Of a stretch of 64,000 bases of DNA, positions 1 through 64,000 are shown in pieces (position 1 is the first letter of the stretch; each line of letters begins with the position of its first letter). This DNA is from Oricola cellulosilytica. Lineage in GTDB: Bacteria > Pseudomonadota > Alphaproteobacteria > Rhizobiales > Rhizobiaceae. Where the stretch lies: positions 384,001-448,000 of the forward strand of contig NZ_JAINFK010000003.1 of NCBI RefSeq assembly GCF_019966575.1, read 5' to 3'. The notes below the pieces were generated by a model. It saw only the letters and a program-made list of their open reading frames with translations. It searched no databases and was not told the origin of the DNA. A program made the translations under genes and the position numbers.

Positions 1-49
1 CAAGACAAAATTGTCATCAATGAAGCTCGCGCTGAAAGAGGTCGGCTGA
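1..49 (+). CDS. atpH: ATP synthase F1 delta subunit, C-terminal end (partial)
   Basis: Only the last 15 codons are present, in the frame starting at base 2; the gene begins outside the window. The C-terminus reads [15 protein letters not shown], as expected for the delta subunit of alphaproteobacterial F1, which joins the F1 head to the peripheral stalk. Its TGA stop overlaps the ATG of atpA (ATGA-like overlap at 47-51), so the two are translationally coupled. The assignment rests on this tail and on position just before atpA. Confidence 0.85.
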
Positions 50-1578
50 TGGATATTCGCGCCGCGGAAATTTCCGCAATCCTTAAAGACCAGATCAAGA
101 ACTTCGGAGAGGAAGCCGAAGTCTCGGAAGTCGGTTCCGTTCTGTCCGTCGGCGACGGTATCGCCCGCGTTTACGGTCTGGACAATGTGCAGGCCGGTGA
201 AATGGTCGAATTTCCGGGCGGCATTCGCGGTATGGCGCTCAACCTGGAATCCGACAATGTCGGCGTCGTGATCTTCGGCTCCGACCGCGACATCAAGGAA
301 GGCGACACGGTCAAGCGGACCGGCGCCATCGTGGACGTGCCAGTCGGCAAGGAACTTCTCGGCCGCGTGGTTGACGGCCTCGGCAACCCGATCGACGGCA
401 AGGGGCCGATCAAGGCGAAGCAGCGCATGCGCGTCGACGTCAAGGCGCCGGGCATCATCCCCCGCAAGTCGGTTCATGAGCCGATGTCGACAGGCCTCAA
501 GGCCATCGATGCCCTGATCCCGATCGGCCGCGGCCAGCGCGAGCTCGTCATCGGCGACCGCCAGACCGGCAAGACGGCGATCATTCTCGACACCTTCCTC
601 AACCAGAAGCCGATCCACGACAGCGGTCCGGAAAAGGACAAGCTCTATTGCGTCTACGTCGCGATCGGGCAGAAGCGCTCGACGGTCGCGCAGTTCGTGA
701 AGGTACTGGAGGAGCGCGGTGCGCTCGAATATTCCGTCATCATCGCCGCGACGGCTTCCGATCCCGCGCCCATGCAGTATCTGGCCCCATTCGCCGGCTG
801 CACGATCGGCGAATATTTCCGCGACAACGGCATGCACGCGCTGATCGCCTATGACGATCTGTCGAAACAGGCCGTCGCCTACCGCCAGATGTCGCTGCTG
901 CTGCGCCGCCCGCCGGGCCGCGAAGCCTATCCGGGCGACGTCTTCTACCTGCATTCGCGCCTGCTCGAACGCGCCGCGAAGCTGAACGAGGACCACGGTG
1001 CCGGTTCGCTTACCGCCCTACCGATCATCGAGACGCAGGCCAACGACGTGTCGGCCTACATCCCGACCAACGTGATCTCGATTACAGACGGCCAGATCTT
1101 CCTCGAGACGGATCTGTTCTTCCAGGGCGTCCGCCCGGCGGTGAACGTCGGCCTGTCGGTGTCGCGCGTCGGTTCCTCCGCGCAGATCAAGGCGATGAAG
1201 CAGGTTGCCGGCTCGATTAAGGGCGAGCTCGCCCAGTATCGCGAAATGGCGGCCTTTGCCCAGTTCGGCTCCGACCTGGACGCGGCGACGCAGCGCTTGC
1301 TCAACCGCGGCGCGCGCCTCACCGAACTCCTCAAGCAGCCGCAGTTCTCGCCGCTGAAGACCGAAGAACAGGTCGCGGTGATCTTCGCCGGCGTCAACGG
1401 CTATCTCGACAAGCTGGCAGTGGACGAGGTCGGCAGATTCGAGCAGGGCCTGCTCAGCCACATGCGCACCGAAGGCAAGAACGTTCTCGAAGAGATCCGC
1501 AAGGAGCAGAAACTCACCGACGAGATCGAAGAGAAGCTCAAGGCACAGATCGACGCCTACGCGAAATCCTTCGCGTAA
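49..1578 (+). CDS. atpA: ATP synthase F1 subunit alpha
   Basis: This 509-residue protein is the non-catalytic nucleotide-binding subunit of the F1 hexamer at the cytoplasmic face of the inner membrane. The Walker A motif GDRQTGKT lies near residue 170, and family motifs such as [20 protein letters not shown] follow. The length is normal for the family. The start codon overlaps the atpH stop, and atpG follows after 35 bases in the usual atpHAGDC order. The identification is secure from sequence and context. Confidence 0.98.
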
Positions 1579-1613
1579 GGCGCTGACCGGAACAGAGAAC
1601 GGAACAGTCTGGC

Positions 1614-3991
<2,378 letters not shown>

Positions 3992-4021
3992 CGCCAACCC
4001 TGAACCGGCGGGAGAACGACG

Positions 4022-4216
4022 ATGAAGCGGTGGATACCAGCAGCTGAAATCGTTCTCGCCGGTGCCTTGACTGGTTACCTGATCGGGCCCGAGTCGCTCG
4101 ATCAGTTCTTCGGGACGGCGTTCCGCAACACCGTCGCATTCAATGTGATCGCCGGCGCGGCCATCGGGGCAGTGCTCGGAGTGATCGCGGTGATGGCGAC
4201 ACCAAAGGCAGAGTGA
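4022..4216 (+). CDS. Small two-helix membrane protein within the ATP synthase operon
   Basis: A 64-residue hydrophobic protein lies in the 230-base interval between atpD and atpC. The ATG at 4022 has a good ribosome site (GGGAG, about 8 bases upstream). Two probable membrane segments are visible, around residues 6-21 and 38-59, the second Gly/Ala-rich (NVIAGAAIGAVLGVIAVM). It ends seven bases before the atpC start, so it is probably co-translated. I do not recognise the family, and atpD-atpC are usually adjacent in this group. It could be an assembly or regulatory peptide of the synthase, but that is only inference from position. Confidence 0.6.
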   Translation: MKRWIPAAEIVLAGALTGYLIGPESLDQFFGTAFRNTVAFNVIAGAAIGAVLGVIAVMATPKAE

Positions 4217-4223
4217 TTGATCG

Positions 4224-4631
4224 ATGGCTGACGCATTCAAGTTCGAACTGGTTTCGCCGGAGCGCCTTCTCGTTTCCGAAGAGGCGCTGCAGGTCGTCGT
4301 GCCGGGCGAAGAAGGCTATTTCACCGTCCTCGCCAGCCACGCGCCGGCCATGGCGACGCTGAAGCCCGGCGTCGTGGAGGTGAAGCTCGCCGGGGGTGCC
4401 GACGAGCGATTCGTCGTCTTCGGCGGCTTTGTCGACGTCACGCCGGAGGCGTGCACGCTGCTGGCCGAATCTGCGGTCAACGTGAACGATATCGACCGGC
4501 ACGACCTTGAACAGCGCATCCAGGACGCCCGCGAGGACGTCGACGATGCCAAGGACGACGCCGGCCTGACCAAGGCGCGTACCTATCTCGACCAGTTGAC
4601 CACGCTTCAGGGCGCAATCTTGCCCGCGTGA
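4224..4631 (+). CDS. atpC: ATP synthase F1 subunit epsilon
   Basis: This 135-residue protein forms the foot of the F1 rotor, linking gamma to the c-ring and restraining ATP hydrolysis. The N-terminal beta-sandwich is recognisable (FKFELVSPERLLVSEEALQVVVPGEEG..FTVLASHAPAMATLKPG). A helical C-terminal part from about residue 90 follows. It is the last gene of the operon and is followed by a strong terminator. The ribosome site is weak, which fits coupling to the small gene immediately upstream. Confidence 0.96.
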   Translation: MADAFKFELVSPERLLVSEEALQVVVPGEEGYFTVLASHAPAMATLKPGVVEVKLAGGADERFVVFGGFVDVTPEACTLLAESAVNVNDIDRHDLEQRIQDAREDVDDAKDDAGLTKARTYLDQLTTLQGAILPA

Positions 4632-4652
4632 CGCGATTGAGAGCGTATGTCG

Positions 4653-4684
4653 AAAGCGGCCTTCGGGGCCGCTTTTTTGTTTTG
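4653..4684 (+). terminator. Rho-independent terminator of the atp operon
   Basis: A perfect 9-bp stem (AAAGCGGCC pairing with GGCCGCTTT) with a TTCGG loop is followed by TTTTGTTTT. It starts 22 bases after the atpC stop and is correctly placed to end the operon. Confidence 0.93.
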
Positions 4685-4743
4685 CAGGGCAGAAACCGAT
4701 CCGTGCCTCACGATCAGCGGTTCAAATGAACCGCGCAAGCAGA

Positions 4744-5244
4744 TCAGAGAGCATCGAATGCTTCCGGATAGCGCAACGGGCCGCGGTAACCGAACAGGCC
4801 GCCGGGGACGAGTTCGAGCGCCATCAGGTGCGGCCCCTGCCAGGGAGACGTCACGCAGTCGGCCAGCGCGCTCGTGAACCCGAAACGGCCGTAATAGACC
4901 GGGTCACCGAGAACGAAGACCGAAAGCCAGCCCCGCTCACGCGCGGCGGTTATGGCGGTGCGGGTCAGTTCCGTTCCGATAAGGAAATCTCGCCAGTCCG
5001 GATCGACGCCTAAGGGAGCAAGGGCCAGCGAACGTTCCGGTCCCCCGACCGCCGACAGGAGGACGTGGCCGATGATCCGGCCGTCGAGTTCGGCAACCAT
5101 TGATAGGGTTTCGGTCTCGTCCGCGAGAAGCTTTTCGACGAGATTCGCTTCGGCATCCTGTCCGAATGCCCGGCGCTGAACCGCGAGGATGCCGGGCAGA
5201 TCTTCAGCTCTGCCCGGCCTGAAACTGGTTTTCGCCAGTATCAT
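4744..5244 (-). CDS. GNAT family N-acetyltransferase
   Basis: The 166-residue protein has a GNAT fold: N-terminal FRPGRAEDLPGILAVQRRAF, a central GHVLLSAV strand, then LAPLGVDPDWRDFLIGTELTRTAI, where the acetyl-CoA pyrophosphate loop is expected, and VLGDPVYYGRFGF. The last part is typical of YhbS-like acetyltransferases. The chosen ATG at 5244 overlaps the stop of the upstream racemase gene (ATGA), which supports this start over one 21 bases upstream. The acceptor substrate cannot be read from sequence. Confidence 0.85.
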   Translation of the reverse strand: MILAKTSFRPGRAEDLPGILAVQRRAFGQDAEANLVEKLLADETETLSMVAELDGRIIGHVLLSAVGGPERSLALAPLGVDPDWRDFLIGTELTRTAITAARERGWLSVFVLGDPVYYGRFGFTSALADCVTSPWQGPHLMALELVPGGLFGYRGPLRYPEAFDAL

Positions 5245-5942
5245 TCGGCTGCCTCGAGAGCGCACGCGACCGCCGCCCTCGCATGAAGGACAGTAGTATC
5301 GAAAACCGGAACCGGAGAGTTGGAGGCGTCGATCAGCATGGTAATCTCCGTGCAGCCGAGAATGAACGCGTCGCAGCCCTCGCGCCGCATGCGCTCCATG
5401 ATCTTAAGATAGCGCCTTCTCGACCCGTCCTCGACCCTGCCGAGGCACAACTCCTCGTAAATGATGCGGTGGACGTCGTCGCGTTCGCCCTGGTCGGGCA
5501 GCCTCACCTCCAGTCCGAACTTCCCTTCCAGCCGGTCCCTGTAGAACCTTTCCTCCATGGTGAAGCGCGTGGCCAGCAGGCCCACCGTCCGGTGGCCCGC
5601 ATCCGCGATCGCCGCGCCGGTCGGGTCGGCGATGTGAAGGACCTCAAGCCCCGAGCCCTCACCGACCTCGGTTGCGAGCTTGTGCATCGTATTTGTGGCG
5701 ATGACCAGGAAGGCGGCACCACCAGCCTTCAGGCCTTGGGCCGCCTCCACGAGAATACGCGCACAGGCGTTCCAATCAGCTTCATGTTGGTATCGCTGAA
5801 TTTCCTCGAAATCGACGGATTGGAGCAGAATGCGCGCAGAATGGAGGCCACCGAGCGTCTCGCGCGCTGCCTCGTTCATCGCGCGATAGTAAAGCGCCGT
5901 GGATTCCCAGCTCATGCCGCCGAGAACGCCGATGAGTCTCAT
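5241..5942 (-). CDS. Aspartate/glutamate racemase family protein (YgeA-like)
   Basis: The 233-residue protein starts [15 protein letters not shown], the usual start of the family, and its ATG overlaps the rppH stop (ATGA at 5939-5942). Cofactor-independent racemases use two acid/base residues, usually both Cys. Here the first site reads VIATNTMH (Thr) and the second FILGCTEI (Cys), as described for E. coli YgeA (L/D-Glu/Asp racemase). The role is probably D-amino-acid interconversion in the cytoplasm. The exact substrate is inferred, not shown. Confidence 0.85.
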
Positions 5943-6472
5943 TGCGGGGAATTTCCGGCAAGATGACCGAAAACCCGCACCAGTTCCTCGTACACCGCCC
6001 GCTTGAACGGTACGATCAGGTCGGGCAATTCCGCCATCGGCAGCCATGCCCACTCCTCGAACTCGCGCTCATGCCCGTCCGGTGGCGGGTCAATGCGCAC
6101 TTCGCTGTCGTCGCCGGTGAAGCGGAAGGCGAACCACTTTTGCGTCTGGCCGCAATATTTTCCTTTCAGGCCGGTGCCTATCAGGTGTTCGGGAAGATCG
6201 TAATCCATCCACTCAGGGGCCTCCCCGATCAGATCCACAGAGCGCATTCCCGTTTCCTCGTAAAGTTCGCGGTAGGCAGCCGAAAGCGGGTCCTCGCCCT
6301 TGTCAATTCCGCCCTGCGGCAGCTGCCACAGTTTGGCGTGGCCGGAATACTCGGTGTTGCCCTCCTTGGCGCGCTTGCCGGCCCAGACGAGGCCGTCGGC
6401 GTTCAACACCATGATGCCGACGCAGGGCCGGTACGGCAAATCGTTTGGCCGGCATTTTTTGGTGTCCGACAT
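5939..6472 (-). CDS. rppH: RNA pyrophosphohydrolase (Nudix)
   Basis: The 177-residue Nudix hydrolase is expected to remove pyrophosphate from the 5' end of mRNAs and so start decay. The Nudix box is complete: G-x5-E-x7-REL-x-EE-x-G within GGIDKGEDP and [10 protein letters not shown]. The family features [19 protein letters not shown] and KWFAFRF are present. The start [19 protein letters not shown] lies eight bases after the stop of the deacetylase-like gene. This order (yibQ-like, rppH, downstream of ctpA) is common in Rhizobiales. Confidence 0.93.
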
Positions 6473-6480
6473 GTTCTCTC

Positions 6481-7692
6481 CTAGCGCGCAAGGGCCGACA
6501 CACCGACCAACTCGAATCCGCGTTTCTTCGCGCCGTTCGCCCAAGACGCGACGATCTCGACCGTGGTCTCGAACGCCGAGCCGCTGCCGACGGCAAAGCC
6601 CGTTGTGGATGCCGTCTGCTCAAGCTGCTTGAGTTGCGCTGAAATTGCAGCGGGATCCCGGGATGCGTCCAGAATCACGTGACCGGCGACATAGGGAACG
6701 TCGTGGGCGGCAGCGAGTTCGCGCAACCGTTCCCCGCCAGCGGTACCGTCATTCAGGTAGAGCAGGCCCCGATCGGCCACTTCGCGCAGAACCGGCGTTA
6801 TCGCCCCGTCATCATTCGCGAACCGCCCGCCGAGATAATTGACTACGCCGGTGTAATTCGTCATCCGCCCGAGCGCCCAGCGCAGATGGGCGAGATTTTC
6901 CTCAGCGGAGGCGGCCAGCGTCAGCGTTTCGGGCCCGGGATCGGATTGGGGATAGTTAAACGGTTCCATCGGAACCTGCATCAGGAGTTCGTGCCCCTTC
7001 TTGCGCGCCTGCCGCATCCACCTGCCAAGACTGTTGCCGTGGGGAGCGAAGGCAAGCGTCACCTCGGGCGGCAGTTCGCGCAGCGCGTTTTGCGTGCCGG
7101 TCTGCGACACGCCCATTCCGCCGATGACGATGGCGATGCGCTTACCGCCCGCTTGCGACCAAGGCCGCGCGTAGATGTCCATCGGGCGGCGGCCGTCGCC
7201 GGTGCGCGCCGGGAGATCGCCCCACTCGCTTTTTTCGAGCGCCTCCTCATCCGGCAGGTGAGCGACCTGGAGCGGCTGGCCGACCGATGCGGCCGACGGG
7301 TCGCGGATGACGATCACCTTGGGGCCGCCCTCCGAGAGCCGGCCGTCGGCTGGAGCAGCGCCGTCCTCCGGCACAGTGGCACCTTCGGCCGACGCCGGCG
7401 TGTCCCCGTCCCCGTAAACGATCTCGACGCCCGCGGAAGGTGCGGCGGTGCGATCCGGCATCTCCGTCTCGCCATCAGCGACCGCCGGGGCCTCGATCGA
7501 GATGGCCGCCGTTTCCGGGAGATTGTCGCGGGTCGCGAGGGAATAGACGTTGAGCCCCGCCAGACCGAGGAAGACGCAGGCAACCAGCGCCTTACCCTGC
7601 CAGCCGCCCGAAACGCGATGCCGCTCCTTGCGTTTCTGCACTCGCGCATCCGGTCGGCGCGGCTGTCCGAGAGGGGCATTCAGGTCGGTCAC
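6481..7692 (-). CDS. Divergent polysaccharide deacetylase family protein (YibQ/DUF610)
   Basis: This 403-residue protein has a short basic N-terminus, one membrane segment around residues 33-52 ([19 protein letters not shown]), an acidic/Pro/Ala-rich linker of about 110 residues, and a C-terminal domain. That domain starts near residue 184 with [18 protein letters not shown] and has LTLAFAPHG and [12 protein letters not shown]. It is the divergent polysaccharide deacetylase fold found next to EnvC and CtpA in many proteobacteria. It is probably periplasmic, membrane-anchored and linked to cell-wall work. Enzyme activity is not established for the family. Confidence 0.85.
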
Positions 7693-7713
7693 GATTGGGC
7701 TTACCCGCGAATC

Positions 7714-7741
7714 AAAAGGCCACCGGAAACGGTGGCCTTTT
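7714..7741 (-). terminator. Hairpin terminator between ctpA and the YibQ-like gene
   Basis: An 11-bp inverted repeat (AAAAGGCCACC pairing with GGTGGCCTTTT) has a 6-base loop and A/T tracts at both ends. On the minus strand it lies 38 bases after the ctpA stop and 21 bases before the next start. It can end ctpA transcription or act as partial attenuation into the YibQ-like gene and rppH. Confidence 0.8.
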
Positions 7742-7779
7742 CTAGCACGGGTTTCCGTTGTTCCTGCAACGGTAGGAGC

Positions 7780-9102
7780 CTAGTTCGGCAGCGCCTTGGC
7801 CGGGTCCGGCGGATACGCCTCGTTCGTGCGCTCGCCGCGCATCAGTGCCAGCGCGAAAGCCAACTGGTCGTCTTCCTTCGGATCTTGCGGAACGTAGGCG
7901 ATCGAGCCCGATCCTTTGTCGTCCTCCTCGTCGCCGGCGATGTGGCCACGCAAGTCCGACTCGCCGCGTTTGAGGTCGCGCCCGAGCAACTCCTCGGGGA
8001 TGGTCTGCTCCACCTTGATATCCGGCGTGATGCCCTTGCCCTGGATCGAGACGCCCGCCGGCGTGTAGTAGAGGGCCGTCGTCAGGCGAAGCGCACCGTT
8101 CTCGCCCAGCGGGATGATGGTCTGAACCGATCCCTTGCCGAAGGATTGTGTTCCGACCACGGTTGCTCGGCGATGATCCTGCAGAGCACCGGCAACGATC
8201 TCGGATGCACTGGCCGAACCACCATTGACCATGACGATCAGGGGCTTTCCGCCCGTCAGGTCACCCGGCCGGGCCGAGTAACGTCGGCTGTCGCGGTCAT
8301 CGCGCCCCCGGGTCGAGACAATCAGGCCCTTTTCCAGAAATGCGTCGGAAACATTGATCGCCTGATCCAGCAGTCCGCCCGGATTGAGGCGCATGTCGAG
8401 AACGAACCCCTTCAGCCTGTCCTCGCCGATTTCCTCGGTCAGGTCGGTAATCGCCTTCTGCAGGTCGTCGAACGTCTGCTCGGTGAAGGAGATCAGCCGC
8501 AGATAGCCGATGTCGTCCTCGGCACGGTAACGCACCGCCTGCACCTTGATGACGTCGCGAACGATCGTGATCTCCAGCGGCCTGTCAGCGCCCTCCCGGA
8601 TGATCGTCAGCTCGATCGGTGTGTTGACAAGGCCGCGCATCTTGTCGACCGCGTCCTGCAACGTCAGGCCACGAACCTCGACACCGTCGATCTTGCTGAT
8701 CAAGTCGCCAGCGAGAACACCCGCCTTCTCGGCGGGCGTGCCGTACATCGGCGTGATCACCTTGACGAGTTCGTCTTCCATGGTGACTTCGATTCCGAGA
8801 CCGCCGAACTCCCCCTTGGTCTGGGTGCGCATGTCGGCGGCATCGTCGGCATTGAGATAGGATGAATGCGGATCAAGCGACGTCAGCATGCCGTTTATTG
8901 CATTCTCGATGAGATCCTTTTCCGCAGGCTCTTCGACATAGTTCGCCCGAATGCGCTCGAAAATGTCACCGAAAATGGCAAGTTGCTTATACGTATCGCT
9001 TCCCGCTGCGTTCGCGGACATCAGTCCACCGCCCGACAATGCCAGCATGGAAGCCGCACCCATAAGAGCGCCTGCAAAAAGCAGTGACAACTTTCGCATC
9101 AT
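7780..9102 (-). CDS. ctpA: C-terminal processing serine protease (S41)
   Basis: The 440-residue exported protease cleaves C-terminal tails of periplasmic proteins and often controls cell-wall hydrolases. A signal peptide (MMRKLSLLFAGALMGAASM, ending near SANAAG) leads into a PDZ domain (GLGIEVTMEDELVKVITPMY, GDLISKIDGVEV). The catalytic Ser/Lys dyad lies in NGGSASASEIVAGAL and SFGKGSVQTI. The start at 9102 is preceded by AAGGG five bases away and lies five bases after the envC stop. A start 39 bases upstream would overlap envC and spoil the signal peptide. Confidence 0.93.
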   Translation of the reverse strand: MMRKLSLLFAGALMGAASMLALSGGGLMSANAAGSDTYKQLAIFGDIFERIRANYVEEPAEKDLIENAINGMLTSLDPHSSYLNADDAADMRTQTKGEFGGLGIEVTMEDELVKVITPMYGTPAEKAGVLAGDLISKIDGVEVRGLTLQDAVDKMRGLVNTPIELTIIREGADRPLEITIVRDVIKVQAVRYRAEDDIGYLRLISFTEQTFDDLQKAITDLTEEIGEDRLKGFVLDMRLNPGGLLDQAINVSDAFLEKGLIVSTRGRDDRDSRRYSARPGDLTGGKPLIVMVNGGSASASEIVAGALQDHRRATVVGTQSFGKGSVQTIIPLGENGALRLTTALYYTPAGVSIQGKGITPDIKVEQTIPEELLGRDLKRGESDLRGHIAGDEEDDKGSGSIAYVPQDPKEDDQLAFALALMRGERTNEAYPPDPAKALPN

Positions 9103-9107
9103 ATCCC

Positions 9108-10430
9108 TTACGTCCTTCCAGTTCCGGAGCGTTCCCACCATGGCGAGGGATCGATCGGGTTACCGTTTTTCCTGAACTCTATATAGAGCGTCGGATTGTC
9201 GTTTGCAGCGGCCGCTGCCGAAACGCTCGCCAAATGTATTCTTCCCACACCGCCGACCGGTTCGCCAGCCAATACGAACTGGCCTTGCCGGACGTCTATG
9301 CGCTCCATACCCGCCAGCACGACATGATAATCTTCACCGACATTCAGGATCAAGAGTTGTCCGTACGATCTGAACGGGCCCGCATAGACAACCCATCCGT
9401 CAGCCGGTGCCGTGACATATGCGCCGGGCATCGCCTCGATCGTCTCGCCCTGCGCCGTCGCGCCATAGCCGTCATCATCTCCAAATGCGGTGATTATGCG
9501 GCCCGTAGTGGGCTTTGCGAGTTTTCCGCGAAGGTCCGAAAACGCATATGCCGGCGAGATGCGTGCGGTCGAATCAGCTTGGTTTTCAGCACGTTTGCGC
9601 CCTTCTTCCAGTCGCCGTTCCGCCTCGGCGCGCGCCTCCTCGGCGGCTTCCTGCACCGACAGGATTTCGCGCTCGATTGAAGCGATCAACTCCTGAAGCG
9701 TCTCCGCCTTCGCCGCAAGTTCGGCAGCCCGCGCCTGTTCGAACGCCAGTTCCTTAGCGGTCCGGGTCTCCAGCGATTTCTTTTCCTCAAGCAAAAGTGA
9801 AAGACGTGTTTGCTCCGCCTTCTGCTCCGCCATGGTTTCGCGGAGGCTTTCACGCTCGGACCGGTAAGTCTCGGTCAGACGCCGCAATTCGGTCAGGTCC
9901 GCGATCAGCACACGGGTTTCCTCGCGCATGCCCGGCACCACGGCACTCAAAAGTATGGAACTGCGCACCGACGACAGCGCATCTTCAGGCGTGACCAGGA
10001 TCGCGGGCGGCGGGTTGAGCCCCATGCGCTGCAATGCCGCCAGTACCTCCGCCAGAAGTGCCCGGCGCTCGCTCAGGCTCAGACGCACCGCGTCCGCTTC
10101 CCGCGCGGTCGCCACAAGCGAGTCCTCCAGTTCCATCACATCCCGGGAAAGTTTCCTCTCCGTCTTCGCGGCCTGAATCAACGCGGTGTTCAGCGAGGCG
10201 CGATCCTTCCGGATTCCTGCCACCTCGGCGGCAAGCTGTTGCGCCTTCTCGCGGGACAATTGACGGGCACGCAGAACATCCGCCAACTCAGTGGCGCTGC
10301 GCTCGAGACTATTCGACAGATCCTGGCCCGAGGCCGGCTTCGCGTCTTGCTGCGGCGTCTCCTGCGCGCGCACGAAGACCGGCGCGAAAACGAGCGCGCC
10401 CGATATCATGAGGTGGAGAAACAAACGCAT
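9108..10430 (-). CDS. envC: Murein hydrolase activator, EnvC-like, degenerate LytM domain
   Basis: The 440-residue protein has a signal peptide (MRLFLHLMISGALVFAPVFVRAQ), a long coiled coil of roughly residues 45-280 rich in Glu/Ala/Arg, and a C-terminal M23/LytM domain starting near GRIITAFGDD. The usual zinc ligands (HxxxD and HxH) are not visible (GATAQGETIE and YHVVLAG stand in their places). That fits EnvC, which activates cell-division amidases rather than cutting peptidoglycan itself. It is directly upstream of ctpA. The ATG at 10430 is chosen because the signal peptide begins there. Confidence 0.88.
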   Translation of the reverse strand: MRLFLHLMISGALVFAPVFVRAQETPQQDAKPASGQDLSNSLERSATELADVLRARQLSREKAQQLAAEVAGIRKDRASLNTALIQAAKTERKLSRDVMELEDSLVATAREADAVRLSLSERRALLAEVLAALQRMGLNPPPAILVTPEDALSSVRSSILLSAVVPGMREETRVLIADLTELRRLTETYRSERESLRETMAEQKAEQTRLSLLLEEKKSLETRTAKELAFEQARAAELAAKAETLQELIASIEREILSVQEAAEEARAEAERRLEEGRKRAENQADSTARISPAYAFSDLRGKLAKPTTGRIITAFGDDDGYGATAQGETIEAMPGAYVTAPADGWVVYAGPFRSYGQLLILNVGEDYHVVLAGMERIDVRQGQFVLAGEPVGGVGRIHLASVSAAAAANDNPTLYIEFRKNGNPIDPSPWWERSGTGRT

Positions 10431-10523
10431 CGAGGGAAAGGAATCAGCTCCGGTTGCCAGCAGCAATGTTACGCGATGGTGTGGCGAATGAAACCGGCGA
10501 CTTTATCTGAAGCCCGGCAGTGT

Positions 10524-11009
10524 TCAGCCGCGATGATAGGGATGCCCGGAAAGTATGGTAGTGGCCCGGTAGAGCTGCTCGGCCAGCATGATGCGGGCGA
10601 GCTGATGGGGCCAGGTCTGTTCGCCGAAGGACAGAACCAGGTCTGCGCGGTCGCGCAGCGACGGATCATGTCCGTCGGGCCCGCCGAGTGCAAAGACCAG
10701 ATGCGCGATCCCGTCATCACGGTAACCCGCGATCTTCCCCGCAAAATCGCTGGAACTGAAAGACTTCCCGCGTTCGTCGAGCAGGATCAGAATTGTCGAT
10801 GGATCGGAACCAAGCTCCGCACAGCGGGCGCTTTCCTCCCGCCTTCTTAGCGCAGAGGTTTGCGCGCGGCTCTCCGCAATCTCGATCTGCCCGCCGAATT
10901 CCAGACCAAGAGACCGTCCGGCCTTCGTCAGCCGACCGCTATATCGCGACACAAGTTCTGTTTCGGGGCCGGACTTCATCCGACCCACAGCAAAGACGGT
11001 CAATCGCAT
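10524..11009 (-). CDS. rlmH: 23S rRNA pseudouridine(1915) N3-methyltransferase
   Basis: This 161-residue SPOUT-class methyltransferase uses S-adenosylmethionine to methylate pseudouridine 1915 in helix 69 of 23S rRNA. The knot motifs are clear: FALGGPDGHD and LSFGEQTWPHQLARIMLAEQLYRA, ending in GHPYHRG. The length is typical. It lies downstream of rsfS, as in many alphaproteobacteria, with 34 bases between them. Confidence 0.96.
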   Translation of the reverse strand: MRLTVFAVGRMKSGPETELVSRYSGRLTKAGRSLGLEFGGQIEIAESRAQTSALRRREESARCAELGSDPSTILILLDERGKSFSSSDFAGKIAGYRDDGIAHLVFALGGPDGHDPSLRDRADLVLSFGEQTWPHQLARIMLAEQLYRATTILSGHPYHRG

Positions 11010-11043
11010 CGCGACTCAGAGGCCAGCGCGGCGGGCGCGGCTC

Positions 11044-11424
11044 CTAGTGAAGGGTGCCGGGCGCCGTTTCCGGCTCCTGCCACATTTTCTCAAGCGAGTA
11101 AAAGTCGCGAACTTCCGGGCGAAAGACATGAATGATGACGTCGCCGGCGTCGATGAGGACCCAGTCGGCAGCCGACAGCCCTTCCACCTTCGCGGTTCCG
11201 TATCCCGCCTCTTTCAGACTACGAAGCAAATGATCGGCGACCGCAGCGACGTGGCGATGCGAACGACCCGAGGCCACGACCATGTGATCGGCCATGGCGG
11301 ATTTGCCCTGAATGTCGATTGAGACGATGTCTTCGGCCTTGGAGTCTTCCAGACTTTCAATGACCAGTTCATGAACCCGATCGGCAGCTTCCTTATCGCT
11401 GATGTCGGGTGTTGAAGGCGCCAT
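11044..11424 (-). CDS. rsfS: Ribosome silencing factor
   Basis: The 126-residue protein binds ribosomal protein L14 and blocks joining of subunits when nutrients are scarce. The family block SIDIQGKSAMADHMVVASGRS, then HVAAVADHL and WVLIDAGDVIIHVFRPEVRDFYSLEKMW, is complete. I chose ATG 11424 (MAPSTPDISDKEA) because AAGAAGG lies six bases upstream. The frame stays open for 33 further codons upstream to a GTG, so a longer form cannot be excluded. It follows nadD, as usual. Confidence 0.93.
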   Translation of the reverse strand: MAPSTPDISDKEAADRVHELVIESLEDSKAEDIVSIDIQGKSAMADHMVVASGRSHRHVAAVADHLLRSLKEAGYGTAKVEGLSAADWVLIDAGDVIIHVFRPEVRDFYSLEKMWQEPETAPGTLH

Positions 11425-11564
11425 AGGGGCCTTCTTGAGTGTCGTTGTTCTCAAAGGTTTCCTTTCAATTCGGAACAAACGATACGACCGGCGATTCGCC
11501 CGCCGCACCCTGAAGATAGTCACGAGGCGTTAACACTTTCAAGACGCGGCGGTTCAAGCTTTAT

Positions 11565-12203
11565 TCACGGTTTGTGCAGACCGTCGCGAATTGCGGTCGA
11601 GGAAACCGGAGAGCGTGGCCCGTGGAGGAATGTCCAGACCGGCGGTTCAAGGAAGGAAAGCAGGGCCGCGTCGCCCTCGTCGAGGCGCGCATAGTCGAAG
11701 GTCTTCGCCATCTTGGAGGAAAGATAGGAAAGCGTTGCGCCGGGACGGTCGATCACGGCGATGGGAAACGCTTGGACGATGTCGCGCCAGTTCTGCCAGC
11801 GATGAAAATCCGCCAGATTGTCCGCTCCCATGATCCACACGAACCGGACCCCGGGGTTGTAACGGCGCACCAGCGCAAGGGTCTCGGAAGTGAAGCGCAC
11901 GTCATGGGAGGCTTCGAACGCCGTGACTTTGACGCGCGGATTCGAGTTGATGGCCTCCGACCAGGCAATACGGTCCGCAAGCGGCGGAAGCGCAGCGGTA
12001 TCCTTCAGCGGGTTACCGGGTGTCACCATCCACCAGATCTGGTTGAGTTGGAGCCGCCGCGTGGCAAGTTCCGTGACCAATAGATGGCCGTCATGCGGCG
12101 GATTGAACGATCCGCCGAAGAGGCCAACCGACATGCCCGGCTCGACATGCGGCATGCGCAGATGATGCCGGGCGATGCCCGCACGGGATTTCGCAGCGGT
12201 CAT
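11565..12203 (-). CDS. nadD: Nicotinate-nucleotide adenylyltransferase
   Basis: This 212-residue cytoplasmic enzyme joins ATP and nicotinate mononucleotide to form deamido-NAD. The nucleotidyltransferase motif GLFGGSFNPPHDGHLLVTE is present near residue 27, with WWMVTPGNPLK and FVWIMGADNLADFHRW further on and the ISSTAIRDG-like motif (VSSTAIRDGLHKP) at the C-terminus. It starts 10 bases after the proA stop, suggesting a shared transcript with proA and rsfS. Confidence 0.96.
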   Translation of the reverse strand: MTAAKSRAGIARHHLRMPHVEPGMSVGLFGGSFNPPHDGHLLVTELATRRLQLNQIWWMVTPGNPLKDTAALPPLADRIAWSEAINSNPRVKVTAFEASHDVRFTSETLALVRRYNPGVRFVWIMGADNLADFHRWQNWRDIVQAFPIAVIDRPGATLSYLSSKMAKTFDYARLDEGDAALLSFLEPPVWTFLHGPRSPVSSTAIRDGLHKP

Positions 12204-12213
12204 CTTGCTTCGA

Positions 12214-13500
12214 TCAGGGCCGGGTCTGCCCGGTACCGCGCACGCGATATTTGAATGAGGTCAGCTGCTCCACGCCGACCGGGCCGCGGGCGTGCATCTT
12301 CCCGGTGGCGATGCCGATCTCGGCCCCCATCCCGAACTCGCCGCCATCGGCGAACTGGGTCGAGGCATTGTGCAGCAGGATGGCGCTGTCAACCTCGTCG
12401 AAGAACCGGCTGACGACGTCCGCACCCTCGGCGATAACAGCTTCGGTGTGGTTGGACGAGTATTCGCCGATATGGGCGATTGCGCCACTGATCCCGTCAA
12501 CGAGAGCGACGGAAATGACCGGGGCGAGATATTCCGTTGTCCAGTCCTCCGGTGTGGCTGCGAGTGCGCCCGGCCAGAGTCGGCAAACATCCGCGTCGCC
12601 CCGGATTTCGCACCCCGCATCACGCAGCGCGTCGAGAACCGGCGCGAGATGGGTATCGGCTCCAGCCCGATCGACGAGAAGCGTCTCCGCGGAGCCGCAA
12701 ATGCCGGTACGGCGCATCTTGGAGTTGACGACGACGTCGCACGCCATGGCGAGATCGGCCGACTTGTCGACATAGACGTGACAGAGGCCCTCCAGATGGG
12801 CGAAAACCGGCACGCGGGCCTCGGCCTGCACGCGCGCAACGAGACTCTTGCCGCCGCGCGGAACGATCACATCGACCGTGCCGCCAAGACCGGTCAGCAA
12901 TTCACCGACCGCCGCGCGGTCGGTCACCGGGACGAGCTGGATTGCGTCCTCGGGAAGCCCGGCCGCCTTGAGGCCGTCAACCAGCGCGGCATGAATGGCG
13001 CGCGAGGAATTCAGCGAATCCGAGCCGCCGCGCAGGATCACCGCATTGCCCGCCTTGAGACACAACGCCCCGGCGTCCGCGGTAACATTGGGGCGGCTTT
13101 CGTAAATCACGCCGATCACGCCGAGCGGCGTGCGGACACGCTCGATCTTCAGGCCGTTCGGCCGGTCCCATGCCGCGATGATTTCGCCGACCGGATCAGG
13201 CAGATCAGCGATGGCGCGGATTGCATCGGCCATTGCGCGGATGCGGTCTTCATCCAGTTTCAGCCGGTCCCGGAAAGCCGGCGTGATATCTGTTTCTTCT
13301 GCGTTCTCCATGTCGATCGCGTTGGCCGAAAGGATTTCCCCGCTGCGCCGCAGAATGGCATCGGCCATGGCGGCCAGCGCGTCGTTCCTCCGCTCGGCGC
13401 CGGCGATGGCGAGCGGCCCGCTTGCCGCCCGCGCGCGGGTGCCCATGTCGGCCATGAGAGCCGCGACATCATTTCCGTTGAGCTCGGTTTTCGTCAGCAT
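12214..13500 (-). CDS. proA: Gamma-glutamyl phosphate reductase
   Basis: The 428-residue enzyme reduces gamma-glutamyl phosphate to glutamate semialdehyde with NADPH, the second step of proline synthesis. The catalytic Cys lies in [13 protein letters not shown], and the N-terminal part has [19 protein letters not shown] ribosome site (GAGAGGAC) precedes the ATG. proB lies upstream on the same strand with about 110 bases between, so the two steps are linked. Confidence 0.97.
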
Positions 13501-13610
13501 TGCGCTGTCCTCTCGCGTGGAGCCGTCTCAATACAGCGCAAGCCATTCGAGGGCAATGCGCTGCCCTTGCCGGAAGACGGAGGCGGAAAGCCGATGACTG
13601 GGCTCTTCCG

Positions 13611-15778
<2,168 letters not shown>

Positions 15779-15888
15779 TCAGGGCACCACCTAACCCATT
15801 GAGCAAAAAAGCGCGAGATTGAATTCGTGAGCCATCCGCGGTGTCATCAGACTGGAGAGGGTCGAGAAGGGCCGGGCGGCTCGCCGGA

Positions 15889-16500
15889 TCAGCACCGCCT
15901 TTGGGAAGCCTTCTGGGAAAGCCAATCCGTCCGGTTCAACGTATAGCGCTCAACCGGAACGCGACCAACCGAAACGCTGTCGATCTCGTCGAGCCCGGCT
16001 AGGGAAAATCCCGATTTGCGGATCACGTTGCGCGAAGGGGAGTTGATCGTCCGGCAGACGGCATAGACCCTCTCGGCGGCCGTGGCGCGGAATGCCTGAT
16101 CGACCAGCGCACTGGCGACCTCGGTGGCGTAGCCGTTGCCCCAATACCCCGCGCCGAGCCAGAAACCGATCTCGAAACCCTGGCTGCGCGCACGCTGCTC
16201 CAGGCCGCATACCCCGATCAGACGGCCGGTGTCGGCGAGGGTGATGGCGTACATGTAGCCTTCGTGTTCACCCCGTTCACAGCGCTCCAGAAACGCTTTC
16301 GCGTCGGCGAGACTGTAGGGATGGGGGATGCGCGACGTCATCTCCGCTATGCGGCGGTCATTGGCGATGACGGCGAGTTCCTCCGCGTCGTCGAGATGCG
16401 GAGGTCGCAGCACAAGGCGTTCCGTGAGAAGGACGGGACTGTCGTAGTTCAGGTCCAACCCGCGAAAGTCCGCTTCGTTCTGTCTGGCATTCTGGATCAT
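15889..16500 (-). CDS. GNAT family N-acetyltransferase (RimJ/RimL-type)
   Basis: The 203-residue protein has the RimJ/RimL-like pattern: LLTERLVLRPPHLDDAEELA near residue 25, GVCGLEQR, then FEIGFWLGAGYWGNGYATEVASALVDQAF, which holds the acetyl-CoA loop, and INSPSRNVIRKSGF. The ATG at 16500 is chosen. An upstream TTG at 16518 falls in the T-run of the rpmA terminator and is unlikely. It may acetylate a protein N-terminus or a small amine; the substrate is unknown. Confidence 0.85.
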   Translation of the reverse strand: MIQNARQNEADFRGLDLNYDSPVLLTERLVLRPPHLDDAEELAVIANDRRIAEMTSRIPHPYSLADAKAFLERCERGEHEGYMYAITLADTGRLIGVCGLEQRARSQGFEIGFWLGAGYWGNGYATEVASALVDQAFRATAAERVYAVCRTINSPSRNVIRKSGFSLAGLDEIDSVSVGRVPVERYTLNRTDWLSQKASQRRC

Positions 16501-16515
16501 GGTTCTCACGGGAAT

Positions 16516-16550
16516 CAAAAAGGGAGATGGGGGCTTGTCCCATCTCCCTT
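16516..16550 (-). terminator. Rho-independent terminator after rpmA
   Basis: A 12-bp stem (AAGGGAGATGGG pairing with CCCATCTCCCTT) has a 7-base loop and, on the minus strand, is followed by TTTTGATT. It lies about 64 bases beyond the rpmA stop and just before the acetyltransferase start, so the latter should be transcribed from its own promoter or by read-through. Confidence 0.9.
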
Positions 16551-16613
16551 CAAGGTTTCGTCTTCAAACGTGATCCGGGGTCTGGGACACCGGATGTTTT
16601 GAAGCGGACCCGG

Positions 16614-16883
16614 TTACTCCGCGGCTTCCTGCGTCGGCATGACGGATACGTAGGTTCGGCCATTGGCTTTCGCCTTGAACTCCACGGCGCCTTCGACGAG
16701 GGCAAAAATGGTGTGATCCTTGCCAAGGCCGACATTCACGCCGGGATGCCATTTCGTGCCGCGCTGACGCACGAGGATGTTGCCCGGGATGACGCGCTCG
16801 CCACCGAACTTCTTCACGCCAAGACGTTTGGATTCCGAATCGCGACCGTTACGCGACGAACCGCCAGCTTTCTTGTGTGCCAT
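16614..16883 (-). CDS. rpmA: 50S ribosomal protein L27
   Basis: The 89-residue protein reads [20 protein letters not shown] at its start, the conserved N-terminus of L27 that reaches toward the peptidyl-transferase centre. [15 protein letters not shown] follows. AGGAGA precedes the ATG. It is downstream of rplU with an 82-base gap, the usual rplU-rpmA pair. Confidence 0.98.
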
Positions 16884-16965
16884 TTTCTGTCTCCTGTCGC
16901 GCTTCGAAGCGCGTTTATCGTTTTATGGGGGCTGCGGGCGTTCGAGACAAGCCCGCCTGCTGCTG

Positions 16966-17676
16966 TTATTTCTTCACGAGTTCTTTCGCCTGCGCCTGCC
17001 AGTCGCTGATCTGGTCGGCCGAGAACGGCATCGCCTCGTCGATCTTCGCGATGTCGGCCTTGGTGAGCTTGGCGATCTGCGCGAAGGTCGTGATGCCCTG
17101 CTCGTTCAGCTGCTTTTCCGCGACCGGGCCGATGCCCTTGATCTCGGTCAGCTTGTCGGCATCGCCCTTCGGCGCGGTGAACAGCGTGGCGGCTGCCGCC
17201 GGCTCGGCTTTCGCCTTCTTCTCGGCCTTTGCCGCCGGCTTTGCGTCGGCTTTCTCCGCCGGTTTGGCGGCTGCCTTGGCTTCGGCTTTTGCAGTTTCTT
17301 TCTTCGGAGCTTCCTTCTTGGGCGCGTCCTTTTTGGCGGCGGCCTTTTTCGAGGGCTTGGCGCCACCGGTAAGGATCTCGGAGATCCGCACCGTCGTCAG
17401 GTGCTGGCGATGGCCGCGGGTGCGCTGCGAATTCTGGCGGCGGCGCTTCTTGAAGGCGATGACCTTGCGGGCGCGGCCCTGCTCGACAACCTCGGCGGTG
17501 ACCAGAGCGCCATCCACGAAGGGCACACCGATCGATGCATCGGCGCCTTCGCCGACCATCAGAACCTCGTTAAATTCAATGATGTCGCCAGCATCGCCGG
17601 CAACCTTCTCGATCTTCAGGACATCCTCGGCGGCAACGCGGTATTGCTTGCCCCCGGTCTTGATGACTGCGAACAT
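16966..17676 (-). CDS. rplU: 50S ribosomal protein L21 with long C-terminal helix-hairpin-helix extension
   Basis: The first 102 or so residues are normal L21 ([20 protein letters not shown], then [19 protein letters not shown]). They are followed by a Lys/Ala-rich linker of about 65 residues made of KKEAPKKE- and [11 protein letters not shown]-like units. The last 60 residues form a helix-hairpin-helix-like domain ([39 protein letters not shown]). L21 is usually about 103 residues, so this 236-residue form is more than twice as long. Long forms are known from Rhizobiales; the job of the tail is unknown to me. The ATG at 17676 has GGAAGGA upstream. Confidence 0.95.
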
Positions 17677-17837
17677 CTTTTTTCCTTCCGTGTTCGGTCC
17701 GGCTCGTGCCAAAGTTCCGCGATGGGACCGGCAGGCCGTCTTTTTGGTCAGTCGTGACGGTTTCTCGTTGCTGCGCCGTGTGCGGCGATGGCCGCGCGCA
17801 AACGCAAGCGGCGCGGATAATCCGCGCCAGCGCGACC

Positions 17838-17866
17838 CCTATGATGGGACGCTCGCGAAAAGTCAA
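17838..17866 (-). promoter_or_regulatory. Candidate promoter of rplU-rpmA
   Basis: On the minus strand TTGACT (17866-17861) is followed after 17 bases by CATAGG (17843-17838), a fair -35/-10 pair about 160 bases upstream of rplU. The reading is by eye only. The -10 match is modest. Confidence 0.4.
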
Positions 17867-17939
17867 GCTTTTCCGCGCCCGGAGGCTTGTTTTCGCCGCC
17901 ATTGACCGGTATGCAGCGGCCCGCTCGAGAGAGCGCCAC

Positions 17940-18029
17940 GGAGAGGTGGCAGAGTGGTCGAATGCACCGCACTCGAAATGCGGCATACGGGCGACCGTAT
18001 CGGGGGTTCGAATCCCCCCCTCTCCGCCA
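17940..18029 (+). tRNA. tRNA-Ser(CGA)
   Basis: The acceptor arms GGAGAGG and CCTCTCC pair fully, the T arm is GGGGG-TTCGAAT-CCCCC, and the CCA end is encoded (18027-18029). The anticodon stem CCGCA/TGCGG holds the loop CTCGAAA with anticodon CGA at 17974-17976, reading UCG serine codons. A long variable arm (TACGG-GCGA-CCGTA) confirms a class II serine tRNA. It is the last feature before a long accessory segment and may be an integration target. Confidence 0.97.
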
Positions 18030-18174
18030 GTGACCCCCACAAATCGTCTTTGTATTCCGTTGCGGCCGGCAACTTCGGCGGATTGTACAAACCGGGGGGG
18101 CATCGGGTATGACGCCTGATTTCGGCAGGCGCTGCACGGGCGCGGGAGCGGATGGGTTCGTCGGAGGAGGTGCA

Positions 18175-19056
18175 ATGAGCGGACCGAAGCGGATCGCCGC
18201 CCTGCCCTGCTGGAAAGGCAGTGTCGACATGGAACCGCTGACCGGCGGCCTGTCGAACGAGAGCTGGCTCGTTACCGACGCGGCCGGCAGGCACGTCGTC
18301 CGGTTTGGCAAGGACTACCCCTTCCACCACGTCATCCGCGAGAGGGAGCTATTGGTGGCTCGTGCCGCGCATGCCGCCGGCTTCTCGCCGGCGGTCGAGT
18401 ACGCGGAATCGGGCGTGATGGTCTCCGCGTTCCTTGAAGCGCGCACATGGACCGAAGAGGACATGCGCGCGCAGCCTGAGAGGATCGCCCGGCTGCTCCA
18501 TGATTTCCATCACCGTATGCCGTCCGCGGTTTCCGGGCCGGGCTTCATGTTCTGGGTGTTTCATGTCATCCGCGACTATGCACGCACGCTGGCGGCGGGC
18601 GGCAGCCGTCACGCGACAGACCTGCCGGAATACCTGCGGCTTGCAGCCGAACTTGAGGAGGCGCAGGTGCCACTGCCGATCATCTTCGGCCACAACGACC
18701 TGCTGCCCGGCAATTTCCTCGACGACGGCGAACGGCTCTGGCTGATCGACTTCGAATATGCCGGCTTCAATACCGCTATGTTCGACCTTGCCGGCGCGGC
18801 GTCGAATTCCGGCATGGATGAGGAAACGGCGGAGTGCCTTCTCGCCGGCTATTTCGGTCGCGCTTCCGAAACGGCACTGAAGCGCTCCTTCGATGCAATG
18901 CAATGCGCTTCCCTGCTACGCGAGGCGATGTGGGCGATGGTCTCAGAACTGCACCTGAGCGCGCCTGGCGTCGATTACGCCGCTTACGCCCGCGAAAACC
19001 TCGCGCGTCTCTTCGCGGCTCTCGACCGCTACCACTCCAGACACGGAAAGAGTTGA
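18175..19056 (+). CDS. Choline/ethanolamine kinase-like phosphotransferase
   Basis: The 293-residue protein has the APH/choline kinase fold. It shows a nucleotide-binding region (LTGGLSNESWLVTDAAGRHVVRFG), the catalytic loop FGHNDLLPGNFLDD near residue 180 and the metal-binding IDFEYAGFN. GGAGGAGG lies a few bases before the ATG. It ends two bases before the FAD/GcvT oxidoreductase gene. Such kinase-like proteins often pair with dimethylglycine-dehydrogenase-like enzymes and Pot-type transporters. The substrate is probably an amino alcohol or amine, but it is not identified. Confidence 0.8.
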   Translation: MSGPKRIAALPCWKGSVDMEPLTGGLSNESWLVTDAAGRHVVRFGKDYPFHHVIRERELLVARAAHAAGFSPAVEYAESGVMVSAFLEARTWTEEDMRAQPERIARLLHDFHHRMPSAVSGPGFMFWVFHVIRDYARTLAAGGSRHATDLPEYLRLAAELEEAQVPLPIIFGHNDLLPGNFLDDGERLWLIDFEYAGFNTAMFDLAGAASNSGMDEETAECLLAGYFGRASETALKRSFDAMQCASLLREAMWAMVSELHLSAPGVDYAAYARENLARLFAALDRYHSRHGKS

Positions 19057-19058
19057 GC

Positions 19059-21512
19059 ATGACGCTTCCGCAACAGGCCGAGATCGTCGTTATCGGCGGC
19101 GGCATCATCGGATGCTCCACGGCCTACCATCTGGCGAAGGATCACAAGGCCGAAGTCGTCCTGCTTGAGATGGGCCAGCTGACATCGGGCTCGACCTGGC
19201 ACGCCGCCGGCCTGGTTGGCCAGCTTCGTTCCTCCGCGTCGATCACGCGGGTGCTGAAATATTCGGTCGACCTCTACAAGCGCCTCGACGAGGAAACCGG
19301 ACTGTCGACCGGCTGGAAAATGACCGGCTGCCTGCGGCTCGCGACCAACCAGGACCGCTGGACGGAATTCCGCCGTCTTGCGACTACCGCCCGATCATTC
19401 GGCATGGAGATGCACCTTCTGTCGCCGGACGAGGTGAAGGCGATGTGGCCGCTGATGGACACGTCCGACCTGGTCGGCGCGAGCTGGCTGCCGACCGACG
19501 GACAGGCCAGCCCTTCCGACATCACGCAGTCGCTCGCCAAGGGCGCGCGCATGCATGGCGCGAAAATCTTCGAGCAGGTGCGAGTCACCGGCTTCGAGCT
19601 CGACGGCGGCCGGATCACGAAAGTGAAGACCGACCAGGGCGCCATCATCTGCGGGAAGGTTGTCAACTGCGCCGGCCAGTGGGCCAGGCAGGTCGGCGCG
19701 ATGGCGGGGATCAACGTGCCTCTTCAGCCGGTCAAGCACCAATATATCGTCACCGAGAAAATACCCGGTCTCGCGGCCGACGCGCCGACGATCCGGGATC
19801 CCGACCGGCGGACCTACTTCAAGGAGGAAGTCGGCGGTCTCGTCACGGGCGGCTACGAGCCCGACCCCCAGGCATGGACCACCGGCGATGTGCCGAATGA
19901 TTGGGAATACAGGCTGTTCGACGATGATTTCGAGCATTTCGAACAGCACATGGAACAGGCAATGATCCGTATCCCGGCGCTGGCCGAGGCCGGGGTCAAG
20001 CAGATGATCAACGGTCCGGAAAGCTTCACTCCGGACGGCAACTTCATCCTCGGCGTCGCGCCGGAATGCGCCAACATGTTCGTCGGCGCAGGCTTCAACG
20101 CGTTCGGGATCGCGTCTGGCGGCGGGGCCGGCTGGGTCCTCGCCGAGTGGACGATGTCCGGCGAGGCGCCACTCGATCTGTGGGTCGTCGACGTCCGCCG
20201 CTTCTCAGGCTTGCACCGCGACCGGCAATGGGTCTGCGACCGCACGCTCGAGGCTTACGGCAAGCACTACACGATCGGATTCCCGCATGAGGAGTATGAG
20301 AGCGGCCGCCCGCGCATCGTCTCGCCACTCTATGAGCGGCTGAAATCCCACCGTGCCGTTTTCGGCTCCAAGCTCGGCTGGGAACGCCCGAACTGGTTCG
20401 CGCCGAAGGGGATGGAGGCCAGGGACGTCTATTCGATGGGACGACAGAACTGGTTCGGTCCGGTCGGAGAAGAGCACAGGCATGTCCGCGAGAAGGTCGG
20501 TATTTTCGACCAGTCCTCCTTCGCCAAGTACGAACTCAGCGGCGCCGACGCGCTTAGGGCGCTCGACTGGATCTGCGCCAACGACGTGGCGAAACCGGCC
20601 GGGAAGCTGACCTACACGCAGCTGCTGAACAGCCGCGGCGGGATCGAAGCCGACCTGACCGTGGCACGGCTCGCTGAGGAGAAATTTTACATCGTCACCG
20701 GCACGGGTTTCCGGACGCATGACATGGCATGGATTGCCGATCACATTCCGGTCGGCAGCAATGCGGTGCTGACCGACATCACCGAGGAGTGGGGCACGCT
20801 TTCGCTGATGGGACCGAAATCCCGCGAGGTGCTCGCGAAGGTCACCCCGGGAGACGTTTCCAACGAGGCCTTTCCCTTCGCTCACATACGCGAGATCGGG
20901 ATCACCGGGCACACGGTGCGCGCTCTGCGCGTCACCTATGTCGGCGAGCTCGGATGGGAACTGCACGTCCCAATCGCAGCCACGGGCGCGGTGTTTGATG
21001 CGCTGATGGAGGCTGGCGAGGCGGAGGGTATCCGGCCGGTCGGCTACCGGGCGCTCGAAAGCCTGCGTCTCGAAAAGGGCTACCGCGCCTGGGCGGCCGA
21101 TATCACGCCGAACGACACGCCATTCGAGGCCGGTCTGGGCTGGGCGGTGAAGCTGAAGAAGGATACCGACTTCATGGGCCGCAACTCGCTTGAGAGCATC
21201 GTGGGCCGGTCGTTGACGAAGCGGCTGGCCGGCTTCACGCTCGATGACCGCGATGTGGTGCTGGTCGGGCGCGAAACGATCCTTCGCGACGGGGAGACAG
21301 TCGGTTACCTTACTTCAGGCGGTTACGGATACACGATCGGCAAGAGCATCGGTTACGGATATGTCCGCAATCCCGAGGGCGTCAGCGACGACTTTCTGAT
21401 GTCGGGCACCTACGAACTCGTCGTGGCCAACGAGTCGATCCCGGCCAAAATCGGAATGAACGCGTTCTTTGATCCGGAGAATATGCGCGTCAGGGGGGGA
21501 TGCCAAACATGA
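19059..21512 (+). CDS. Dimethylglycine/sarcosine dehydrogenase-like FAD oxidoreductase with GcvT domain
   Basis: This 817-residue enzyme has an N-terminal DAO-type FAD domain (AEIVVIGGGIIGCSTAYHLAK, then SGSTWHAAGLVGQLR, the region where related enzymes attach FAD to His). A C-terminal GcvT/aminomethyltransferase domain runs from about residue 430 to the end (GVGIFDQSSFAKYEL-like, GELGWELHVP, YRALESLRLEKGYRAW). Such enzymes remove N-methyl groups oxidatively and pass the one-carbon unit to tetrahydrofolate. It is coupled to the kinase gene upstream and lies close to a polyamine-type transporter, so the substrate is probably an N-methylated amine. Exact specificity is inference. Confidence 0.85.
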   Translation: MTLPQQAEIVVIGGGIIGCSTAYHLAKDHKAEVVLLEMGQLTSGSTWHAAGLVGQLRSSASITRVLKYSVDLYKRLDEETGLSTGWKMTGCLRLATNQDRWTEFRRLATTARSFGMEMHLLSPDEVKAMWPLMDTSDLVGASWLPTDGQASPSDITQSLAKGARMHGAKIFEQVRVTGFELDGGRITKVKTDQGAIICGKVVNCAGQWARQVGAMAGINVPLQPVKHQYIVTEKIPGLAADAPTIRDPDRRTYFKEEVGGLVTGGYEPDPQAWTTGDVPNDWEYRLFDDDFEHFEQHMEQAMIRIPALAEAGVKQMINGPESFTPDGNFILGVAPECANMFVGAGFNAFGIASGGGAGWVLAEWTMSGEAPLDLWVVDVRRFSGLHRDRQWVCDRTLEAYGKHYTIGFPHEEYESGRPRIVSPLYERLKSHRAVFGSKLGWERPNWFAPKGMEARDVYSMGRQNWFGPVGEEHRHVREKVGIFDQSSFAKYELSGADALRALDWICANDVAKPAGKLTYTQLLNSRGGIEADLTVARLAEEKFYIVTGTGFRTHDMAWIADHIPVGSNAVLTDITEEWGTLSLMGPKSREVLAKVTPGDVSNEAFPFAHIREIGITGHTVRALRVTYVGELGWELHVPIAATGAVFDALMEAGEAEGIRPVGYRALESLRLEKGYRAWAADITPNDTPFEAGLGWAVKLKKDTDFMGRNSLESIVGRSLTKRLAGFTLDDRDVVLVGRETILRDGETVGYLTSGGYGYTIGKSIGYGYVRNPEGVSDDFLMSGTYELVVANESIPAKIGMNAFFDPENMRVRGGCQT

Positions 21513-22044
21513 CCTGCGGATATCCGTTCAGGTTCGGCGCAGTGCAATGGCGAAACTGGGAAGGGTGCCAGCCTCACTGGGAATCGATACGTAGGGCTCG
21601 GTCTGTTCCACGCTCGCGACAAGCCCGTCGGCATGCAGCGCCTTTACTTTGCCGGCAAAACCGTTGTCACAAAGCTTCGTCTTGACGGTCAGGACGACAC
21701 GGCCAGCTTGACCTCTTCGATTAGATTTATGCACAGTTGGGCATTCCGACAGTGAAAAACCCAATATTCCAGGTCAAACACCATCCGGACGATATGTCAT
21801 GGCTTTACAGCCATCGCTCGCGGCGGGAGTTACGCATCAGGACTGGCTGCCATGCTCGTCGCCGAATCCACCTATGGGCTGGTCCCGGCAAATCGCCCTG
21901 ATCGGGCCGGAGGCGGACGTCGGCTTCCTTTTTATACGCGAGCTGATGTGGATGAGGTATCCGGTTCGGCGGATTCTGGCTATGAGATCTCCGTCGTAAG
22001 AGACAGCTTCAGTTGGCGAAGCTCGAAACCGTTGCTGGACCCGC
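21513..22044 (+). other. 532-base stretch without a convincing gene
   Basis: Only short open frames occur. One of 78 codons on the minus strand (21528-21764) has no recognisable domain and no clear ribosome site. The stretch is less GC-rich in parts (around 21720-21790) than its surroundings. It may hold the promoter of the LysR gene and the remains of a lost gene. No terminator hairpin with a T-run was found. Confidence 0.5.
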
Positions 22045-22947
22045 ATGGCATTTACACTCAGGCAATTGCAGTATTTTGTCGCCGTATGCGAACAGGGTAC
22101 GGTATCGGGCGCAGCGCACACCTTGTCCATTTCCCAATCGGCAGTCACCGAAGCGATCAAAGAGCTCGAATCCGATCTCGGGGTTAACCTTTTCGAGCGT
22201 CATCCGCGCGGTCTGAACATCACGCACAAGGGCCACCAGTTCCTGCGCCACGCAACGACGATCCTGGGGGATGTCTCGGATGCGCGCAATGCGTTTCGGG
22301 AGGAGGATGATGCGGCGAGCGGAAATCTGCATTTGGGCGTGACGTCGTTGGTGGCGGGCTACGTCCTGTCGGACATCCTCGCCCGCTATCGCCGCGCAAA
22401 CCCGGCCGTCAGCGTTACCGCGATTGAGGACAATGGCGAATATCTGGAACACCTGCTGATCGGCGGCGAGCTCGATGTGGCGGTGACCATCATCTCCAAC
22501 CTGCGCGACCGCATGGCGCTGCAGGCCGATATTCTGGAGGTGTCACCCTACAGATTGTGGCTGCCCCTGGGACATCGCCTGTCCGGCCTGGAGAGCATTT
22601 CGCTCGCCGACGTCTCGTCGGAGCCGATCATCATGCTGACCGTCGACGAAATCGAGGAGGCCACCGTCAAGCTGCTCGGTGCGTTCGGGGCCAAGCCCAA
22701 CGTCGCTTTCCGCACCCGCTCGGTGGAAGCCGTGCGCAGCCTGGTCGCGACGGGCGCCGGCGTGGCCTTGCTGCCCGATCTCGTTTACCGGCCATGGTCG
22801 CTGGAAGGCGACCGAATCGATTCCCGCGATGTCTCCGGCTCGCTACCGATGGTCCAGGTCGGCGTCGTTTGGCGAAAGGGCTCCAGCCTGCCCCGCACGG
22901 CCCGCGATTTCATCGCGATCGCGCAGGCGCAGCGCTTGACCCGCTGA
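22045..22947 (+). CDS. LysR family transcriptional regulator
   Basis: The 300-residue protein starts with the LysR helix-turn-helix (FTLRQLQYFVAVCEQGTVSGAAHTL, SQSAVTEAIKELESDLG, NLFERHPRGLNITHKG). It continues with a periplasmic-binding-like effector domain from about residue 90. It lies directly upstream of the Pot-type transporter genes, on the same strand, with 129 bases between. It is therefore the likely regulator of amine uptake and breakdown. The inducer is not known. Confidence 0.92.
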   Translation: MAFTLRQLQYFVAVCEQGTVSGAAHTLSISQSAVTEAIKELESDLGVNLFERHPRGLNITHKGHQFLRHATTILGDVSDARNAFREEDDAASGNLHLGVTSLVAGYVLSDILARYRRANPAVSVTAIEDNGEYLEHLLIGGELDVAVTIISNLRDRMALQADILEVSPYRLWLPLGHRLSGLESISLADVSSEPIIMLTVDEIEEATVKLLGAFGAKPNVAFRTRSVEAVRSLVATGAGVALLPDLVYRPWSLEGDRIDSRDVSGSLPMVQVGVVWRKGSSLPRTARDFIAIAQAQRLTR

Positions 22948-23076
22948 GAAATTCGATTTCGGATTTTCCGATATCACTGTTCAGATAAATGAATTTGTGA
23001 AACCTGCGCGCACGCGTAACCTGACTTCCCGGGAAGAGCGCCGCCATTCCGGCGGTCGAATACGGGAGACGTCGCC

Positions 23077-24237
23077 ATGAAATCCATCCTCAAATCCTGT
23101 ACCGCGCTGACGCTGTGCTGCAGCCTTGCGGGCCAGGCATCCGCCCAGGCCATGCTGGCCGAGATCGGACCGGGCGAAGGTCAGGTCGATATCGTCGCCT
23201 GGCCCGGCTATATCGAACGTGGTGAGACCGACAAGGCGTTCGACTGGGTCACCAGGTTCGAGGAAGCGTCGGGTTGCAAGGTCAACGTCAAGACTGCCAA
23301 CACTTCCGATGAGATGGTCGCGCTGATGAATGAGGGCGGCTTTGACCTGGTCACCGCCTCCGGTGACGCGTCTCTGCGCCTCATCGCCGGAAAGCGGGTG
23401 CAGCCAGTCAATATCGACCTGATCCCGAGCTGGGGTTCCGTCGACGACCGCCTGAAGGATGCGCCGTGGCACACGGTCGACGGCGTCCACTACGGCACGC
23501 CCTACATGTGGGGCCCGAACGTGTTGATGTACAACACCCAAGCCTTCGACGAAGCGCCGGCCAGCTGGAACGTCGTGTTCGAGGAAGTGACGCTCGACGA
23601 CGGCAAGTCCAACACGGGCCGCGTGCAGGCCTATGATGGCCCGATCCACATCGCTGACGCTGCCAACTACCTGATGGCACACCAGCCGGACCTCGGCATC
23701 AAGAACCCCTACGAGCTGAACGAGGACCAGTACAAGGCCGCCCTCGACCTGCTGCGCCAGCAGCGCACGCTGGTGTCGCGTTATTGGCACGACGCCTTCA
23801 TCCAGATGGACGATTTCAAGAATGAAGGTGTCGTCGCCTCGGGTTCGTGGCCGTTTCAAGTCAATATCCTGAAGAGCGAGGGCCAGCCGATCGCCTCGAC
23901 CATTCCGCAGGAAGGCGCGACGGGCTGGGCCGACACGACCATGCTGCACGCCGACGCTGCGCATCCAAACTGCTCCTATATGTGGATGGAGCACACGCTG
24001 TCCTCCAATCTGCAGAGCGATCTTTCGGTCTGGTTCGGCGCCGTGCCGAGCGTGCCCGCCGCCTGCACCGACGGGCGCGGCATGCAGACGGCAGAGGGCT
24101 GCACGGCAAACGGTCTCGACGACTTTGAGAAAATCAAGTTCTGGACCACGCCGGTTTCCAAATGCGAAAGCCAGGGCGAATGTGTGCCCTACTACCGTTG
24201 GGTTTCCGACTATATCGGGGTCATCGGCGGCCGCTGA
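23077..24237 (+). CDS. Periplasmic substrate-binding protein of Pot-type ABC transporter
   Basis: The 386-residue exported protein has a signal peptide (MKSILKSCTALTLCCSLAGQASAQA) and the PotD/PotF pattern: VDIVAWPGYIERG, SGCKVNVKTANTSDEMVALM, FDLVTASGDAS, GTPYMWGPNVLMYNT. Six Cys are in the mature part, mostly late (HPNCSYMW, AACTDG, EGCTANG, SKCESQGEC), which suggests disulfides. GGGAG precedes the ATG. It delivers a polyamine-like or related cationic amine to the permeases encoded next. Confidence 0.9.
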   Translation: MKSILKSCTALTLCCSLAGQASAQAMLAEIGPGEGQVDIVAWPGYIERGETDKAFDWVTRFEEASGCKVNVKTANTSDEMVALMNEGGFDLVTASGDASLRLIAGKRVQPVNIDLIPSWGSVDDRLKDAPWHTVDGVHYGTPYMWGPNVLMYNTQAFDEAPASWNVVFEEVTLDDGKSNTGRVQAYDGPIHIADAANYLMAHQPDLGIKNPYELNEDQYKAALDLLRQQRTLVSRYWHDAFIQMDDFKNEGVVASGSWPFQVNILKSEGQPIASTIPQEGATGWADTTMLHADAAHPNCSYMWMEHTLSSNLQSDLSVWFGAVPSVPAACTDGRGMQTAEGCTANGLDDFEKIKFWTTPVSKCESQGECVPYYRWVSDYIGVIGGR

Positions 24238-24307
24238 CCGACCATCTTCCATCGCGATGCAACTTCCGTCCGCCGGTTCGCCGGCGGACGGAACAACGGG
24301 ATATGCC

Positions 24308-25297
24308 ATGCAAACCGCTGTCGCCTTTTCCACAGTCTCGCGTCACTTTGGCGCCGTGCGCGCCGTCGACGACGTTGATCTCGAGATCAAGGAAGGCGAG
24401 TTCTTTGCCATGCTGGGGCCGTCCGGTTCGGGCAAGACCACATGCCTGCGCCTGATCGCGGGCTTCGAACAACCGACATCTGGTCATATCGAGATTTTCG
24501 GCGAGACCGCGGAGGGCGTCCCGCCCTACCGGCGCAACGTCAACACGGTTTTCCAAGACTACGCACTGTTTCCGCATCTGAGTGTCGCCGACAATGTCGC
24601 CTACGGGCCGATGATCCGCGGGGTTGCGAAGGCTGAACGCCGGAAGGCGGCGGATGAGGCTTTGTGCCTCGTTCAGCTTCCCGGCTACGGCGACCGCCGT
24701 CCGGGGCAATTGTCCGGCGGCCAGCGCCAGCGCGTCGCGCTTGCCCGCGCGCTCATCAACAAGCCGAAAGTGCTACTGCTCGACGAACCACTCGGGGCGC
24801 TAGATCTGAAACTGCGCGAGCAGATGCAGGAGGAACTCAAGGCCCTGCAGCGCTCGCTCGCCATCACATTTGTCTTCGTTACCCACGACCAGGGAGAGGC
24901 CCTGTCGATGGCCGACCGCGTCGCCGTGTTCAACGACGGGAAGATCATGCAGGTTGGGGCGCCCGAAGAGATCTACCGTGCGCCGCGCTCGCGCTTCGTC
25001 GCCAATTTCGTCGGCTCGTCAAATATCCTGCCGCCGGAGCTGACCGAGCGCCTCGCGGGCAACCGGTCCTGGGCAAGTCTACGTCCCGAGGCCATCCATA
25101 TCGCGGCCGGCGAGGGGCAACGGGCGACGGTCACCGGCTATTCCTATCTCGGCGCGGCGACGAGGCTTGCCGTCGATATGGGCGGACAGCGCCTGACCGT
25201 TTTGCTGCCGGCCAGTTCGGACGTGCCGGCGGTCGGGCAGCAGGTCTTCCTCACCTGGCAGCCCTCGGACCTTCACCTCATGGAGGACGAGCAGTGA
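24308..25297 (+). CDS. ATP-binding protein of Pot-type ABC transporter (PotA-like)
   Basis: The 329-residue ATPase has Walker A GPSGSGKTT, Q-loop QDYALFPHL, signature LSGGQRQRVALARAL, Walker B LLLDEPLGALD and switch His in VTHDQGEA. A C-terminal TOBE domain begins near residue 245. The ATG at 24308 has GGGA upstream and begins the family sequence AVAFSTVSRHFGAVRAVDDV. An in-frame start 183 bases upstream would overlap the binding-protein gene. The stop overlaps the GTG of the next gene. Confidence 0.95.
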   Translation: MQTAVAFSTVSRHFGAVRAVDDVDLEIKEGEFFAMLGPSGSGKTTCLRLIAGFEQPTSGHIEIFGETAEGVPPYRRNVNTVFQDYALFPHLSVADNVAYGPMIRGVAKAERRKAADEALCLVQLPGYGDRRPGQLSGGQRQRVALARALINKPKVLLLDEPLGALDLKLREQMQEELKALQRSLAITFVFVTHDQGEALSMADRVAVFNDGKIMQVGAPEEIYRAPRSRFVANFVGSSNILPPELTERLAGNRSWASLRPEAIHIAAGEGQRATVTGYSYLGAATRLAVDMGGQRLTVLLPASSDVPAVGQQVFLTWQPSDLHLMEDEQ

Positions 25298-26241
25298 GCG
25301 CGGCCTCTCACGCCATCCTGCCGGGACGCGGCGGCCTGTTCGGCTCGTTGTCGGACGTGCTTTGGCGCAATCCGCGCCTCATGCTGTTCCTGATGCTGAC
25401 GCCGCCCTTATTGTGGCTGGGCGTCATCTATCTGGGCTCCCTCTTCGCGTTGCTCGCCCAGAGCTTCTTCTCGATCGACGAGTTCTCCGGCCTGATAAAA
25501 TACGAATGGACGCTGAAGACCTATGCCGAGCTGCTGCGGCCGGCCAATCTCGACATAATCGTCCGCACGGTCAGCATGGCCGTCGCTGTGACGCTGGCGT
25601 CCGCGGTCATCGCCTTTCCCATAGCCTATTACGCGGCGCGCTATGCGCGAGGTAAGTGGAAGGCGTTGTTCTATCTCGGCGCCATGCTGCCGCTGTGGTC
25701 GAGCTACCTGGTCAAGGTCTATGCGTGGAAGCTGATCCTCGCCAAGGAAGGCATCCTCAACTGGATCTTCGCCAAGCTGCACCTGACGCCGGTACTCGAG
25801 GCATGGCTCGCGATCCCGGTCATCGGCGGCAACTCGCTGTCGGTCAGCTATACCGGCACCTTCCTTGTCTTCGTCTATGTCTGGCTGCCCTACATGATCC
25901 TGCCGACCCAAGCGGCGCTGGAGCGGGTGCCGGAATCGATGCTCGAGGCGTCGTCCGACCTCGGCGGCTCGCCGGTCCAGACATTCCGCCACGTGCTGCT
26001 GCCGCTGGCGCTGCCCGGCATCATCGCTGGTTCGATCTTCACCTTCTCGTTGACGCTCGGCGACTACATCATCCCGCAGATCGTCGGTTCCTCGCGGCTG
26101 TTCATCGGCCAGGCGGTTTATGCCCACCAGGGCACGGCGGGTAATATTCCGCTTGCCGCCGCCTTCACGGTCGTCCCGATCGTCATCATGGGTTTCTATC
26201 TCTGGATGGCAAAACGCCAGGGGGCTTTCGATGCGCTCTGA
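25294..26241 (+). CDS. ABC transporter permease (PotB-like)
   Basis: The 315-residue inner-membrane protein starts at GTG 25294, which overlaps the ATPase stop (GTGA). It has six probable membrane segments, the first near residues 29-50 ([22 protein letters not shown]). The EAA motif for contact with the ATPase is [25 protein letters not shown]. It forms the pore together with the PotC-like permease whose gene overlaps its end. Confidence 0.93.
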
Positions 26242-27046
26242 CCCTAACGGCAAGGCCCCGCTCGGCCTCAAGATCGCCGCCGCCGCGGGGCTCCTGTTTC
26301 TGCACCTGCCGATCCTCTTGATCTTCGTCTACGCCTTCACCACCGAGGACCGCAGCTACCAGTGGCCGCCGCCCGGGCTTACGCTGAAGTGGTTCGCGGT
26401 CACATGGAACAGGCCGGATGTCTGGGAGGCGCTTGGACTTTCGGTGCGTGTTGCCGCGATCTCGACGGTGATGGCCCTGATCCTCGGCACGCTCTGCGCG
26501 GCGGCTGTTTCGCGCACGAAGTTCTTCGGCCGCGAAACGATATCGTTGCTGGTGATCCTGCCGATCGCCTTGCCGGGCATCATCACCGGTATCGCGCTGC
26601 GCTCGGCGTTCAACCTGGCGGACGTCCCGTTCTCGTTCTGGACGATCGTGCTTGGCCACGCGACTTTCTGCGTCGTCGTCGTCTACAACAACGCGATCGC
26701 ACGCTTCCGCCGCACCTCCGGTTCGCTGATCGAGGCGTCGATGGATCTCGGCGCCGATGGCTTCCAGACATTTCGCCATGTGGTGCTGCCGAATATCGGC
26801 ACCGCGCTGCTGGCCGGCGGCATGCTCGCATTCGCGCTGTCCTTTGACGAGGTGATCGTCACCACTTTCACCGCCGGTCAGCAGGCGACGCTGCCGATCT
26901 GGATGCTCGAGGAACTCGTCCGTCCCCGCCAGCGCCCCGTCACCAACGTGGTTGCGATGGTGGTCGTGCTGGTGACGTTCCTGCCAATCCTCGCGGCCTA
27001 TTACCTCACCCGCGACGGCGACCGGATCGCCGGCAGCGGCAAGTGA
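26231..27046 (+). CDS. ABC transporter permease (PotC-like)
   Basis: This 271-residue membrane protein starts at ATG 26231, inside the last codons of the PotB-like gene (11-base overlap), showing tight coupling. It has about six membrane segments and the EAA motif [23 protein letters not shown]. It completes a binding protein/ATPase/two-permease importer of the spermidine/putrescine type. Confidence 0.93.
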
Positions 27047-27069
27047 ACTTCTGAAAAGGGAGAAGCCCC

Positions 27070-28494
27070 ATGGATACCCAAATGCTGATCGGCGGCAACC
27101 TCGAGAAGGGTGCGGACGCCGAGGAAAACATCCTCAATCCAAAGACGGGCGAATCCGTCTTGCATCTGCCCGAGGCGAGCCTCGACCAGATCGACCGAGC
27201 CGTGGACGCGGCTGACAAGGCGTTTGCGACCTGGTCGCGAACGACACCCGCCGAACGCTCGGCCTATCTCTTGAAGATCGCCGACCGCATCGAGGCCGAG
27301 GCCGATGGTTTCGCCGCGCTGGAGGCGCTCAACTGTGGCAAGCCGATCAATGCGGTGCGTGATGACGAGATCCCGGCCATTGTCGATTGCTACCGCTTCT
27401 TCGCGGGTGCGGTTCGCTGCACGCCGGGCAATGCCGCCGGAGAATACCTCTCCGGCTTCACCTCGATGATCCGCCGCGATCCGATCGGCATCGTCGCCTC
27501 CATCGCGCCGTGGAACTACCCGCTGATGATGATGGCCTGGAAGCTCGCGCCGGCCATCGGCGGCGGCAACACGGTCGTCTTCAAGCCGTCGGAACAGACG
27601 CCGTTGACGGCGCTGAAGATGGCGAAGATCCTCGCAGACGTCCTGCCCAAGGGCGTGGTCAACGTCGTTCTCGGCCGCGGCGAGAGCGTCGGCAACGCGC
27701 TGATCGACCACTCCAGGGTCAACATGATCTCGATCACCGGCGACGTCGCAACCGGCAAGAAAGTGCTGCAGGCCGCCGCCAAATCGGTCAAACGCACCCA
27801 CCTGGAACTCGGCGGCAAGGCCCCGGTCATCGTTTTCGACGACGCCGATGTCGACGCCGTAGTCGAGGGCGTGCGCACCTTCGGCTACTACAATGCCGGG
27901 CAGGACTGCACCGCCGCGTGCCGCATCTACGCCGCGCCGAAAATCCACGATAAGCTGGTCGCTGACCTGTCTGCCGCCGTCTCGACGATCAAATATGCGA
28001 GCGAGGACGACAGCGAGAACGAGATCGGCCCGCTGATCTCGCAGCGCCAGCGCGACCGCGTGGCAAGCTTCGTAGAGCGGGCCTCGACAATGAACCACAT
28101 GGAAATCACCGCCGGCGGCAAGGCACATGAGGGCAACGGCTTCTTCTACCAGCCGACCGTCATCGCCGGCGCGCTGCAGACTGACGAGATCGTTCGCCGC
28201 GAGGTGTTCGGCCCCGTGGTTTCGGTGACCCGCTTTACCGATGTGGACGAGGCCGTCGCATGGGCGAACGACTCCGACTATGGCTTGGCGTCCTCCGTGT
28301 GGACCAAGGACGTTTCGAAAGCGATGGAATGCGCCGCCCGGCTTCAATATGGCTGCACTTGGATTAATACGCATTTCATGCTGTGCAACGAAATGCCCCA
28401 CGGCGGCTTGAAGAAGTCCGGCTACGGTAAGGACATGTCACTCTACGCGCTGGAGGACTACACGGCCGTTCGCCACGTCATGATTGCTCACTAA
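27070..28494 (+). CDS. Gamma-aminobutyraldehyde-type aldehyde dehydrogenase
   Basis: This 474-residue NAD-dependent aldehyde dehydrogenase has the substrate channel motif [18 protein letters not shown], the general-base Glu in LELGGKAP and the catalytic Cys in [11 protein letters not shown]. Its closest look is to the PatD/YdcW group that oxidises 4-aminobutyraldehyde to GABA in putrescine breakdown. It follows the transporter after 23 bases with a GGGAG site, so it is in the same operon. Betaine-aldehyde-like substrates are an alternative. Confidence 0.88.
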
Positions 28495-29004
28495 GAAGCG
28501 ATGACAGTCAGCGACGGCTTTTCAGAAAGCCGCCACTGAATGACCCTTCGAGTCGCGCAGCTCATTGTCAGCACTTCAAGGGGGCAGCATCGGAAAATTA
28601 TTTATGTGTGGTCAGTCTCTGCCGTCCGGCAGCCTGTCGGAGAAAGGCGCACTCGTGAGGGCCGGCGTTGTCGATTTCGCCGTGGCTGAGATCGACGGCC
28701 AGTCCGGGCACGGTTGTTCGCGCGAGGCTGCCTACGCGGCGCAGGCGAGATGAGGCAAGGTCGACGGTGCTGCAACGCCGAATGTGGAACAGAGGGCGGC
28801 CGCGATACGCGAAGCGGGAGCGGTCAACTCCAGGCTGCCAAGAGAGTTCTTCGCCTCTGACTGACAGCCCGGCCAGTATGCGCAACCAAGATCTAGCCTT
28901 GGTGAAGAAGGGGCGGCTTGTTTCGCTAGCGGCGGCCTGTGCCGAAGCGCATTGCCACCTCAAGGGGCGACCAGCGTCAGGCGAGGCTTAGCCGCCGGGG
29001 CGCG
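28495..29004. other. 510-base stretch without a convincing gene
   Basis: A short hairpin at 28515-28532 (CGGCTTT-TCAG-AAAGCCG) lies 20 bases after the aldehyde dehydrogenase stop but lacks a T-run. The rest has only short open frames on both strands (for example 28565-28753 plus and 28598-28963 minus) without ribosome sites or recognisable domains. It could be a remnant region. I see no firm feature. Confidence 0.45.
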
Positions 29005-29466
29005 TCAGTCCACGCAGAGCTCGCCTTCGTAGCGGAGAGTGACGAGACCCGTGATCGTGTCTGCGATCCCGTCATTTCTCAGCGTGCCCGTCGCTCCGGC
29101 GAGCGGACCGGCTCCGTCTTGGATCGTATACTCCGTCATCATGTGAAAGACGCCATCCTCTCCGGGGATAGGCGTCCAGGTCGCGGTATCGGACGTCCTG
29201 AGGGTGCCGCGTGAACGGGTGACGAAGTCGTGCGCTAAGCTTAGCGCCAGCACGCCGTCTTTTCCTTCGGACTGATCCAGCAGCACCGCCCGGGTCGCGC
29301 CAGCCAGATCGCCGCTGACGCTTCCAAGAACATTGACGGGCTCGCCTCCGACCACCGAGGCGTCGATCGTTCCCGCGACCGTGCGGCACTCGGCCGAGGC
29401 GGTGGCCGGTGCAAGCGTGAGGTGCAGCGACGCGGCGAGAGAGCTGCAGACGACTTTCGTGAACAT
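29005..29466 (-). CDS. Small exported protein of unknown function
   Basis: The 153-residue protein begins with a signal peptide (MFTKVVCSSLAASLHLTLAPATASAEC) and AAGGAGA lies before the ATG. The mature part is rich in Gly/Thr and ends LAGATGTLRNDGIADTITGLVTLRYEGELCVD. The two Cys, at the start and end of the mature chain, could form a disulfide that closes a beta-barrel. I do not recognise the family. It is divergent from the winged-helix/TPR regulator, which may control it. Confidence 0.7.
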   Translation of the reverse strand: MFTKVVCSSLAASLHLTLAPATASAECRTVAGTIDASVVGGEPVNVLGSVSGDLAGATRAVLLDQSEGKDGVLALSLAHDFVTRSRGTLRTSDTATWTPIPGEDGVFHMMTEYTIQDGAGPLAGATGTLRNDGIADTITGLVTLRYEGELCVD

Positions 29467-29618
29467 GATCGTTCTCCTTCCCTTCGGCGAGGGCCGCACC
29501 CTCACACGCCGGAGCCATGCTACGCCCTCTCTCGTCGAGCCGCTTGAAGTTTTCCTTCGGGACTTCTTGAGATTTGTGCTTTTCTCGGGTTAACCGCCGA
29601 TAGACCTATGGACCGAGG

Positions 29619-31115
29619 ATGAAGTATCGCTTTTGCGGACTGGAGCTCGACGTCGGCGCGCGGACGCTTGAGGTCGACGGAGTGCACGTTCATGTCGAGC
29701 CTCAGGTCTTCGACCTGATCGTCTACCTCGTCGAGAACCGTGGGCGCGTCGTGGACAAGGACGAGCTGCTTGCTCGGGTCTGGAAGGGGAGAGTGGTTTC
29801 CGACGCGACTATCGCCACGCGGATCAACGCGGCGCGCCGAGTTCTCCGCGACGACGGGCGCCGCCAGCACATCATCGCCACACTGCCGCGCCGGGGATTT
29901 CGTTTTGCGGCCGAAGTGGGCGTGAATGGCGAGACGCAGGGACGGCCAACAGTTGCCGTAACGCCTCTTTCCCTTTTGTCAGATGATAGGTCGAACGGGT
30001 ATCTCGCACGCGGCTTGGCCGACCAACTGGCCGCCACGCTCGGTCAAGCGGGCTGGTTCGACATCCGGGACACGGCTGCCTCGTTCGCGTCGTCCCTTGA
30101 GGGCGCCGGGCCCGCAGAGATGGCGCGCAAACTGAAGGCCGACTATCTGGTGACGGGCTCCCTCCAAACGAACGGCGACGTCCTGAGGCTCTTCGTCCGG
30201 CTGATCGACCCGCGAAACGACCACCAAGTTTGGTCAGCAACGTTCTCGGGTGGGCATGGCGACCTGTTCGCCATGCAGGATCGAATGGCGGGACAGGTGC
30301 TTGGCGAGCTCGAGCCGAGGCTGAGGCGAATTGAACTGCTGCGCAGCGCCGAGCGCCACGGGAGCCTGAGCGCCTTCGACCATTACCTGCGCGCGGCGGA
30401 CGCTCTGAGAGCGATGTCCTTGTCTGCTATGCACGCGGCCTGCGTCGATCTCGACAAGGCCGTGCTAGCGCATCCGGCCTACGCCGCCGCTCATGGCATG
30501 CGCGCGTGGATTGCGACGCTGATGCTGCCCCACGGTCGCCGGGTCGACGCGGTCAGAGAACGTGAGCGCGCCCGCTTCGCCGTTTCCGAGGGAAGCTTCG
30601 ACTGCGACGCCCTTTCGATGGGTGGGTATGCGCTCGGCTTCTTCGATCGCGACCCAGCGACGGGGCTCGGCTATGTCCGCCGTGCGTTGGCGCTCAACCC
30701 GAGCTCTGCTCGCTCGCATGATTTTGCCGGATGGTTGCTACTCTATGGCGGGGGGTCGGGCGAGGCGCTCGCCCATTTCGACCGCGCTCTATCTCTCTGC
30801 CCAATCGACGAGTTCGGATTTCGCATGCTTACAGGGCGCGCCTTCGCGCACCTCTACCAGCACGATTTCGAGGCGGCGGTCTTGGATGCGCGTCGCGCGC
30901 ATGCGGCGGCGCCGAGCTACACGGTTTGCCACCGCGTCCTAATCGCCGCGCTCGCCCATCTCGGCCGTAGAGCGGAGGCTAGGGCCACTCTCCGCGATCT
31001 CCTGTCAATCCGTCCGGGCCTGACGCTCGCCCGCTTCGCCAAGGAAACGCGTTTTGACGATCCGGCTGACCGAGAAGTGCTCTTCGGCGGGCTGAAGCAG
31101 GCAGGCCTAACCTAG
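29619..31115 (+). CDS. Winged-helix (OmpR/CadC-type DNA-binding) transcriptional regulator with TPR repeats
   Basis: This 498-residue protein has an N-terminal OmpR-type DNA-binding domain (residues 1-98: EPQVFDLIVYLVENRGRVVDKDELLARVWKG, then HIIATLPRRGFRF). A FlgO/adenylate-cyclase-like segment (GLADQLAATLGQAGWFDIRDT, then ADYLVTGSLQTNGDVLRLFVRLID) follows. TPR-like helices run from about residue 240. There is no receiver domain and no membrane segment, so it is not a classical CadC. The 152-base divergent gap to the exported protein gene probably holds its target. Confidence 0.85.
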   Translation: MKYRFCGLELDVGARTLEVDGVHVHVEPQVFDLIVYLVENRGRVVDKDELLARVWKGRVVSDATIATRINAARRVLRDDGRRQHIIATLPRRGFRFAAEVGVNGETQGRPTVAVTPLSLLSDDRSNGYLARGLADQLAATLGQAGWFDIRDTAASFASSLEGAGPAEMARKLKADYLVTGSLQTNGDVLRLFVRLIDPRNDHQVWSATFSGGHGDLFAMQDRMAGQVLGELEPRLRRIELLRSAERHGSLSAFDHYLRAADALRAMSLSAMHAACVDLDKAVLAHPAYAAAHGMRAWIATLMLPHGRRVDAVRERERARFAVSEGSFDCDALSMGGYALGFFDRDPATGLGYVRRALALNPSSARSHDFAGWLLLYGGGSGEALAHFDRALSLCPIDEFGFRMLTGRAFAHLYQHDFEAAVLDARRAHAAAPSYTVCHRVLIAALAHLGRRAEARATLRDLLSIRPGLTLARFAKETRFDDPADREVLFGGLKQAGLT

Positions 31116-31494
31116 CGTTGCGACCAGAGAAGGTTCGAGGTCAGCCGTACACCCTCCGCCAAGGGGCAGGTCTCCGATTCCGACAGAAGCGCCGCCCCCA
31201 GTCCTTGTTCGCCGTGATCGGCGGTCGGCCGTCCGGCGAGATTGCGAATTGGGAGCACTCGGTTCGCTTGGAAAGCGGCAACTCGAATCTCCGTCATCTG
31301 TTTTCGTACAGGCTTTATCTCGAGGAGAGCGAAGGGCTCGCCGAAAAGACCGTGGATGAGCATATGTGATCGCTCGCCCGCATGAGGCATGTCCACATTC
31401 GTTTGCGCGCCGGGTCATTGTGATGCGTTCTTCACATGGCAGGAAGTTCATACCGAAAGCCCGCTGGCCCCCGCATTGCGTGTTTGGGACTTTG
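31116..31494. other. 379-base stretch without a convincing gene
   Basis: It separates two convergent units: the TPR regulator reading in from the left and the FAH-type hydrolase from the right. Short open frames occur but show no ribosome site or recognisable domain. No clear terminator was found. Confidence 0.45.
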
Positions 31495-32433
31495 TCACGC
31501 TCGTTCAACAACGGCGTTCTGCAGCGCACCGACATTTTCAATTTCGCTGATCACGGTGTCTCCGGGAAGACAGTATCGGGTGGCTGCGATTAGACCCTCC
31601 GTCGGGGTCCAGGTGCCCCCCAGTTCCCGGTCGACCGACCAAGCGGTTCCGGCGGGTGTGCCAGTCAGGATAACCATGCCCGGCTTCAAGGTGAAATTGG
31701 TCGAAAAGAAGTGGATAAGCTCTGCGCAGGACCAGATCATGTCGGCGGTGTTTGCCTGTTGGCGAAGCTCGCCATTGACAGTCGTTCTCAACATTAGCGT
31801 TTGCGGATCGGGAATTTCGGACGTCGTGGCGATCACCGGACCGAGCGGCAGGCTCGTATCGAAAGCCTTTCCCCGGCCAAGTTCGTAAAATACCACGCCT
31901 TCCGGGGTGCGCCGCACCTGTCGATCACGGGCGGTGACGTCATTTGCGATGGTGTAACCGAAGACGTGCGATAGAGCGTCGTCTACCGGTATATGACGGC
32001 CGGGGCGCCCGACCACAACCGCCAGTTCGGTTTCGCAGTCGAGTTTCCGGGTCAACCGCGGATCATGGACAATGTCCTCACCGGGGCCAATCACGCAGTC
32101 CGATGTCTTCAGAAAGAATTCGGGTTCCCGCCCGCTGAGCGGCGAACCGGCCTTCTCGGCGTTGTGTGCACGATAGTTGCTTCCGGCGCACAGAACCGTC
32201 GAGGGAAGGAGGGGAGCGGCGATCCGGAGTTCGTCCATACCCCTTACAGATCTCGCCGGCGGGTTACGGGCAATCTCCGTGGCGATTTCCTCGGCCGCTT
32301 CGCCGCCCTCGATGAAGGACAGCATGCTCCTGAACTCGTCACGCTCGTCGGCCGCCAGCAGATCGATCGCAGTATTCCCGGCCTGGAGGAAAAGCCGCCG
32401 CACCGATCCGTCGACGAAGCTTCCCAGTCTCAT
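31495..32433 (-). CDS. Fumarylacetoacetate hydrolase family protein
   Basis: The 312-residue protein has the FAH fold. LCAGSNYRAHNAEKAG starts the catalytic domain near residue 81. Metal ligands are expected in LDCETELAVVVG (Glu pair) and NDVTARDRQ (Asp). MVILTGTPAGTAWS follows near the C-terminus. Members cleave or hydrate 2-oxo acids, or decarboxylate oxaloacetate. GAGGAGG precedes the ATG. It is last in a gntR-permease-hydrolase operon; a second FAH gene lies on the other side of the regulator. Confidence 0.88.
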   Translation of the reverse strand: MRLGSFVDGSVRRLFLQAGNTAIDLLAADERDEFRSMLSFIEGGEAAEEIATEIARNPPARSVRGMDELRIAAPLLPSTVLCAGSNYRAHNAEKAGSPLSGREPEFFLKTSDCVIGPGEDIVHDPRLTRKLDCETELAVVVGRPGRHIPVDDALSHVFGYTIANDVTARDRQVRRTPEGVVFYELGRGKAFDTSLPLGPVIATTSEIPDPQTLMLRTTVNGELRQQANTADMIWSCAELIHFFSTNFTLKPGMVILTGTPAGTAWSVDRELGGTWTPTEGLIAATRYCLPGDTVISEIENVGALQNAVVERA

Positions 32434-32445
32434 GGCGCCACCTCC

Positions 32446-33192
32446 TCAGGAAAGCAGAAACGACATGGTCAAGACCAGGCCGAGCCCGGCGACCCCTGTC
32501 CGCACCACCGCCTCGGGCAGACGCCTCGTGATGCTGGCGCCGATGTAGCCGCCGAATATTCCGCCGGTCAGCACACAAAGCGCCGCCACCCAGTCGACGA
32601 GGCCTGACATCATCATTGGCACCACTGCCACCGACTGGATCGAGGCGGCAAACAGGTTCTTGGCGCCGTTCACATGGCTGACGCCGGCTCCTGAAGAGGC
32701 TGACAGCACGGCGAGCAGCATGAAGCCTAGCCCGGCGCCAAAAAAGCCGCCATAAAAGCCGAACACCGCCAAGAGGACAGCAGTCGCGGCTTTCAGCCGG
32801 TCGCCCGGAAAGGCCCAACGCATCAAGGCGGTCGTTCTCGGGCCCAATATGATCGCGCCGACCGCCAGGACGAGGAGTACCGGAACGACCGTGACGAATG
32901 CTTCGTTGCTGGCGTTGACCATCACGATGGCGCCGGCAAGGGCGCCGGCGAGCGCCGGGAGCATCTGACGGAAAAGCTTGCGCAACTCGCCCGCCACTTC
33001 CCGCCGGTATACCCACACGGCCGGAAGCTGCGCAGGCCACAGCGCGACGCCTTGCGTGACATTCGCCGCAATCGGAGGCAGGCCTGTCGCCAGAAGCATC
33101 GGGAAAACAAAGATCTTCGCGCCGCCGGCCGCAGCGTTCACCGCCCCGCCGACCAGGCCCGCGGCCAGAAAGACCAGGATTTCGACCGTCAT
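32446..33192 (-). CDS. TauE/SafE (TSUP) family membrane permease
   Basis: The 248-residue protein has about eight hydrophobic segments and the duplicated TSUP motif (GLVGGAVNAAAGGAKIFVFPMLLA in the first half, GFYGGFFGAGLGFMLLAVLS in the second). TSUP proteins export or import sulfonates, sulfite or small organic anions. The ATG at 33192 overlaps the gntR stop (ATGA). It is located between regulator and hydrolase, so it probably moves the acid handled by this cluster. Confidence 0.87.
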   Translation of the reverse strand: MTVEILVFLAAGLVGGAVNAAAGGAKIFVFPMLLATGLPPIAANVTQGVALWPAQLPAVWVYRREVAGELRKLFRQMLPALAGALAGAIVMVNASNEAFVTVVPVLLVLAVGAIILGPRTTALMRWAFPGDRLKAATAVLLAVFGFYGGFFGAGLGFMLLAVLSASSGAGVSHVNGAKNLFAASIQSVAVVPMMMSGLVDWVAALCVLTGGIFGGYIGASITRRLPEAVVRTGVAGLGLVLTMSFLLS

Positions 33193-33905
33193 GCCGTCCG
33201 CCTGTCCAGATGACGTCCATCCCCGGAAAAGTCCGATTCGGCGAGCGCCGATGCCGTAAGCGCGAAATGCTGTTCGGTCAGGTTGCACGCGCGATCCGCG
33301 TCGCGCGCGATGGCCGCTTCGGCGATCTCGGCATGCTCGGTCGCCAAGTCCCGCGATCCCAGCTTCTGATACACGGAAACGCGGCGATAACGCTCGCAGA
33401 GATCGTGCAAACCCGCCCGGACTCTCAGCAACCAGTTCGAACCGCAGGCCGAAACGAGGGCCGCATGGAATTCGGTGTTGGCGCGCTCCCACGAATCGGT
33501 GACGCTATCACGGGCGGCTGCCAGTGCGGCGTCTTCCTTCGACATTATATACGCCGCGGCGACAACGCGGGCCTCCCATACATCGCCGCCGCGTTGGATC
33601 GAAAGCCGGAGCGCCTCTTTCTCGATTGCGGTCCTTGCAACGTTGAGGTCATTGAACTCCGCCGGGTCGAGCGGAGCGACGGTGAATCCGCGGTTTCCTT
33701 CGCTCAGGACGAGGCCGTCCTGAGCGAGCTTCTGCAGCGCTTCGCGAAGCGGCGTCGGACCGATAGCGTATATCGCCTTGAGCTTCTCGATGCGCAGCCG
33801 TTCCCCCGGCGGACGAGCGCCGATGATGATGTCCCGGCGAAGCCGCTTGTAGGCCGCCTCGGAAAGCGTTTCTCCGTCCAGGGCTTCTTTTTCTCTCGTC
33901 TGCAT
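33189..33905 (-). CDS. GntR family transcriptional regulator (FadR/FCD type)
   Basis: The 238-residue protein has an N-terminal winged helix (TLSEAAYKRLRRDIIIGARPPGERLRIEKL, GPTPLREALQKLAQDGLV) and an all-helical FCD effector domain from about residue 95. It is divergent from the second FAH gene across a 109-base gap that contains the palindrome TATCGATA at about 33983-33990. That is a plausible operator site. It probably represses both arms of the cluster until an organic acid binds. Confidence 0.9.
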   Translation of the reverse strand: MQTREKEALDGETLSEAAYKRLRRDIIIGARPPGERLRIEKLKAIYAIGPTPLREALQKLAQDGLVLSEGNRGFTVAPLDPAEFNDLNVARTAIEKEALRLSIQRGGDVWEARVVAAAYIMSKEDAALAAARDSVTDSWERANTEFHAALVSACGSNWLLRVRAGLHDLCERYRRVSVYQKLGSRDLATEHAEIAEAAIARDADRACNLTEQHFALTASALAESDFSGDGRHLDRRTA

Positions 33906-34014
33906 GCAGGTGTCTGTCCTTCTTATCCCCTTTGCGTCCGATAGGCGCGGGTTTGACAGGGTAGGTTTTCTATGATCTCTGTTATTATCGATAGAATTGC
34001 GATATGTCGAGAAA

Positions 34015-34884
34015 ATGAAGCTGATTACTTTCGAATTCGACGGCATAGTCGCAGCCGGCTACATTGACGGGGGCGACGCGGTCGTATGCGCCGAAGGCGA
34101 TGAAGCGCACCGAGCCGTTCTCGATGTCATATCGGGGGGTGAAGCGGCGTTGGCGACATGGCGCAAGGGCTCGGCGCGTCGCGTTCCTCTTGGGGGTATC
34201 CGCTTCCTCGCACCCATCCCTGCCCCATTACGCGACGTTTTCTGCGTCGGAAAGAACTATTATGCCCATGCCGCAGAGTTTCACTCGAGCGGCTTCGACT
34301 CGAGCGCCAAGGAGCAGGTTCCCTCCCATCCGGTTATCTTCACCAAGGCGACGACAAGCGTCTGCGGGCCGGGCGACATCGTCAAGGGGTCACTGGATCC
34401 GACGAACAGCGTCGACTACGAGGGCGAACTTGGCGTCGTCATCGGCAAACGCTGTTTCCAAGTAAGCAGGGAAGCGGCCTACGATCACGTCTTCGGCTAC
34501 GTTGCCCTCAACGACGTGACCTCCCGCGAGCTTCAGAAGAAACACAACCAGTGGGTCATCGGGAAGGGCATCGACACCTTCTGCCCGATTGGACCGTGGA
34601 TCGCGACGGCCGATGAGGTGGGCGACGTTACCGAGCTTGAACTGTGTACGGAGATCAATGGCGAAATGCGCCAGCGTGCCAAGGTCTCGGATCTTATCTT
34701 CGACATCCCGACACTCATCGAGACCATGTCGAGGACGATGACTCTTCTACCGGGAGACATCATCGCCACCGGCACGCCCGTCGGAGTCGGGATTGGCTTC
34801 AAGCCCCCGAAATACCTGTCGGCGGGAGACACGATGCGTGTCAGCATCACCGGCCTTGGTACGCTGGAGAATACAATCGGCTGA
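34015..34884 (+). CDS. Fumarylacetoacetate hydrolase family protein, second copy
   Basis: The 289-residue FAH-fold enzyme has FCVGKNYYAHAAEF near residue 75, YEGELGVVIG and NDVTSRELQKKHNQWVIGKGIDTFCPIGPWI, then IIATGTPVGVGIGF. It differs from the enzyme at 31495-32433 in the substrate loop (KHNQW against RRTPEG), so the two probably act on different oxo acids. The ATG at 34015 (MKLITFEFDG) is preferred to one 18 bases upstream. It starts the operon with the tripartite transporter genes. Confidence 0.9.
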   Translation: MKLITFEFDGIVAAGYIDGGDAVVCAEGDEAHRAVLDVISGGEAALATWRKGSARRVPLGGIRFLAPIPAPLRDVFCVGKNYYAHAAEFHSSGFDSSAKEQVPSHPVIFTKATTSVCGPGDIVKGSLDPTNSVDYEGELGVVIGKRCFQVSREAAYDHVFGYVALNDVTSRELQKKHNQWVIGKGIDTFCPIGPWIATADEVGDVTELELCTEINGEMRQRAKVSDLIFDIPTLIETMSRTMTLLPGDIIATGTPVGVGIGFKPPKYLSAGDTMRVSITGLGTLENTIG

Positions 34885-34924
34885 TTTCGTAGCTTGCAAG
34901 AGAGTTCAAGGGAGGAACTACATC

Positions 34925-35998
34925 ATGCGTAAGATCACACTATCGGTTGCAGCCGCACTGCTCGCTGGCAGCGCCTTTTCGGCGATGGCCCAGGATGGAT
35001 ATTTCGCAGGCAAGACGATCGAGATCGTCGTGCCCTTCGGTGAAGGTGGAGCCACCTTCGTTTCCGCGAAATTCCTTGAGCCCTATTTCGAGAAACACCT
35101 GCCCGGAAACCCGGAGATCGACGTTGTGTCGCGGCCGGGCGGAGGCTCCATTCTCGGCGCCAACTGGTTCGAACAGAATGCGAAGTCCGATGGAACCACC
35201 ATCCTCTTCACCACTTCGTCGACGGCCAATCCGTTTGTCCTCGGCCAGGAGGGAGTCGAGTATCGCCTGGCCGACTACCGTGTCGCCTACAGCCATCCGT
35301 TCAGCGCCGTGGCATATGTTTCGCCCGATACCGGCGTCACCAGCGCCGCCGACATCAAGAACGCATCGACGCCGCTGATCTACGGCGGGATTGCGGCAGC
35401 CGCGTCCGACCTGCCGGGATTGCTCTCCTTCGAGGTTCTCGATCTCGATGTGAAAACCGTACTCGGGTTCAATGGCCGCGGACCGGTTCGCCTCGCCTTC
35501 GAACAGGGAGAATTGAACCTCGATTACCAGTTCACGCCCGTCTATCTCACCCAGGTCGTGCCCTCGGTAGCCGAGGGCCGCGCCGTGCCGCTATGGACGG
35601 GGGGAGCGATGGAGAACGGGGTCCTGAAGGCCCGCGATCCGATCGCGCCGGAATTGCCGTCGGTCTACGAGGTGTATGAACAAATGAACGGCGGCGCCCC
35701 ATCGGGAATCGAATGGGAGGCGTTTCAGGGCGTCGCCTCCGTGACGTACGCCTACGGCCTGACCGGCTACATGCACCCCGACACGCCGCAGGAAGTGCTC
35801 GACATCTTCGCCGAGACCGTTGCAGCGATCAACGCCGACCCCGAGTTCCAGGCCGAAAGCCAGGAGGTCACGAACGGGGCCCGCCTGAACGCCGGGCCGG
35901 ACACCGAGGCCGCGATCAAGGCCGCGCTTTCGCCGAGCCAGGAAGTGAAGGACTACCTGCGAAAACTCCTGTCGGACAAGTACGGCGTGAATTTCTGA
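34925..35998 (+). CDS. Tripartite tricarboxylate transporter substrate-binding protein (TctC-like)
   Basis: The 357-residue exported protein has a signal peptide (MRKITLSVAAALLAGSAFSAMAQ) and typical TTT features: GKTIEIVVPFGEGGATFVSAKFL, VVSRPGGGSILGANWF, TSSTANPF. GGGAGGA lies before the ATG. It should bind a di- or tricarboxylate or aromatic acid in the periplasm and give it to the TctA/TctB membrane part encoded next. Confidence 0.9.
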   Translation: MRKITLSVAAALLAGSAFSAMAQDGYFAGKTIEIVVPFGEGGATFVSAKFLEPYFEKHLPGNPEIDVVSRPGGGSILGANWFEQNAKSDGTTILFTTSSTANPFVLGQEGVEYRLADYRVAYSHPFSAVAYVSPDTGVTSAADIKNASTPLIYGGIAAAASDLPGLLSFEVLDLDVKTVLGFNGRGPVRLAFEQGELNLDYQFTPVYLTQVVPSVAEGRAVPLWTGGAMENGVLKARDPIAPELPSVYEVYEQMNGGAPSGIEWEAFQGVASVTYAYGLTGYMHPDTPQEVLDIFAETVAAINADPEFQAESQEVTNGARLNAGPDTEAAIKAALSPSQEVKDYLRKLLSDKYGVNF

Positions 35999-36064
35999 CC
36001 CAGCCGATAGCCCGAGCCCGGACATCCGGGCTCGGACCCGCCCCAAGCCTTCCCGGAAAGGTTC

Positions 36065-37999
36065 ATGATCGAAAACGCCCTCTCGGCGCTCGATGCGCTC
36101 TTCGACCCGGTTCGGCTGGCGGCGCTCTTCGCCGGGATGATCGTGGGCATGGTCTTCGGCATGCTTCCCGGACTGGGCGGCGTGGCCGCTGTCTCGATAC
36201 TTCTGCCCTTTGTCTACTACCTCGACGGCTACTCCGGACTTGCGATGCTGCTGGGGGCGGTATCGGTCGTCTACACGTCGGACACCATCACCTCGGTTCT
36301 CCTGGGCGCACCGGGTTCGCCTGCATCGGCCCCAACCGCCATCGAAGGGCACGCGCTTGCCAAACAGGGACAGGCGGCACGTGCCCTCGGGGTCGGTTTC
36401 CTCGCCTCGATGGTCGGCGGGCTTATGGGCGCCGCAATCCTGTTCGTGGCCATTCCCGTTGCCGGGCCGATCGTATTGCTGCTGTCGACGCCCGAACTTT
36501 TCATGTTTGCGCTTGTCGGGCTCTTCTTCGCCGCGTCGATGATCGGAAAGGATCTCGCCAAGGGGCTCGCGGCCGCCTGCCTCGGAATCCTGCTCGGCGT
36601 GGTCGGTCCGGCCCAGGCGGCGGCCGATTTCCGCTACACCTTCGGCCAGGTCTACTTGCTGGACGGTTTCTCGCTCACCGTCGTGGCCCTGGGACTGTTC
36701 GGTGTGGCCGAGGTCATATCGATGCTCGCCGCCGGCGGCGGCATCAGTCACGAGCGGATGAAGGTTGCCCACTGGGGCACTGGTTTCCACGATTTCTGGC
36801 AGTCGAAATGGCTCGTGCTGCGGGCATCGGTGATCGGTGTGTTCGGGGGATTCGTGCCCGCCGTCGGCGCATCGGCCTCGACCTGGGTCGCCTACGGCCA
36901 TTCGATGCGCTCGACGCGCGACAAGTCACGCTTCGGCCACGGCGAGATCCGGGGCATCGCCGCTTCCGAGGGCGCCAACAATGCGACCGTGATCTCGGAC
37001 CTCGTTCCTACGCTCCTGTTCAGCGTGCCCGGAGGACCGGCGGCGGCGGTCTTTCTCGGCGCGCTGTTCTCGTTCGGATACTATCCAGGACCGCGCATGA
37101 TCACGCAGAATCCGGACCTGATGTTCCTCATCGTCTGGTCAGTTGCGTTGACGTCGGTGGTCGGCGCGGCGGTCTGCTTTGCCATCACGCCCATGCTGGC
37201 ACGGCTGACGCGCATTCCGTTCGCCATCATCGCCGCGCCGCTGGTGCTGATCATGGTCATCGGGGCTTATCAGTCGACCTCGACGATAGGCGACATCTTC
37301 TTGCTTTTCCTGCTTGGCGCTTTGGGCTGGATGATGAAGCATGGCGGATGGCCGCGGGCACCGGCCCTGGTGGGATTCGTGTTGTCCGGCCCCATGGAAC
37401 AATATTTCTGGCTCACCAACCAGATCCACGGGTGGTCATGGCTGACACGGCCGGGTGTGATTCTCATAGGCTCGGTCATCGTCATCCCAGTCGTCGTATC
37501 TTCGGTCCGCTGGTTGCGCCACCGGGGGCAGCCCGCGCCGAGCGTGCCTGACCAGCCCGAAACAGTGGCCCAGGAGCCAAGCCAAGGTGTTGCGCTGGTG
37601 CTTGCCGGTGTCGCGACAGTGATGTTCATCTACGCGCTCTTTGAAATGTTCACGTTCAATCCTGCCTCGCGGCTGATGCCGGCCCTGACGATCGTGCCGG
37701 GGCTCCCGCTTGTGCTGTGGCTGCTGGCGCGCGGGATACGCGAGTACCGCAACGACTTTGGTCGCGACGCCAACGAACTCTGGATCCTTCTTGCGCTGGT
37801 CATATACGCTGTCGGCGTTTGGGCCATCGGCCTCAGCATTCCGACAATCGCGCTCATAACGTGGATGCTGTTGGCGCGCGCGCGCATGCGCGTCTGGACG
37901 AGCCTGCTGTACGGCGCCATCGTCTTCGTGGTCGTACGACTGCTTTTCGAACTCTTACGCGGTGACCCGCCCGTAGGAGCCATAATCCCCCTGAGCTAG
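36065..37999 (+). CDS. Fused TctA-TctB tripartite tricarboxylate transporter membrane protein
   Basis: This 644-residue protein carries the large 12-helix TctA unit in residues 1 to about 495 (GMVFGMLPGLGGVAAVSILLPF, VLLGAPGSPASAPTAIEGHALAKQG, NNATVISDLVPTLLFSVPGG). A linker near residues 495-515 leads to a four-helix TctB-like unit at the C-terminus (LVLAGVATVMFIYALFEMF to FELLRGDPP). TctA and TctB are usually separate, and no separate tctB is seen here, which supports the fusion. GGAAAGG precedes the ATG. Confidence 0.9.
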   Translation: MIENALSALDALFDPVRLAALFAGMIVGMVFGMLPGLGGVAAVSILLPFVYYLDGYSGLAMLLGAVSVVYTSDTITSVLLGAPGSPASAPTAIEGHALAKQGQAARALGVGFLASMVGGLMGAAILFVAIPVAGPIVLLLSTPELFMFALVGLFFAASMIGKDLAKGLAAACLGILLGVVGPAQAAADFRYTFGQVYLLDGFSLTVVALGLFGVAEVISMLAAGGGISHERMKVAHWGTGFHDFWQSKWLVLRASVIGVFGGFVPAVGASASTWVAYGHSMRSTRDKSRFGHGEIRGIAASEGANNATVISDLVPTLLFSVPGGPAAAVFLGALFSFGYYPGPRMITQNPDLMFLIVWSVALTSVVGAAVCFAITPMLARLTRIPFAIIAAPLVLIMVIGAYQSTSTIGDIFLLFLLGALGWMMKHGGWPRAPALVGFVLSGPMEQYFWLTNQIHGWSWLTRPGVILIGSVIVIPVVVSSVRWLRHRGQPAPSVPDQPETVAQEPSQGVALVLAGVATVMFIYALFEMFTFNPASRLMPALTIVPGLPLVLWLLARGIREYRNDFGRDANELWILLALVIYAVGVWAIGLSIPTIALITWMLLARARMRVWTSLLYGAIVFVVVRLLFELLRGDPPVGAIIPLS

Positions 38000-38013
38000 A
38001 CGTGAGAAGGCCA

Positions 38014-38541
38014 ATGTCCGACATGATCGATCCAGAAATCATCGAGCCCAGCATCGATCCGGAAACGAAGAAGATCGGAGTCAGGCACGTCAAGGCAACC
38101 AACGCAGCCGGCACCCGCACCAAAATCCAGGTGCGGGACTTCGCGCCCGCCTACACCGACGAACCCGCTTCGCTCGGCGGCTCGAACACGGCCCCAAGCC
38201 CGCTGGAAACGGTTCTGATCGCGCTCGTCGGATGCGATGGGGTCATCATCAACGGCGTCGCGAAGGCCATGAATTTCTCCTACACCGGCGTCGACTTCGC
38301 CTGCCAAATCCAGATCGACGTGCGGGGCCCAAAGGGCGTTCCCGGCATCCGCCCTTATTTCGAGAGCGGCACGCTCGACATCAGCGTCTACTCGGACGAA
38401 ACGGAGGCGAGATTCCGCCAGCTCTGCAAGAACGTCGAATTCCGTTGCCCGGTAATGAACTTGCTTGCCGCGGCGAATGTGGACATGACGGTCACGTGGA
38501 ACCAGCGTCCCGCTTCGGAATACAGCGGCAACGTGGACTGA
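38014..38541 (+). CDS. OsmC family protein
   Basis: The 175-residue protein has the OsmC fold with the two peroxidatic/resolving cysteines in LIALVGCDGV and EFRCPVMNLL. OsmC proteins reduce organic or fatty-acid hydroperoxides in the cytoplasm. The ATG at 38014 follows the transporter stop by 14 bases, so it is likely in the same operon. Why it travels with an organic-acid transporter is unclear. It could protect the cell during oxidative breakdown of the substrate. Confidence 0.88.
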   Translation: MSDMIDPEIIEPSIDPETKKIGVRHVKATNAAGTRTKIQVRDFAPAYTDEPASLGGSNTAPSPLETVLIALVGCDGVIINGVAKAMNFSYTGVDFACQIQIDVRGPKGVPGIRPYFESGTLDISVYSDETEARFRQLCKNVEFRCPVMNLLAAANVDMTVTWNQRPASEYSGNVD

Positions 38542-38732
38542 GCAGTACGCCGGCCAGGTGAGAAGACAAGAGGCTGAGCACAACGAACGTCCGCTTACCG
38601 CCGCCTGAGGAAGTATTCTGGGAGGAATTTGCCGGGATCACTCGCTCAGATGTCACAGCACGGCCTCCTCCCCCGTTTGCCGCACCGGCGCTACATGTCG
38701 ACCAGCCCTGCCATCTGACTGACTTTCCTGTA

Positions 38733-39488
38733 TCAATGCGGGTTATCGCCCTGCAATTGTTCGCCAGTGACCGCTTGCACCATCGCAGCCAGCTTGTAGC
38801 CCACTCCATGCACGGTGAGAAGGAGATCGGCGTCTGCGCCGGCGTCGGCTAGCTTCCGACGCAGCCGCACCATGTGCGTGTCAATGGCGCGGTCCGTGAC
38901 CTGGATCGAGTTTCCGTAGACCGTGTGCAGAATTTCCTCTCGAGTCAGAACGTTGCCCTGCGCCCCGGCCAGCGCTTTCAACAAGGCGAATTCCGTGCTG
39001 GTTAGGCCGAGATCCAGGCGGTCGGGCCACCGGCGGGCGGTCGACTTGACCAAATCCAGCTCGATATTGGCGAAGCGGAGATTGGTGGGCGAACCGCCAA
39101 CCTCCGGGTCCGGAACCGGATGCCGGCCATGCCGACGCAGGACAGACCGCACCCGCGCCAGCAATTCGCGCGGCTCGTAGGGTTTGGTGACGTAATCATC
39201 AGCTCCGAGTTCGAGTCCGACGACTCTGTCGAAGAGTTCGTCCCGCGCCGTCAGCATGATGATCGGCACATCGTTGGAGCGGCGCAACTGCCGCGCGGCC
39301 TCCATTCCGTCCTCGTCGGGCAAGATGAGATCCAGTACGATCAGATCGAAACGATCTTTCTCCACTGCGGCGAACAGTTCCGCGCAACTCGCCGCCGACG
39401 TGGCGCGATACCCGTGTTTCTTGAAGAACCGCTCCAGAAACGAGGTCAGTTGCCTGTCGTCGTCAACAATGAGAACGTGCTGCTGCAT
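38733..39488 (-). CDS. OmpR/TorR-type response regulator
   Basis: The 251-residue protein has a receiver domain (HVLIVDDDRQLTSFLERFF, phospho-acceptor Asp53 in LIVLDLILPDEDG, Lys in VTKPYEPRELL) and a C-terminal OmpR-type winged helix (LTSTEFALLKALAGAQGNVLTREEIL, then VHGVGYKLA). The ATG at 39488 has GAGGGAT just before it. It is divergent from the hybrid sensor kinase across 77 bases and is next to the iodate-reductase-like cluster, so regulation of that cluster is likely. Confidence 0.93.
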   Translation of the reverse strand: MQQHVLIVDDDRQLTSFLERFFKKHGYRATSAASCAELFAAVEKDRFDLIVLDLILPDEDGMEAARQLRRSNDVPIIMLTARDELFDRVVGLELGADDYVTKPYEPRELLARVRSVLRRHGRHPVPDPEVGGSPTNLRFANIELDLVKSTARRWPDRLDLGLTSTEFALLKALAGAQGNVLTREEILHTVYGNSIQVTDRAIDTHMVRLRRKLADAGADADLLLTVHGVGYKLAAMVQAVTGEQLQGDNPH

Positions 39489-39565
39489 ATCCCTCGTCGC
39501 CCAACCCTTGACCATCTGTCGTAGTCGACCTTGCGCGGGACGGCAACACGGAGGAAGGTTGGCCA

Positions 39566-41767
39566 ATGGAAGCGTTGTCAGGTCGTGGATTGTCTCGTCC
39601 GCTGATCATCGTCTTGGCGGCCGTCGTCCTGTTGGCCATTACGGTCGCACTCGGCGCGACGTTGGGGCTTGCGACGCGCGTGCAGTTCCGTGAGATCGAG
39701 CAGAGCTGGGCCGAGTATTCCGGTGGAACAGAACGCAAGGCGATTCTCATCAGCAACCTGCGCGGCCATCTCGGCTATGGCGGCATCATCCACAATTTCA
39801 AGAACTATGTGCTGCGCCGCGAGCCGAGCTATCTGGAGACGACCCGCACGCAGATGCAGCGCTTCTACTCTGTTATCGCCGAGTTTCAGACGCTCAACCT
39901 GTCGGCTGAGGAAGCTCGTGCGCTCGACACCATTCTGGCGGCAATTAGAACCTACGAAGCAAAATTGCCCATCGCCATCAAAGCGGCTCAGGAGGGATGG
40001 GATCCGGAACGAACCGACGCACTGGTGCGCGTTGACGACAGCGCAGCGGTCGCGGCGCTTCACGACCTCGAGCAGATTTGGAAGGGTGTCCAGATAAGCA
40101 GTTCGCGCCGGATCGGCGCCGCGGTTACCGACGGGCAGTATCTGATCTGGCTCGGATTCATGTCGATCTTCGCGCTGGTGATCGTCGCGCTCCTGATCGG
40201 CTGGTTCGTCTTTCTGCTTGTTCGGAACCTGCATGGGGCGGTCAGCGATCTGGCCGCTCAACTGGCGGAACGACGGCGCCTCGAAAGCTCGGAGAGCCGG
40301 CTTGCCACAGCCGTCGAGCAGAGCCCCGCCACGATCATCATCACAGACACTGATGCGCGTATAGAATATGTCAATGCGAAATTCGAGGAACTCACCGGTT
40401 GGTCCCGCGATGAGATCCGCGGACAGACGCCGGCCTTTCTGCAATCCGGCGAGACATCCCCGCAGACCTATAATGAGATACGCGCCAGCCTGGCGGAGGG
40501 GCAGACGTGGCACGGCATCTTTCGCAACCGTAAAAGGGACGGCGCGAGCTACTGGACCGAAACGACGATTCTGCCGTTGCTCGCCAAGGACGGAACGACG
40601 AGAAACTTCATAGCCATCGGCGAGGACATCACGGAGAAACGCCACGCCAGGGATCAGGTGGTTCGCGCGCAGAAGCTTGAGGCGGTTGGTCAACTCGCAA
40701 GCGGCGTCGCGCATGATTTCAACAACATTCTGACGACCATCGTCGGATCGAGCCATCTGGCCGCCATGGATGCGCCGGGCGGCAGCGATCTTGCCGCCGA
40801 GGTCGCGCAGATCCAGATTGCTGCGCGCCGTGCGCAGTCGCTGGTAAGGGAACTGCTGACCTTCGCCCGGCGTGAACCAGGCCAAAAGAAGCCGGTGATC
40901 GTCGGGGCGATCGTCGCAGAGGTGGCCGGCCTTCTTAGGGCTTCCGTTCCGCCGTTTGTCAGGATCGTCTGTGCACCGCGATCCGATGATCTGGCGGTTC
41001 TCGGCGATCCGACACATCTGCACCAGATCCTGATGAATCTTTGCCGCAACGCAGCCGAGGCGATGAGCGGCAACCCGGGCACGATCACGGTTTTCCACGA
41101 ACCATGCGGCCCACCGGAGAACCAGCGAGCGCGACCGGACGGATGGGTTAGGCTGTGTGTCTCGGACGACGGCCCGGGAATGACGGCGGAAACGCAAGCA
41201 CACTTGTTCGAGCCATTTTTTACCACAAAGCCAATCGGCAAGGGCTCGGGACTTGGGCTCGCGGTCGTTTACGGTCTCGTCGACGATATGGGCGGACAAA
41301 TCGCGGTGGAGAGCGCCCTTGGCAAAGGCAGCCGGTTTACGTTGATCCTTCCACGCGCGTTCGCCACTGCCGGCGAGGCGATCGACGAGCACAGCGCCCT
41401 GCCCCGGGGGACCGAGCGACTGATCCTGATCGATGACGAGGCCGAGGTGGCCGGCACGTTCCGGAGATTGTTGCTCCGGCTAGGTTACAAAGTCGAGGCG
41501 TTTACGGCGCCGCTCCAGGCGCTTGAGCGGTTCCGGCAGGATCCGGCGCGCTTCGACCTGGTGATTTCCGACATGGTGATGCCCGAGATGAGCGGCGAGG
41601 TGCTGATGCAACAGTTCCGAGCATTGCGACCCCACATCCCGGTTCTGTTCTGCAGCGGTTACAAACCGCATCATATCGACCTGCCGGGTGCCGAGCCCGA
41701 GGTTCTGGACAAGCCTGTGGAGCCGGGACGGCTTGCCAGGAGCATTCGCGCCTTGCTCGACCGGTAG
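39566..41767 (+). CDS. Hybrid sensor histidine kinase (membrane, PAS, receiver)
   Basis: The 733-residue protein has membrane segments near residues 12-36 and 193-217. They enclose a helical periplasmic sensor of about 155 residues with the striking motif HLGYGGIIHNFKNYVLRRE. Then come a PAS domain (about 240-355), a HisKA domain with His383 (GVAHDFNNIL), an ATPase domain (LMNLCRNAAEAM, DDGPGM, GKGSGLGLAVVYG) and a C-terminal receiver with Asp669 (VISDMVMPEMSG). It ends 194 bases before the peroxidase/Rieske/molybdoenzyme operon. It probably senses a redox cue or an oxyanion. Confidence 0.93.
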   Translation: MEALSGRGLSRPLIIVLAAVVLLAITVALGATLGLATRVQFREIEQSWAEYSGGTERKAILISNLRGHLGYGGIIHNFKNYVLRREPSYLETTRTQMQRFYSVIAEFQTLNLSAEEARALDTILAAIRTYEAKLPIAIKAAQEGWDPERTDALVRVDDSAAVAALHDLEQIWKGVQISSSRRIGAAVTDGQYLIWLGFMSIFALVIVALLIGWFVFLLVRNLHGAVSDLAAQLAERRRLESSESRLATAVEQSPATIIITDTDARIEYVNAKFEELTGWSRDEIRGQTPAFLQSGETSPQTYNEIRASLAEGQTWHGIFRNRKRDGASYWTETTILPLLAKDGTTRNFIAIGEDITEKRHARDQVVRAQKLEAVGQLASGVAHDFNNILTTIVGSSHLAAMDAPGGSDLAAEVAQIQIAARRAQSLVRELLTFARREPGQKKPVIVGAIVAEVAGLLRASVPPFVRIVCAPRSDDLAVLGDPTHLHQILMNLCRNAAEAMSGNPGTITVFHEPCGPPENQRARPDGWVRLCVSDDGPGMTAETQAHLFEPFFTTKPIGKGSGLGLAVVYGLVDDMGGQIAVESALGKGSRFTLILPRAFATAGEAIDEHSALPRGTERLILIDDEAEVAGTFRRLLLRLGYKVEAFTAPLQALERFRQDPARFDLVISDMVMPEMSGEVLMQQFRALRPHIPVLFCSGYKPHHIDLPGAEPEVLDKPVEPGRLARSIRALLDR

Positions 41768-41806
41768 GCAGTTCCGTGCGTAATTAAACCCGGCGCAAGA
41801 CCGCCC

Positions 41807-41836
41807 CGTCACAAAACGTCACAAATCCTCACAGCT
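41807..41836 (+). promoter_or_regulatory. Three tandem 10-bp direct repeats, candidate response-regulator binding site
   Basis: The repeats are CGTCACAAAA, CGTCACAAAT and CCTCACAGCT, head to tail with an exact 10-base period, 126-155 bases upstream of the first peroxidase start. OmpR-family regulators such as TorR bind 10-bp direct repeats. The nearby divergent regulator belongs to this family. The link is inference. Confidence 0.5.
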
Positions 41837-41961
41837 CGCAATCCCGCCCGCAACATATGGGCGGAAAAGCCATGGTAACAACAACGCTGATTGAGATCGC
41901 GCCATGCCCTCGAATGGCAGTCAGCCACACGGGGCAACCTGCGGAAAGGTGAGGGAGAACA

Positions 41962-43041
41962 ATGATGATGAGAATTGGCATTGTGTCCTGCGTGGTCGTC
42001 CTCCTCGGCGGCACAGCCATCGCGCAGGATGTCACCCCGGAGCCTGGACTGGAGTTGAATGCCGCTAGAGCCGAACTGGGTAAGCGGCTGTTCTACGACA
42101 CGCGTCTCTCCGGCGACACGTCACTGTCCTGTGCGAGCTGCCATCAGCCCGACAAGGCATTCACCGACGGCGCGGCGCTCTCCGCCGCGTATACCGGTGC
42201 GGCGCATTTCCGGAACACGCCCACGCTCGCCAACGCGGGTTTTCGCGATGCGTGGCTGCACGACGGCCGTCTGGGAACCAACCTCAACGACGTTGCGCGG
42301 GAGATGATCACCGAGACCTACTTGATGAACATGGACATGCGGATCATGCAGGAGCGCCTGAAGCAGGATCCGATCTATGTGGAAATGTTCGCGACTGCCG
42401 GCATGTCGGAGCCGTCGAACGGCGGCGCCCGCAACGCGCTGATGGATTTCGTCAAGACCATCCAGTCGCGCAACGCGCCGATCGACACAGGCGAGATGTC
42501 TGCCGCCGCGCAACGAGGCCAGGGCATCTTCGAGGGAAAGGGCGGATGTGCAAGCTGCCATGCCGGCGTACGGTTCACCGATGATCGGCCGCACAATACC
42601 GGCGTGCCCAACAATCCGGAGATCTGGACCGATGCGGAGCGTCACTCGGCCTTCGTGACCTATGCCAAGTTCTTCGGCGTGCCGAACTACATGAACCTGC
42701 GCGAGGATCTGGGTGCCTATGTCCGCAATCGTCGCGACGGGACCCGGCGAAGCTTCCTCACGCCGACGCTCCGCGAGCTGACCTGGACTGCGCCATACAT
42801 GCACAATGGCATCTTCGCGACACTGGAGGAGGTGGTCGACTTCTACGACGCGGGCGGCGGGGACGATCCCTTGAAGGACGAAAGCCTTCGGCCGCTTGGC
42901 CTGGTTCCAAGCGAGAAGGACGACCTCATTGCCTTCCTCGAAAGCCTCAGCGGCGACAGCTTTGACACCGAAGCCTATGTCTGGCGAGAGGATGATTACG
43001 ACTACTCACTGATCGAAAATTGGCGCGACGTGCCGAATTGA
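41962..43041 (+). CDS. Dihaem cytochrome c peroxidase-like protein (IdrP type)
   Basis: The 359-residue periplasmic protein has a signal peptide (MMMRIGIVSCVVVLLGGTAIAQ) and two haem c sites, CASCH at 57-61 and CASCH at 196-200. The CcpA/MauG family pattern is present (ELGKRLFYDTRLSGDTSLSCASCHQPDKAFTDG, RNTPTLANA, YMHNGIF). Classical members reduce hydrogen peroxide with electrons from cytochrome c. In the Idr model the IdrP proteins remove peroxide formed during iodate reduction. It is the first gene of a four-gene operon. Which of IdrP1 or IdrP2 it matches cannot be decided here. Confidence 0.88.
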   Translation: MMMRIGIVSCVVVLLGGTAIAQDVTPEPGLELNAARAELGKRLFYDTRLSGDTSLSCASCHQPDKAFTDGAALSAAYTGAAHFRNTPTLANAGFRDAWLHDGRLGTNLNDVAREMITETYLMNMDMRIMQERLKQDPIYVEMFATAGMSEPSNGGARNALMDFVKTIQSRNAPIDTGEMSAAAQRGQGIFEGKGGCASCHAGVRFTDDRPHNTGVPNNPEIWTDAERHSAFVTYAKFFGVPNYMNLREDLGAYVRNRRDGTRRSFLTPTLRELTWTAPYMHNGIFATLEEVVDFYDAGGGDDPLKDESLRPLGLVPSEKDDLIAFLESLSGDSFDTEAYVWREDDYDYSLIENWRDVPN

Positions 43042-43049
43042 GGGAGGCC

Positions 43050-44180
43050 ATGATGACCGCACGCAGCATACTCACCGCAGCGGCGTTGGCAGTGCTCGCC
43101 ATTCCCGCGCTGGCGCAGGACAACCCCCGGCCCGAGGGTCTCGCACCGTTGGGTCCACCCCCGATCCCGGCCGACAATCCGATGACGCCGGAGAAGATCG
43201 CCCTCGGCGAGAAGCTCTTCTTCGATCCGGTGCTTTCAGGCAACTACGCGATGCCCTGCTCGTCCTGCCATCTGCCCGATGCCGGCTGGGCCGTGCAGAG
43301 CCCGATCAGCTTCGGATATCCGGGTACGACCCATTGGCGCAACAGCCAGACGGTGATCAATTCGGCCTATTACGGCAAACTGTTCTGGGCCGGCGCTTCC
43401 GGTTCGCTGGAGCATCAGGCCCGTTCGGCCGCCCGCGGGGGTGTCGCCGGAAATGGCGAGGACGACATGATGGAGGCACGTCTTGCCTTCATCCCGGAGT
43501 ACCGCAAGGCATTCCGCGAGGTGTTCGGCGATGACTGGCCGAGCGTCCGCCACGCCTATATGGCGATCGCGGCATATGAGCGTACGCTGGTACAGACCGA
43601 CACGCCGTTCGACGAATACATGCGTGGCGATGACGACGCGCTGACCGACGAGCAGAAGCGGGGCCTGGAACTGTTTGCCGGAAAGGCGAACTGCATCGCG
43701 TGCCACAACGGCCCGCTGCTGACGAACGAGGCCTACTACAACCTCGGCGTCCCGCCCTACGAGGGTTGGGAGACCGACGAACTCGCCCAGATCACCTTCC
43801 GCTTCGAACTCTACGCCAAGGGCGTGACCGAAGAGATGTATCGCGCAACGAAGGATGATCCCGGGCTGTATTTCCGGACGAAGCAGAAAGCCGACAAGGG
43901 AAAGTTCCGGGTGCCGTCTCTCCGCTACACCGCCTACACCTTTCCCTACATGCACAATGGCATGCTGGAGACGCTTCGCGATGTCGTGACGTTCTACAAC
44001 GAGGGCGGTGGCGAAAATGAATTCGCCGCGACAAAAACCGGTCTGATCCAGCCTCTTGGGCTCAACGAGACCGAAGTCGACGAACTTGTAGCGTTCTTGG
44101 AAAGCCTCAGCGGCGAGGAAATCCTGCCGGAAGAGCCGGAAACTCCGGAGATGCAGCCGTTGCCGGTCGCTCAGAACTGA
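43050..44180 (+). CDS. Dihaem cytochrome c peroxidase-like protein (IdrP type), second
   Basis: The 376-residue exported protein has a signal peptide (MMTARSILTAAALAVLAIPALAQ), haem sites CSSCH at 70-74 and CIACH at 215-219, and the family blocks LGEKLFFDPVLSGNYAMPCSSCH, NSAYYGKLFWAGASGSLEHQA and FPYMHNGML. An acidic/Pro tail (EEILPEEPETPEMQP) ends it. It differs clearly from the first peroxidase, so the pair is not a recent duplication. GGGAGG precedes the ATG at 43050, nine bases after the first gene. Confidence 0.88.
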   Translation: MMTARSILTAAALAVLAIPALAQDNPRPEGLAPLGPPPIPADNPMTPEKIALGEKLFFDPVLSGNYAMPCSSCHLPDAGWAVQSPISFGYPGTTHWRNSQTVINSAYYGKLFWAGASGSLEHQARSAARGGVAGNGEDDMMEARLAFIPEYRKAFREVFGDDWPSVRHAYMAIAAYERTLVQTDTPFDEYMRGDDDALTDEQKRGLELFAGKANCIACHNGPLLTNEAYYNLGVPPYEGWETDELAQITFRFELYAKGVTEEMYRATKDDPGLYFRTKQKADKGKFRVPSLRYTAYTFPYMHNGMLETLRDVVTFYNEGGGENEFAATKTGLIQPLGLNETEVDELVAFLESLSGEEILPEEPETPEMQPLPVAQN

Positions 44181-44194
44181 CGAGGAGCAGGAAA

Positions 44195-44782
44195 ATGAAG
44201 AACGTTGATCCGAAAATCCTCGCAGCCATCAATGGCAACAACGGAGAAGCCGAGAAGGCGGGCACGCGCCGCTGCCTCATGAACCGGCGCCAGTTCCTCC
44301 TGACAGGAGGAATCGCCACGACGGTCGTGATGGTCGGCATCCCTGGCCTCGCCCAGGCCCAGACACCGGCTGCTGTCTCGACATATCCGCGCAAGCTCAT
44401 CGCGAAGCTGAGCGAACTCGAAACGGACGTGCCTTTCGATTTCGAATACCCGGACGAGGGCGAATACGCGGAATCGATCCTCGTCAAGCTCGGCCGCGAG
44501 GCCGGTGGCGGCATTGGCCCCGAGAAGGACGTCGTTGCCTTCAACTACACCTGCACCCATCAGGGCGGCCCCCTGCAAGGAACCTATCAGGCCGCCGATA
44601 AGGCGCTTGGCCCTTGCCCGCTGCATCTAACGACTTTCGACCTGACCCGGCATGGCATCTTCATCGCCGGACAAGCCTATCAGTCGCTGCCGCAGGTGCT
44701 GCTGGAACTCGATGGCGACGATATCTACGCCGTCGGCATGTTCGGCCTGATCTACGGCCGCTTCGACAATCTGCAGGGCTGA
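44195..44782 (+). CDS. idrB: Rieske iron-sulfur subunit, iodate reductase/arsenite oxidase small-subunit type
   Basis: This 195-residue protein has a twin-arginine signal (MNRRQFLLTGGIATTVVMVG at residues 29-48, after a long n-region), so it should be exported folded. The [2Fe-2S] ligands are Cys120/His122 (CTHQG) and Cys141/His144 (CPLH). The disulfide cysteines seen in bc1 Rieske proteins are absent. It fits AioB/IdrB small subunits, which carry electrons between the molybdenum subunit and cytochrome c. The Mo subunit has no signal and is probably exported together with this one. The symbol rests on the dihaem peroxidase neighbours. Confidence 0.82.
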   Translation: MKNVDPKILAAINGNNGEAEKAGTRRCLMNRRQFLLTGGIATTVVMVGIPGLAQAQTPAAVSTYPRKLIAKLSELETDVPFDFEYPDEGEYAESILVKLGREAGGGIGPEKDVVAFNYTCTHQGGPLQGTYQAADKALGPCPLHLTTFDLTRHGIFIAGQAYQSLPQVLLELDGDDIYAVGMFGLIYGRFDNLQG

Positions 44783-44795
44783 GGAGGAACACGAG

Positions 44796-47471
44796 ATGTC
44801 CACACCCTATTACGTCCCGGAAACCTCCGTTCCGCTGCCGCCCCCCGATGCGGATGTGGTTTCAACGGCATGCGACTATTGCATCGTCGCCTGCGGCTAC
44901 AAGGTTTATCGCTGGCCTGTTGCCGGCGGCCGCAACGGCGGTCCAAAGGCCGAGGAAAACGCCTTCGGCGAAGATTTTCCGGTCGCTCCGCTCGGTGCGT
45001 GGGTTGCGCCGAACCAGCACAACATCGTGCTGCACAATGGCGAGCCGCACCACGTGGTGATCATTCCCGACAAGGAGACCGAATTCGTCAACTACTCGGG
45101 CAATTCGTCGATTCGTGGCGGCGCCATCGCCCAGAAGGTTTACAATCCACAAACGCCGACCCGCGACCGGCTGAAATCGCCAATGGTTCGGATGTTCGGT
45201 GTGCTGATGCCCGTGACCTGGGATTTCGCATTGGATATCGCAGCCGAGGTGGGCAATCACGTGCTGGAGAAGCACGGCACGAACGCCTACGGCGTCAAGA
45301 CATTCTCCTATGGCTATATGGAGAACACCTATGCGATCACGAAATATGCGCTTCGTCATGTGCGCACGGCGAACTTCACCTTTCACGACACGCCTTCGGA
45401 CGTGACGTCGACCCCCGGTTTCCGGGATGCCGGCTTCGACAATTTCGGACCGAGCTATGACGACTGGGCCGATGCGGACACGCTTTTGATGTGTGGCACG
45501 GACCCCTACGAATCGAAAACCATTCTCTTCACCGATTTCATCATGCCGGCGATCCAGAATGGACAGAAGACAATCTTCCTGCTGCCGCGCCGGACTTCCG
45601 GGACGGCCTTTGCTGAGAAGAATGGCGGCATGGTCATCGACATCCAGCCCGGCACCGATTTGCCGGTGGTGCTCGCTATCGCGCGGGTGATCGTCGAGAA
45701 CGGCTGGGAAGACCGGGAGTGGATCCAGAAATGGGTCAACAATAAATGGGAAAGCTCGTCCGGTTTCGGCCAGGGCACGCGCAACACGCCGTGGCAATGG
45801 CGCACGACTTGGGGCAAGTTCCAGACCGCCGGCTTCGATGACTGGAAGGAGTGGCTTCTCGCCCAGGATTATTCGGTGCCGGAGAAGGCTGCTGAAATTG
45901 CGCAGATCGACGTTCAGAAGATCTACACCGCAGCGGAGTGGATGGCAAAGCCCCGCGAGGATGGCTCGCGTCCCAAGACCTCCATCATGATCGAAAAAGG
46001 CTTTTACTGGTCGAATAACACCGGCAACACGCAAGCCATTTCGGCGCTCGGGATCACCGTCGGGGCGGGAGGCCGGCCCGGTCAGGTGATTGGCCGCGCC
46101 GGCGGCCACCAGCGCGGCGGTCTGCGCGGAGGCAGCTATCCGCGCAACAAGTCGCCCGAAAAGCTGCCCGGCCGGCGCCGCCGCGCGATGGACACCGACC
46201 GCTACCTGATGTCGGGCCACACGCGGCTGGCCCATGTCATCGGCACCACCTGGGTGCAGGCGATGTGCGGATCGCAATCGCTTCAGGCCAAGTTCGACGA
46301 GCTGACGACACGCAATCCGCATCAGGTAATGAGCTTCGACAGGCAGGACATCGTCGACACCCTCAAGCGGCGCGCGGATTCTGGCGGCATGGTAGTCTGG
46401 AACCAGGACATCTATCTGGTCGACCCGATCGGCGCGCGATATGCCGATATCATCTTCCCCGCATCGGGATGGGGCGAGGAAACCTTTACCCGGGCCAATG
46501 GCGAACGCCGCATTCGGCTCTATCCAAAGTTCTACGATGCGCCCGGCGAGGCGAAACCCGATTGGTGGATCATCGCCCAGCTCGCAAGAAAAATGGGTTT
46601 CGAGGGTTTTGACTGGCAGAACTCGAACGATGTGCTGGAGGAAGGTGCTCGCCATTCTCGTGGCAGCCGTAAGGACTTCAACATGGTCAAGGTGGCGGCC
46701 CAGCGCGAGGGCAGAACTCTGCACGAGAAACTTGGCGAGTTCGGCACCAATGGCATCCAGGGGCCGGTGCTCATGGACATCGACGGCAATCTTGTCGAGA
46801 CGAAGCGCCTCCACGACGTTGATCGCGTGTTGCCAGACATCGGTCCGGTCGGGGCGACCGTGTTCAACAAGAAGCTGACGCATTTCAACAGCCAGACGGG
46901 GAAGTGCAATATCCAGAAGGCGCCTTGGGACCTGTTCTCGAGCTACTGGGAATGGCTGCGTCCCCGCGAGGACGAGATCTGGATCAGTTCGGGGCGTATC
47001 AACGAGCGGTGGCAATCCGGCTACGATGACCGTCGACGGCCCTATATCGTTCAGCGCTGGCCGGAAAACTGGATCGAGTTGCATCCCTCGGTCGCCGAGG
47101 CGCGCGGCATCGAAAGCGGCGATTATGTGCAGGTCTACTCGGATCGGATTCCGGTTCAGAAGGACACGATTATCGGAGTGGAGGACAGCGACTTTGATTT
47201 CGCCTCGCTCATGAAGAACGGGCATATCGAGCTGACGCGCGCATCGATCACTGCGGTGGCGATCGTCACACCGGCGGTCAAGGAGAACCTCGGCTATATG
47301 GACTTCCTGCATACCTCCCAGCCGGCCAACGCGCTTGCGGGCCGCGTCGTCGACTGGATCAGCGGCAACTACAACTACAAAATGGGCGTCGGAAAAGTGC
47401 GGAAGATGGGCGAAAGCCCGTACAAGACGCAGTTCCGCTCCATGTCGTTCGCCCGCCGCGACATAGCCTGA
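44796..47471 (+). CDS. idrA: Molybdopterin oxidoreductase catalytic subunit, iodate reductase-like (AioA relative)
   Basis: The 891-residue DMSO-reductase-family enzyme begins with Cys26-x2-Cys29-x3-Cys33 (CDYCIVACGY). A Ser (104/105, NSSIRGG) stands where most relatives have the fourth Cys, which suggests a [3Fe-4S] cluster as in arsenite oxidase. Later blocks such as HTRLAHVIGTTWVQAMCGSQS and GARYADIIFPASGWGEE fit the bis-MGD binding fold. Iodate reductase IdrA is a sister of AioA and is encoded with a Rieske protein and two dihaem peroxidases, exactly the neighbours here. Arsenite oxidase is the main alternative, but no ars or phosphate-stress genes are nearby. GAGGAGG precedes the ATG. 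Confidence 0.82.
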   Translation: MSTPYYVPETSVPLPPPDADVVSTACDYCIVACGYKVYRWPVAGGRNGGPKAEENAFGEDFPVAPLGAWVAPNQHNIVLHNGEPHHVVIIPDKETEFVNYSGNSSIRGGAIAQKVYNPQTPTRDRLKSPMVRMFGVLMPVTWDFALDIAAEVGNHVLEKHGTNAYGVKTFSYGYMENTYAITKYALRHVRTANFTFHDTPSDVTSTPGFRDAGFDNFGPSYDDWADADTLLMCGTDPYESKTILFTDFIMPAIQNGQKTIFLLPRRTSGTAFAEKNGGMVIDIQPGTDLPVVLAIARVIVENGWEDREWIQKWVNNKWESSSGFGQGTRNTPWQWRTTWGKFQTAGFDDWKEWLLAQDYSVPEKAAEIAQIDVQKIYTAAEWMAKPREDGSRPKTSIMIEKGFYWSNNTGNTQAISALGITVGAGGRPGQVIGRAGGHQRGGLRGGSYPRNKSPEKLPGRRRRAMDTDRYLMSGHTRLAHVIGTTWVQAMCGSQSLQAKFDELTTRNPHQVMSFDRQDIVDTLKRRADSGGMVVWNQDIYLVDPIGARYADIIFPASGWGEETFTRANGERRIRLYPKFYDAPGEAKPDWWIIAQLARKMGFEGFDWQNSNDVLEEGARHSRGSRKDFNMVKVAAQREGRTLHEKLGEFGTNGIQGPVLMDIDGNLVETKRLHDVDRVLPDIGPVGATVFNKKLTHFNSQTGKCNIQKAPWDLFSSYWEWLRPREDEIWISSGRINERWQSGYDDRRRPYIVQRWPENWIELHPSVAEARGIESGDYVQVYSDRIPVQKDTIIGVEDSDFDFASLMKNGHIELTRASITAVAIVTPAVKENLGYMDFLHTSQPANALAGRVVDWISGNYNYKMGVGKVRKMGESPYKTQFRSMSFARRDIA

Positions 47472-47535
47472 AGCAAACCCGGTCGTCTGGCACTTTCTGG
47501 CGGTCGGCCGCATGCGGAAACCTTGGGGAACGCCA

Positions 47536-49704
47536 ATGCAAGCGCAAACTGACCACGTGAGGGAGGACATCTCTCTTGTCACTGCGCTGTCGCGATATCT
47601 GGACAGCGATAATGAAGTCTTGCGCTCCGCTGCAATCCGTGCGGTCGCGACGCTCGATGGCGATCCGGACGCCCGTAGACTCCTGTTGCTGGAGGCGTTG
47701 CTCGACCCGGATCCCGATATCCGCGGCGATGCAATGGAAGGACTTCGGGGCATTGCCTTGCGCGACGACGCCGAAACGATCCGGCGGTCGCTAGAGGGAG
47801 ACCCGGACCGCGAGGTGAAGTTGGACGCGATTGATCTCCTTACGCAAATCGGAGACCTCGGCTCGACGGACCTGCTCCGCGCGCTCGTTCGATCGAGCAG
47901 TGATGATCGCGTCGCATGGGAGGCGGAAGGCAGCGATTGGGAGGATTGGCTGGACATCCAGATTGCGTCGATCGCCGCGCTCGGTGCGCTCGGTGTGACG
48001 GAGGCGATCGAGGATCTCCTGGCCGCGAGGGACGATGAGTGCGGGCAGACGCTCGACGTGCAGGTGTTTCGCGCCTTGGCCACCATGGGTGCGGAGGGAA
48101 CCGAAAGATTATTGATGCTGATGGATCAGGAGAGCGGATTGGGCAGGAGACGGGTTCTCGATTCCCTCGCCAGCGCCGATCCGGACGCGCTGCTCCGGCA
48201 TCTCGAGACATTGCTGTCCTCAGCTGATGCACAACTGCGCGGCATGGCTGTGCCGCTGCTCGATCCCGACGATTCTCGCGCAAGGGCGCTCGTGGTCGAC
48301 GACCCCGATCCGGATGTACGCCGCCTGTCGATCTGCCATTTCGCACCGGTGCAACCGGACCTCGCCATCATAGGCCTTTCTGACGCTTCTGAAACGGTTC
48401 AGGCGGAGGCGCTCGATCATCTTTCCCGGCCAATCACGTCGGAACTCCACGAAGCGCTTGTCGACAACATGCTGGCCTGGCTGCAAAACGGCGGGTCTGC
48501 GCTCGCAACTACGACGGCGCGTAATCTGCCGCTCTATGCACCGAACCGGGCAGAGGGGCCGCTGCTGGGCTTGATCGAGGACACGGGTCGGCCGCTGGAA
48601 GCACGCCTTGCCGCCGTGGCCTCGCTGGCGGCCGTCCATCCGGCCGTCGCGACGTCTCGATACGGCGCGCTGCTTGCGAACCCCGCACAACAAGTTCGGG
48701 TCGCCTCCCTCGTCGCACTGCGGGACCGTGCGGAGGCGGGGGACATGGAGGCGCTGACGGTTCTCCACGAGGCGATCGCTGGTACGCTGCCGCTGCCCGA
48801 CCGGCCCACGCGGGAAAGGCCGGAACAAGGTGGCCCCGATCTCGCGTTGCCCAAGGGTGAAGGCCCTGGCGTACGGCGTATCCGCATCACGCCGGATGGT
48901 GACATTGTCGAGGATGCGGGCAGGGATCCGGAAGCAGCGTCCACACTTGACGCAATCCTTGACGAGCAGGAGGGTGGTTCCGAGCCTGAGCTCGCTGAGA
49001 ACACTCCGGAAGAAGCCGGCGGGAAGCGACGCAAACGCCGGCCGGTCGAGGGACCCGATGAAATCGCCGAGAGCGTCGCGCTCGACGCGATGCGGCTGTG
49101 CGCCGGATTGGGCGTCGACCCGATTGGCGCGGCCATCCTTTCTCGCTGCCTCGACCCGGTCACCGAAATTCGGTTGACGGCCTGGGTAGCACTCTCGTCC
49201 TTTTGCCAGGTCGCAGGAAAATATCCGGAGGCGATGGCCGCTGCTCAGGCTGCCTTCTCCGACCCCGAACCCGGGATCCGGCTGGCCGCTTTCTCTATCC
49301 TGACTTTAGGGGATTTAGCTCCCGACGTATTGGCGGCGGCAATCAAGGACAGCGACGCGCTTGTTCGCGCAGCGGCCATACGCCACCTTCCTGGGGAAAT
49401 GGCAGTGGAACTGATCGCCGACGATGCGCTTGCCGTTCGCATGGCCGCCTGCGAGGCCATTCTTTCGTTCGGTTCGGATGCCATGATCGGTGCGGCGGTC
49501 AACCGGTTGCTGACAGCCGAACGAGCCGACGCGCTTTCAATTGTATTGGCCGATGCCCCGCATGCCCTGCGAATGGCGGCGATCACCCTCTCAGACGCGC
49601 ATCTTTCGCCGCGCAAGGCGCTCGTGATCCTGCAAGCTCTTGCGAACCGCGCATCGGTGCGCAACGCTGACGGTCGGCCCCGCGCTGAACCGGCTCTGTC
49701 GTGA
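47536..49704 (+). CDS. HEAT-repeat protein, possible accessory factor of the molybdoenzyme
   Basis: This protein of about 722 residues consists of HEAT-like helical pairs from near the N-terminus to about residue 415 (for example DNEVLRSAAIRAVATLDGDPDARRLLLLEALLDPDPDIRGDAMEGL). An acidic, charged linker of about 100 residues (with GGKRRKRRP) is followed by further repeats to the end. It has no signal peptide, so it is cytoplasmic. ATG 47536 has GGGGA upstream; an ATG 24 bases earlier is possible. It follows idrA by 64 bases and its stop overlaps the next gene. A scaffold or maturation role is inference. Confidence 0.8.
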   Translation: MQAQTDHVREDISLVTALSRYLDSDNEVLRSAAIRAVATLDGDPDARRLLLLEALLDPDPDIRGDAMEGLRGIALRDDAETIRRSLEGDPDREVKLDAIDLLTQIGDLGSTDLLRALVRSSSDDRVAWEAEGSDWEDWLDIQIASIAALGALGVTEAIEDLLAARDDECGQTLDVQVFRALATMGAEGTERLLMLMDQESGLGRRRVLDSLASADPDALLRHLETLLSSADAQLRGMAVPLLDPDDSRARALVVDDPDPDVRRLSICHFAPVQPDLAIIGLSDASETVQAEALDHLSRPITSELHEALVDNMLAWLQNGGSALATTTARNLPLYAPNRAEGPLLGLIEDTGRPLEARLAAVASLAAVHPAVATSRYGALLANPAQQVRVASLVALRDRAEAGDMEALTVLHEAIAGTLPLPDRPTRERPEQGGPDLALPKGEGPGVRRIRITPDGDIVEDAGRDPEAASTLDAILDEQEGGSEPELAENTPEEAGGKRRKRRPVEGPDEIAESVALDAMRLCAGLGVDPIGAAILSRCLDPVTEIRLTAWVALSSFCQVAGKYPEAMAAAQAAFSDPEPGIRLAAFSILTLGDLAPDVLAAAIKDSDALVRAAAIRHLPGEMAVELIADDALAVRMAACEAILSFGSDAMIGAAVNRLLTAERADALSIVLADAPHALRMAAITLSDAHLSPRKALVILQALANRASVRNADGRPRAEPALS

Positions 49705-50231
49705 ACATCGTCTTTGTCAGTGCGCCCCCCAAGGGCGACAACGATCTGCTGCTGTCGCGCTTTGCCGATTGCGTTGCGGCCAGGGGGATCAGGGCTTGTG
49801 GCATTGTGCAAAACAATGTTGAGCGCTGTGACCGTCTGCCGTGCGACATGGAGGCGAAGGTCCTGCCGGACGGTCCGCGTCTTCGCATTTCGCAGTCACT
49901 CGGCAGGGGCGCGCGCGGCTGCCGGCTCGACTCGGGCGCGCTGGAAGAGGCGGTTGGCCTTGTTAGCACGCATATTCAAGGAGGTGCTGACCTTCTTATT
50001 GTGAACAAGTTCGGCAAGCACGAGGCCGCCGGACGTGGCATGCGCGAAGTCATTGGCGAAGCGTTGTCGCGCGATATTCCGGTCATTGTCGGCCTCAATC
50101 CGCTCAATGCGGCCCCCTTCATCGAATTCACCGGTGGCGAGGCTGTCGGACTGCCTGCCGATCTCGGTGCATTGATGGCTTGGGTGGAAAGCGTGGTCTC
50201 GCAAGAGGAGCGACACGGAGAGCTGGCATAA
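49701..50231 (+). CDS. DUF2478 family protein
   Basis: The 176-residue protein starts at GTG 49701, which overlaps the HEAT gene stop (GTGA). It has the DUF2478 pattern: GIRACGIVQNN, ISQSLGRGARGCRLDSGALEEAV, ADLLIVNKFGKHEAAGRGMREVIGEAL, IPVIVGLNPLN. The fold looks like a P-loop NTPase, but the N-terminal loop (SAPPKGDND) lacks a proper Walker A. The family often lies near molybdenum genes, which fits a role in serving idrA. Its last codons are made of the 5' end of a tRNA-Ser-like relic. Confidence 0.85.
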   Translation: MNIVFVSAPPKGDNDLLLSRFADCVAARGIRACGIVQNNVERCDRLPCDMEAKVLPDGPRLRISQSLGRGARGCRLDSGALEEAVGLVSTHIQGGADLLIVNKFGKHEAAGRGMREVIGEALSRDIPVIVGLNPLNAAPFIEFTGGEAVGLPADLGALMAWVESVVSQEERHGELA

Positions 50232-50303
50232 TGGTCGAATGCACCGCAATCGAAATGCTGTATCCAAGCGACCGTATCGGGGTTCGAATCCCCCTCTCCG
50301 CCA
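50217..50303 (+). pseudogene. Decayed tRNA-Ser(CGA) copy, candidate attachment-site remnant
   Basis: The 87-base stretch matches the intact tRNA gene at 17940-18029 along its whole length, and the match continues about 9 bases upstream. The anticodon CGA is kept (50251-50253), but position 32 is A and the anticodon stem has a C-T mismatch. The variable arm no longer pairs, and one G and two C are lost from the T/acceptor stems. It is very unlikely to work. The copy has the same orientation as the intact gene and begins inside the end of the DUF2478 gene. Confidence 0.8.
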
Positions 50304-50396
50304 CGCTCTGCAACGCGACGTTGAAGGCGAGCACGGTGGACATCCTGTTCTAGCTCCGCATTTCGCCGATTCACAGCCCTTGCAAACTCCCGGGAA

Positions 50397-51302
50397 ATGG
50401 AAAAGAGATGCGCAATGCTCGTCTCGCGGGTTCACCGATTCATTTCTCCGCTCAACACCCGTATCCCGGTCGACGGGGATATGCTTCCACTGTGGAAGCT
50501 CGAGCTGTACAGCCTGAACCGTGCGTTCTGCGGCGCGCTGCTCGTAGCGCTTCCTTTGCTGTACACGATGGAAATGTGGGACCGCCCACGGCTTCTCCCG
50601 GGATGGCTGGTGGTCTTATGGATGATCTTTGGCGTGTTTCTTTGCGCCGCATTTTTCCTCTTTTCCGGTTTTAGGAAGGAAAACCTCAAGCGGTCTGTCG
50701 TACTTGATGGCGTGACTTCGATGGGTGTCGGGATCTTTGCCAGCGCGATGACGCTGCTTCTTATCGGACGTTATCAGTGGGGGGAATCACTCGACATCAT
50801 CGCGCGCCTTGTGGCTCTGGAGTCCGTGCCTACGGGGATGGGCGCGAGCGTAGCGATCTCGCAACTCGGCGGGCGTGGCGCCGTGGCCCGGTCGAACCCG
50901 GCATCTCGCATTAATCCCGATCTCAGGGCGCTGCTTGCCACTTTTTTAGGGGCGTTGCTGTTCTCGTTCAATATTGCGCCGACGGTGGAACATCAGGTCA
51001 TCGCGCAATCGGTGGGTGGGTGGCACGTTGCCGGTATCGCCCTCTTTTCACTCATAACATCATGGCTTCTGGTCTTTCACACCCGGACCGAAGGTGTGAG
51101 CGGCGACGAACGCGTCGCGCTAACCGACACATTTTCCAGCACCATCTTCAGTTACCTCAGCGCCCTCATTGCCTCCTACGCGATGCTATGGCTCTTCGGC
51201 TATCTGACTCCCGGCATGCCCCTGCACCTCCAGGTCGTTCACACAATCATTCTCGGCTACGCCGCTACCCTTGGGGGCGCCGCGGGCCGGATACTTCTAT
51301 GA
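50397..51302 (+). CDS. TIGR02587 family integral membrane protein
   Basis: This protein of up to 301 residues has about eight hydrophobic segments (for example NRAFCGALLVALPLLYTMEM, VSMGVGIFASAMTLLLIG-like, YLSALIASYAMLWLFGYL). The pattern, and the partner gene next to it, identify the TIGR02587 family, whose function is unknown. An alternative ATG lies at 50415. The gene follows the tRNA relic by 93 bases, so it may lie just outside the accessory segment. Confidence 0.8.
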   Translation: MEKRCAMLVSRVHRFISPLNTRIPVDGDMLPLWKLELYSLNRAFCGALLVALPLLYTMEMWDRPRLLPGWLVVLWMIFGVFLCAAFFLFSGFRKENLKRSVVLDGVTSMGVGIFASAMTLLLIGRYQWGESLDIIARLVALESVPTGMGASVAISQLGGRGAVARSNPASRINPDLRALLATFLGALLFSFNIAPTVEHQVIAQSVGGWHVAGIALFSLITSWLLVFHTRTEGVSGDERVALTDTFSSTIFSYLSALIASYAMLWLFGYLTPGMPLHLQVVHTIILGYAATLGGAAGRILL

Positions 51303-51318
51303 CGCGGGAACATCTCAG

Positions 51319-51732
51319 ATGAGCAAGACGGACAGCGACCATGACGATGGCGACGAAAAGGTGCATGACGACCCCCCCACCATAGTTGAATGGGTCACCC
51401 GATTGGCCGCTGCCGTGCTGGTGATCGGGTTATTCGGGTATCTTCTCTGGCATGCGACCGATTTGAACAAGCCGGCGGCGTTCGACTTCACGGTGGAGGG
51501 GGACAAGGCTGAGCGTATGGGGACCGTTTGGCGCACGCCAGTCACAGTAACGAACACGGGTGATGAGGGGGTGAAAGAGCTCAAGATTTCTGCCGACGTT
51601 CCTGGGGTGAAGCAAACCTACACCTTGCTCGTGTCCCAGATCGGTCCCGGCGAACGTTACGATTTCACACTCTTCCTGCAAGACGATCCGCGCGAACTTC
51701 CACCGGTGTTCCGGGTGGAGTCGCACCAGTAG
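51319..51732 (+). CDS. TIGR02588 family protein
   Basis: The 137-residue protein has an acidic N-terminus, one membrane segment (residues about 24-46, RLAAAVLVIGLFGYLLWHA) and an immunoglobulin-like periplasmic domain (TPVTVTNTGDEGVKELKISADVPG, GPGERYDFTLFLQDDP). It starts 17 bases after the TIGR02587 gene. The two families are known to occur as a pair, probably as one membrane unit. The function is unknown. Confidence 0.82.
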   Translation: MSKTDSDHDDGDEKVHDDPPTIVEWVTRLAAAVLVIGLFGYLLWHATDLNKPAAFDFTVEGDKAERMGTVWRTPVTVTNTGDEGVKELKISADVPGVKQTYTLLVSQIGPGERYDFTLFLQDDPRELPPVFRVESHQ

Positions 51733-51781
51733 AGGGCACCGATGCTCGGAGCCGGAAGAGGCCGGCCGGACCTTGCTCCTT

Positions 51782-53434
51782 TCAGGCGAGACGGCTCTCC
51801 AGCAGACCGCCGCTGCCGCTGAGGATCGGATAGGCCACGGTCGCCAGCAGCGAATTGATTTCCTTGAGCGCCCTCACGATCTCGAGATGCATGTTGCTCG
51901 TCTCGATGCTCGACACCTCGCCCGACTGAAGCCGCCGAAGATGCCTCTCGTGGCTGCTCCTTTCGAGCCGGCGCATCTGTTCCTTTTCCTTGACGAGCTG
52001 CCGGGCCGAATCGAGGTCGCCCGAAATCAGGACATTGAGCGCCAATTGCAGGTTCGATGTGACACGGGCGTGAAGCGCGTTCATCTCGCTCCACCCGGCC
52101 GGAGAAAACCGCAGACGCCTCGCCATTTTTTCCTCGGCCAAGGGCATCAGCGTCTTGGCGATGATGTCGCCGACATGCTCCAGATTGATCGCGAAATCCG
52201 TCAGTTCGACGCCGCGCCGCGCCTCCTCCTCCGACAGTTCACCCCGGTTGACCTCGGCAAGGAACAGCTTGATCTCCGTGTGGGCGCGGTTGACCTCCCG
52301 ATCGAGTTTGCGGACCATCGCGATCCTGTCGGACGCGCCATGATCGAAAAGGTCCATCACCGGCCGGAACATCCTCTCGACCGTCTCGCCCATGCGCAGC
52401 AACTCGCGGGTTGCACTGGCGAGCGCGAGGCTGGGTACATCGATGACGGAACGGTCGAGCGCGCTCGCCGGGCCGGCAAGCCCGGTCATTTCATCCCCGC
52501 CTGCCCCGCCCAAAACGGCCGTGGTCAGCCGCGCCATCAAGCCGGCGAGCGGCAGGCTGACGGCGACGAGCACGACATTGAACGCCAGATGCGCGTTGAC
52601 GAGTTGCCGCGCTTCGGTTCCTCCCAGATACTCCATCGGCAACGGAAACAGCTGGATCGCCGCCAGCGCCAGGAGCGCGAACGTCCCGCGGAAGAGGAGG
52701 TTGCCAAGGGTAATCCGGCGCGCCTCCAGTCCCAGCCCGCGGGTCAGCCAAACGGCGATTATTCCGCCACCGGCATTCGCACCCAGCACCATCGGAAGCG
52801 CGACCTCCAGCGGCAGCAGGCCTTGTTGGGCGAAGGAGACCAGCAGCAACACCGCCGCCACCGACGAATGAAACAGCCAGGTGGCGAGCGCGGCGACGGC
52901 AAATGACGTGATCGGGTCGTTGCTGAGATAGCCCGTGATCTGAGGCAGGATCTCGCTATGGCGCAGCGGCTCCGTGGAGCTGGCAATCATCTGGAGCGCT
53001 ATCAGTATGAAGGCGATGCCAAGCAGAATGCGCCCGATCTGGCGAATCTGGCGGCCCTCGAACTTCAGGAACATCGTCGCGCCGACCAGCAGCAGCACCG
53101 GCACCAGCGCCGACAGATCGATCGAGAGGATCTGCACGACGAGGGCCGAGCCGAGATCGGCGCCGATCAGCGTCGCGATTCCCGCGGGCAGCGGCAGGAT
53201 CCCGCTCGCCGCGAAACCGGCGGCCAAGACCCCCACGGCCGTCGAGCTCTGCAGGAAGACCGCGAGGATACATCCGGCCCCGGCAGCCGTGACGTGGGAG
53301 CCTGTCGTCTCGCGCAAGGCTTTCTTCAGCGAGGTCCCGTAAGCGCGCTCGACGCCCGTGCGCACCATTCGCACGGCCCAAAGCAGCAGCATCACCGCAG
53401 CGGCAAGATTGAGCAGAAGAACTGTCGGGTGCAT
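51782..53434 (-). CDS. Na/Pi cotransporter family protein with PhoU-like tail
   Basis: The 550-residue membrane protein has two inverted NptA-type repeats with the QSST motifs (AVFLQSSTAVGVLAAGF in the first, WLFHSSVAAVLLLVSF in the second). A PhoU-like helical domain runs from about residue 330 to the end (ELLRMGETVERMFRPVMDLF, AINLEHVGDIIAKTLMPLAEEKMAR). It should couple sodium and phosphate movement across the inner membrane. GGAGA precedes the ATG. It stands alone, convergent with the TIGR02588 gene. Confidence 0.93.
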   Translation of the reverse strand: MHPTVLLLNLAAAVMLLLWAVRMVRTGVERAYGTSLKKALRETTGSHVTAAGAGCILAVFLQSSTAVGVLAAGFAASGILPLPAGIATLIGADLGSALVVQILSIDLSALVPVLLLVGATMFLKFEGRQIRQIGRILLGIAFILIALQMIASSTEPLRHSEILPQITGYLSNDPITSFAVAALATWLFHSSVAAVLLLVSFAQQGLLPLEVALPMVLGANAGGGIIAVWLTRGLGLEARRITLGNLLFRGTFALLALAAIQLFPLPMEYLGGTEARQLVNAHLAFNVVLVAVSLPLAGLMARLTTAVLGGAGGDEMTGLAGPASALDRSVIDVPSLALASATRELLRMGETVERMFRPVMDLFDHGASDRIAMVRKLDREVNRAHTEIKLFLAEVNRGELSEEEARRGVELTDFAINLEHVGDIIAKTLMPLAEEKMARRLRFSPAGWSEMNALHARVTSNLQLALNVLISGDLDSARQLVKEKEQMRRLERSSHERHLRRLQSGEVSSIETSNMHLEIVRALKEINSLLATVAYPILSGSGGLLESRLA

Positions 53435-53589
53435 TTATTTCTCCGGCCGACGGCAGACCAATGAAAACCGGCGGGCGCCAGGGAGAAGCAATGAAATCCC
53501 CTTTCCGCACGGTTTGCAACTTGGATCGGTACACCCCGGGGATTCGTCATCCCAAGGGCAGCCGGGTTTCCGGAACCGACGGACGAATT

Positions 53590-54804
53590 CTAGAAGAACG
53601 CCTGCAGACCGGTTTGCGCGCGGCCAAGGATCAGAGCGTGCACGTCGTGCGTTCCCTCGTAGGTGTTGACCGTTTCGAGGTTCTGCGCGTGCCGCATGAC
53701 GTGGTATTCGGCCATGATGCCGTTGCCCCCGTGCATGTCGCGTGCCGCGCGGGCGATGTCTAGCGCCTTGCCGCAATTGTTGCGCTTGACGAGGCTGATC
53801 GCTTCCGGAGCGGCGGTGCCTTCATCCATCATCCGTCCGACCCGCAGCGAAGCCTGCAGCCCCAGCGTGATCTCGGTCTGCATGTCGGCGAGTTTTTTCT
53901 GGTAGAGCTGCGTCTGCGCGAGAGGCCGGCCGAACTGCATGCGTTCGAGCCCGTATTGCCGGGCTCTCCGCCAGCAGTCCTCGGCCGCGCCCATTGCGCC
54001 CCACGAGATACCGTAGCGGGCCCGGTTGAGGCACCCGAACGGGCCCTTCAGTCCTTCCACGTTCGGCAACAGCGCGTCATCCCCGACCTCGACGCCATCC
54101 ATGACGATTTCGCCGGTGACCGAGGCGCGAAGAGACAGTTTTCCGCCGATCTTCGGAGCGCTCAGACCCTTCATGCCCTTTTCGAGGACGAAACCGCGGA
54201 TCTTGCCGTCATGCGCATCGGATTTCGCCCAGACGACGAACACGTCCGCGACCGGACTGTTGGAGATCCACATTTTCGCGCCGCTGAGGCGGTAGCCTCC
54301 GTCGATTTTCTGGGCGCGGGTCTTCATCCCGCCCGGATCCGATCCGGCGTCGGGTTCGGTCAGGCCGAAGCAGCCGATCCACTCGCCCGCCGCGAGCTTG
54401 GGCAGATATCTCTTGCGCTGCGCATCGGAGCCGTAGGCGTGGATCGGGTACATGACGAGCGATGACTGGACGCTCATCATCGAGCGGTAGCCGGAATCGA
54501 CGCGTTCGACCTCTCGGGCGACAAGGCCGTAGGCAACATAGGATGCGCCGATACCGCCATACTCCTCGGGTATGGTGACGCCGAGCAGACCCATACCGCC
54601 CATCTCGGCAAATATTTCCGGTTCGACAGTTTCCTTCAGATAGGCGTCGGTGACGCGCGGAAGAAGCTTCTCCGCCGCATAGGCGGCCGCACTGTCCGCG
54701 ATCATCCGTTCGTCTTCGCTGAGCTGCTCGGCCAGCCGGAACGGATCCTCCCAGTCGAAATCGGAGAGCGTGGGGCCATGACCGGCCTTGTGGTCTTGCA
54801 ACAT
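53590..54804 (-). CDS. gcdH: Glutaryl-CoA dehydrogenase
   Basis: The 404-residue flavoenzyme oxidises and decarboxylates glutaryl-CoA to crotonyl-CoA in lysine and tryptophan breakdown. Acyl-CoA dehydrogenase motifs are present ([49 protein letters not shown]). The C-terminal [23 protein letters not shown], with the catalytic Glu in YEGTHD, is the signature of GcdH. GGAGCTGAAAG precedes the ATG. It is divergent from pyc. Confidence 0.93.
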
Positions 54805-54943
54805 CTTTCAGCTCCATCGAGAAAGCCACCGGTACAATAGGCAACTTTCAGTTCCTGCGTGCAAGCGGCAAAGGCTCTGTTTGCGCCGCACAATGCATTT
54901 GGATATGTAACGGCTTCAACACGCGTTGACCGGGGGCCGTCTC

Positions 54944-57900
54944 TTGCCAATCTCGAAAATTCTCGTCGCCAATCGATCGGAAATCGCCATTCGGGTGTTC
55001 CGGGCAGCCAACGAACTCGGCATCCAGACGGTGGCGGTCTGGGCCGAGGAGGACAAGCTTGCTCTGCACCGCTTCAAGGCCGACGAGAGCTATCAGGTCG
55101 GACGCGGACCGCATCTCGACCGCGATCTCGGCCCGATCGAAAGCTATCTGTCGATCGAGGAGATCCTTCGGGTCGCGCGCCAGTCGGGGGCGGACGCCAT
55201 TCACCCAGGTTATGGTCTTCTCTCCGAAAGTCCTGAATTCGTGGAGGCGTGCGCGGAAGCGGGCGTGACCTTCATCGGCCCGAAGCCGGGAACCATGCGG
55301 TCGCTGGGCAACAAGGTCGCGGCCCGCAATTTGGCCATTTCCGCCGGGGTGCCGGTCGTGCCCGCCACCGAACCGTTGCCCGACGACATCGCGGCGGTAA
55401 AGAAACTGGCCGCCGAAATCGGCTACCCCGTGATGCTCAAGGCCTCGTGGGGCGGCGGTGGCCGTGGCATGCGCGCGATCCGGTCCGAAAAGGAGATCGA
55501 GCGGGAAGTCGTCGAGGCGAAACGCGAGGCGATGGCCGCCTTCGGCAAGGATGAGGTTTATCTCGAGAAGCTGGTCGAACGGGCGCGCCACGTGGAAGTG
55601 CAGATTCTCGGCGACACCCATGGCAACCAGGTCCACCTGTTCGAGCGCGACTGTTCGATCCAGCGCCGCAACCAGAAGGTCGTCGAGCGGGCGCCGGCCC
55701 CCTATTTCGATGACGCGCAGCGCGCCGAGCTTGCCGGTTATGCGCTGAAGATCGCGAAGAAAACCGACTATATCGGCGCCGGTACCGTCGAGTTCCTGAT
55801 GGATGCCGACACCGGCAAATTCTACTTCATCGAGGTCAATCCGCGGATCCAGGTCGAGCACACGGTGACCGAGGAGGTCACCGGGATCGATATCGTCAAG
55901 GCGCAGATCCACATTCTGGATGGCGCGGCGATCGGCAAACCGGAATCGGGCGTTCCGGCACAAGGCGATATCAAGCTCAATGGCCACTCCTTGCAGTGCC
56001 GGATCACGACCGAGGATCCGGAGCAGAATTTTATCCCGGATTACGGACGCATTACCGCCTATCGCGGGGCGACGGGCTTCGGCATCCGGCTCGATGGCGG
56101 CACGGCCTATTCAGGCGCGGTCATCACCCGGTTCTACGATCCGCTTCTGGAGAAAGTAACTGCCTGGGCGCCGACGCCGGAGGAGGCGATTAAACGGATG
56201 GACCGTGCGCTGCGGGAGTTCCGTATCCGCGGCGTGGCGACCAATCTGACGTTTCTGGAAGCGATCATCAGTCATCCGAAGTTTCACGACAATTCATACA
56301 CGACGAAGTTCATCGACACGACGCCCGAACTGTTTGCCCAGGTGAAGCGGCAGGATCGCGCAACGAAGCTGCTGACCTATCTGGCCGACGTCACGGTCAA
56401 CGGACATCCGGAAACCAAGGACCGACCGCGGCCGCCGGCGGATGCGGCGAGGCCACACGTGCCGTGGGTCGGCATTCCCATTCCCGAGGGAGGGACGAAG
56501 CGTCGGCTCGACGAACTCGGCCCGGCCGGCTTCGCCAAATGGCTGCGCGAGCAAAAACAGGTGCTGGTCACCGACACGACCATGCGAGACGGTCACCAGA
56601 GCCTGTTGGCGACGCGCATGCGGACCGCCGATATCGTCGCGATCGCGGGAACCTACGCGCGGGCGCTTCCCGAACTCCTGTCGCTGGAATGCTGGGGCGG
56701 CGCCACCTTCGATGTGGCCATGCGGTTTCTTACCGAAGATCCGTGGGAGCGTCTCGCCGGCATTCGCGAGCAGGCTCCCAACATCCTGCTGCAAATGCTG
56801 CTGCGCGGCGCCAATGGCGTCGGCTACACCAACTATCCGGACAATGTGGTCAAGCACTTCGTCCGCCAGGCCGCTGAGGGCGGCATCGACCTGTTCCGCG
56901 TCTTCGACTGCCTCAACTGGGTCGACAACATGCGCGTTGCGATGGACGCGGTGTGCGAAGAGAACCATATCTGCGAGGCGACCATCTGCTACACGGGCGA
57001 TATCCTAAACTCCGCGCGCCCCAAATACGACCTCAAATATTATATCGATCTGGCCCGCGAACTGGAAGCGGCCGGTGCCCATATGCTTGCGGTCAAGGAC
57101 ATGGCGGGCCTGCTCAAGCCGGAGGCCGCGCGCCAACTCTTCAAGGCATTGCGGGATTCGACCGATCTTCCGATTCACTTCCACACCCACGACACCTCCG
57201 GCATTTCCGCGGCGACGGTGCTCGCTGCGGTGGAATCCGGCGTCGACGCGATCGACGCGGCCATGGATGCGCTCTCCGGCAACACCTCGCAGCCGTGCCT
57301 TGGCTCGATTGTCGAGGCGCTGGCGGGCACAGAGCGCGATCCTGGCCTTGATACCGAATGGATCCGCAAGATCTCCTTCTATTGGGAGGCTGTGCGCGGC
57401 CAGTATGCCGCCTTCGAGAACATCTCGCAGTCCCCGGCCTCGGAAGTCTATCTCCACGAGATGCCCGGCGGTCAGTTCACCAACCTGAAGGAGCAGGCCC
57501 GAGCGCTCGGACTGCAGACGCGCTGGCACGAGGTCGCGCGCGCCTATCACGACGTCAACATGATGTTCGGCGACATCGTCAAGGTGACGCCCTCCTCGAA
57601 GGTGGTTGGCGACATGGCATTGATGATGGTCAGCCAGGACCTTAGCGTCGAAGACGTGAAGGACCCGGACAGGGATATCTCCTTCCCGGATTCGGTCGTG
57701 TCGATGATGCGCGGGGATCTCGGCCAGCCGCCTTCGGGGTGGCCGAAGGCAATCCAGAAAAAGGTCCTGAAGGGGGAGAAGGCTTACACCGATGTTCCAG
57801 GCTCTCTTTTACCCCCGGCCGATCTAGCCGAAAAGCGAAAGGAGATCGAACAGGTCGTCGAGCGCAAGGTGAGCGAGTTCGAACTCGCCTCTTACCTGAT

Positions 57901-58405
57901 GTACCCGAAGGTCTTCACGGATTTCGCACGCGCACAGGCCATGTACGGACCGGTCAGCGCTCTTTCCACGCCGGTGTACTTTTACGGGCTGGAGCCGGGG
58001 GAAGAGGTGTTTGTCGAGATCGAAAAAGGCAAGACGCTCGTCATGCGCTGCCTTGCCGTCGGCGAGACCGACGAAAAGGGGATGGTCACGGTATTCTTCG
58101 AGCTGAATGGCCAGCCGCGCCGCATCAAGGTACCGGATCGGGCGCATGGCGCTTCGGGAGGCTTGGTCCGTCGGAAGGCGGAGGCGGGCAACGAAGCGCA
58201 GGTTGGCGCGCCGATGCCCGGCGTCATCTCGACGGTCGCCGTTTCGTCAGGCCAGCAGGTCAAATCAGGCGACGTGCTGGTGTCCATCGAAGCGATGAAG
58301 ATGGAAACTGCAATCCATGCGGAGCGCGACGGAACGATCGCCGACGTTCTGGTGAAGGCCGGCGATCAGATTGATGCAAAGGACCTGCTGATTCTTTACG
58401 GATAG
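54944..58405 (+). CDS. pyc: Pyruvate carboxylase
   Basis: This enzyme of about 1153 residues makes oxaloacetate from pyruvate and bicarbonate. Domains in order are biotin carboxylase (ISKILVANRSEIAIRVFRAA to about residue 450; GGGGRGMR, FIEVNPRIQVEHTVTEE), carboxyltransferase (TTMRDGHQSLLATRMR, SLECWGGATFDVAMRFL, HFHTHDTSG) and a C-terminal biotinyl domain with EAMKME. TTG 54944 gives the family start MPISKILVANR with GGGGG upstream. Another TTG lies 18 bases earlier. Confidence 0.97.
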   Translation: MPISKILVANRSEIAIRVFRAANELGIQTVAVWAEEDKLALHRFKADESYQVGRGPHLDRDLGPIESYLSIEEILRVARQSGADAIHPGYGLLSESPEFVEACAEAGVTFIGPKPGTMRSLGNKVAARNLAISAGVPVVPATEPLPDDIAAVKKLAAEIGYPVMLKASWGGGGRGMRAIRSEKEIEREVVEAKREAMAAFGKDEVYLEKLVERARHVEVQILGDTHGNQVHLFERDCSIQRRNQKVVERAPAPYFDDAQRAELAGYALKIAKKTDYIGAGTVEFLMDADTGKFYFIEVNPRIQVEHTVTEEVTGIDIVKAQIHILDGAAIGKPESGVPAQGDIKLNGHSLQCRITTEDPEQNFIPDYGRITAYRGATGFGIRLDGGTAYSGAVITRFYDPLLEKVTAWAPTPEEAIKRMDRALREFRIRGVATNLTFLEAIISHPKFHDNSYTTKFIDTTPELFAQVKRQDRATKLLTYLADVTVNGHPETKDRPRPPADAARPHVPWVGIPIPEGGTKRRLDELGPAGFAKWLREQKQVLVTDTTMRDGHQSLLATRMRTADIVAIAGTYARALPELLSLECWGGATFDVAMRFLTEDPWERLAGIREQAPNILLQMLLRGANGVGYTNYPDNVVKHFVRQAAEGGIDLFRVFDCLNWVDNMRVAMDAVCEENHICEATICYTGDILNSARPKYDLKYYIDLARELEAAGAHMLAVKDMAGLLKPEAARQLFKALRDSTDLPIHFHTHDTSGISAATVLAAVESGVDAIDAAMDALSGNTSQPCLGSIVEALAGTERDPGLDTEWIRKISFYWEAVRGQYAAFENISQSPASEVYLHEMPGGQFTNLKEQARALGLQTRWHEVARAYHDVNMMFGDIVKVTPSSKVVGDMALMMVSQDLSVEDVKDPDRDISFPDSVVSMMRGDLGQPPSGWPKAIQKKVLKGEKAYTDVPGSLLPPADLAEKRKEIEQVVERKVSEFELASYLMYPKVFTDFARAQAMYGPVSALSTPVYFYGLEPGEEVFVEIEKGKTLVMRCLAVGETDEKGMVTVFFELNGQPRRIKVPDRAHGASGGLVRRKAEAGNEAQVGAPMPGVISTVAVSSGQQVKSGDVLVSIEAMKMETAIHAERDGTIADVLVKAGDQIDAKDLLILYG

Positions 58406-58415
58406 ATCACTCGCG

Positions 58416-58565
58416 TCAGATAGCGCCGATCAGCATCAGAATGATCACGATGACGAGGATTGTGCCGACAATGCCGAGCGGGGCGTTGCCGAAGCGGCCG
58501 CGCGCCGGAATTGCGCCGAGAAGAAGCAGGATAAGAATAATTACGAGAATTGTGCCGAGCGTCAT
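58416..58565 (-). CDS. DUF3309 family small hydrophobic protein
   Basis: This 49-residue protein has two membrane segments made of GTILVIILILLLLGAIP and a closely similar GTILVIVIILMLIGAI, joined by ARGRFGNAPLG. The internal repeat is visible at protein level. The pattern fits DUF3309, a widespread alphaproteobacterial membrane peptide of unknown role. It runs opposite to pyc, with the stops only 11 bases apart. Confidence 0.85.
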   Translation of the reverse strand: MTLGTILVIILILLLLGAIPARGRFGNAPLGIVGTILVIVIILMLIGAI

Positions 58566-58680
58566 GGCCGTCCCTTTCCGTTAAATCTTTTCGCTAAACG
58601 CGGCGATCACATTTCCGTTCCCTGATCAACAACCGGCGCCGCGACGTCATCAGCGGCGAAGGTTCCGCTTGCTTCTACGT

Positions 58681-58710
58681 TCATGCACGTTTATGCATGT
58701 TCATGCATGA
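58681..58710 (+). promoter_or_regulatory. Three tandem 10-bp ATGCAT-type repeats over the deoR start
   Basis: TCATGCACGT, TTATGCATGT and TCATGCATGA stand head to tail with an exact 10-base period. They cover the possible ATG starts of the DeoR gene. No ribosome site is seen between them. A self-operator is likely but not shown. Confidence 0.45.
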
Positions 58711-59491
58711 TGTGAGATTCGGGAATCGCGAATTGCTGCTTGCGGAAAGACAGGACCTGATCATGGGCCGGCTCGCGGCCGAGGGACGGGTGATTGCTTC
58801 CGATCTGGCCGCGGAGTTGCGGGTGTCGGAAGATACTATCCGGCGCGATCTCCGGGAAATGGCCGCAAGGGGTTTATGCGACCGGGTCTATGGCGGCGCA
58901 TTGCCCGTCACCGGAAGGGCTGGTTCGCTGTCCGAGCGTACGGGCATTGACACAGCCGGAAAGGCGGCGCTGGCTTGTGCAGCGGTGCAGTGGGTGGGCG
59001 AGAATGCCGTTCTGTTCCTCGACGCCGCCTCCAGCAACCTTGCGATCGCCCAGGCGTTGCCGGAGGGCCGTTCGCTGACTTGCGTCACCAACGCGCCGCG
59101 GATCGCTGCCGTGATCGCAGACCGGAAGGACTGCGAGGTGATCGTGATCGGAGGAACGGTGGATCATGAGATCGGTGCGAGCGTGGGGGCACATGCCGTC
59201 CGTGAAGCGGCCTTTTTTAGGCCGGATGTCTGTTTTCTGGGGGCATGCGGCGTCGATGCTGCAGCCGGCGTCACCGCGTTTCATGCAGAAGACGCCGAGT
59301 TTAAACGCATCATCGCGGCGCGAAGCGGCGCTGTCGTTGTCCCGGTGACGAATGCGAAACTCGGCAGGGCCGCACCCTATTGCGTCATGCCGGTGAGCGA
59401 ATGTTCCGCCGTCATCGTCGAGCAGGACGCAGCCGAAGCGGCCGTCGCCGCATGCCGGGAGGCCGGCGCGATGATCGAGTTCGCAGGATGA
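58697..59491 (+). CDS. DeoR family transcriptional regulator
   Basis: The 264-residue protein has the DeoR helix-turn-helix (LLLAERQDLIMGRLAAEGRVIASDLAAELRVSEDTIRRDLREMAARG) and a DeoRC sugar-phosphate sensor domain (FLDAASSNLAIAQALP, IVIGGTVDHEIGASVGAHAV, FLGACGVDAAAGV). Possible starts are ATG 58697, ATG 58703 and GTG 58712. All lie in or beside 10-bp repeats and lack a good ribosome site, so the true start is open. It is probably in an operon with the MFS transporter 73 bases downstream. Confidence 0.9.
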   Translation: MFMHDVRFGNRELLLAERQDLIMGRLAAEGRVIASDLAAELRVSEDTIRRDLREMAARGLCDRVYGGALPVTGRAGSLSERTGIDTAGKAALACAAVQWVGENAVLFLDAASSNLAIAQALPEGRSLTCVTNAPRIAAVIADRKDCEVIVIGGTVDHEIGASVGAHAVREAAFFRPDVCFLGACGVDAAAGVTAFHAEDAEFKRIIAARSGAVVVPVTNAKLGRAAPYCVMPVSECSAVIVEQDAAEAAVAACREAGAMIEFAG

Positions 59492-59564
59492 GAGTAGATC
59501 GTTCAGGGCCGAGCCCCTCCCAAGGCGCCCGGGACGGCGGGTTCGCGACATCAGGATATTGCAG

Positions 59565-60800
59565 ATGAAGACTACAGAAACGATCGGCGCGGCGGCTGAC
59601 GCTGCGGGCCCGTTGCGAAATGCCCATCCGCGTCGGATTCGGCAGGCCCGCTGGGCCGTGTCGGCGGCATTTTTCGCGAACGGCTTCGTCGTCGGTCATT
59701 GGGCCCCGAAAATCCCGGTCCTGGCCGCAAGGCTCGGCATCACCGAGTCGGTCCTTGGCGCACTGGTGATCATGTTCGGCCTTGGCGCGCTGATATCTTT
59801 GCTGGCCGGCGCCGTTCTGACCACGCGTTACGGGTCCGACCGGATTGTCCGCTGGACCTCGCTGATGCTCGCCCCGGCGCTGTTGTTGATCTCGCTCTCG
59901 CCCTCGCTTGCGATGACGGCGCTTACCATGCTCTGGCTCGGGATCTTCCTCGGCGCCATGGATGGGGCGATGAACGCCAACGCCGTCAGCGTCGAGAAGG
60001 CACGCGGACACGCGATCATGTCTTCCTGCCACGGTTTCTGGAGCCTTGGCGGCCTGACCGGCGCGCCTCTCGGCGGATGGATGCTCGTTCGCTTCGGAGA
60101 CATCGGCCATTCGGTCGGGGTACTCGTTCTGACCGGAATCATCGTCCTGGCCGCGCAATACTACTATTTGCGGGACGCCAAGGTCATGGCCATCGGCGAC
60201 GAGGCCGATAGCGACGGCTGGTCGCTCGGCAAGGTTCTGGCGTTGCTACCGACCGGGGCCGGCATTTACATTCTCGGCCTCTGCGCATTCCTGTCATTCG
60301 TTCCCGAAGGCTCCATTCTCGACTGGAGCGCGCTTTATCTGGCGCAGGAACACAAGGCTGACATAGCCTATGCCGGTTATGCGTTTGCCGCTTTCTCCGG
60401 CACCATGGCGTTGATGCGGTTTCTCGGCGACGGCCTGCGCGAAAGGCTGGGCGATGCAAGAACATTCCTGATTTCGTCGCTGATCGCGAGCGTCGGGTTC
60501 GCCATTGCCGGGTTGGGCGCCGCGCTTCCCGTGGTGATCGGTGGCTTCCTCGTCTGCGGCGTCGGATTGGCGAACATGGTGCCGATCGTCTTTTCCGCCG
60601 CGGGGCGCTTCAAGGGCGTCGAGCCGGCGATCGGGATCGGCATCGTGACGGCCTTCGGCTATTCCGGCGCGCTGACCGCCCCCGCTGTCCTCGGCTTCGT
60701 CGCCGAAAGGACCGGTCTTGCCATTATCTTCGCGGCATTCGCCGTCATCTTGCTGGCGACGGGCCTTCTTTCCCTGTCCCTGCGTTCGCTTCGGGAGTGA
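59565..60800 (+). CDS. MFS transporter (YbjJ-like)
   Basis: The 411-residue protein has about twelve membrane segments and MFS features (GFVVGHWAPKIPVLAARLGITESVLGALVIMFGLGALISL, GAMDGAMNANAVSVEKARG). The ATG at 59565 has AGGA about nine bases upstream. It follows the DeoR gene, which suggests control by a sugar phosphate and transport of a sugar or a related compound. Its last 56 bases overlap the end of the convergent LysR gene. Confidence 0.87.
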   Translation: MKTTETIGAAADAAGPLRNAHPRRIRQARWAVSAAFFANGFVVGHWAPKIPVLAARLGITESVLGALVIMFGLGALISLLAGAVLTTRYGSDRIVRWTSLMLAPALLLISLSPSLAMTALTMLWLGIFLGAMDGAMNANAVSVEKARGHAIMSSCHGFWSLGGLTGAPLGGWMLVRFGDIGHSVGVLVLTGIIVLAAQYYYLRDAKVMAIGDEADSDGWSLGKVLALLPTGAGIYILGLCAFLSFVPEGSILDWSALYLAQEHKADIAYAGYAFAAFSGTMALMRFLGDGLRERLGDARTFLISSLIASVGFAIAGLGAALPVVIGGFLVCGVGLANMVPIVFSAAGRFKGVEPAIGIGIVTAFGYSGALTAPAVLGFVAERTGLAIIFAAFAVILLATGLLSLSLRSLRE

Positions 60801-61695
60801 TCTCTCCCAGGCGGAGCGCAGACAGCCGTTCGGCCAAAAAGTCGTAGACGCGGCGCACCTTGGCGCTGTGCTTCAATTCGCGATGCGAGGTGAGCCAGAC
60901 AGGCAGCGGTTCAATATCAAAGTCTGCGAAGACGCGGACCAGACCGGGCGATTGAGCGGCGACGAAACGCGGTCCAAAACCGATGCCGGCACCGGCCTTG
61001 ACCAGCTCCCAGTAGACGACCTGGTGATCGGTGCGGAACCGGAACAGCGACCGGTCGAAGCGTATGCCAAGCCGCATCATGCCGCGCTCGATCAGATCCG
61101 AGCGATCATAGCCGATGAGACGGTGGGCGGCCAGGTCCTCCACGGTCTGCGGCGTGCCGTACCGGGCCAGATAGTCGCCGCGGGCATAGGCCCCCATGGC
61201 GAAGTCGTTGACCTTGCGGGCAATCAGGTCGTTCTGGGTCGGGCGTACCATGCGCACAGCGATGTCGGCATCGCGGGCGAGCAGGTTTTCGACCGAGTTG
61301 GTTGCAACCAGTTCGATCTCCAGCGCCGGCTCCGCCTCCTGCAACTCGATCAGAATGGCGGGCAGTACGTAGTTCGACATGATCTCGCTGGCGGTGATAC
61401 GGATCACGCCCTCGACGGCGGTCTCGCGCCCGGCCGCAGCCATCGCGAAGGCGGCAGCGCCAGCCTGCATGACGCGGGCCTCCTCGGCAAGCGCCAGGGC
61501 ATTTGGAGTCGGCGTCATGCCGGCCCGTCCGCGCTCGAACAGAACCAGCCCGGTTCGTGTTTCCATTTCGTCGATGTGACGGCCGAGCGTCGGCTGCGAA
61601 ATTCCGGTTGTCTCCGCAGCGCCCGAAAGCGTTCCGGCGTCGAGGACGGCGAGAAAGCTCTTGATCAGGTTCCAGTCGAAACGTTTGGCATCCAT
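60745..61695 (-). CDS. LysR family transcriptional regulator
   Basis: The 316-residue protein has a LysR helix-turn-helix (FDWNLIKSFLAVLDAGTLSGAAETTG, SQPTLGRHIDEMETRTG) and an effector-binding domain from about residue 95 (EGVIRITASEIMSNYVLPAIL). It is divergent from the epimerase-like gene across a gap with two palindromes, one covering its own start codon. The C-terminal 18 codons overlap the MFS gene on the other strand. Confidence 0.92.
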   Translation of the reverse strand: MDAKRFDWNLIKSFLAVLDAGTLSGAAETTGISQPTLGRHIDEMETRTGLVLFERGRAGMTPTPNALALAEEARVMQAGAAAFAMAAAGRETAVEGVIRITASEIMSNYVLPAILIELQEAEPALEIELVATNSVENLLARDADIAVRMVRPTQNDLIARKVNDFAMGAYARGDYLARYGTPQTVEDLAAHRLIGYDRSDLIERGMMRLGIRFDRSLFRFRTDHQVVYWELVKAGAGIGFGPRFVAAQSPGLVRVFADFDIEPLPVWLTSHRELKHSAKVRRVYDFLAERLSALRLGEITPEANAGTGKEGPSPAR

Positions 61696-61727
61696 TCATT
61701 TATGAATATCATTGCTCCATGATCATG
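61694..61727. promoter_or_regulatory. Two palindromes in the lysR-epimerase divergent gap
   Basis: ATTCAT-TT-ATGAAT (61694-61707) overlaps the lysR start codon, and CATGATCATG (61718-61727) lies 10 bases further. LysR-type proteins bind dyads in such divergent gaps and often repress their own gene. Assignment to this LysR protein is inference. Confidence 0.45.
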
Positions 61728-61789
61728 TATATTCATTCATTTTTGTAATTCCTACACCGTCTGCGGCAAATGACCGATGGAGAGAAAAA

Positions 61790-62773
61790 ATGCAGACGGT
61801 GACAATTCTGGGTGCTGCAGGACGCAGTGGCGACGCGGTGGCAAGGGCGTTTCTGAAGGCCGGCTGGCGGGTCCGGGGCGTGGCGCGCGGCGCGAAGGTC
61901 TCGACGCTGGCGCCGGGCGTCGAACCGGTGACGGCGGATGCCTTCGACCGCGAGGCGCTGATTCGGGCCTGCGAGGGTGCCGACGTGATCGTGCATGCGC
62001 TCAATCCGGCCTACGACAAATGGACCGAAACGGTGATGCCGCTTGCCGAAAACGTCCTCGCGGCGGCGCAGGCGACCGGCGCGACGGTGATGTTTCCCGG
62101 CAATATATACAATTTCGGCACCAAAGTCGGATTTGACACTTTCGAAACCATGCCGCCGTCCGGCGACACCGAAAAGGCGCGGCTGCGCATCGCGATGGAA
62201 GCGCTCTTCGAGCGCGCGGCGGCGGAGTGCGGCGTGCAGACCATCGTCATTCGGGCTGGCGATTTCTTCGGCGGATCGCGCGCCGAGAGCTGGCTCGACC
62301 TGATGATCCTCAGGGACCTGAAGAAGGACCGGTTCGTCTGGCCCGGCCCGTGGGAACTCCCCCACGCGTTCGCCTATTTGCCCGATCTCGCCGAAACCTT
62401 TGCGCGAGTGGCCGAGAAGCTGGATCAATGTGCAGCTTTCGAGACCTTTCATTTCCGAGGCTATGCTGTCTCGGGGGCCCGAATGCATGCCGCCGCCGAA
62501 CGGGCTGTCGGGCGGCCGCTGAAAAGGGCGGGCGTGCCCTGGCCGTTTCTTCGGCTAGTCGGCATCTTCAGCCCCCTTCTGAGAGAAGTGGCAAAGATGT
62601 CCTATCTCTGGCGCGTGCCGCACTCGCTTGCCAATGATAAGCTGGAGGCATTTCTCGGAGCGGAGCCGCATCGGCCGTTGCCGGTGGCGCTGCGCGAGGC
62701 GATCACCGATCTGGCGCTGGATGGGCGCAGGGGAAAGGAAACCGCCGGTAGCGGTGCGGTTCCAATCCCCTGA
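61790..62773 (+). CDS. NAD(P)-binding epimerase/dehydratase-like protein
   Basis: The 327-residue protein has an atypical short-chain dehydrogenase fold with TILGAAGRSGDAVARAFLKAG (dinucleotide-binding GxxGxxG) at the N-terminus. VIVHALNPAYDKWTETVMPLAENVLAAA, MFPGNIYNFGTK and VIRAGDFFGG follow. The ATG at 61790 has GGAGA 11 bases upstream. It is the likely target of the divergent LysR regulator. The substrate is unknown. Confidence 0.87.
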   Translation: MQTVTILGAAGRSGDAVARAFLKAGWRVRGVARGAKVSTLAPGVEPVTADAFDREALIRACEGADVIVHALNPAYDKWTETVMPLAENVLAAAQATGATVMFPGNIYNFGTKVGFDTFETMPPSGDTEKARLRIAMEALFERAAAECGVQTIVIRAGDFFGGSRAESWLDLMILRDLKKDRFVWPGPWELPHAFAYLPDLAETFARVAEKLDQCAAFETFHFRGYAVSGARMHAAAERAVGRPLKRAGVPWPFLRLVGIFSPLLREVAKMSYLWRVPHSLANDKLEAFLGAEPHRPLPVALREAITDLALDGRRGKETAGSGAVPIP

Positions 62774-62807
62774 GCGGAGGCAACGGAATGTGTGAGCCTT
62801 CAGGCAC

Positions 62808-63341
62808 TCACCAAGTTCGTTTGGGGCCCGTATCGATGTGGTAGAAGCCCGATTTGTAGCGCTTGTATCCGCCCACGGCCTTCTGGCTGCGAAGGAATGC
62901 CGTCAGACCCTTGGTGCTGGCATGAACGCGAAAATCGACGGCGGCACATGTCAGATGGTAGGACCGCTTCTTGCCTCCCGCCCGTCTGTTCTTTTTCGGA
63001 CTCCGATAGGTCGAGTTTACGGTAATCGGCCCGAACTTGTTCGCAACCGCTTCCAAGACCCCCTTCAATCGCGAAGGCACGCATTTGGAGGGCGCGTTAT
63101 AGTGAATTCGGTTGCCGCGGGGAACGGCGGCAAGCTGCAGTTCGCTCATGCCGTCGAAGGGTGAGGGTTCAAGAATATGGTGCGCATGATCCTCGTCGGT
63201 GTCGAAAACCGCGACGCTGCGCCAAGGGTTGTCGGGCTTGGCCACGGACGCCCCCGTTGCGAGCGTTACGAATACAGCGCACAACAGGAGAAAAGCGAGC
63301 GTCGGCACCGCGCGCCGCACGGCGGAGTGGAAGGAGTTCAT
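62808..63341 (-). CDS. M15-type (YcbK-like) D-Ala-D-Ala carboxypeptidase family protein
   Basis: The 177-residue exported protein has an N-terminal hydrophobic signal (AVPTLAFLLLCAVFVTLATGASVA) and a C-terminal Peptidase_M15_3 domain. The pattern is ITVNSTYRSPKKNR, then SYHLTCAAVDFRV (zinc His and Asp) and GFYHIDTGPKRTW (zinc His). It probably trims peptidoglycan or binds the cell wall. It is convergent with the epimerase gene, with stops 34 bases apart. Confidence 0.87.
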   Translation of the reverse strand: MNSFHSAVRRAVPTLAFLLLCAVFVTLATGASVAKPDNPWRSVAVFDTDEDHAHHILEPSPFDGMSELQLAAVPRGNRIHYNAPSKCVPSRLKGVLEAVANKFGPITVNSTYRSPKKNRRAGGKKRSYHLTCAAVDFRVHASTKGLTAFLRSQKAVGGYKRYKSGFYHIDTGPKRTW

Positions 63342-63660
63342 GTTCGGTTGTCCCGTTTCATGAACCGGCGAATTCCGCCGGTGATTTCATGATCGGCCGA
63401 ACCCCTCCCATCCCGGCCATTGCTGGCCCGCCATTAAGAAATCACCTGAAGCCTTTCAAATCACGGATCGAATCCCCTTGTAACATTGGCAGCTGACGTC
63501 CGGGCTTGTTCTGGTCGGGGGAAGTCCATGGTCTAATTTACGTTCCGGGGGCAATTTGTATAAACCGCTCCCGTCGGGCCTCGCAGAAAAGACTTTTACG
63601 ACGACTTTTTTTGTGGATGCTGACCGTTCGACTGTGTTTGTTTTTCGGGGAGGAGCCAGA
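63342..63660. other. 319-base divergent intergenic region
   Basis: It lies between the M15 peptidase and acetyl-CoA synthetase genes and should hold the promoters of both. GGGGAGGA lies before the synthetase ATG. No gene, terminator or repeat was identified in it. Confidence 0.5.
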
Positions 63661-64000
63661 ATGTCCAGTCCAGTTCACCGCGTATTGCCGGAGGCGAAGA
63701 AGCGCGCCCTGATCGATGACGACAAGTACCTCAAATGGTACAAGCAAAGCGTCAAGTCACCGGAAAAATTCTGGGCCAAGCACGGCAAGCGTATCGACTG
63801 GTTCACGCCGTTTACGAAGGTCAAGAATACATCGTTCAAGGGCAAGGTTTCGATCAAGTGGTTCGAGGACGGAGTGACAAACGTCTCCTACAATTGCATC
63901 GACCGCCACTTGAAGAAGCGGGGCGACCAGGTCGCGATCATCTGGGAAGGCGACAATCCCTACGACGACAAGAAAATCACCTACAAGGAACTCCATGAGC
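63661..64000 (+). CDS. acs: Acetyl-CoA synthetase, N-terminal part (partial)
   Basis: The first 113 codons are present and the gene runs past the window. The N-terminus ([24 protein letters not shown], then [65 protein letters not shown]) is the acetyl-CoA synthetase entry domain. The enzyme activates acetate with ATP and CoA. GGGGAGGA lies 7-8 bases before the ATG. Confidence 0.95.

Follow-up and report, generated by a model that had tools for sequence, protein, structure and literature searches.

Here we describe a locus in Oricola cellulosilytica that is very probably an iodate reductase locus of the kind found in Alphaproteobacteria, gained by horizontal transfer, as judged from its gene content, its phylogenetic placement and the residues of its predicted active site. 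It lies in a stretch of 64,000 nucleotides, analysed as a whole and referred to as the window, and it combines the four core idr genes with a downstream gene for a HEAT-repeat protein and an upstream two-component system bordering an array of short repeats. The features discussed below are, in window coordinates:

17940-18029, plus strand: intact tRNA-Ser(CGA), whose 3' end marks the loss of synteny with congeners and a possible left edge
38733-39488, minus strand: OmpR-type response regulator (Pfam Response_reg, Trans_reg_C), divergent from the kinase; the start is perhaps at 39515
39566-41767, plus strand: hybrid histidine kinase (Pfam PAS, HisKA, HATPase_c, receiver domain) whose sensor segment is flanked by two hydrophobic stretches
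41808-41833, plus strand: putative operator, GTCACA-N4-GTCACA-N4-CTCACA, three repeats with a 10-base period
41962-43041, plus strand: idrP1-like dihaem MauG/CCP protein, 359 aa (Pfam CCP_MauG), with two CASCH motifs
43050-44180, plus strand: idrP2-like dihaem MauG/CCP protein, 376 aa from ATG (Pfam CCP_MauG), with CSSCH and CIACH motifs
44195-44782, plus strand: idrB, Tat-type Rieske [2Fe-2S] subunit, 195 aa (Pfam Rieske)
44796-47471, plus strand: idrA, Mo-bisPGD catalytic subunit with a [3Fe-4S] site, 891 aa (Pfam Rieske_3 (3Fe-4S), Molybdopterin, Molydop_binding)
47536-49704, plus strand: HEAT-repeat protein, 722 aa (Pfam HEAT_2), with a longer ATG start at 47512
49701-50231, plus strand: DUF2478 protein (Pfam DUF2478, 166 bits), its first 4 bases shared with the HEAT gene
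50208-50303, plus strand: degenerate tRNA-Ser(CGA)-like copy, 86.9% identical over 99 columns to the tRNA-Ser at 17940-18029, a possible right edge

A sequence-only reading of this DNA had proposed a tight operon of two unlike dihaem peroxidases, a Tat-type Rieske protein and an AioA-like molybdopterin subunit, and these elements are all borne out. The four plus-strand reading frames at 41962-47471 are separated by gaps of 8, 14 and 13 bases; each peroxidase matches CCP_MauG and carries CxxCH twice, the Rieske protein shows CxHx18CxxH (CTH-18-CPLH) and, close to its N-terminus, NRRQFLL, and the Mo subunit has CDYCIVAC at residues 26-33 with Ser at both 104 and 105. The assignment to an IdrABP1P2-type set agrees with the peroxidase-peroxidase-Rieske-Mo subunit neighbourhood, the Idr-type pocket residues and the published cluster motifs, while the proposed Hyphomicrobiales-type genome is matched by relatives of the same order and family, including Tepidamorphaceae, Ahrensia sp. 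and Aurantimonadaceae. The gene order itself, which had been put forward for comparison with known loci, is the usual idr order (PMC8801600), idrAB being reported always to have two peroxidases ahead of it (PMC8801600). Indeed, homologues stand in the same order as in the window in the related loci fetched, except in sets cut by a contig end, and the four-gene arrangement is therefore beyond chance.

The named idr loci compared here are the best 80 of 510 relatives, so that counts speak for the near clade, and genes were called with a purpose-built caller whose starts may be off and which called no idrA in L038, L078, L079 and L080. As called, 60/68 first and 62/68 second peroxidases of related loci have two CxxCH motifs, several called starts being too short; CxHx18CxxH is present in all 76 called IdrB proteins, and a loose twin-arginine pattern is matched in 65 of the 76. 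The [3Fe-4S] motif CX2CX3CX70S is present in the window IdrA with Ser at X70 and also at X71, the latter (Ser105) being unchanged throughout the Idr alignment and one residue further than in DN11 (PMC10149662). No hydrophobic N-terminus was seen in the window IdrA sequence. The same four genes, with the peroxidases ahead of idrAB, are reported for Pseudomonas sp. SCT, Denitromonas sp. IR-12, Azoarcus sp. DN11 and Aromatoleum sp. TC-10, which share with the window the [3Fe-4S] motif and the Tat-type Rieske subunit and often have a two-component system nearby (PMC8692401, PMC10149662, PMC8801600).

Directly behind this core lies the HEAT gene, which is the next gene after idrA in all 70 loci in which both were called (window included). 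A profile of the protein matches in 79/80 near-clade idr loci (the best 80 of 510 relatives), 1/8 distant idr loci and 0/36 aio loci, the last scanned with flanks of at most 3 kb and mostly 1.5 kb. Since the window and 35 of the 80 loci went into the profile, these match of necessity; among loci outside the building set (again within the best 80 of 510 relatives), 44/45 match. A tblastn search with the window protein alone recovers 78/80 of these best-of-510 loci, the two misses (L061, L081) both being short of downstream contig. Across 297 genomes of the family the gene has five matches, all five beside idrA, and none away from it. It is absent by profile search from the Vibrio, Azonexus and Thiothrix idr loci, and hence is not needed by all Idr enzymes; the gap behind idrA is 64 bases in the window and up to 303 elsewhere, so that a single transcript with idrA is not a given. 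The protein has no signal peptide evident by eye; residues W128-Q142, counted in the 722-aa form, carry the motif of the family, W-x6-W-x2-W-L-D-V-Q.

We favour a role for the HEAT protein as a maturation helper of IdrA, with the reading that it serves a separate function, for example as a scaffold or sensor partner, standing only slightly below an even chance. Its AlphaFold2 model is an alpha-solenoid (mean pLDDT 87.8), for which a PDB fold search gave, among the 50 matches listed, only generic solenoids and unspecific scaffolds; such general matches, the idr loci that do without the gene and the variability of the other follower genes from locus to locus all fit a separate function. Against it, the gene strictly adjoins idrA and has no match elsewhere in the family sample, and the other followers, where present, include Mo-cofactor genes, either MoeA-like (a label from our own sequence reading) or MoaA-like (from the annotation of L037 and L039).

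Upstream of the core, the hybrid kinase cluster is found in 29/84 loci (window included), and the sensor motif GYGGIIHNFKNYVLR (70-84) has 14 of its 15 positions conserved at 93% or above in 33 kinases. The regulator cluster is found in 28/84 loci, 26 of them near idr by position: 16 divergent beside the kinase (window included) and 10 downstream in Ruegeria loci, the remaining two (L063, L064) having distant regulators. The regulator also occurs in the distant Idr loci L156, L157 and L161, at 57, 57 and 48% identity. This pair differs from the sigma-54 AtoC/AtoS pair of DN11 (PMC10149662) and from the AtoC/AtoS-type pair of the Azonexus locus L037. It resembles the TorS/TorR-type control of Mo reductases, which likewise uses a hybrid kinase and an OmpR-type regulator, but the window kinase scores 102.4 bits against TorS, far under the cut-off of 676.5 bits, and the repeat sequence and sensor motif are the window system's own. 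TorR-type binding sites are direct repeats at 10-base spacing, like the array ahead of idrP1.

With two mismatches allowed, nothing else in the 3.7 Mb genome matches this array; with three allowed, the window holds a single match, against 0.02 expected. Similar arrays occur upstream of idrP1 almost only at kinase-bearing loci, yet not at all of them. With TCACA as read in the window, the window itself left out and L112 and L113 dropped for length, a score of at least 12/15 at period 10 is reached in 15/26 kinase-to-idrP1 intervals versus 0/229 control upstream stretches; at least 13 is reached in 12/26 intervals at period 10 and in 0/26 for each period from 7 to 9 and from 11 to 14. Other upstream sequences had also been seen by the time GTCACA was chosen as the consensus. 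Scoring of 350 upstream bases covered 66/84 loci, the others having fewer than two called peroxidase genes or fewer than 350 upstream bases; within that distance 11/29 kinase loci do not pass, of which L047 and L050 pass in the full interval and L058 fails there. Repeats are weak or absent at kinase loci L042, L055, L058, L067, L096, L101, L107, L112 and L113. The link between regulator and operator is thus one of co-occurrence, from which binding of the regulator to the repeats may be predicted.

As for the substrate, it is unlikely that this is an Idr-family enzyme with another natural oxyanion (chlorate, bromate or a broad set) for which iodate turnover would be incidental. The comparison here was made without any assayed IdrA sequence, and crude extract of Roseovarius azorensis is reported to show no activity detected above 0.1 U/mg (PMC11445184), both of which leave room for that reading. 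Arguing for iodate, IdrA was present in an in-gel band that reduced iodate, static cultures of three Alphaproteobacteria with idr genes, Notoacmeibacter marinus among them, reduced 2 mM iodate, and R. azorensis idrA responded from 0.1 uM iodate (all PMC11445184). N. marinus belongs to the Hyphomicrobiales, and it and other aerobic marine Alphaproteobacteria carry idrABP1P2 and reduce iodate under static growth (PMC11445184, PMC11092082).

That the locus instead encodes an arsenite (or antimonite) oxidase, to whose operon two peroxidases have been added, is highly improbable. The AioAB enzymes of NT-26 and Alcaligenes faecalis have the same subunit make-up and the same [3Fe-4S] and Rieske clusters, AioA structures are the nearest solved structures for the window Mo subunit, and both subunits exceed the NCBIfam arsenite oxidase cut-offs (arsenite_ox_L, TIGR02693, 421.7 bits versus 359.05; arsenite_ox_S, TIGR02694, 119.1 bits versus 95.65). 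There is no Idr model among the NCBIfam matches for the window proteins, and these scores do not separate Idr from Aio. By identity, the window IdrA stands at 44-94% to Idr versus about 26-35% to Aio-like sequences (Aio and Idr share about 30%), and its operon includes the peroxidases that AioAB is reported to lack (PMC8692401). The prediction of the sequence-only reading that the Mo subunit would fall outside the AioA clade withstood a 55-row tree (45 Idr, none of them an assayed IdrA, 7 Aio and 3 outgroup rows), in which a branch with SH-aLRT 99 splits Idr from Aio and the window IdrA is nested well within Idr, sharing a set of 13 rows (support 100) with Aliiroseovarius sp. L064. The outgroups, cut by locus ends, are on very long branches and the tree builder warns of long branches meeting at the Idr/Aio fork; we therefore used the unrooted split alone.

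The pocket residues tell the same two classes apart. Eight second-sphere residues are described for Aio: Asp169, His199, Arg201, Glu207, Lys413, Arg447, His451 and Glu453 (PMC10448176). After removal of 16 identical rows (147 to 131), and with classes assigned before the tree by counting as Idr the sequences with more than 40% identity to the window, His199, Lys413, Arg447 and His451 (Aio numbering) are retained in 96/96 Idr, whereas Asp169, Arg201, Glu207 and Glu453 are replaced in 96/96 Idr and retained in 35/35 Aio. The window IdrA, with four of the eight replaced, thus lacks the Aio residue set. Two of the changes lie at the funnel mouth, where Asp169 and Glu453 of Aio give way to Ser and Arg in Idr (Cys in one row), a pair that would seem better suited to an anion such as iodate than to neutral arsenous acid. 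On the tree and these residues the arsenite oxidase reading is rejected, and the Idr-side clade, the Idr pocket, the usual gene order and iodate reduction by N. marinus together make the core an ordinary member of the published kind.

Horizontal acquisition is suggested by the sparse distribution of the enzyme: IdrA at 50% identity or more is found in 1/6 genomes of the genus and 9/297 of the family. DNA matching to congeners ends at 18029-18032 in 4/4 compared, the fetched regions agreeing within 35 bases. At the other possible edge, the 3' end of the DUF2478 gene extends into the tRNA-Ser-like copy. DUF2478 has a single match in the genome and the family also occurs in idr-less congeners (G390, G453, G538); its cluster is found in 10/84 loci (window included), directly after idrA in L156 and L157. 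The observations do not show a self-contained mobile element bounded by the two tRNA-Ser copies: the 50208-50303 copy, though decayed, spans an entire tRNA, and at E 1e-8 no recombinase family matched any of the 16 genes scanned (of 17 called) between 18.2 and 38.5 kb. The genes scanned at the idr locus gave no recombinase either. Other genes of the segment between the tRNA copies are found partly at scattered sites in one congener.

In the mechanism that we propose for an iodate reductase at this locus, low oxygen together with iodate would lead the kinase sensor to signal to the divergent regulator, which would bind the 10-base-period repeats and switch on idrP1-P2-B-A-HEAT-DUF2478. IdrA would be made in the cytoplasm and loaded with Mo-bisPGD, with the HEAT and DUF2478 proteins as possible helpers, and then exported together with Tat-borne IdrB. 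IdrAB would pass electrons from a periplasmic carrier to iodate, probably reducing it to hypoiodous acid, which would disproportionate to iodide and iodate, while the two dihaem peroxidases may clear H2O2 or other oxidants. The scheme proposed for Pseudomonas SCT, where a chlorite dismutase-like protein disposes of the hypoiodous acid (PMC8692401), is extremely improbable here and is dismissed, the genome having no Cld family member at E 0.001 in a search positive in 7/14 control genomes. In this aerobic rhizobial relative, an electron sink under oxygen limitation is more likely than true anaerobic respiration.

Accessory genes reported for other idr clusters are a two-component system (sigma-54 type in DN11), cytochrome c551 and moaA, and the passages describing them name neither a HEAT gene nor an operator (PMC10149662, PMC8801600). 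Likewise, HEAT, two-component, histidine kinase and regulator do not occur in the main text of PMC11445184, and no description of the HEAT gene, the upstream kinase and OmpR-type regulator or the GTCACA-like repeats was found in the open-access main texts searched, as distinct from supplements and figures, the latter depicting gene neighbourhoods in PMC8692401 and PMC8801600. We tentatively put forward a joint reading, which we hold to be plausible if somewhat short of probable: alphaproteobacterial Idr would be a five-gene unit in which the HEAT protein serves IdrA specifically, as its assembly factor in the cytoplasm, and in many loci a dedicated iodate-responsive kinase (marked by GYGGIIHNFKNYVLR) and its OmpR-type regulator would act on the GTCACA-like repeats. 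If this is true, the HEAT family would be a Mo-enzyme helper unrelated to TorD/NarJ, and the repeat array could locate iodate-responsive promoters directly in genomes. The pocket signature that distinguishes Idr from Aio would sharpen counts made with family models blind to the difference between IdrA and AioA. Bacterial iodate reduction may feed the seawater iodide pool, which reacts with ozone (PMC11445184); a candidate regulator, a short searchable operator and a candidate helper make iodate sensing and enzyme assembly testable in marine aerobes.

The sequence-only reading took four tightly packed genes for a probable iodate reductase (Idr) operon, and that assignment is supported by the Mo-subunit tree, the pocket residues and the gene set. 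The genes lie where they had been placed, separated by 8, 14 and 13 bases, and each carries the features claimed for it. The locus comprises:

38733-39488, - strand: OmpR-type regulator, divergent from the kinase (Pfam)
39566-41767, + strand: hybrid kinase, 5' of the idr operon (Pfam)
41808-41833: putative operator GTCACA-N4-GTCACA-N4-CTCACA, between the kinase and idrP1
41962-47471, + strand: idrP1, idrP2, idrB and idrA
47536-49704, + strand: HEAT-repeat gene, directly 3' of idrA
49701-50231, + strand: DUF2478 gene
50208-50303: decayed tRNA-Ser(CGA) copy

According to the excerpted text of PMC8692401, the evidence that established IdrABP1P2 consists of expression data from Pseudomonas SCT and, for Denitromonas IR-12, of deleting idrA and complementing the mutant. 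Gene order, which had been singled out for comparison, was set against the literature and proved to be the ordinary idr order, since two peroxidase genes always precede idrAB in the part of PMC8801600 consulted. The operon is single-copy in the genome (3.70 Mb, 12 contigs); other hits to Mo enzymes there score poorly, the strongest at E 2.6e-8.

NCBIfam labels both the large and the small subunit arsenite oxidase (Aio), each exceeding the cut-off; this label is not decisive, because an Idr model is absent among the NCBIfam hits for the two subunits. Among the full-length matches listed, identity to the window Mo subunit falls into two classes, Idr (44-94%) and Aio-like (~26-35%), with no intermediate values. 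The tree, built from 55 rows (45 Idr, 7 Aio, 3 outgroup), puts Idr and Aio on opposite sides of one branch (SH-aLRT 99 each), and the window sequence falls outside the AioA side. The outgroup end branches are long (two of 10, one of 5) and the tool flags long branches meeting at the Idr/Aio fork, so the unrooted split was used and the root was not. Window IdrA is placed among marine Alphaproteobacteria, Rhodobacteraceae records being nearest, within a 13-row set (support 100) that also contains Aliiroseovarius sp. L064. Eight second-sphere residues of NT-26 Aio, taken from the portion of PMC10448176 available, are all invariant in 35/35 Aio rows; His199, Lys413, Arg447 and His451 (Aio numbering) are retained in 96/96 Idr rows, and Asp169, Arg201, Glu207 and Glu453 are replaced in 96/96.

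Replacements of Aio second-sphere residues in the 96 Idr rows
Asp169: Ser (96/96)
Arg201: Thr 89, Lys 6, His 1
Glu207: Ser 89, Asp 6, Ala 1
Glu453: Arg 95, Cys 1

Two acidic residues are thus missing from the mouth of the funnel, Arg having replaced one, and this would fit an anionic substrate. We regard the locus as very probably that of an iodate reductase. Locus L162 (G038:C228) encodes an Idr-like Mo subunit that branches deeply (44% identity) and has its own Rieske gene; cytochrome and membrane-protein genes adjoin it, and no peroxidase gene was matched nearby. It perhaps represents the unassigned clade between Idr and Aio.

A fifth gene, for a HEAT-repeat protein, comes after idrA. A profile built from 36 proteins (the window's and 35 from the 80 loci) matches 79/80 near-clade idr loci (L042-L121, the best 80 of 510 relatives), including 44/45 outside the building set; the sole miss, L061, has just 348 bases of contig beyond idrA. 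With the window protein alone as tblastn query, 78 of these best 80 of 510 were matched. Wherever both genes were called (70/70 loci, window included), it is the next same-strand gene after idrA, at spacings from a 4-base overlap to 303 bases (64 in the window). Across 297 family genomes, this one among them, the protein has 5 matches, every one adjoining idrA. IdrA of at least 50% identity occurs in 9 of these genomes; of the four without a HEAT match, G323 and G495 have a contig edge near idrA, and G295 and G385 belong to a distant Idr branch in which the gene is absent. The profile also finds it at L160, an Idr locus of 56% identity, and has no match in Azonexus L037, Vibrio L038, Thiothrix L039, L156, L157, L161 or L162, nor in the short flanks of 36 aio loci. 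AlphaFold2 models a confident alpha-solenoid (mean pLDDT 87.8) with a disordered stretch near 424-506; among the 50 PDB matches listed, the model resembles generic scaffolds. W128, W135, W138, Q142, D167 and Q171 are among the residues that never vary. We give about an even chance to a role as IdrA assembly helper.

The kinase-regulator pair also occurs at the distant Idr loci L156, L157 and L161, and the sensor motif GYGGIIHNFKNYVLR is conserved at 14/15 positions across 33 kinases. The Azonexus idr locus has a sigma-54 regulator. The GTCACA array is unique in the genome allowing at most 2 mismatches. When the 350 bases 5' of idrP1 were scored against shuffles (pass, at most 2 of 200), 18/29 kinase loci passed vs 0/14 Crp-type loci and 1/23 others, the last being L098, which holds a kinase remnant. 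Using the window's TCACA motif and excluding the window itself, 15/26 kinase-to-idrP1 intervals scored at least 12 of 15 at period 10 (12/18 when non-redundant), vs 0/229 other upstream stretches; at least 13 was reached by 12/26 at period 10, whereas periods 7, 8, 9, 11, 12, 13 and 14 each gave 0/26. The full intervals of L047 and L050 pass (0/500 resamples as high), as high a score was likewise drawn in 0/500 for distant L161 (16 of 18), and distant L157 and L156 score 13 (5/500) and 12 (13/500). Family relative L158 is weak (12, 41/500), and the L058 array is not significant (10, 283/500). From these patterns we infer that the regulator may bind the putative operator. Descriptions of this kinase-regulator-operator set, or of the HEAT gene, were not found in the main texts of the open-access papers searched. 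A Crp/Fnr-type cluster (15 loci, one member scanned; e.g. L059:6112-6675) is frequent where the hybrid kinase is absent, often divergent and directly 5' of the peroxidase genes, which we read as a second regulatory style.

This IdrA is present in 1/6 genomes of the genus; congener G390 carries an Aio-like gene. In 4/4 congeners compared, the colinear match reaches the 3' end of tRNA-Ser(CGA) (17940-18029) and none is colinear past it. Because of this break and the decayed copy (86.9% identity) at the far end, over the 3' end of DUF2478, the data suggest that the tRNA was a gene-gain site at which 18030-50303 was built. However, the copy is a whole tRNA, unlike a short repeat, and no recombinase was found among the scanned genes of 18.2-38.5 kb (16/17 called genes) and the idr locus. 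Base composition is no outlier. The block at 22044-28493, with LysR, ABC transporter and aldehyde dehydrogenase genes, shares 84% identity with a block on a contig of congener G390; its neighbours at 18.1-21.5 kb match another contig of that genome. The tRNA copy covers the last codons and stop of DUF2478, whose C-terminus seems derived from tRNA sequence. Past it (50415-51732) lie a DUF2391/TIGR02587-like membrane protein, under the NCBIfam cut-off, and then a 137-aa protein without Pfam match.

Neighbours of idr in various loci include DUF2478, MoaA, a cupredoxin and a gene that, on our reading of its sequence, is MoeA-like. DUF2478 is not specific to idr, being also in three idr-less congeners. 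The cupredoxin, of the plastocyanin/azurin family in the one member scanned, forms cluster c7; 19 loci have it close to idr (e.g. L044:15012-15353), and it is a candidate electron donor replacing cytochrome c551. At the idr locus L105, from a MAG titled Anaerolineae, the upstream neighbours (clusters c77-c82) are shared with Alphaproteobacteria MAG L094, reflecting mis-binning or recent transfer.

The core is an ordinary idr operon; what merits specialist attention is the HEAT gene, for its conservation, together with the set of kinase, regulator and putative operator. As to physiology, Notoacmeibacter marinus, placed in Hyphomicrobiales in the text seen of PMC11092082, and two more idr-bearing Alphaproteobacteria reduced nearly all of 2 mM iodate in static culture and 0.1-0.5 mM when shaken, with anaerobic growth absent, according to the excerpted PMC11445184. 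Since reduction was greater in static culture and these three did not grow anaerobically, our best guess is that idr in the window would serve as an electron sink under low oxygen.
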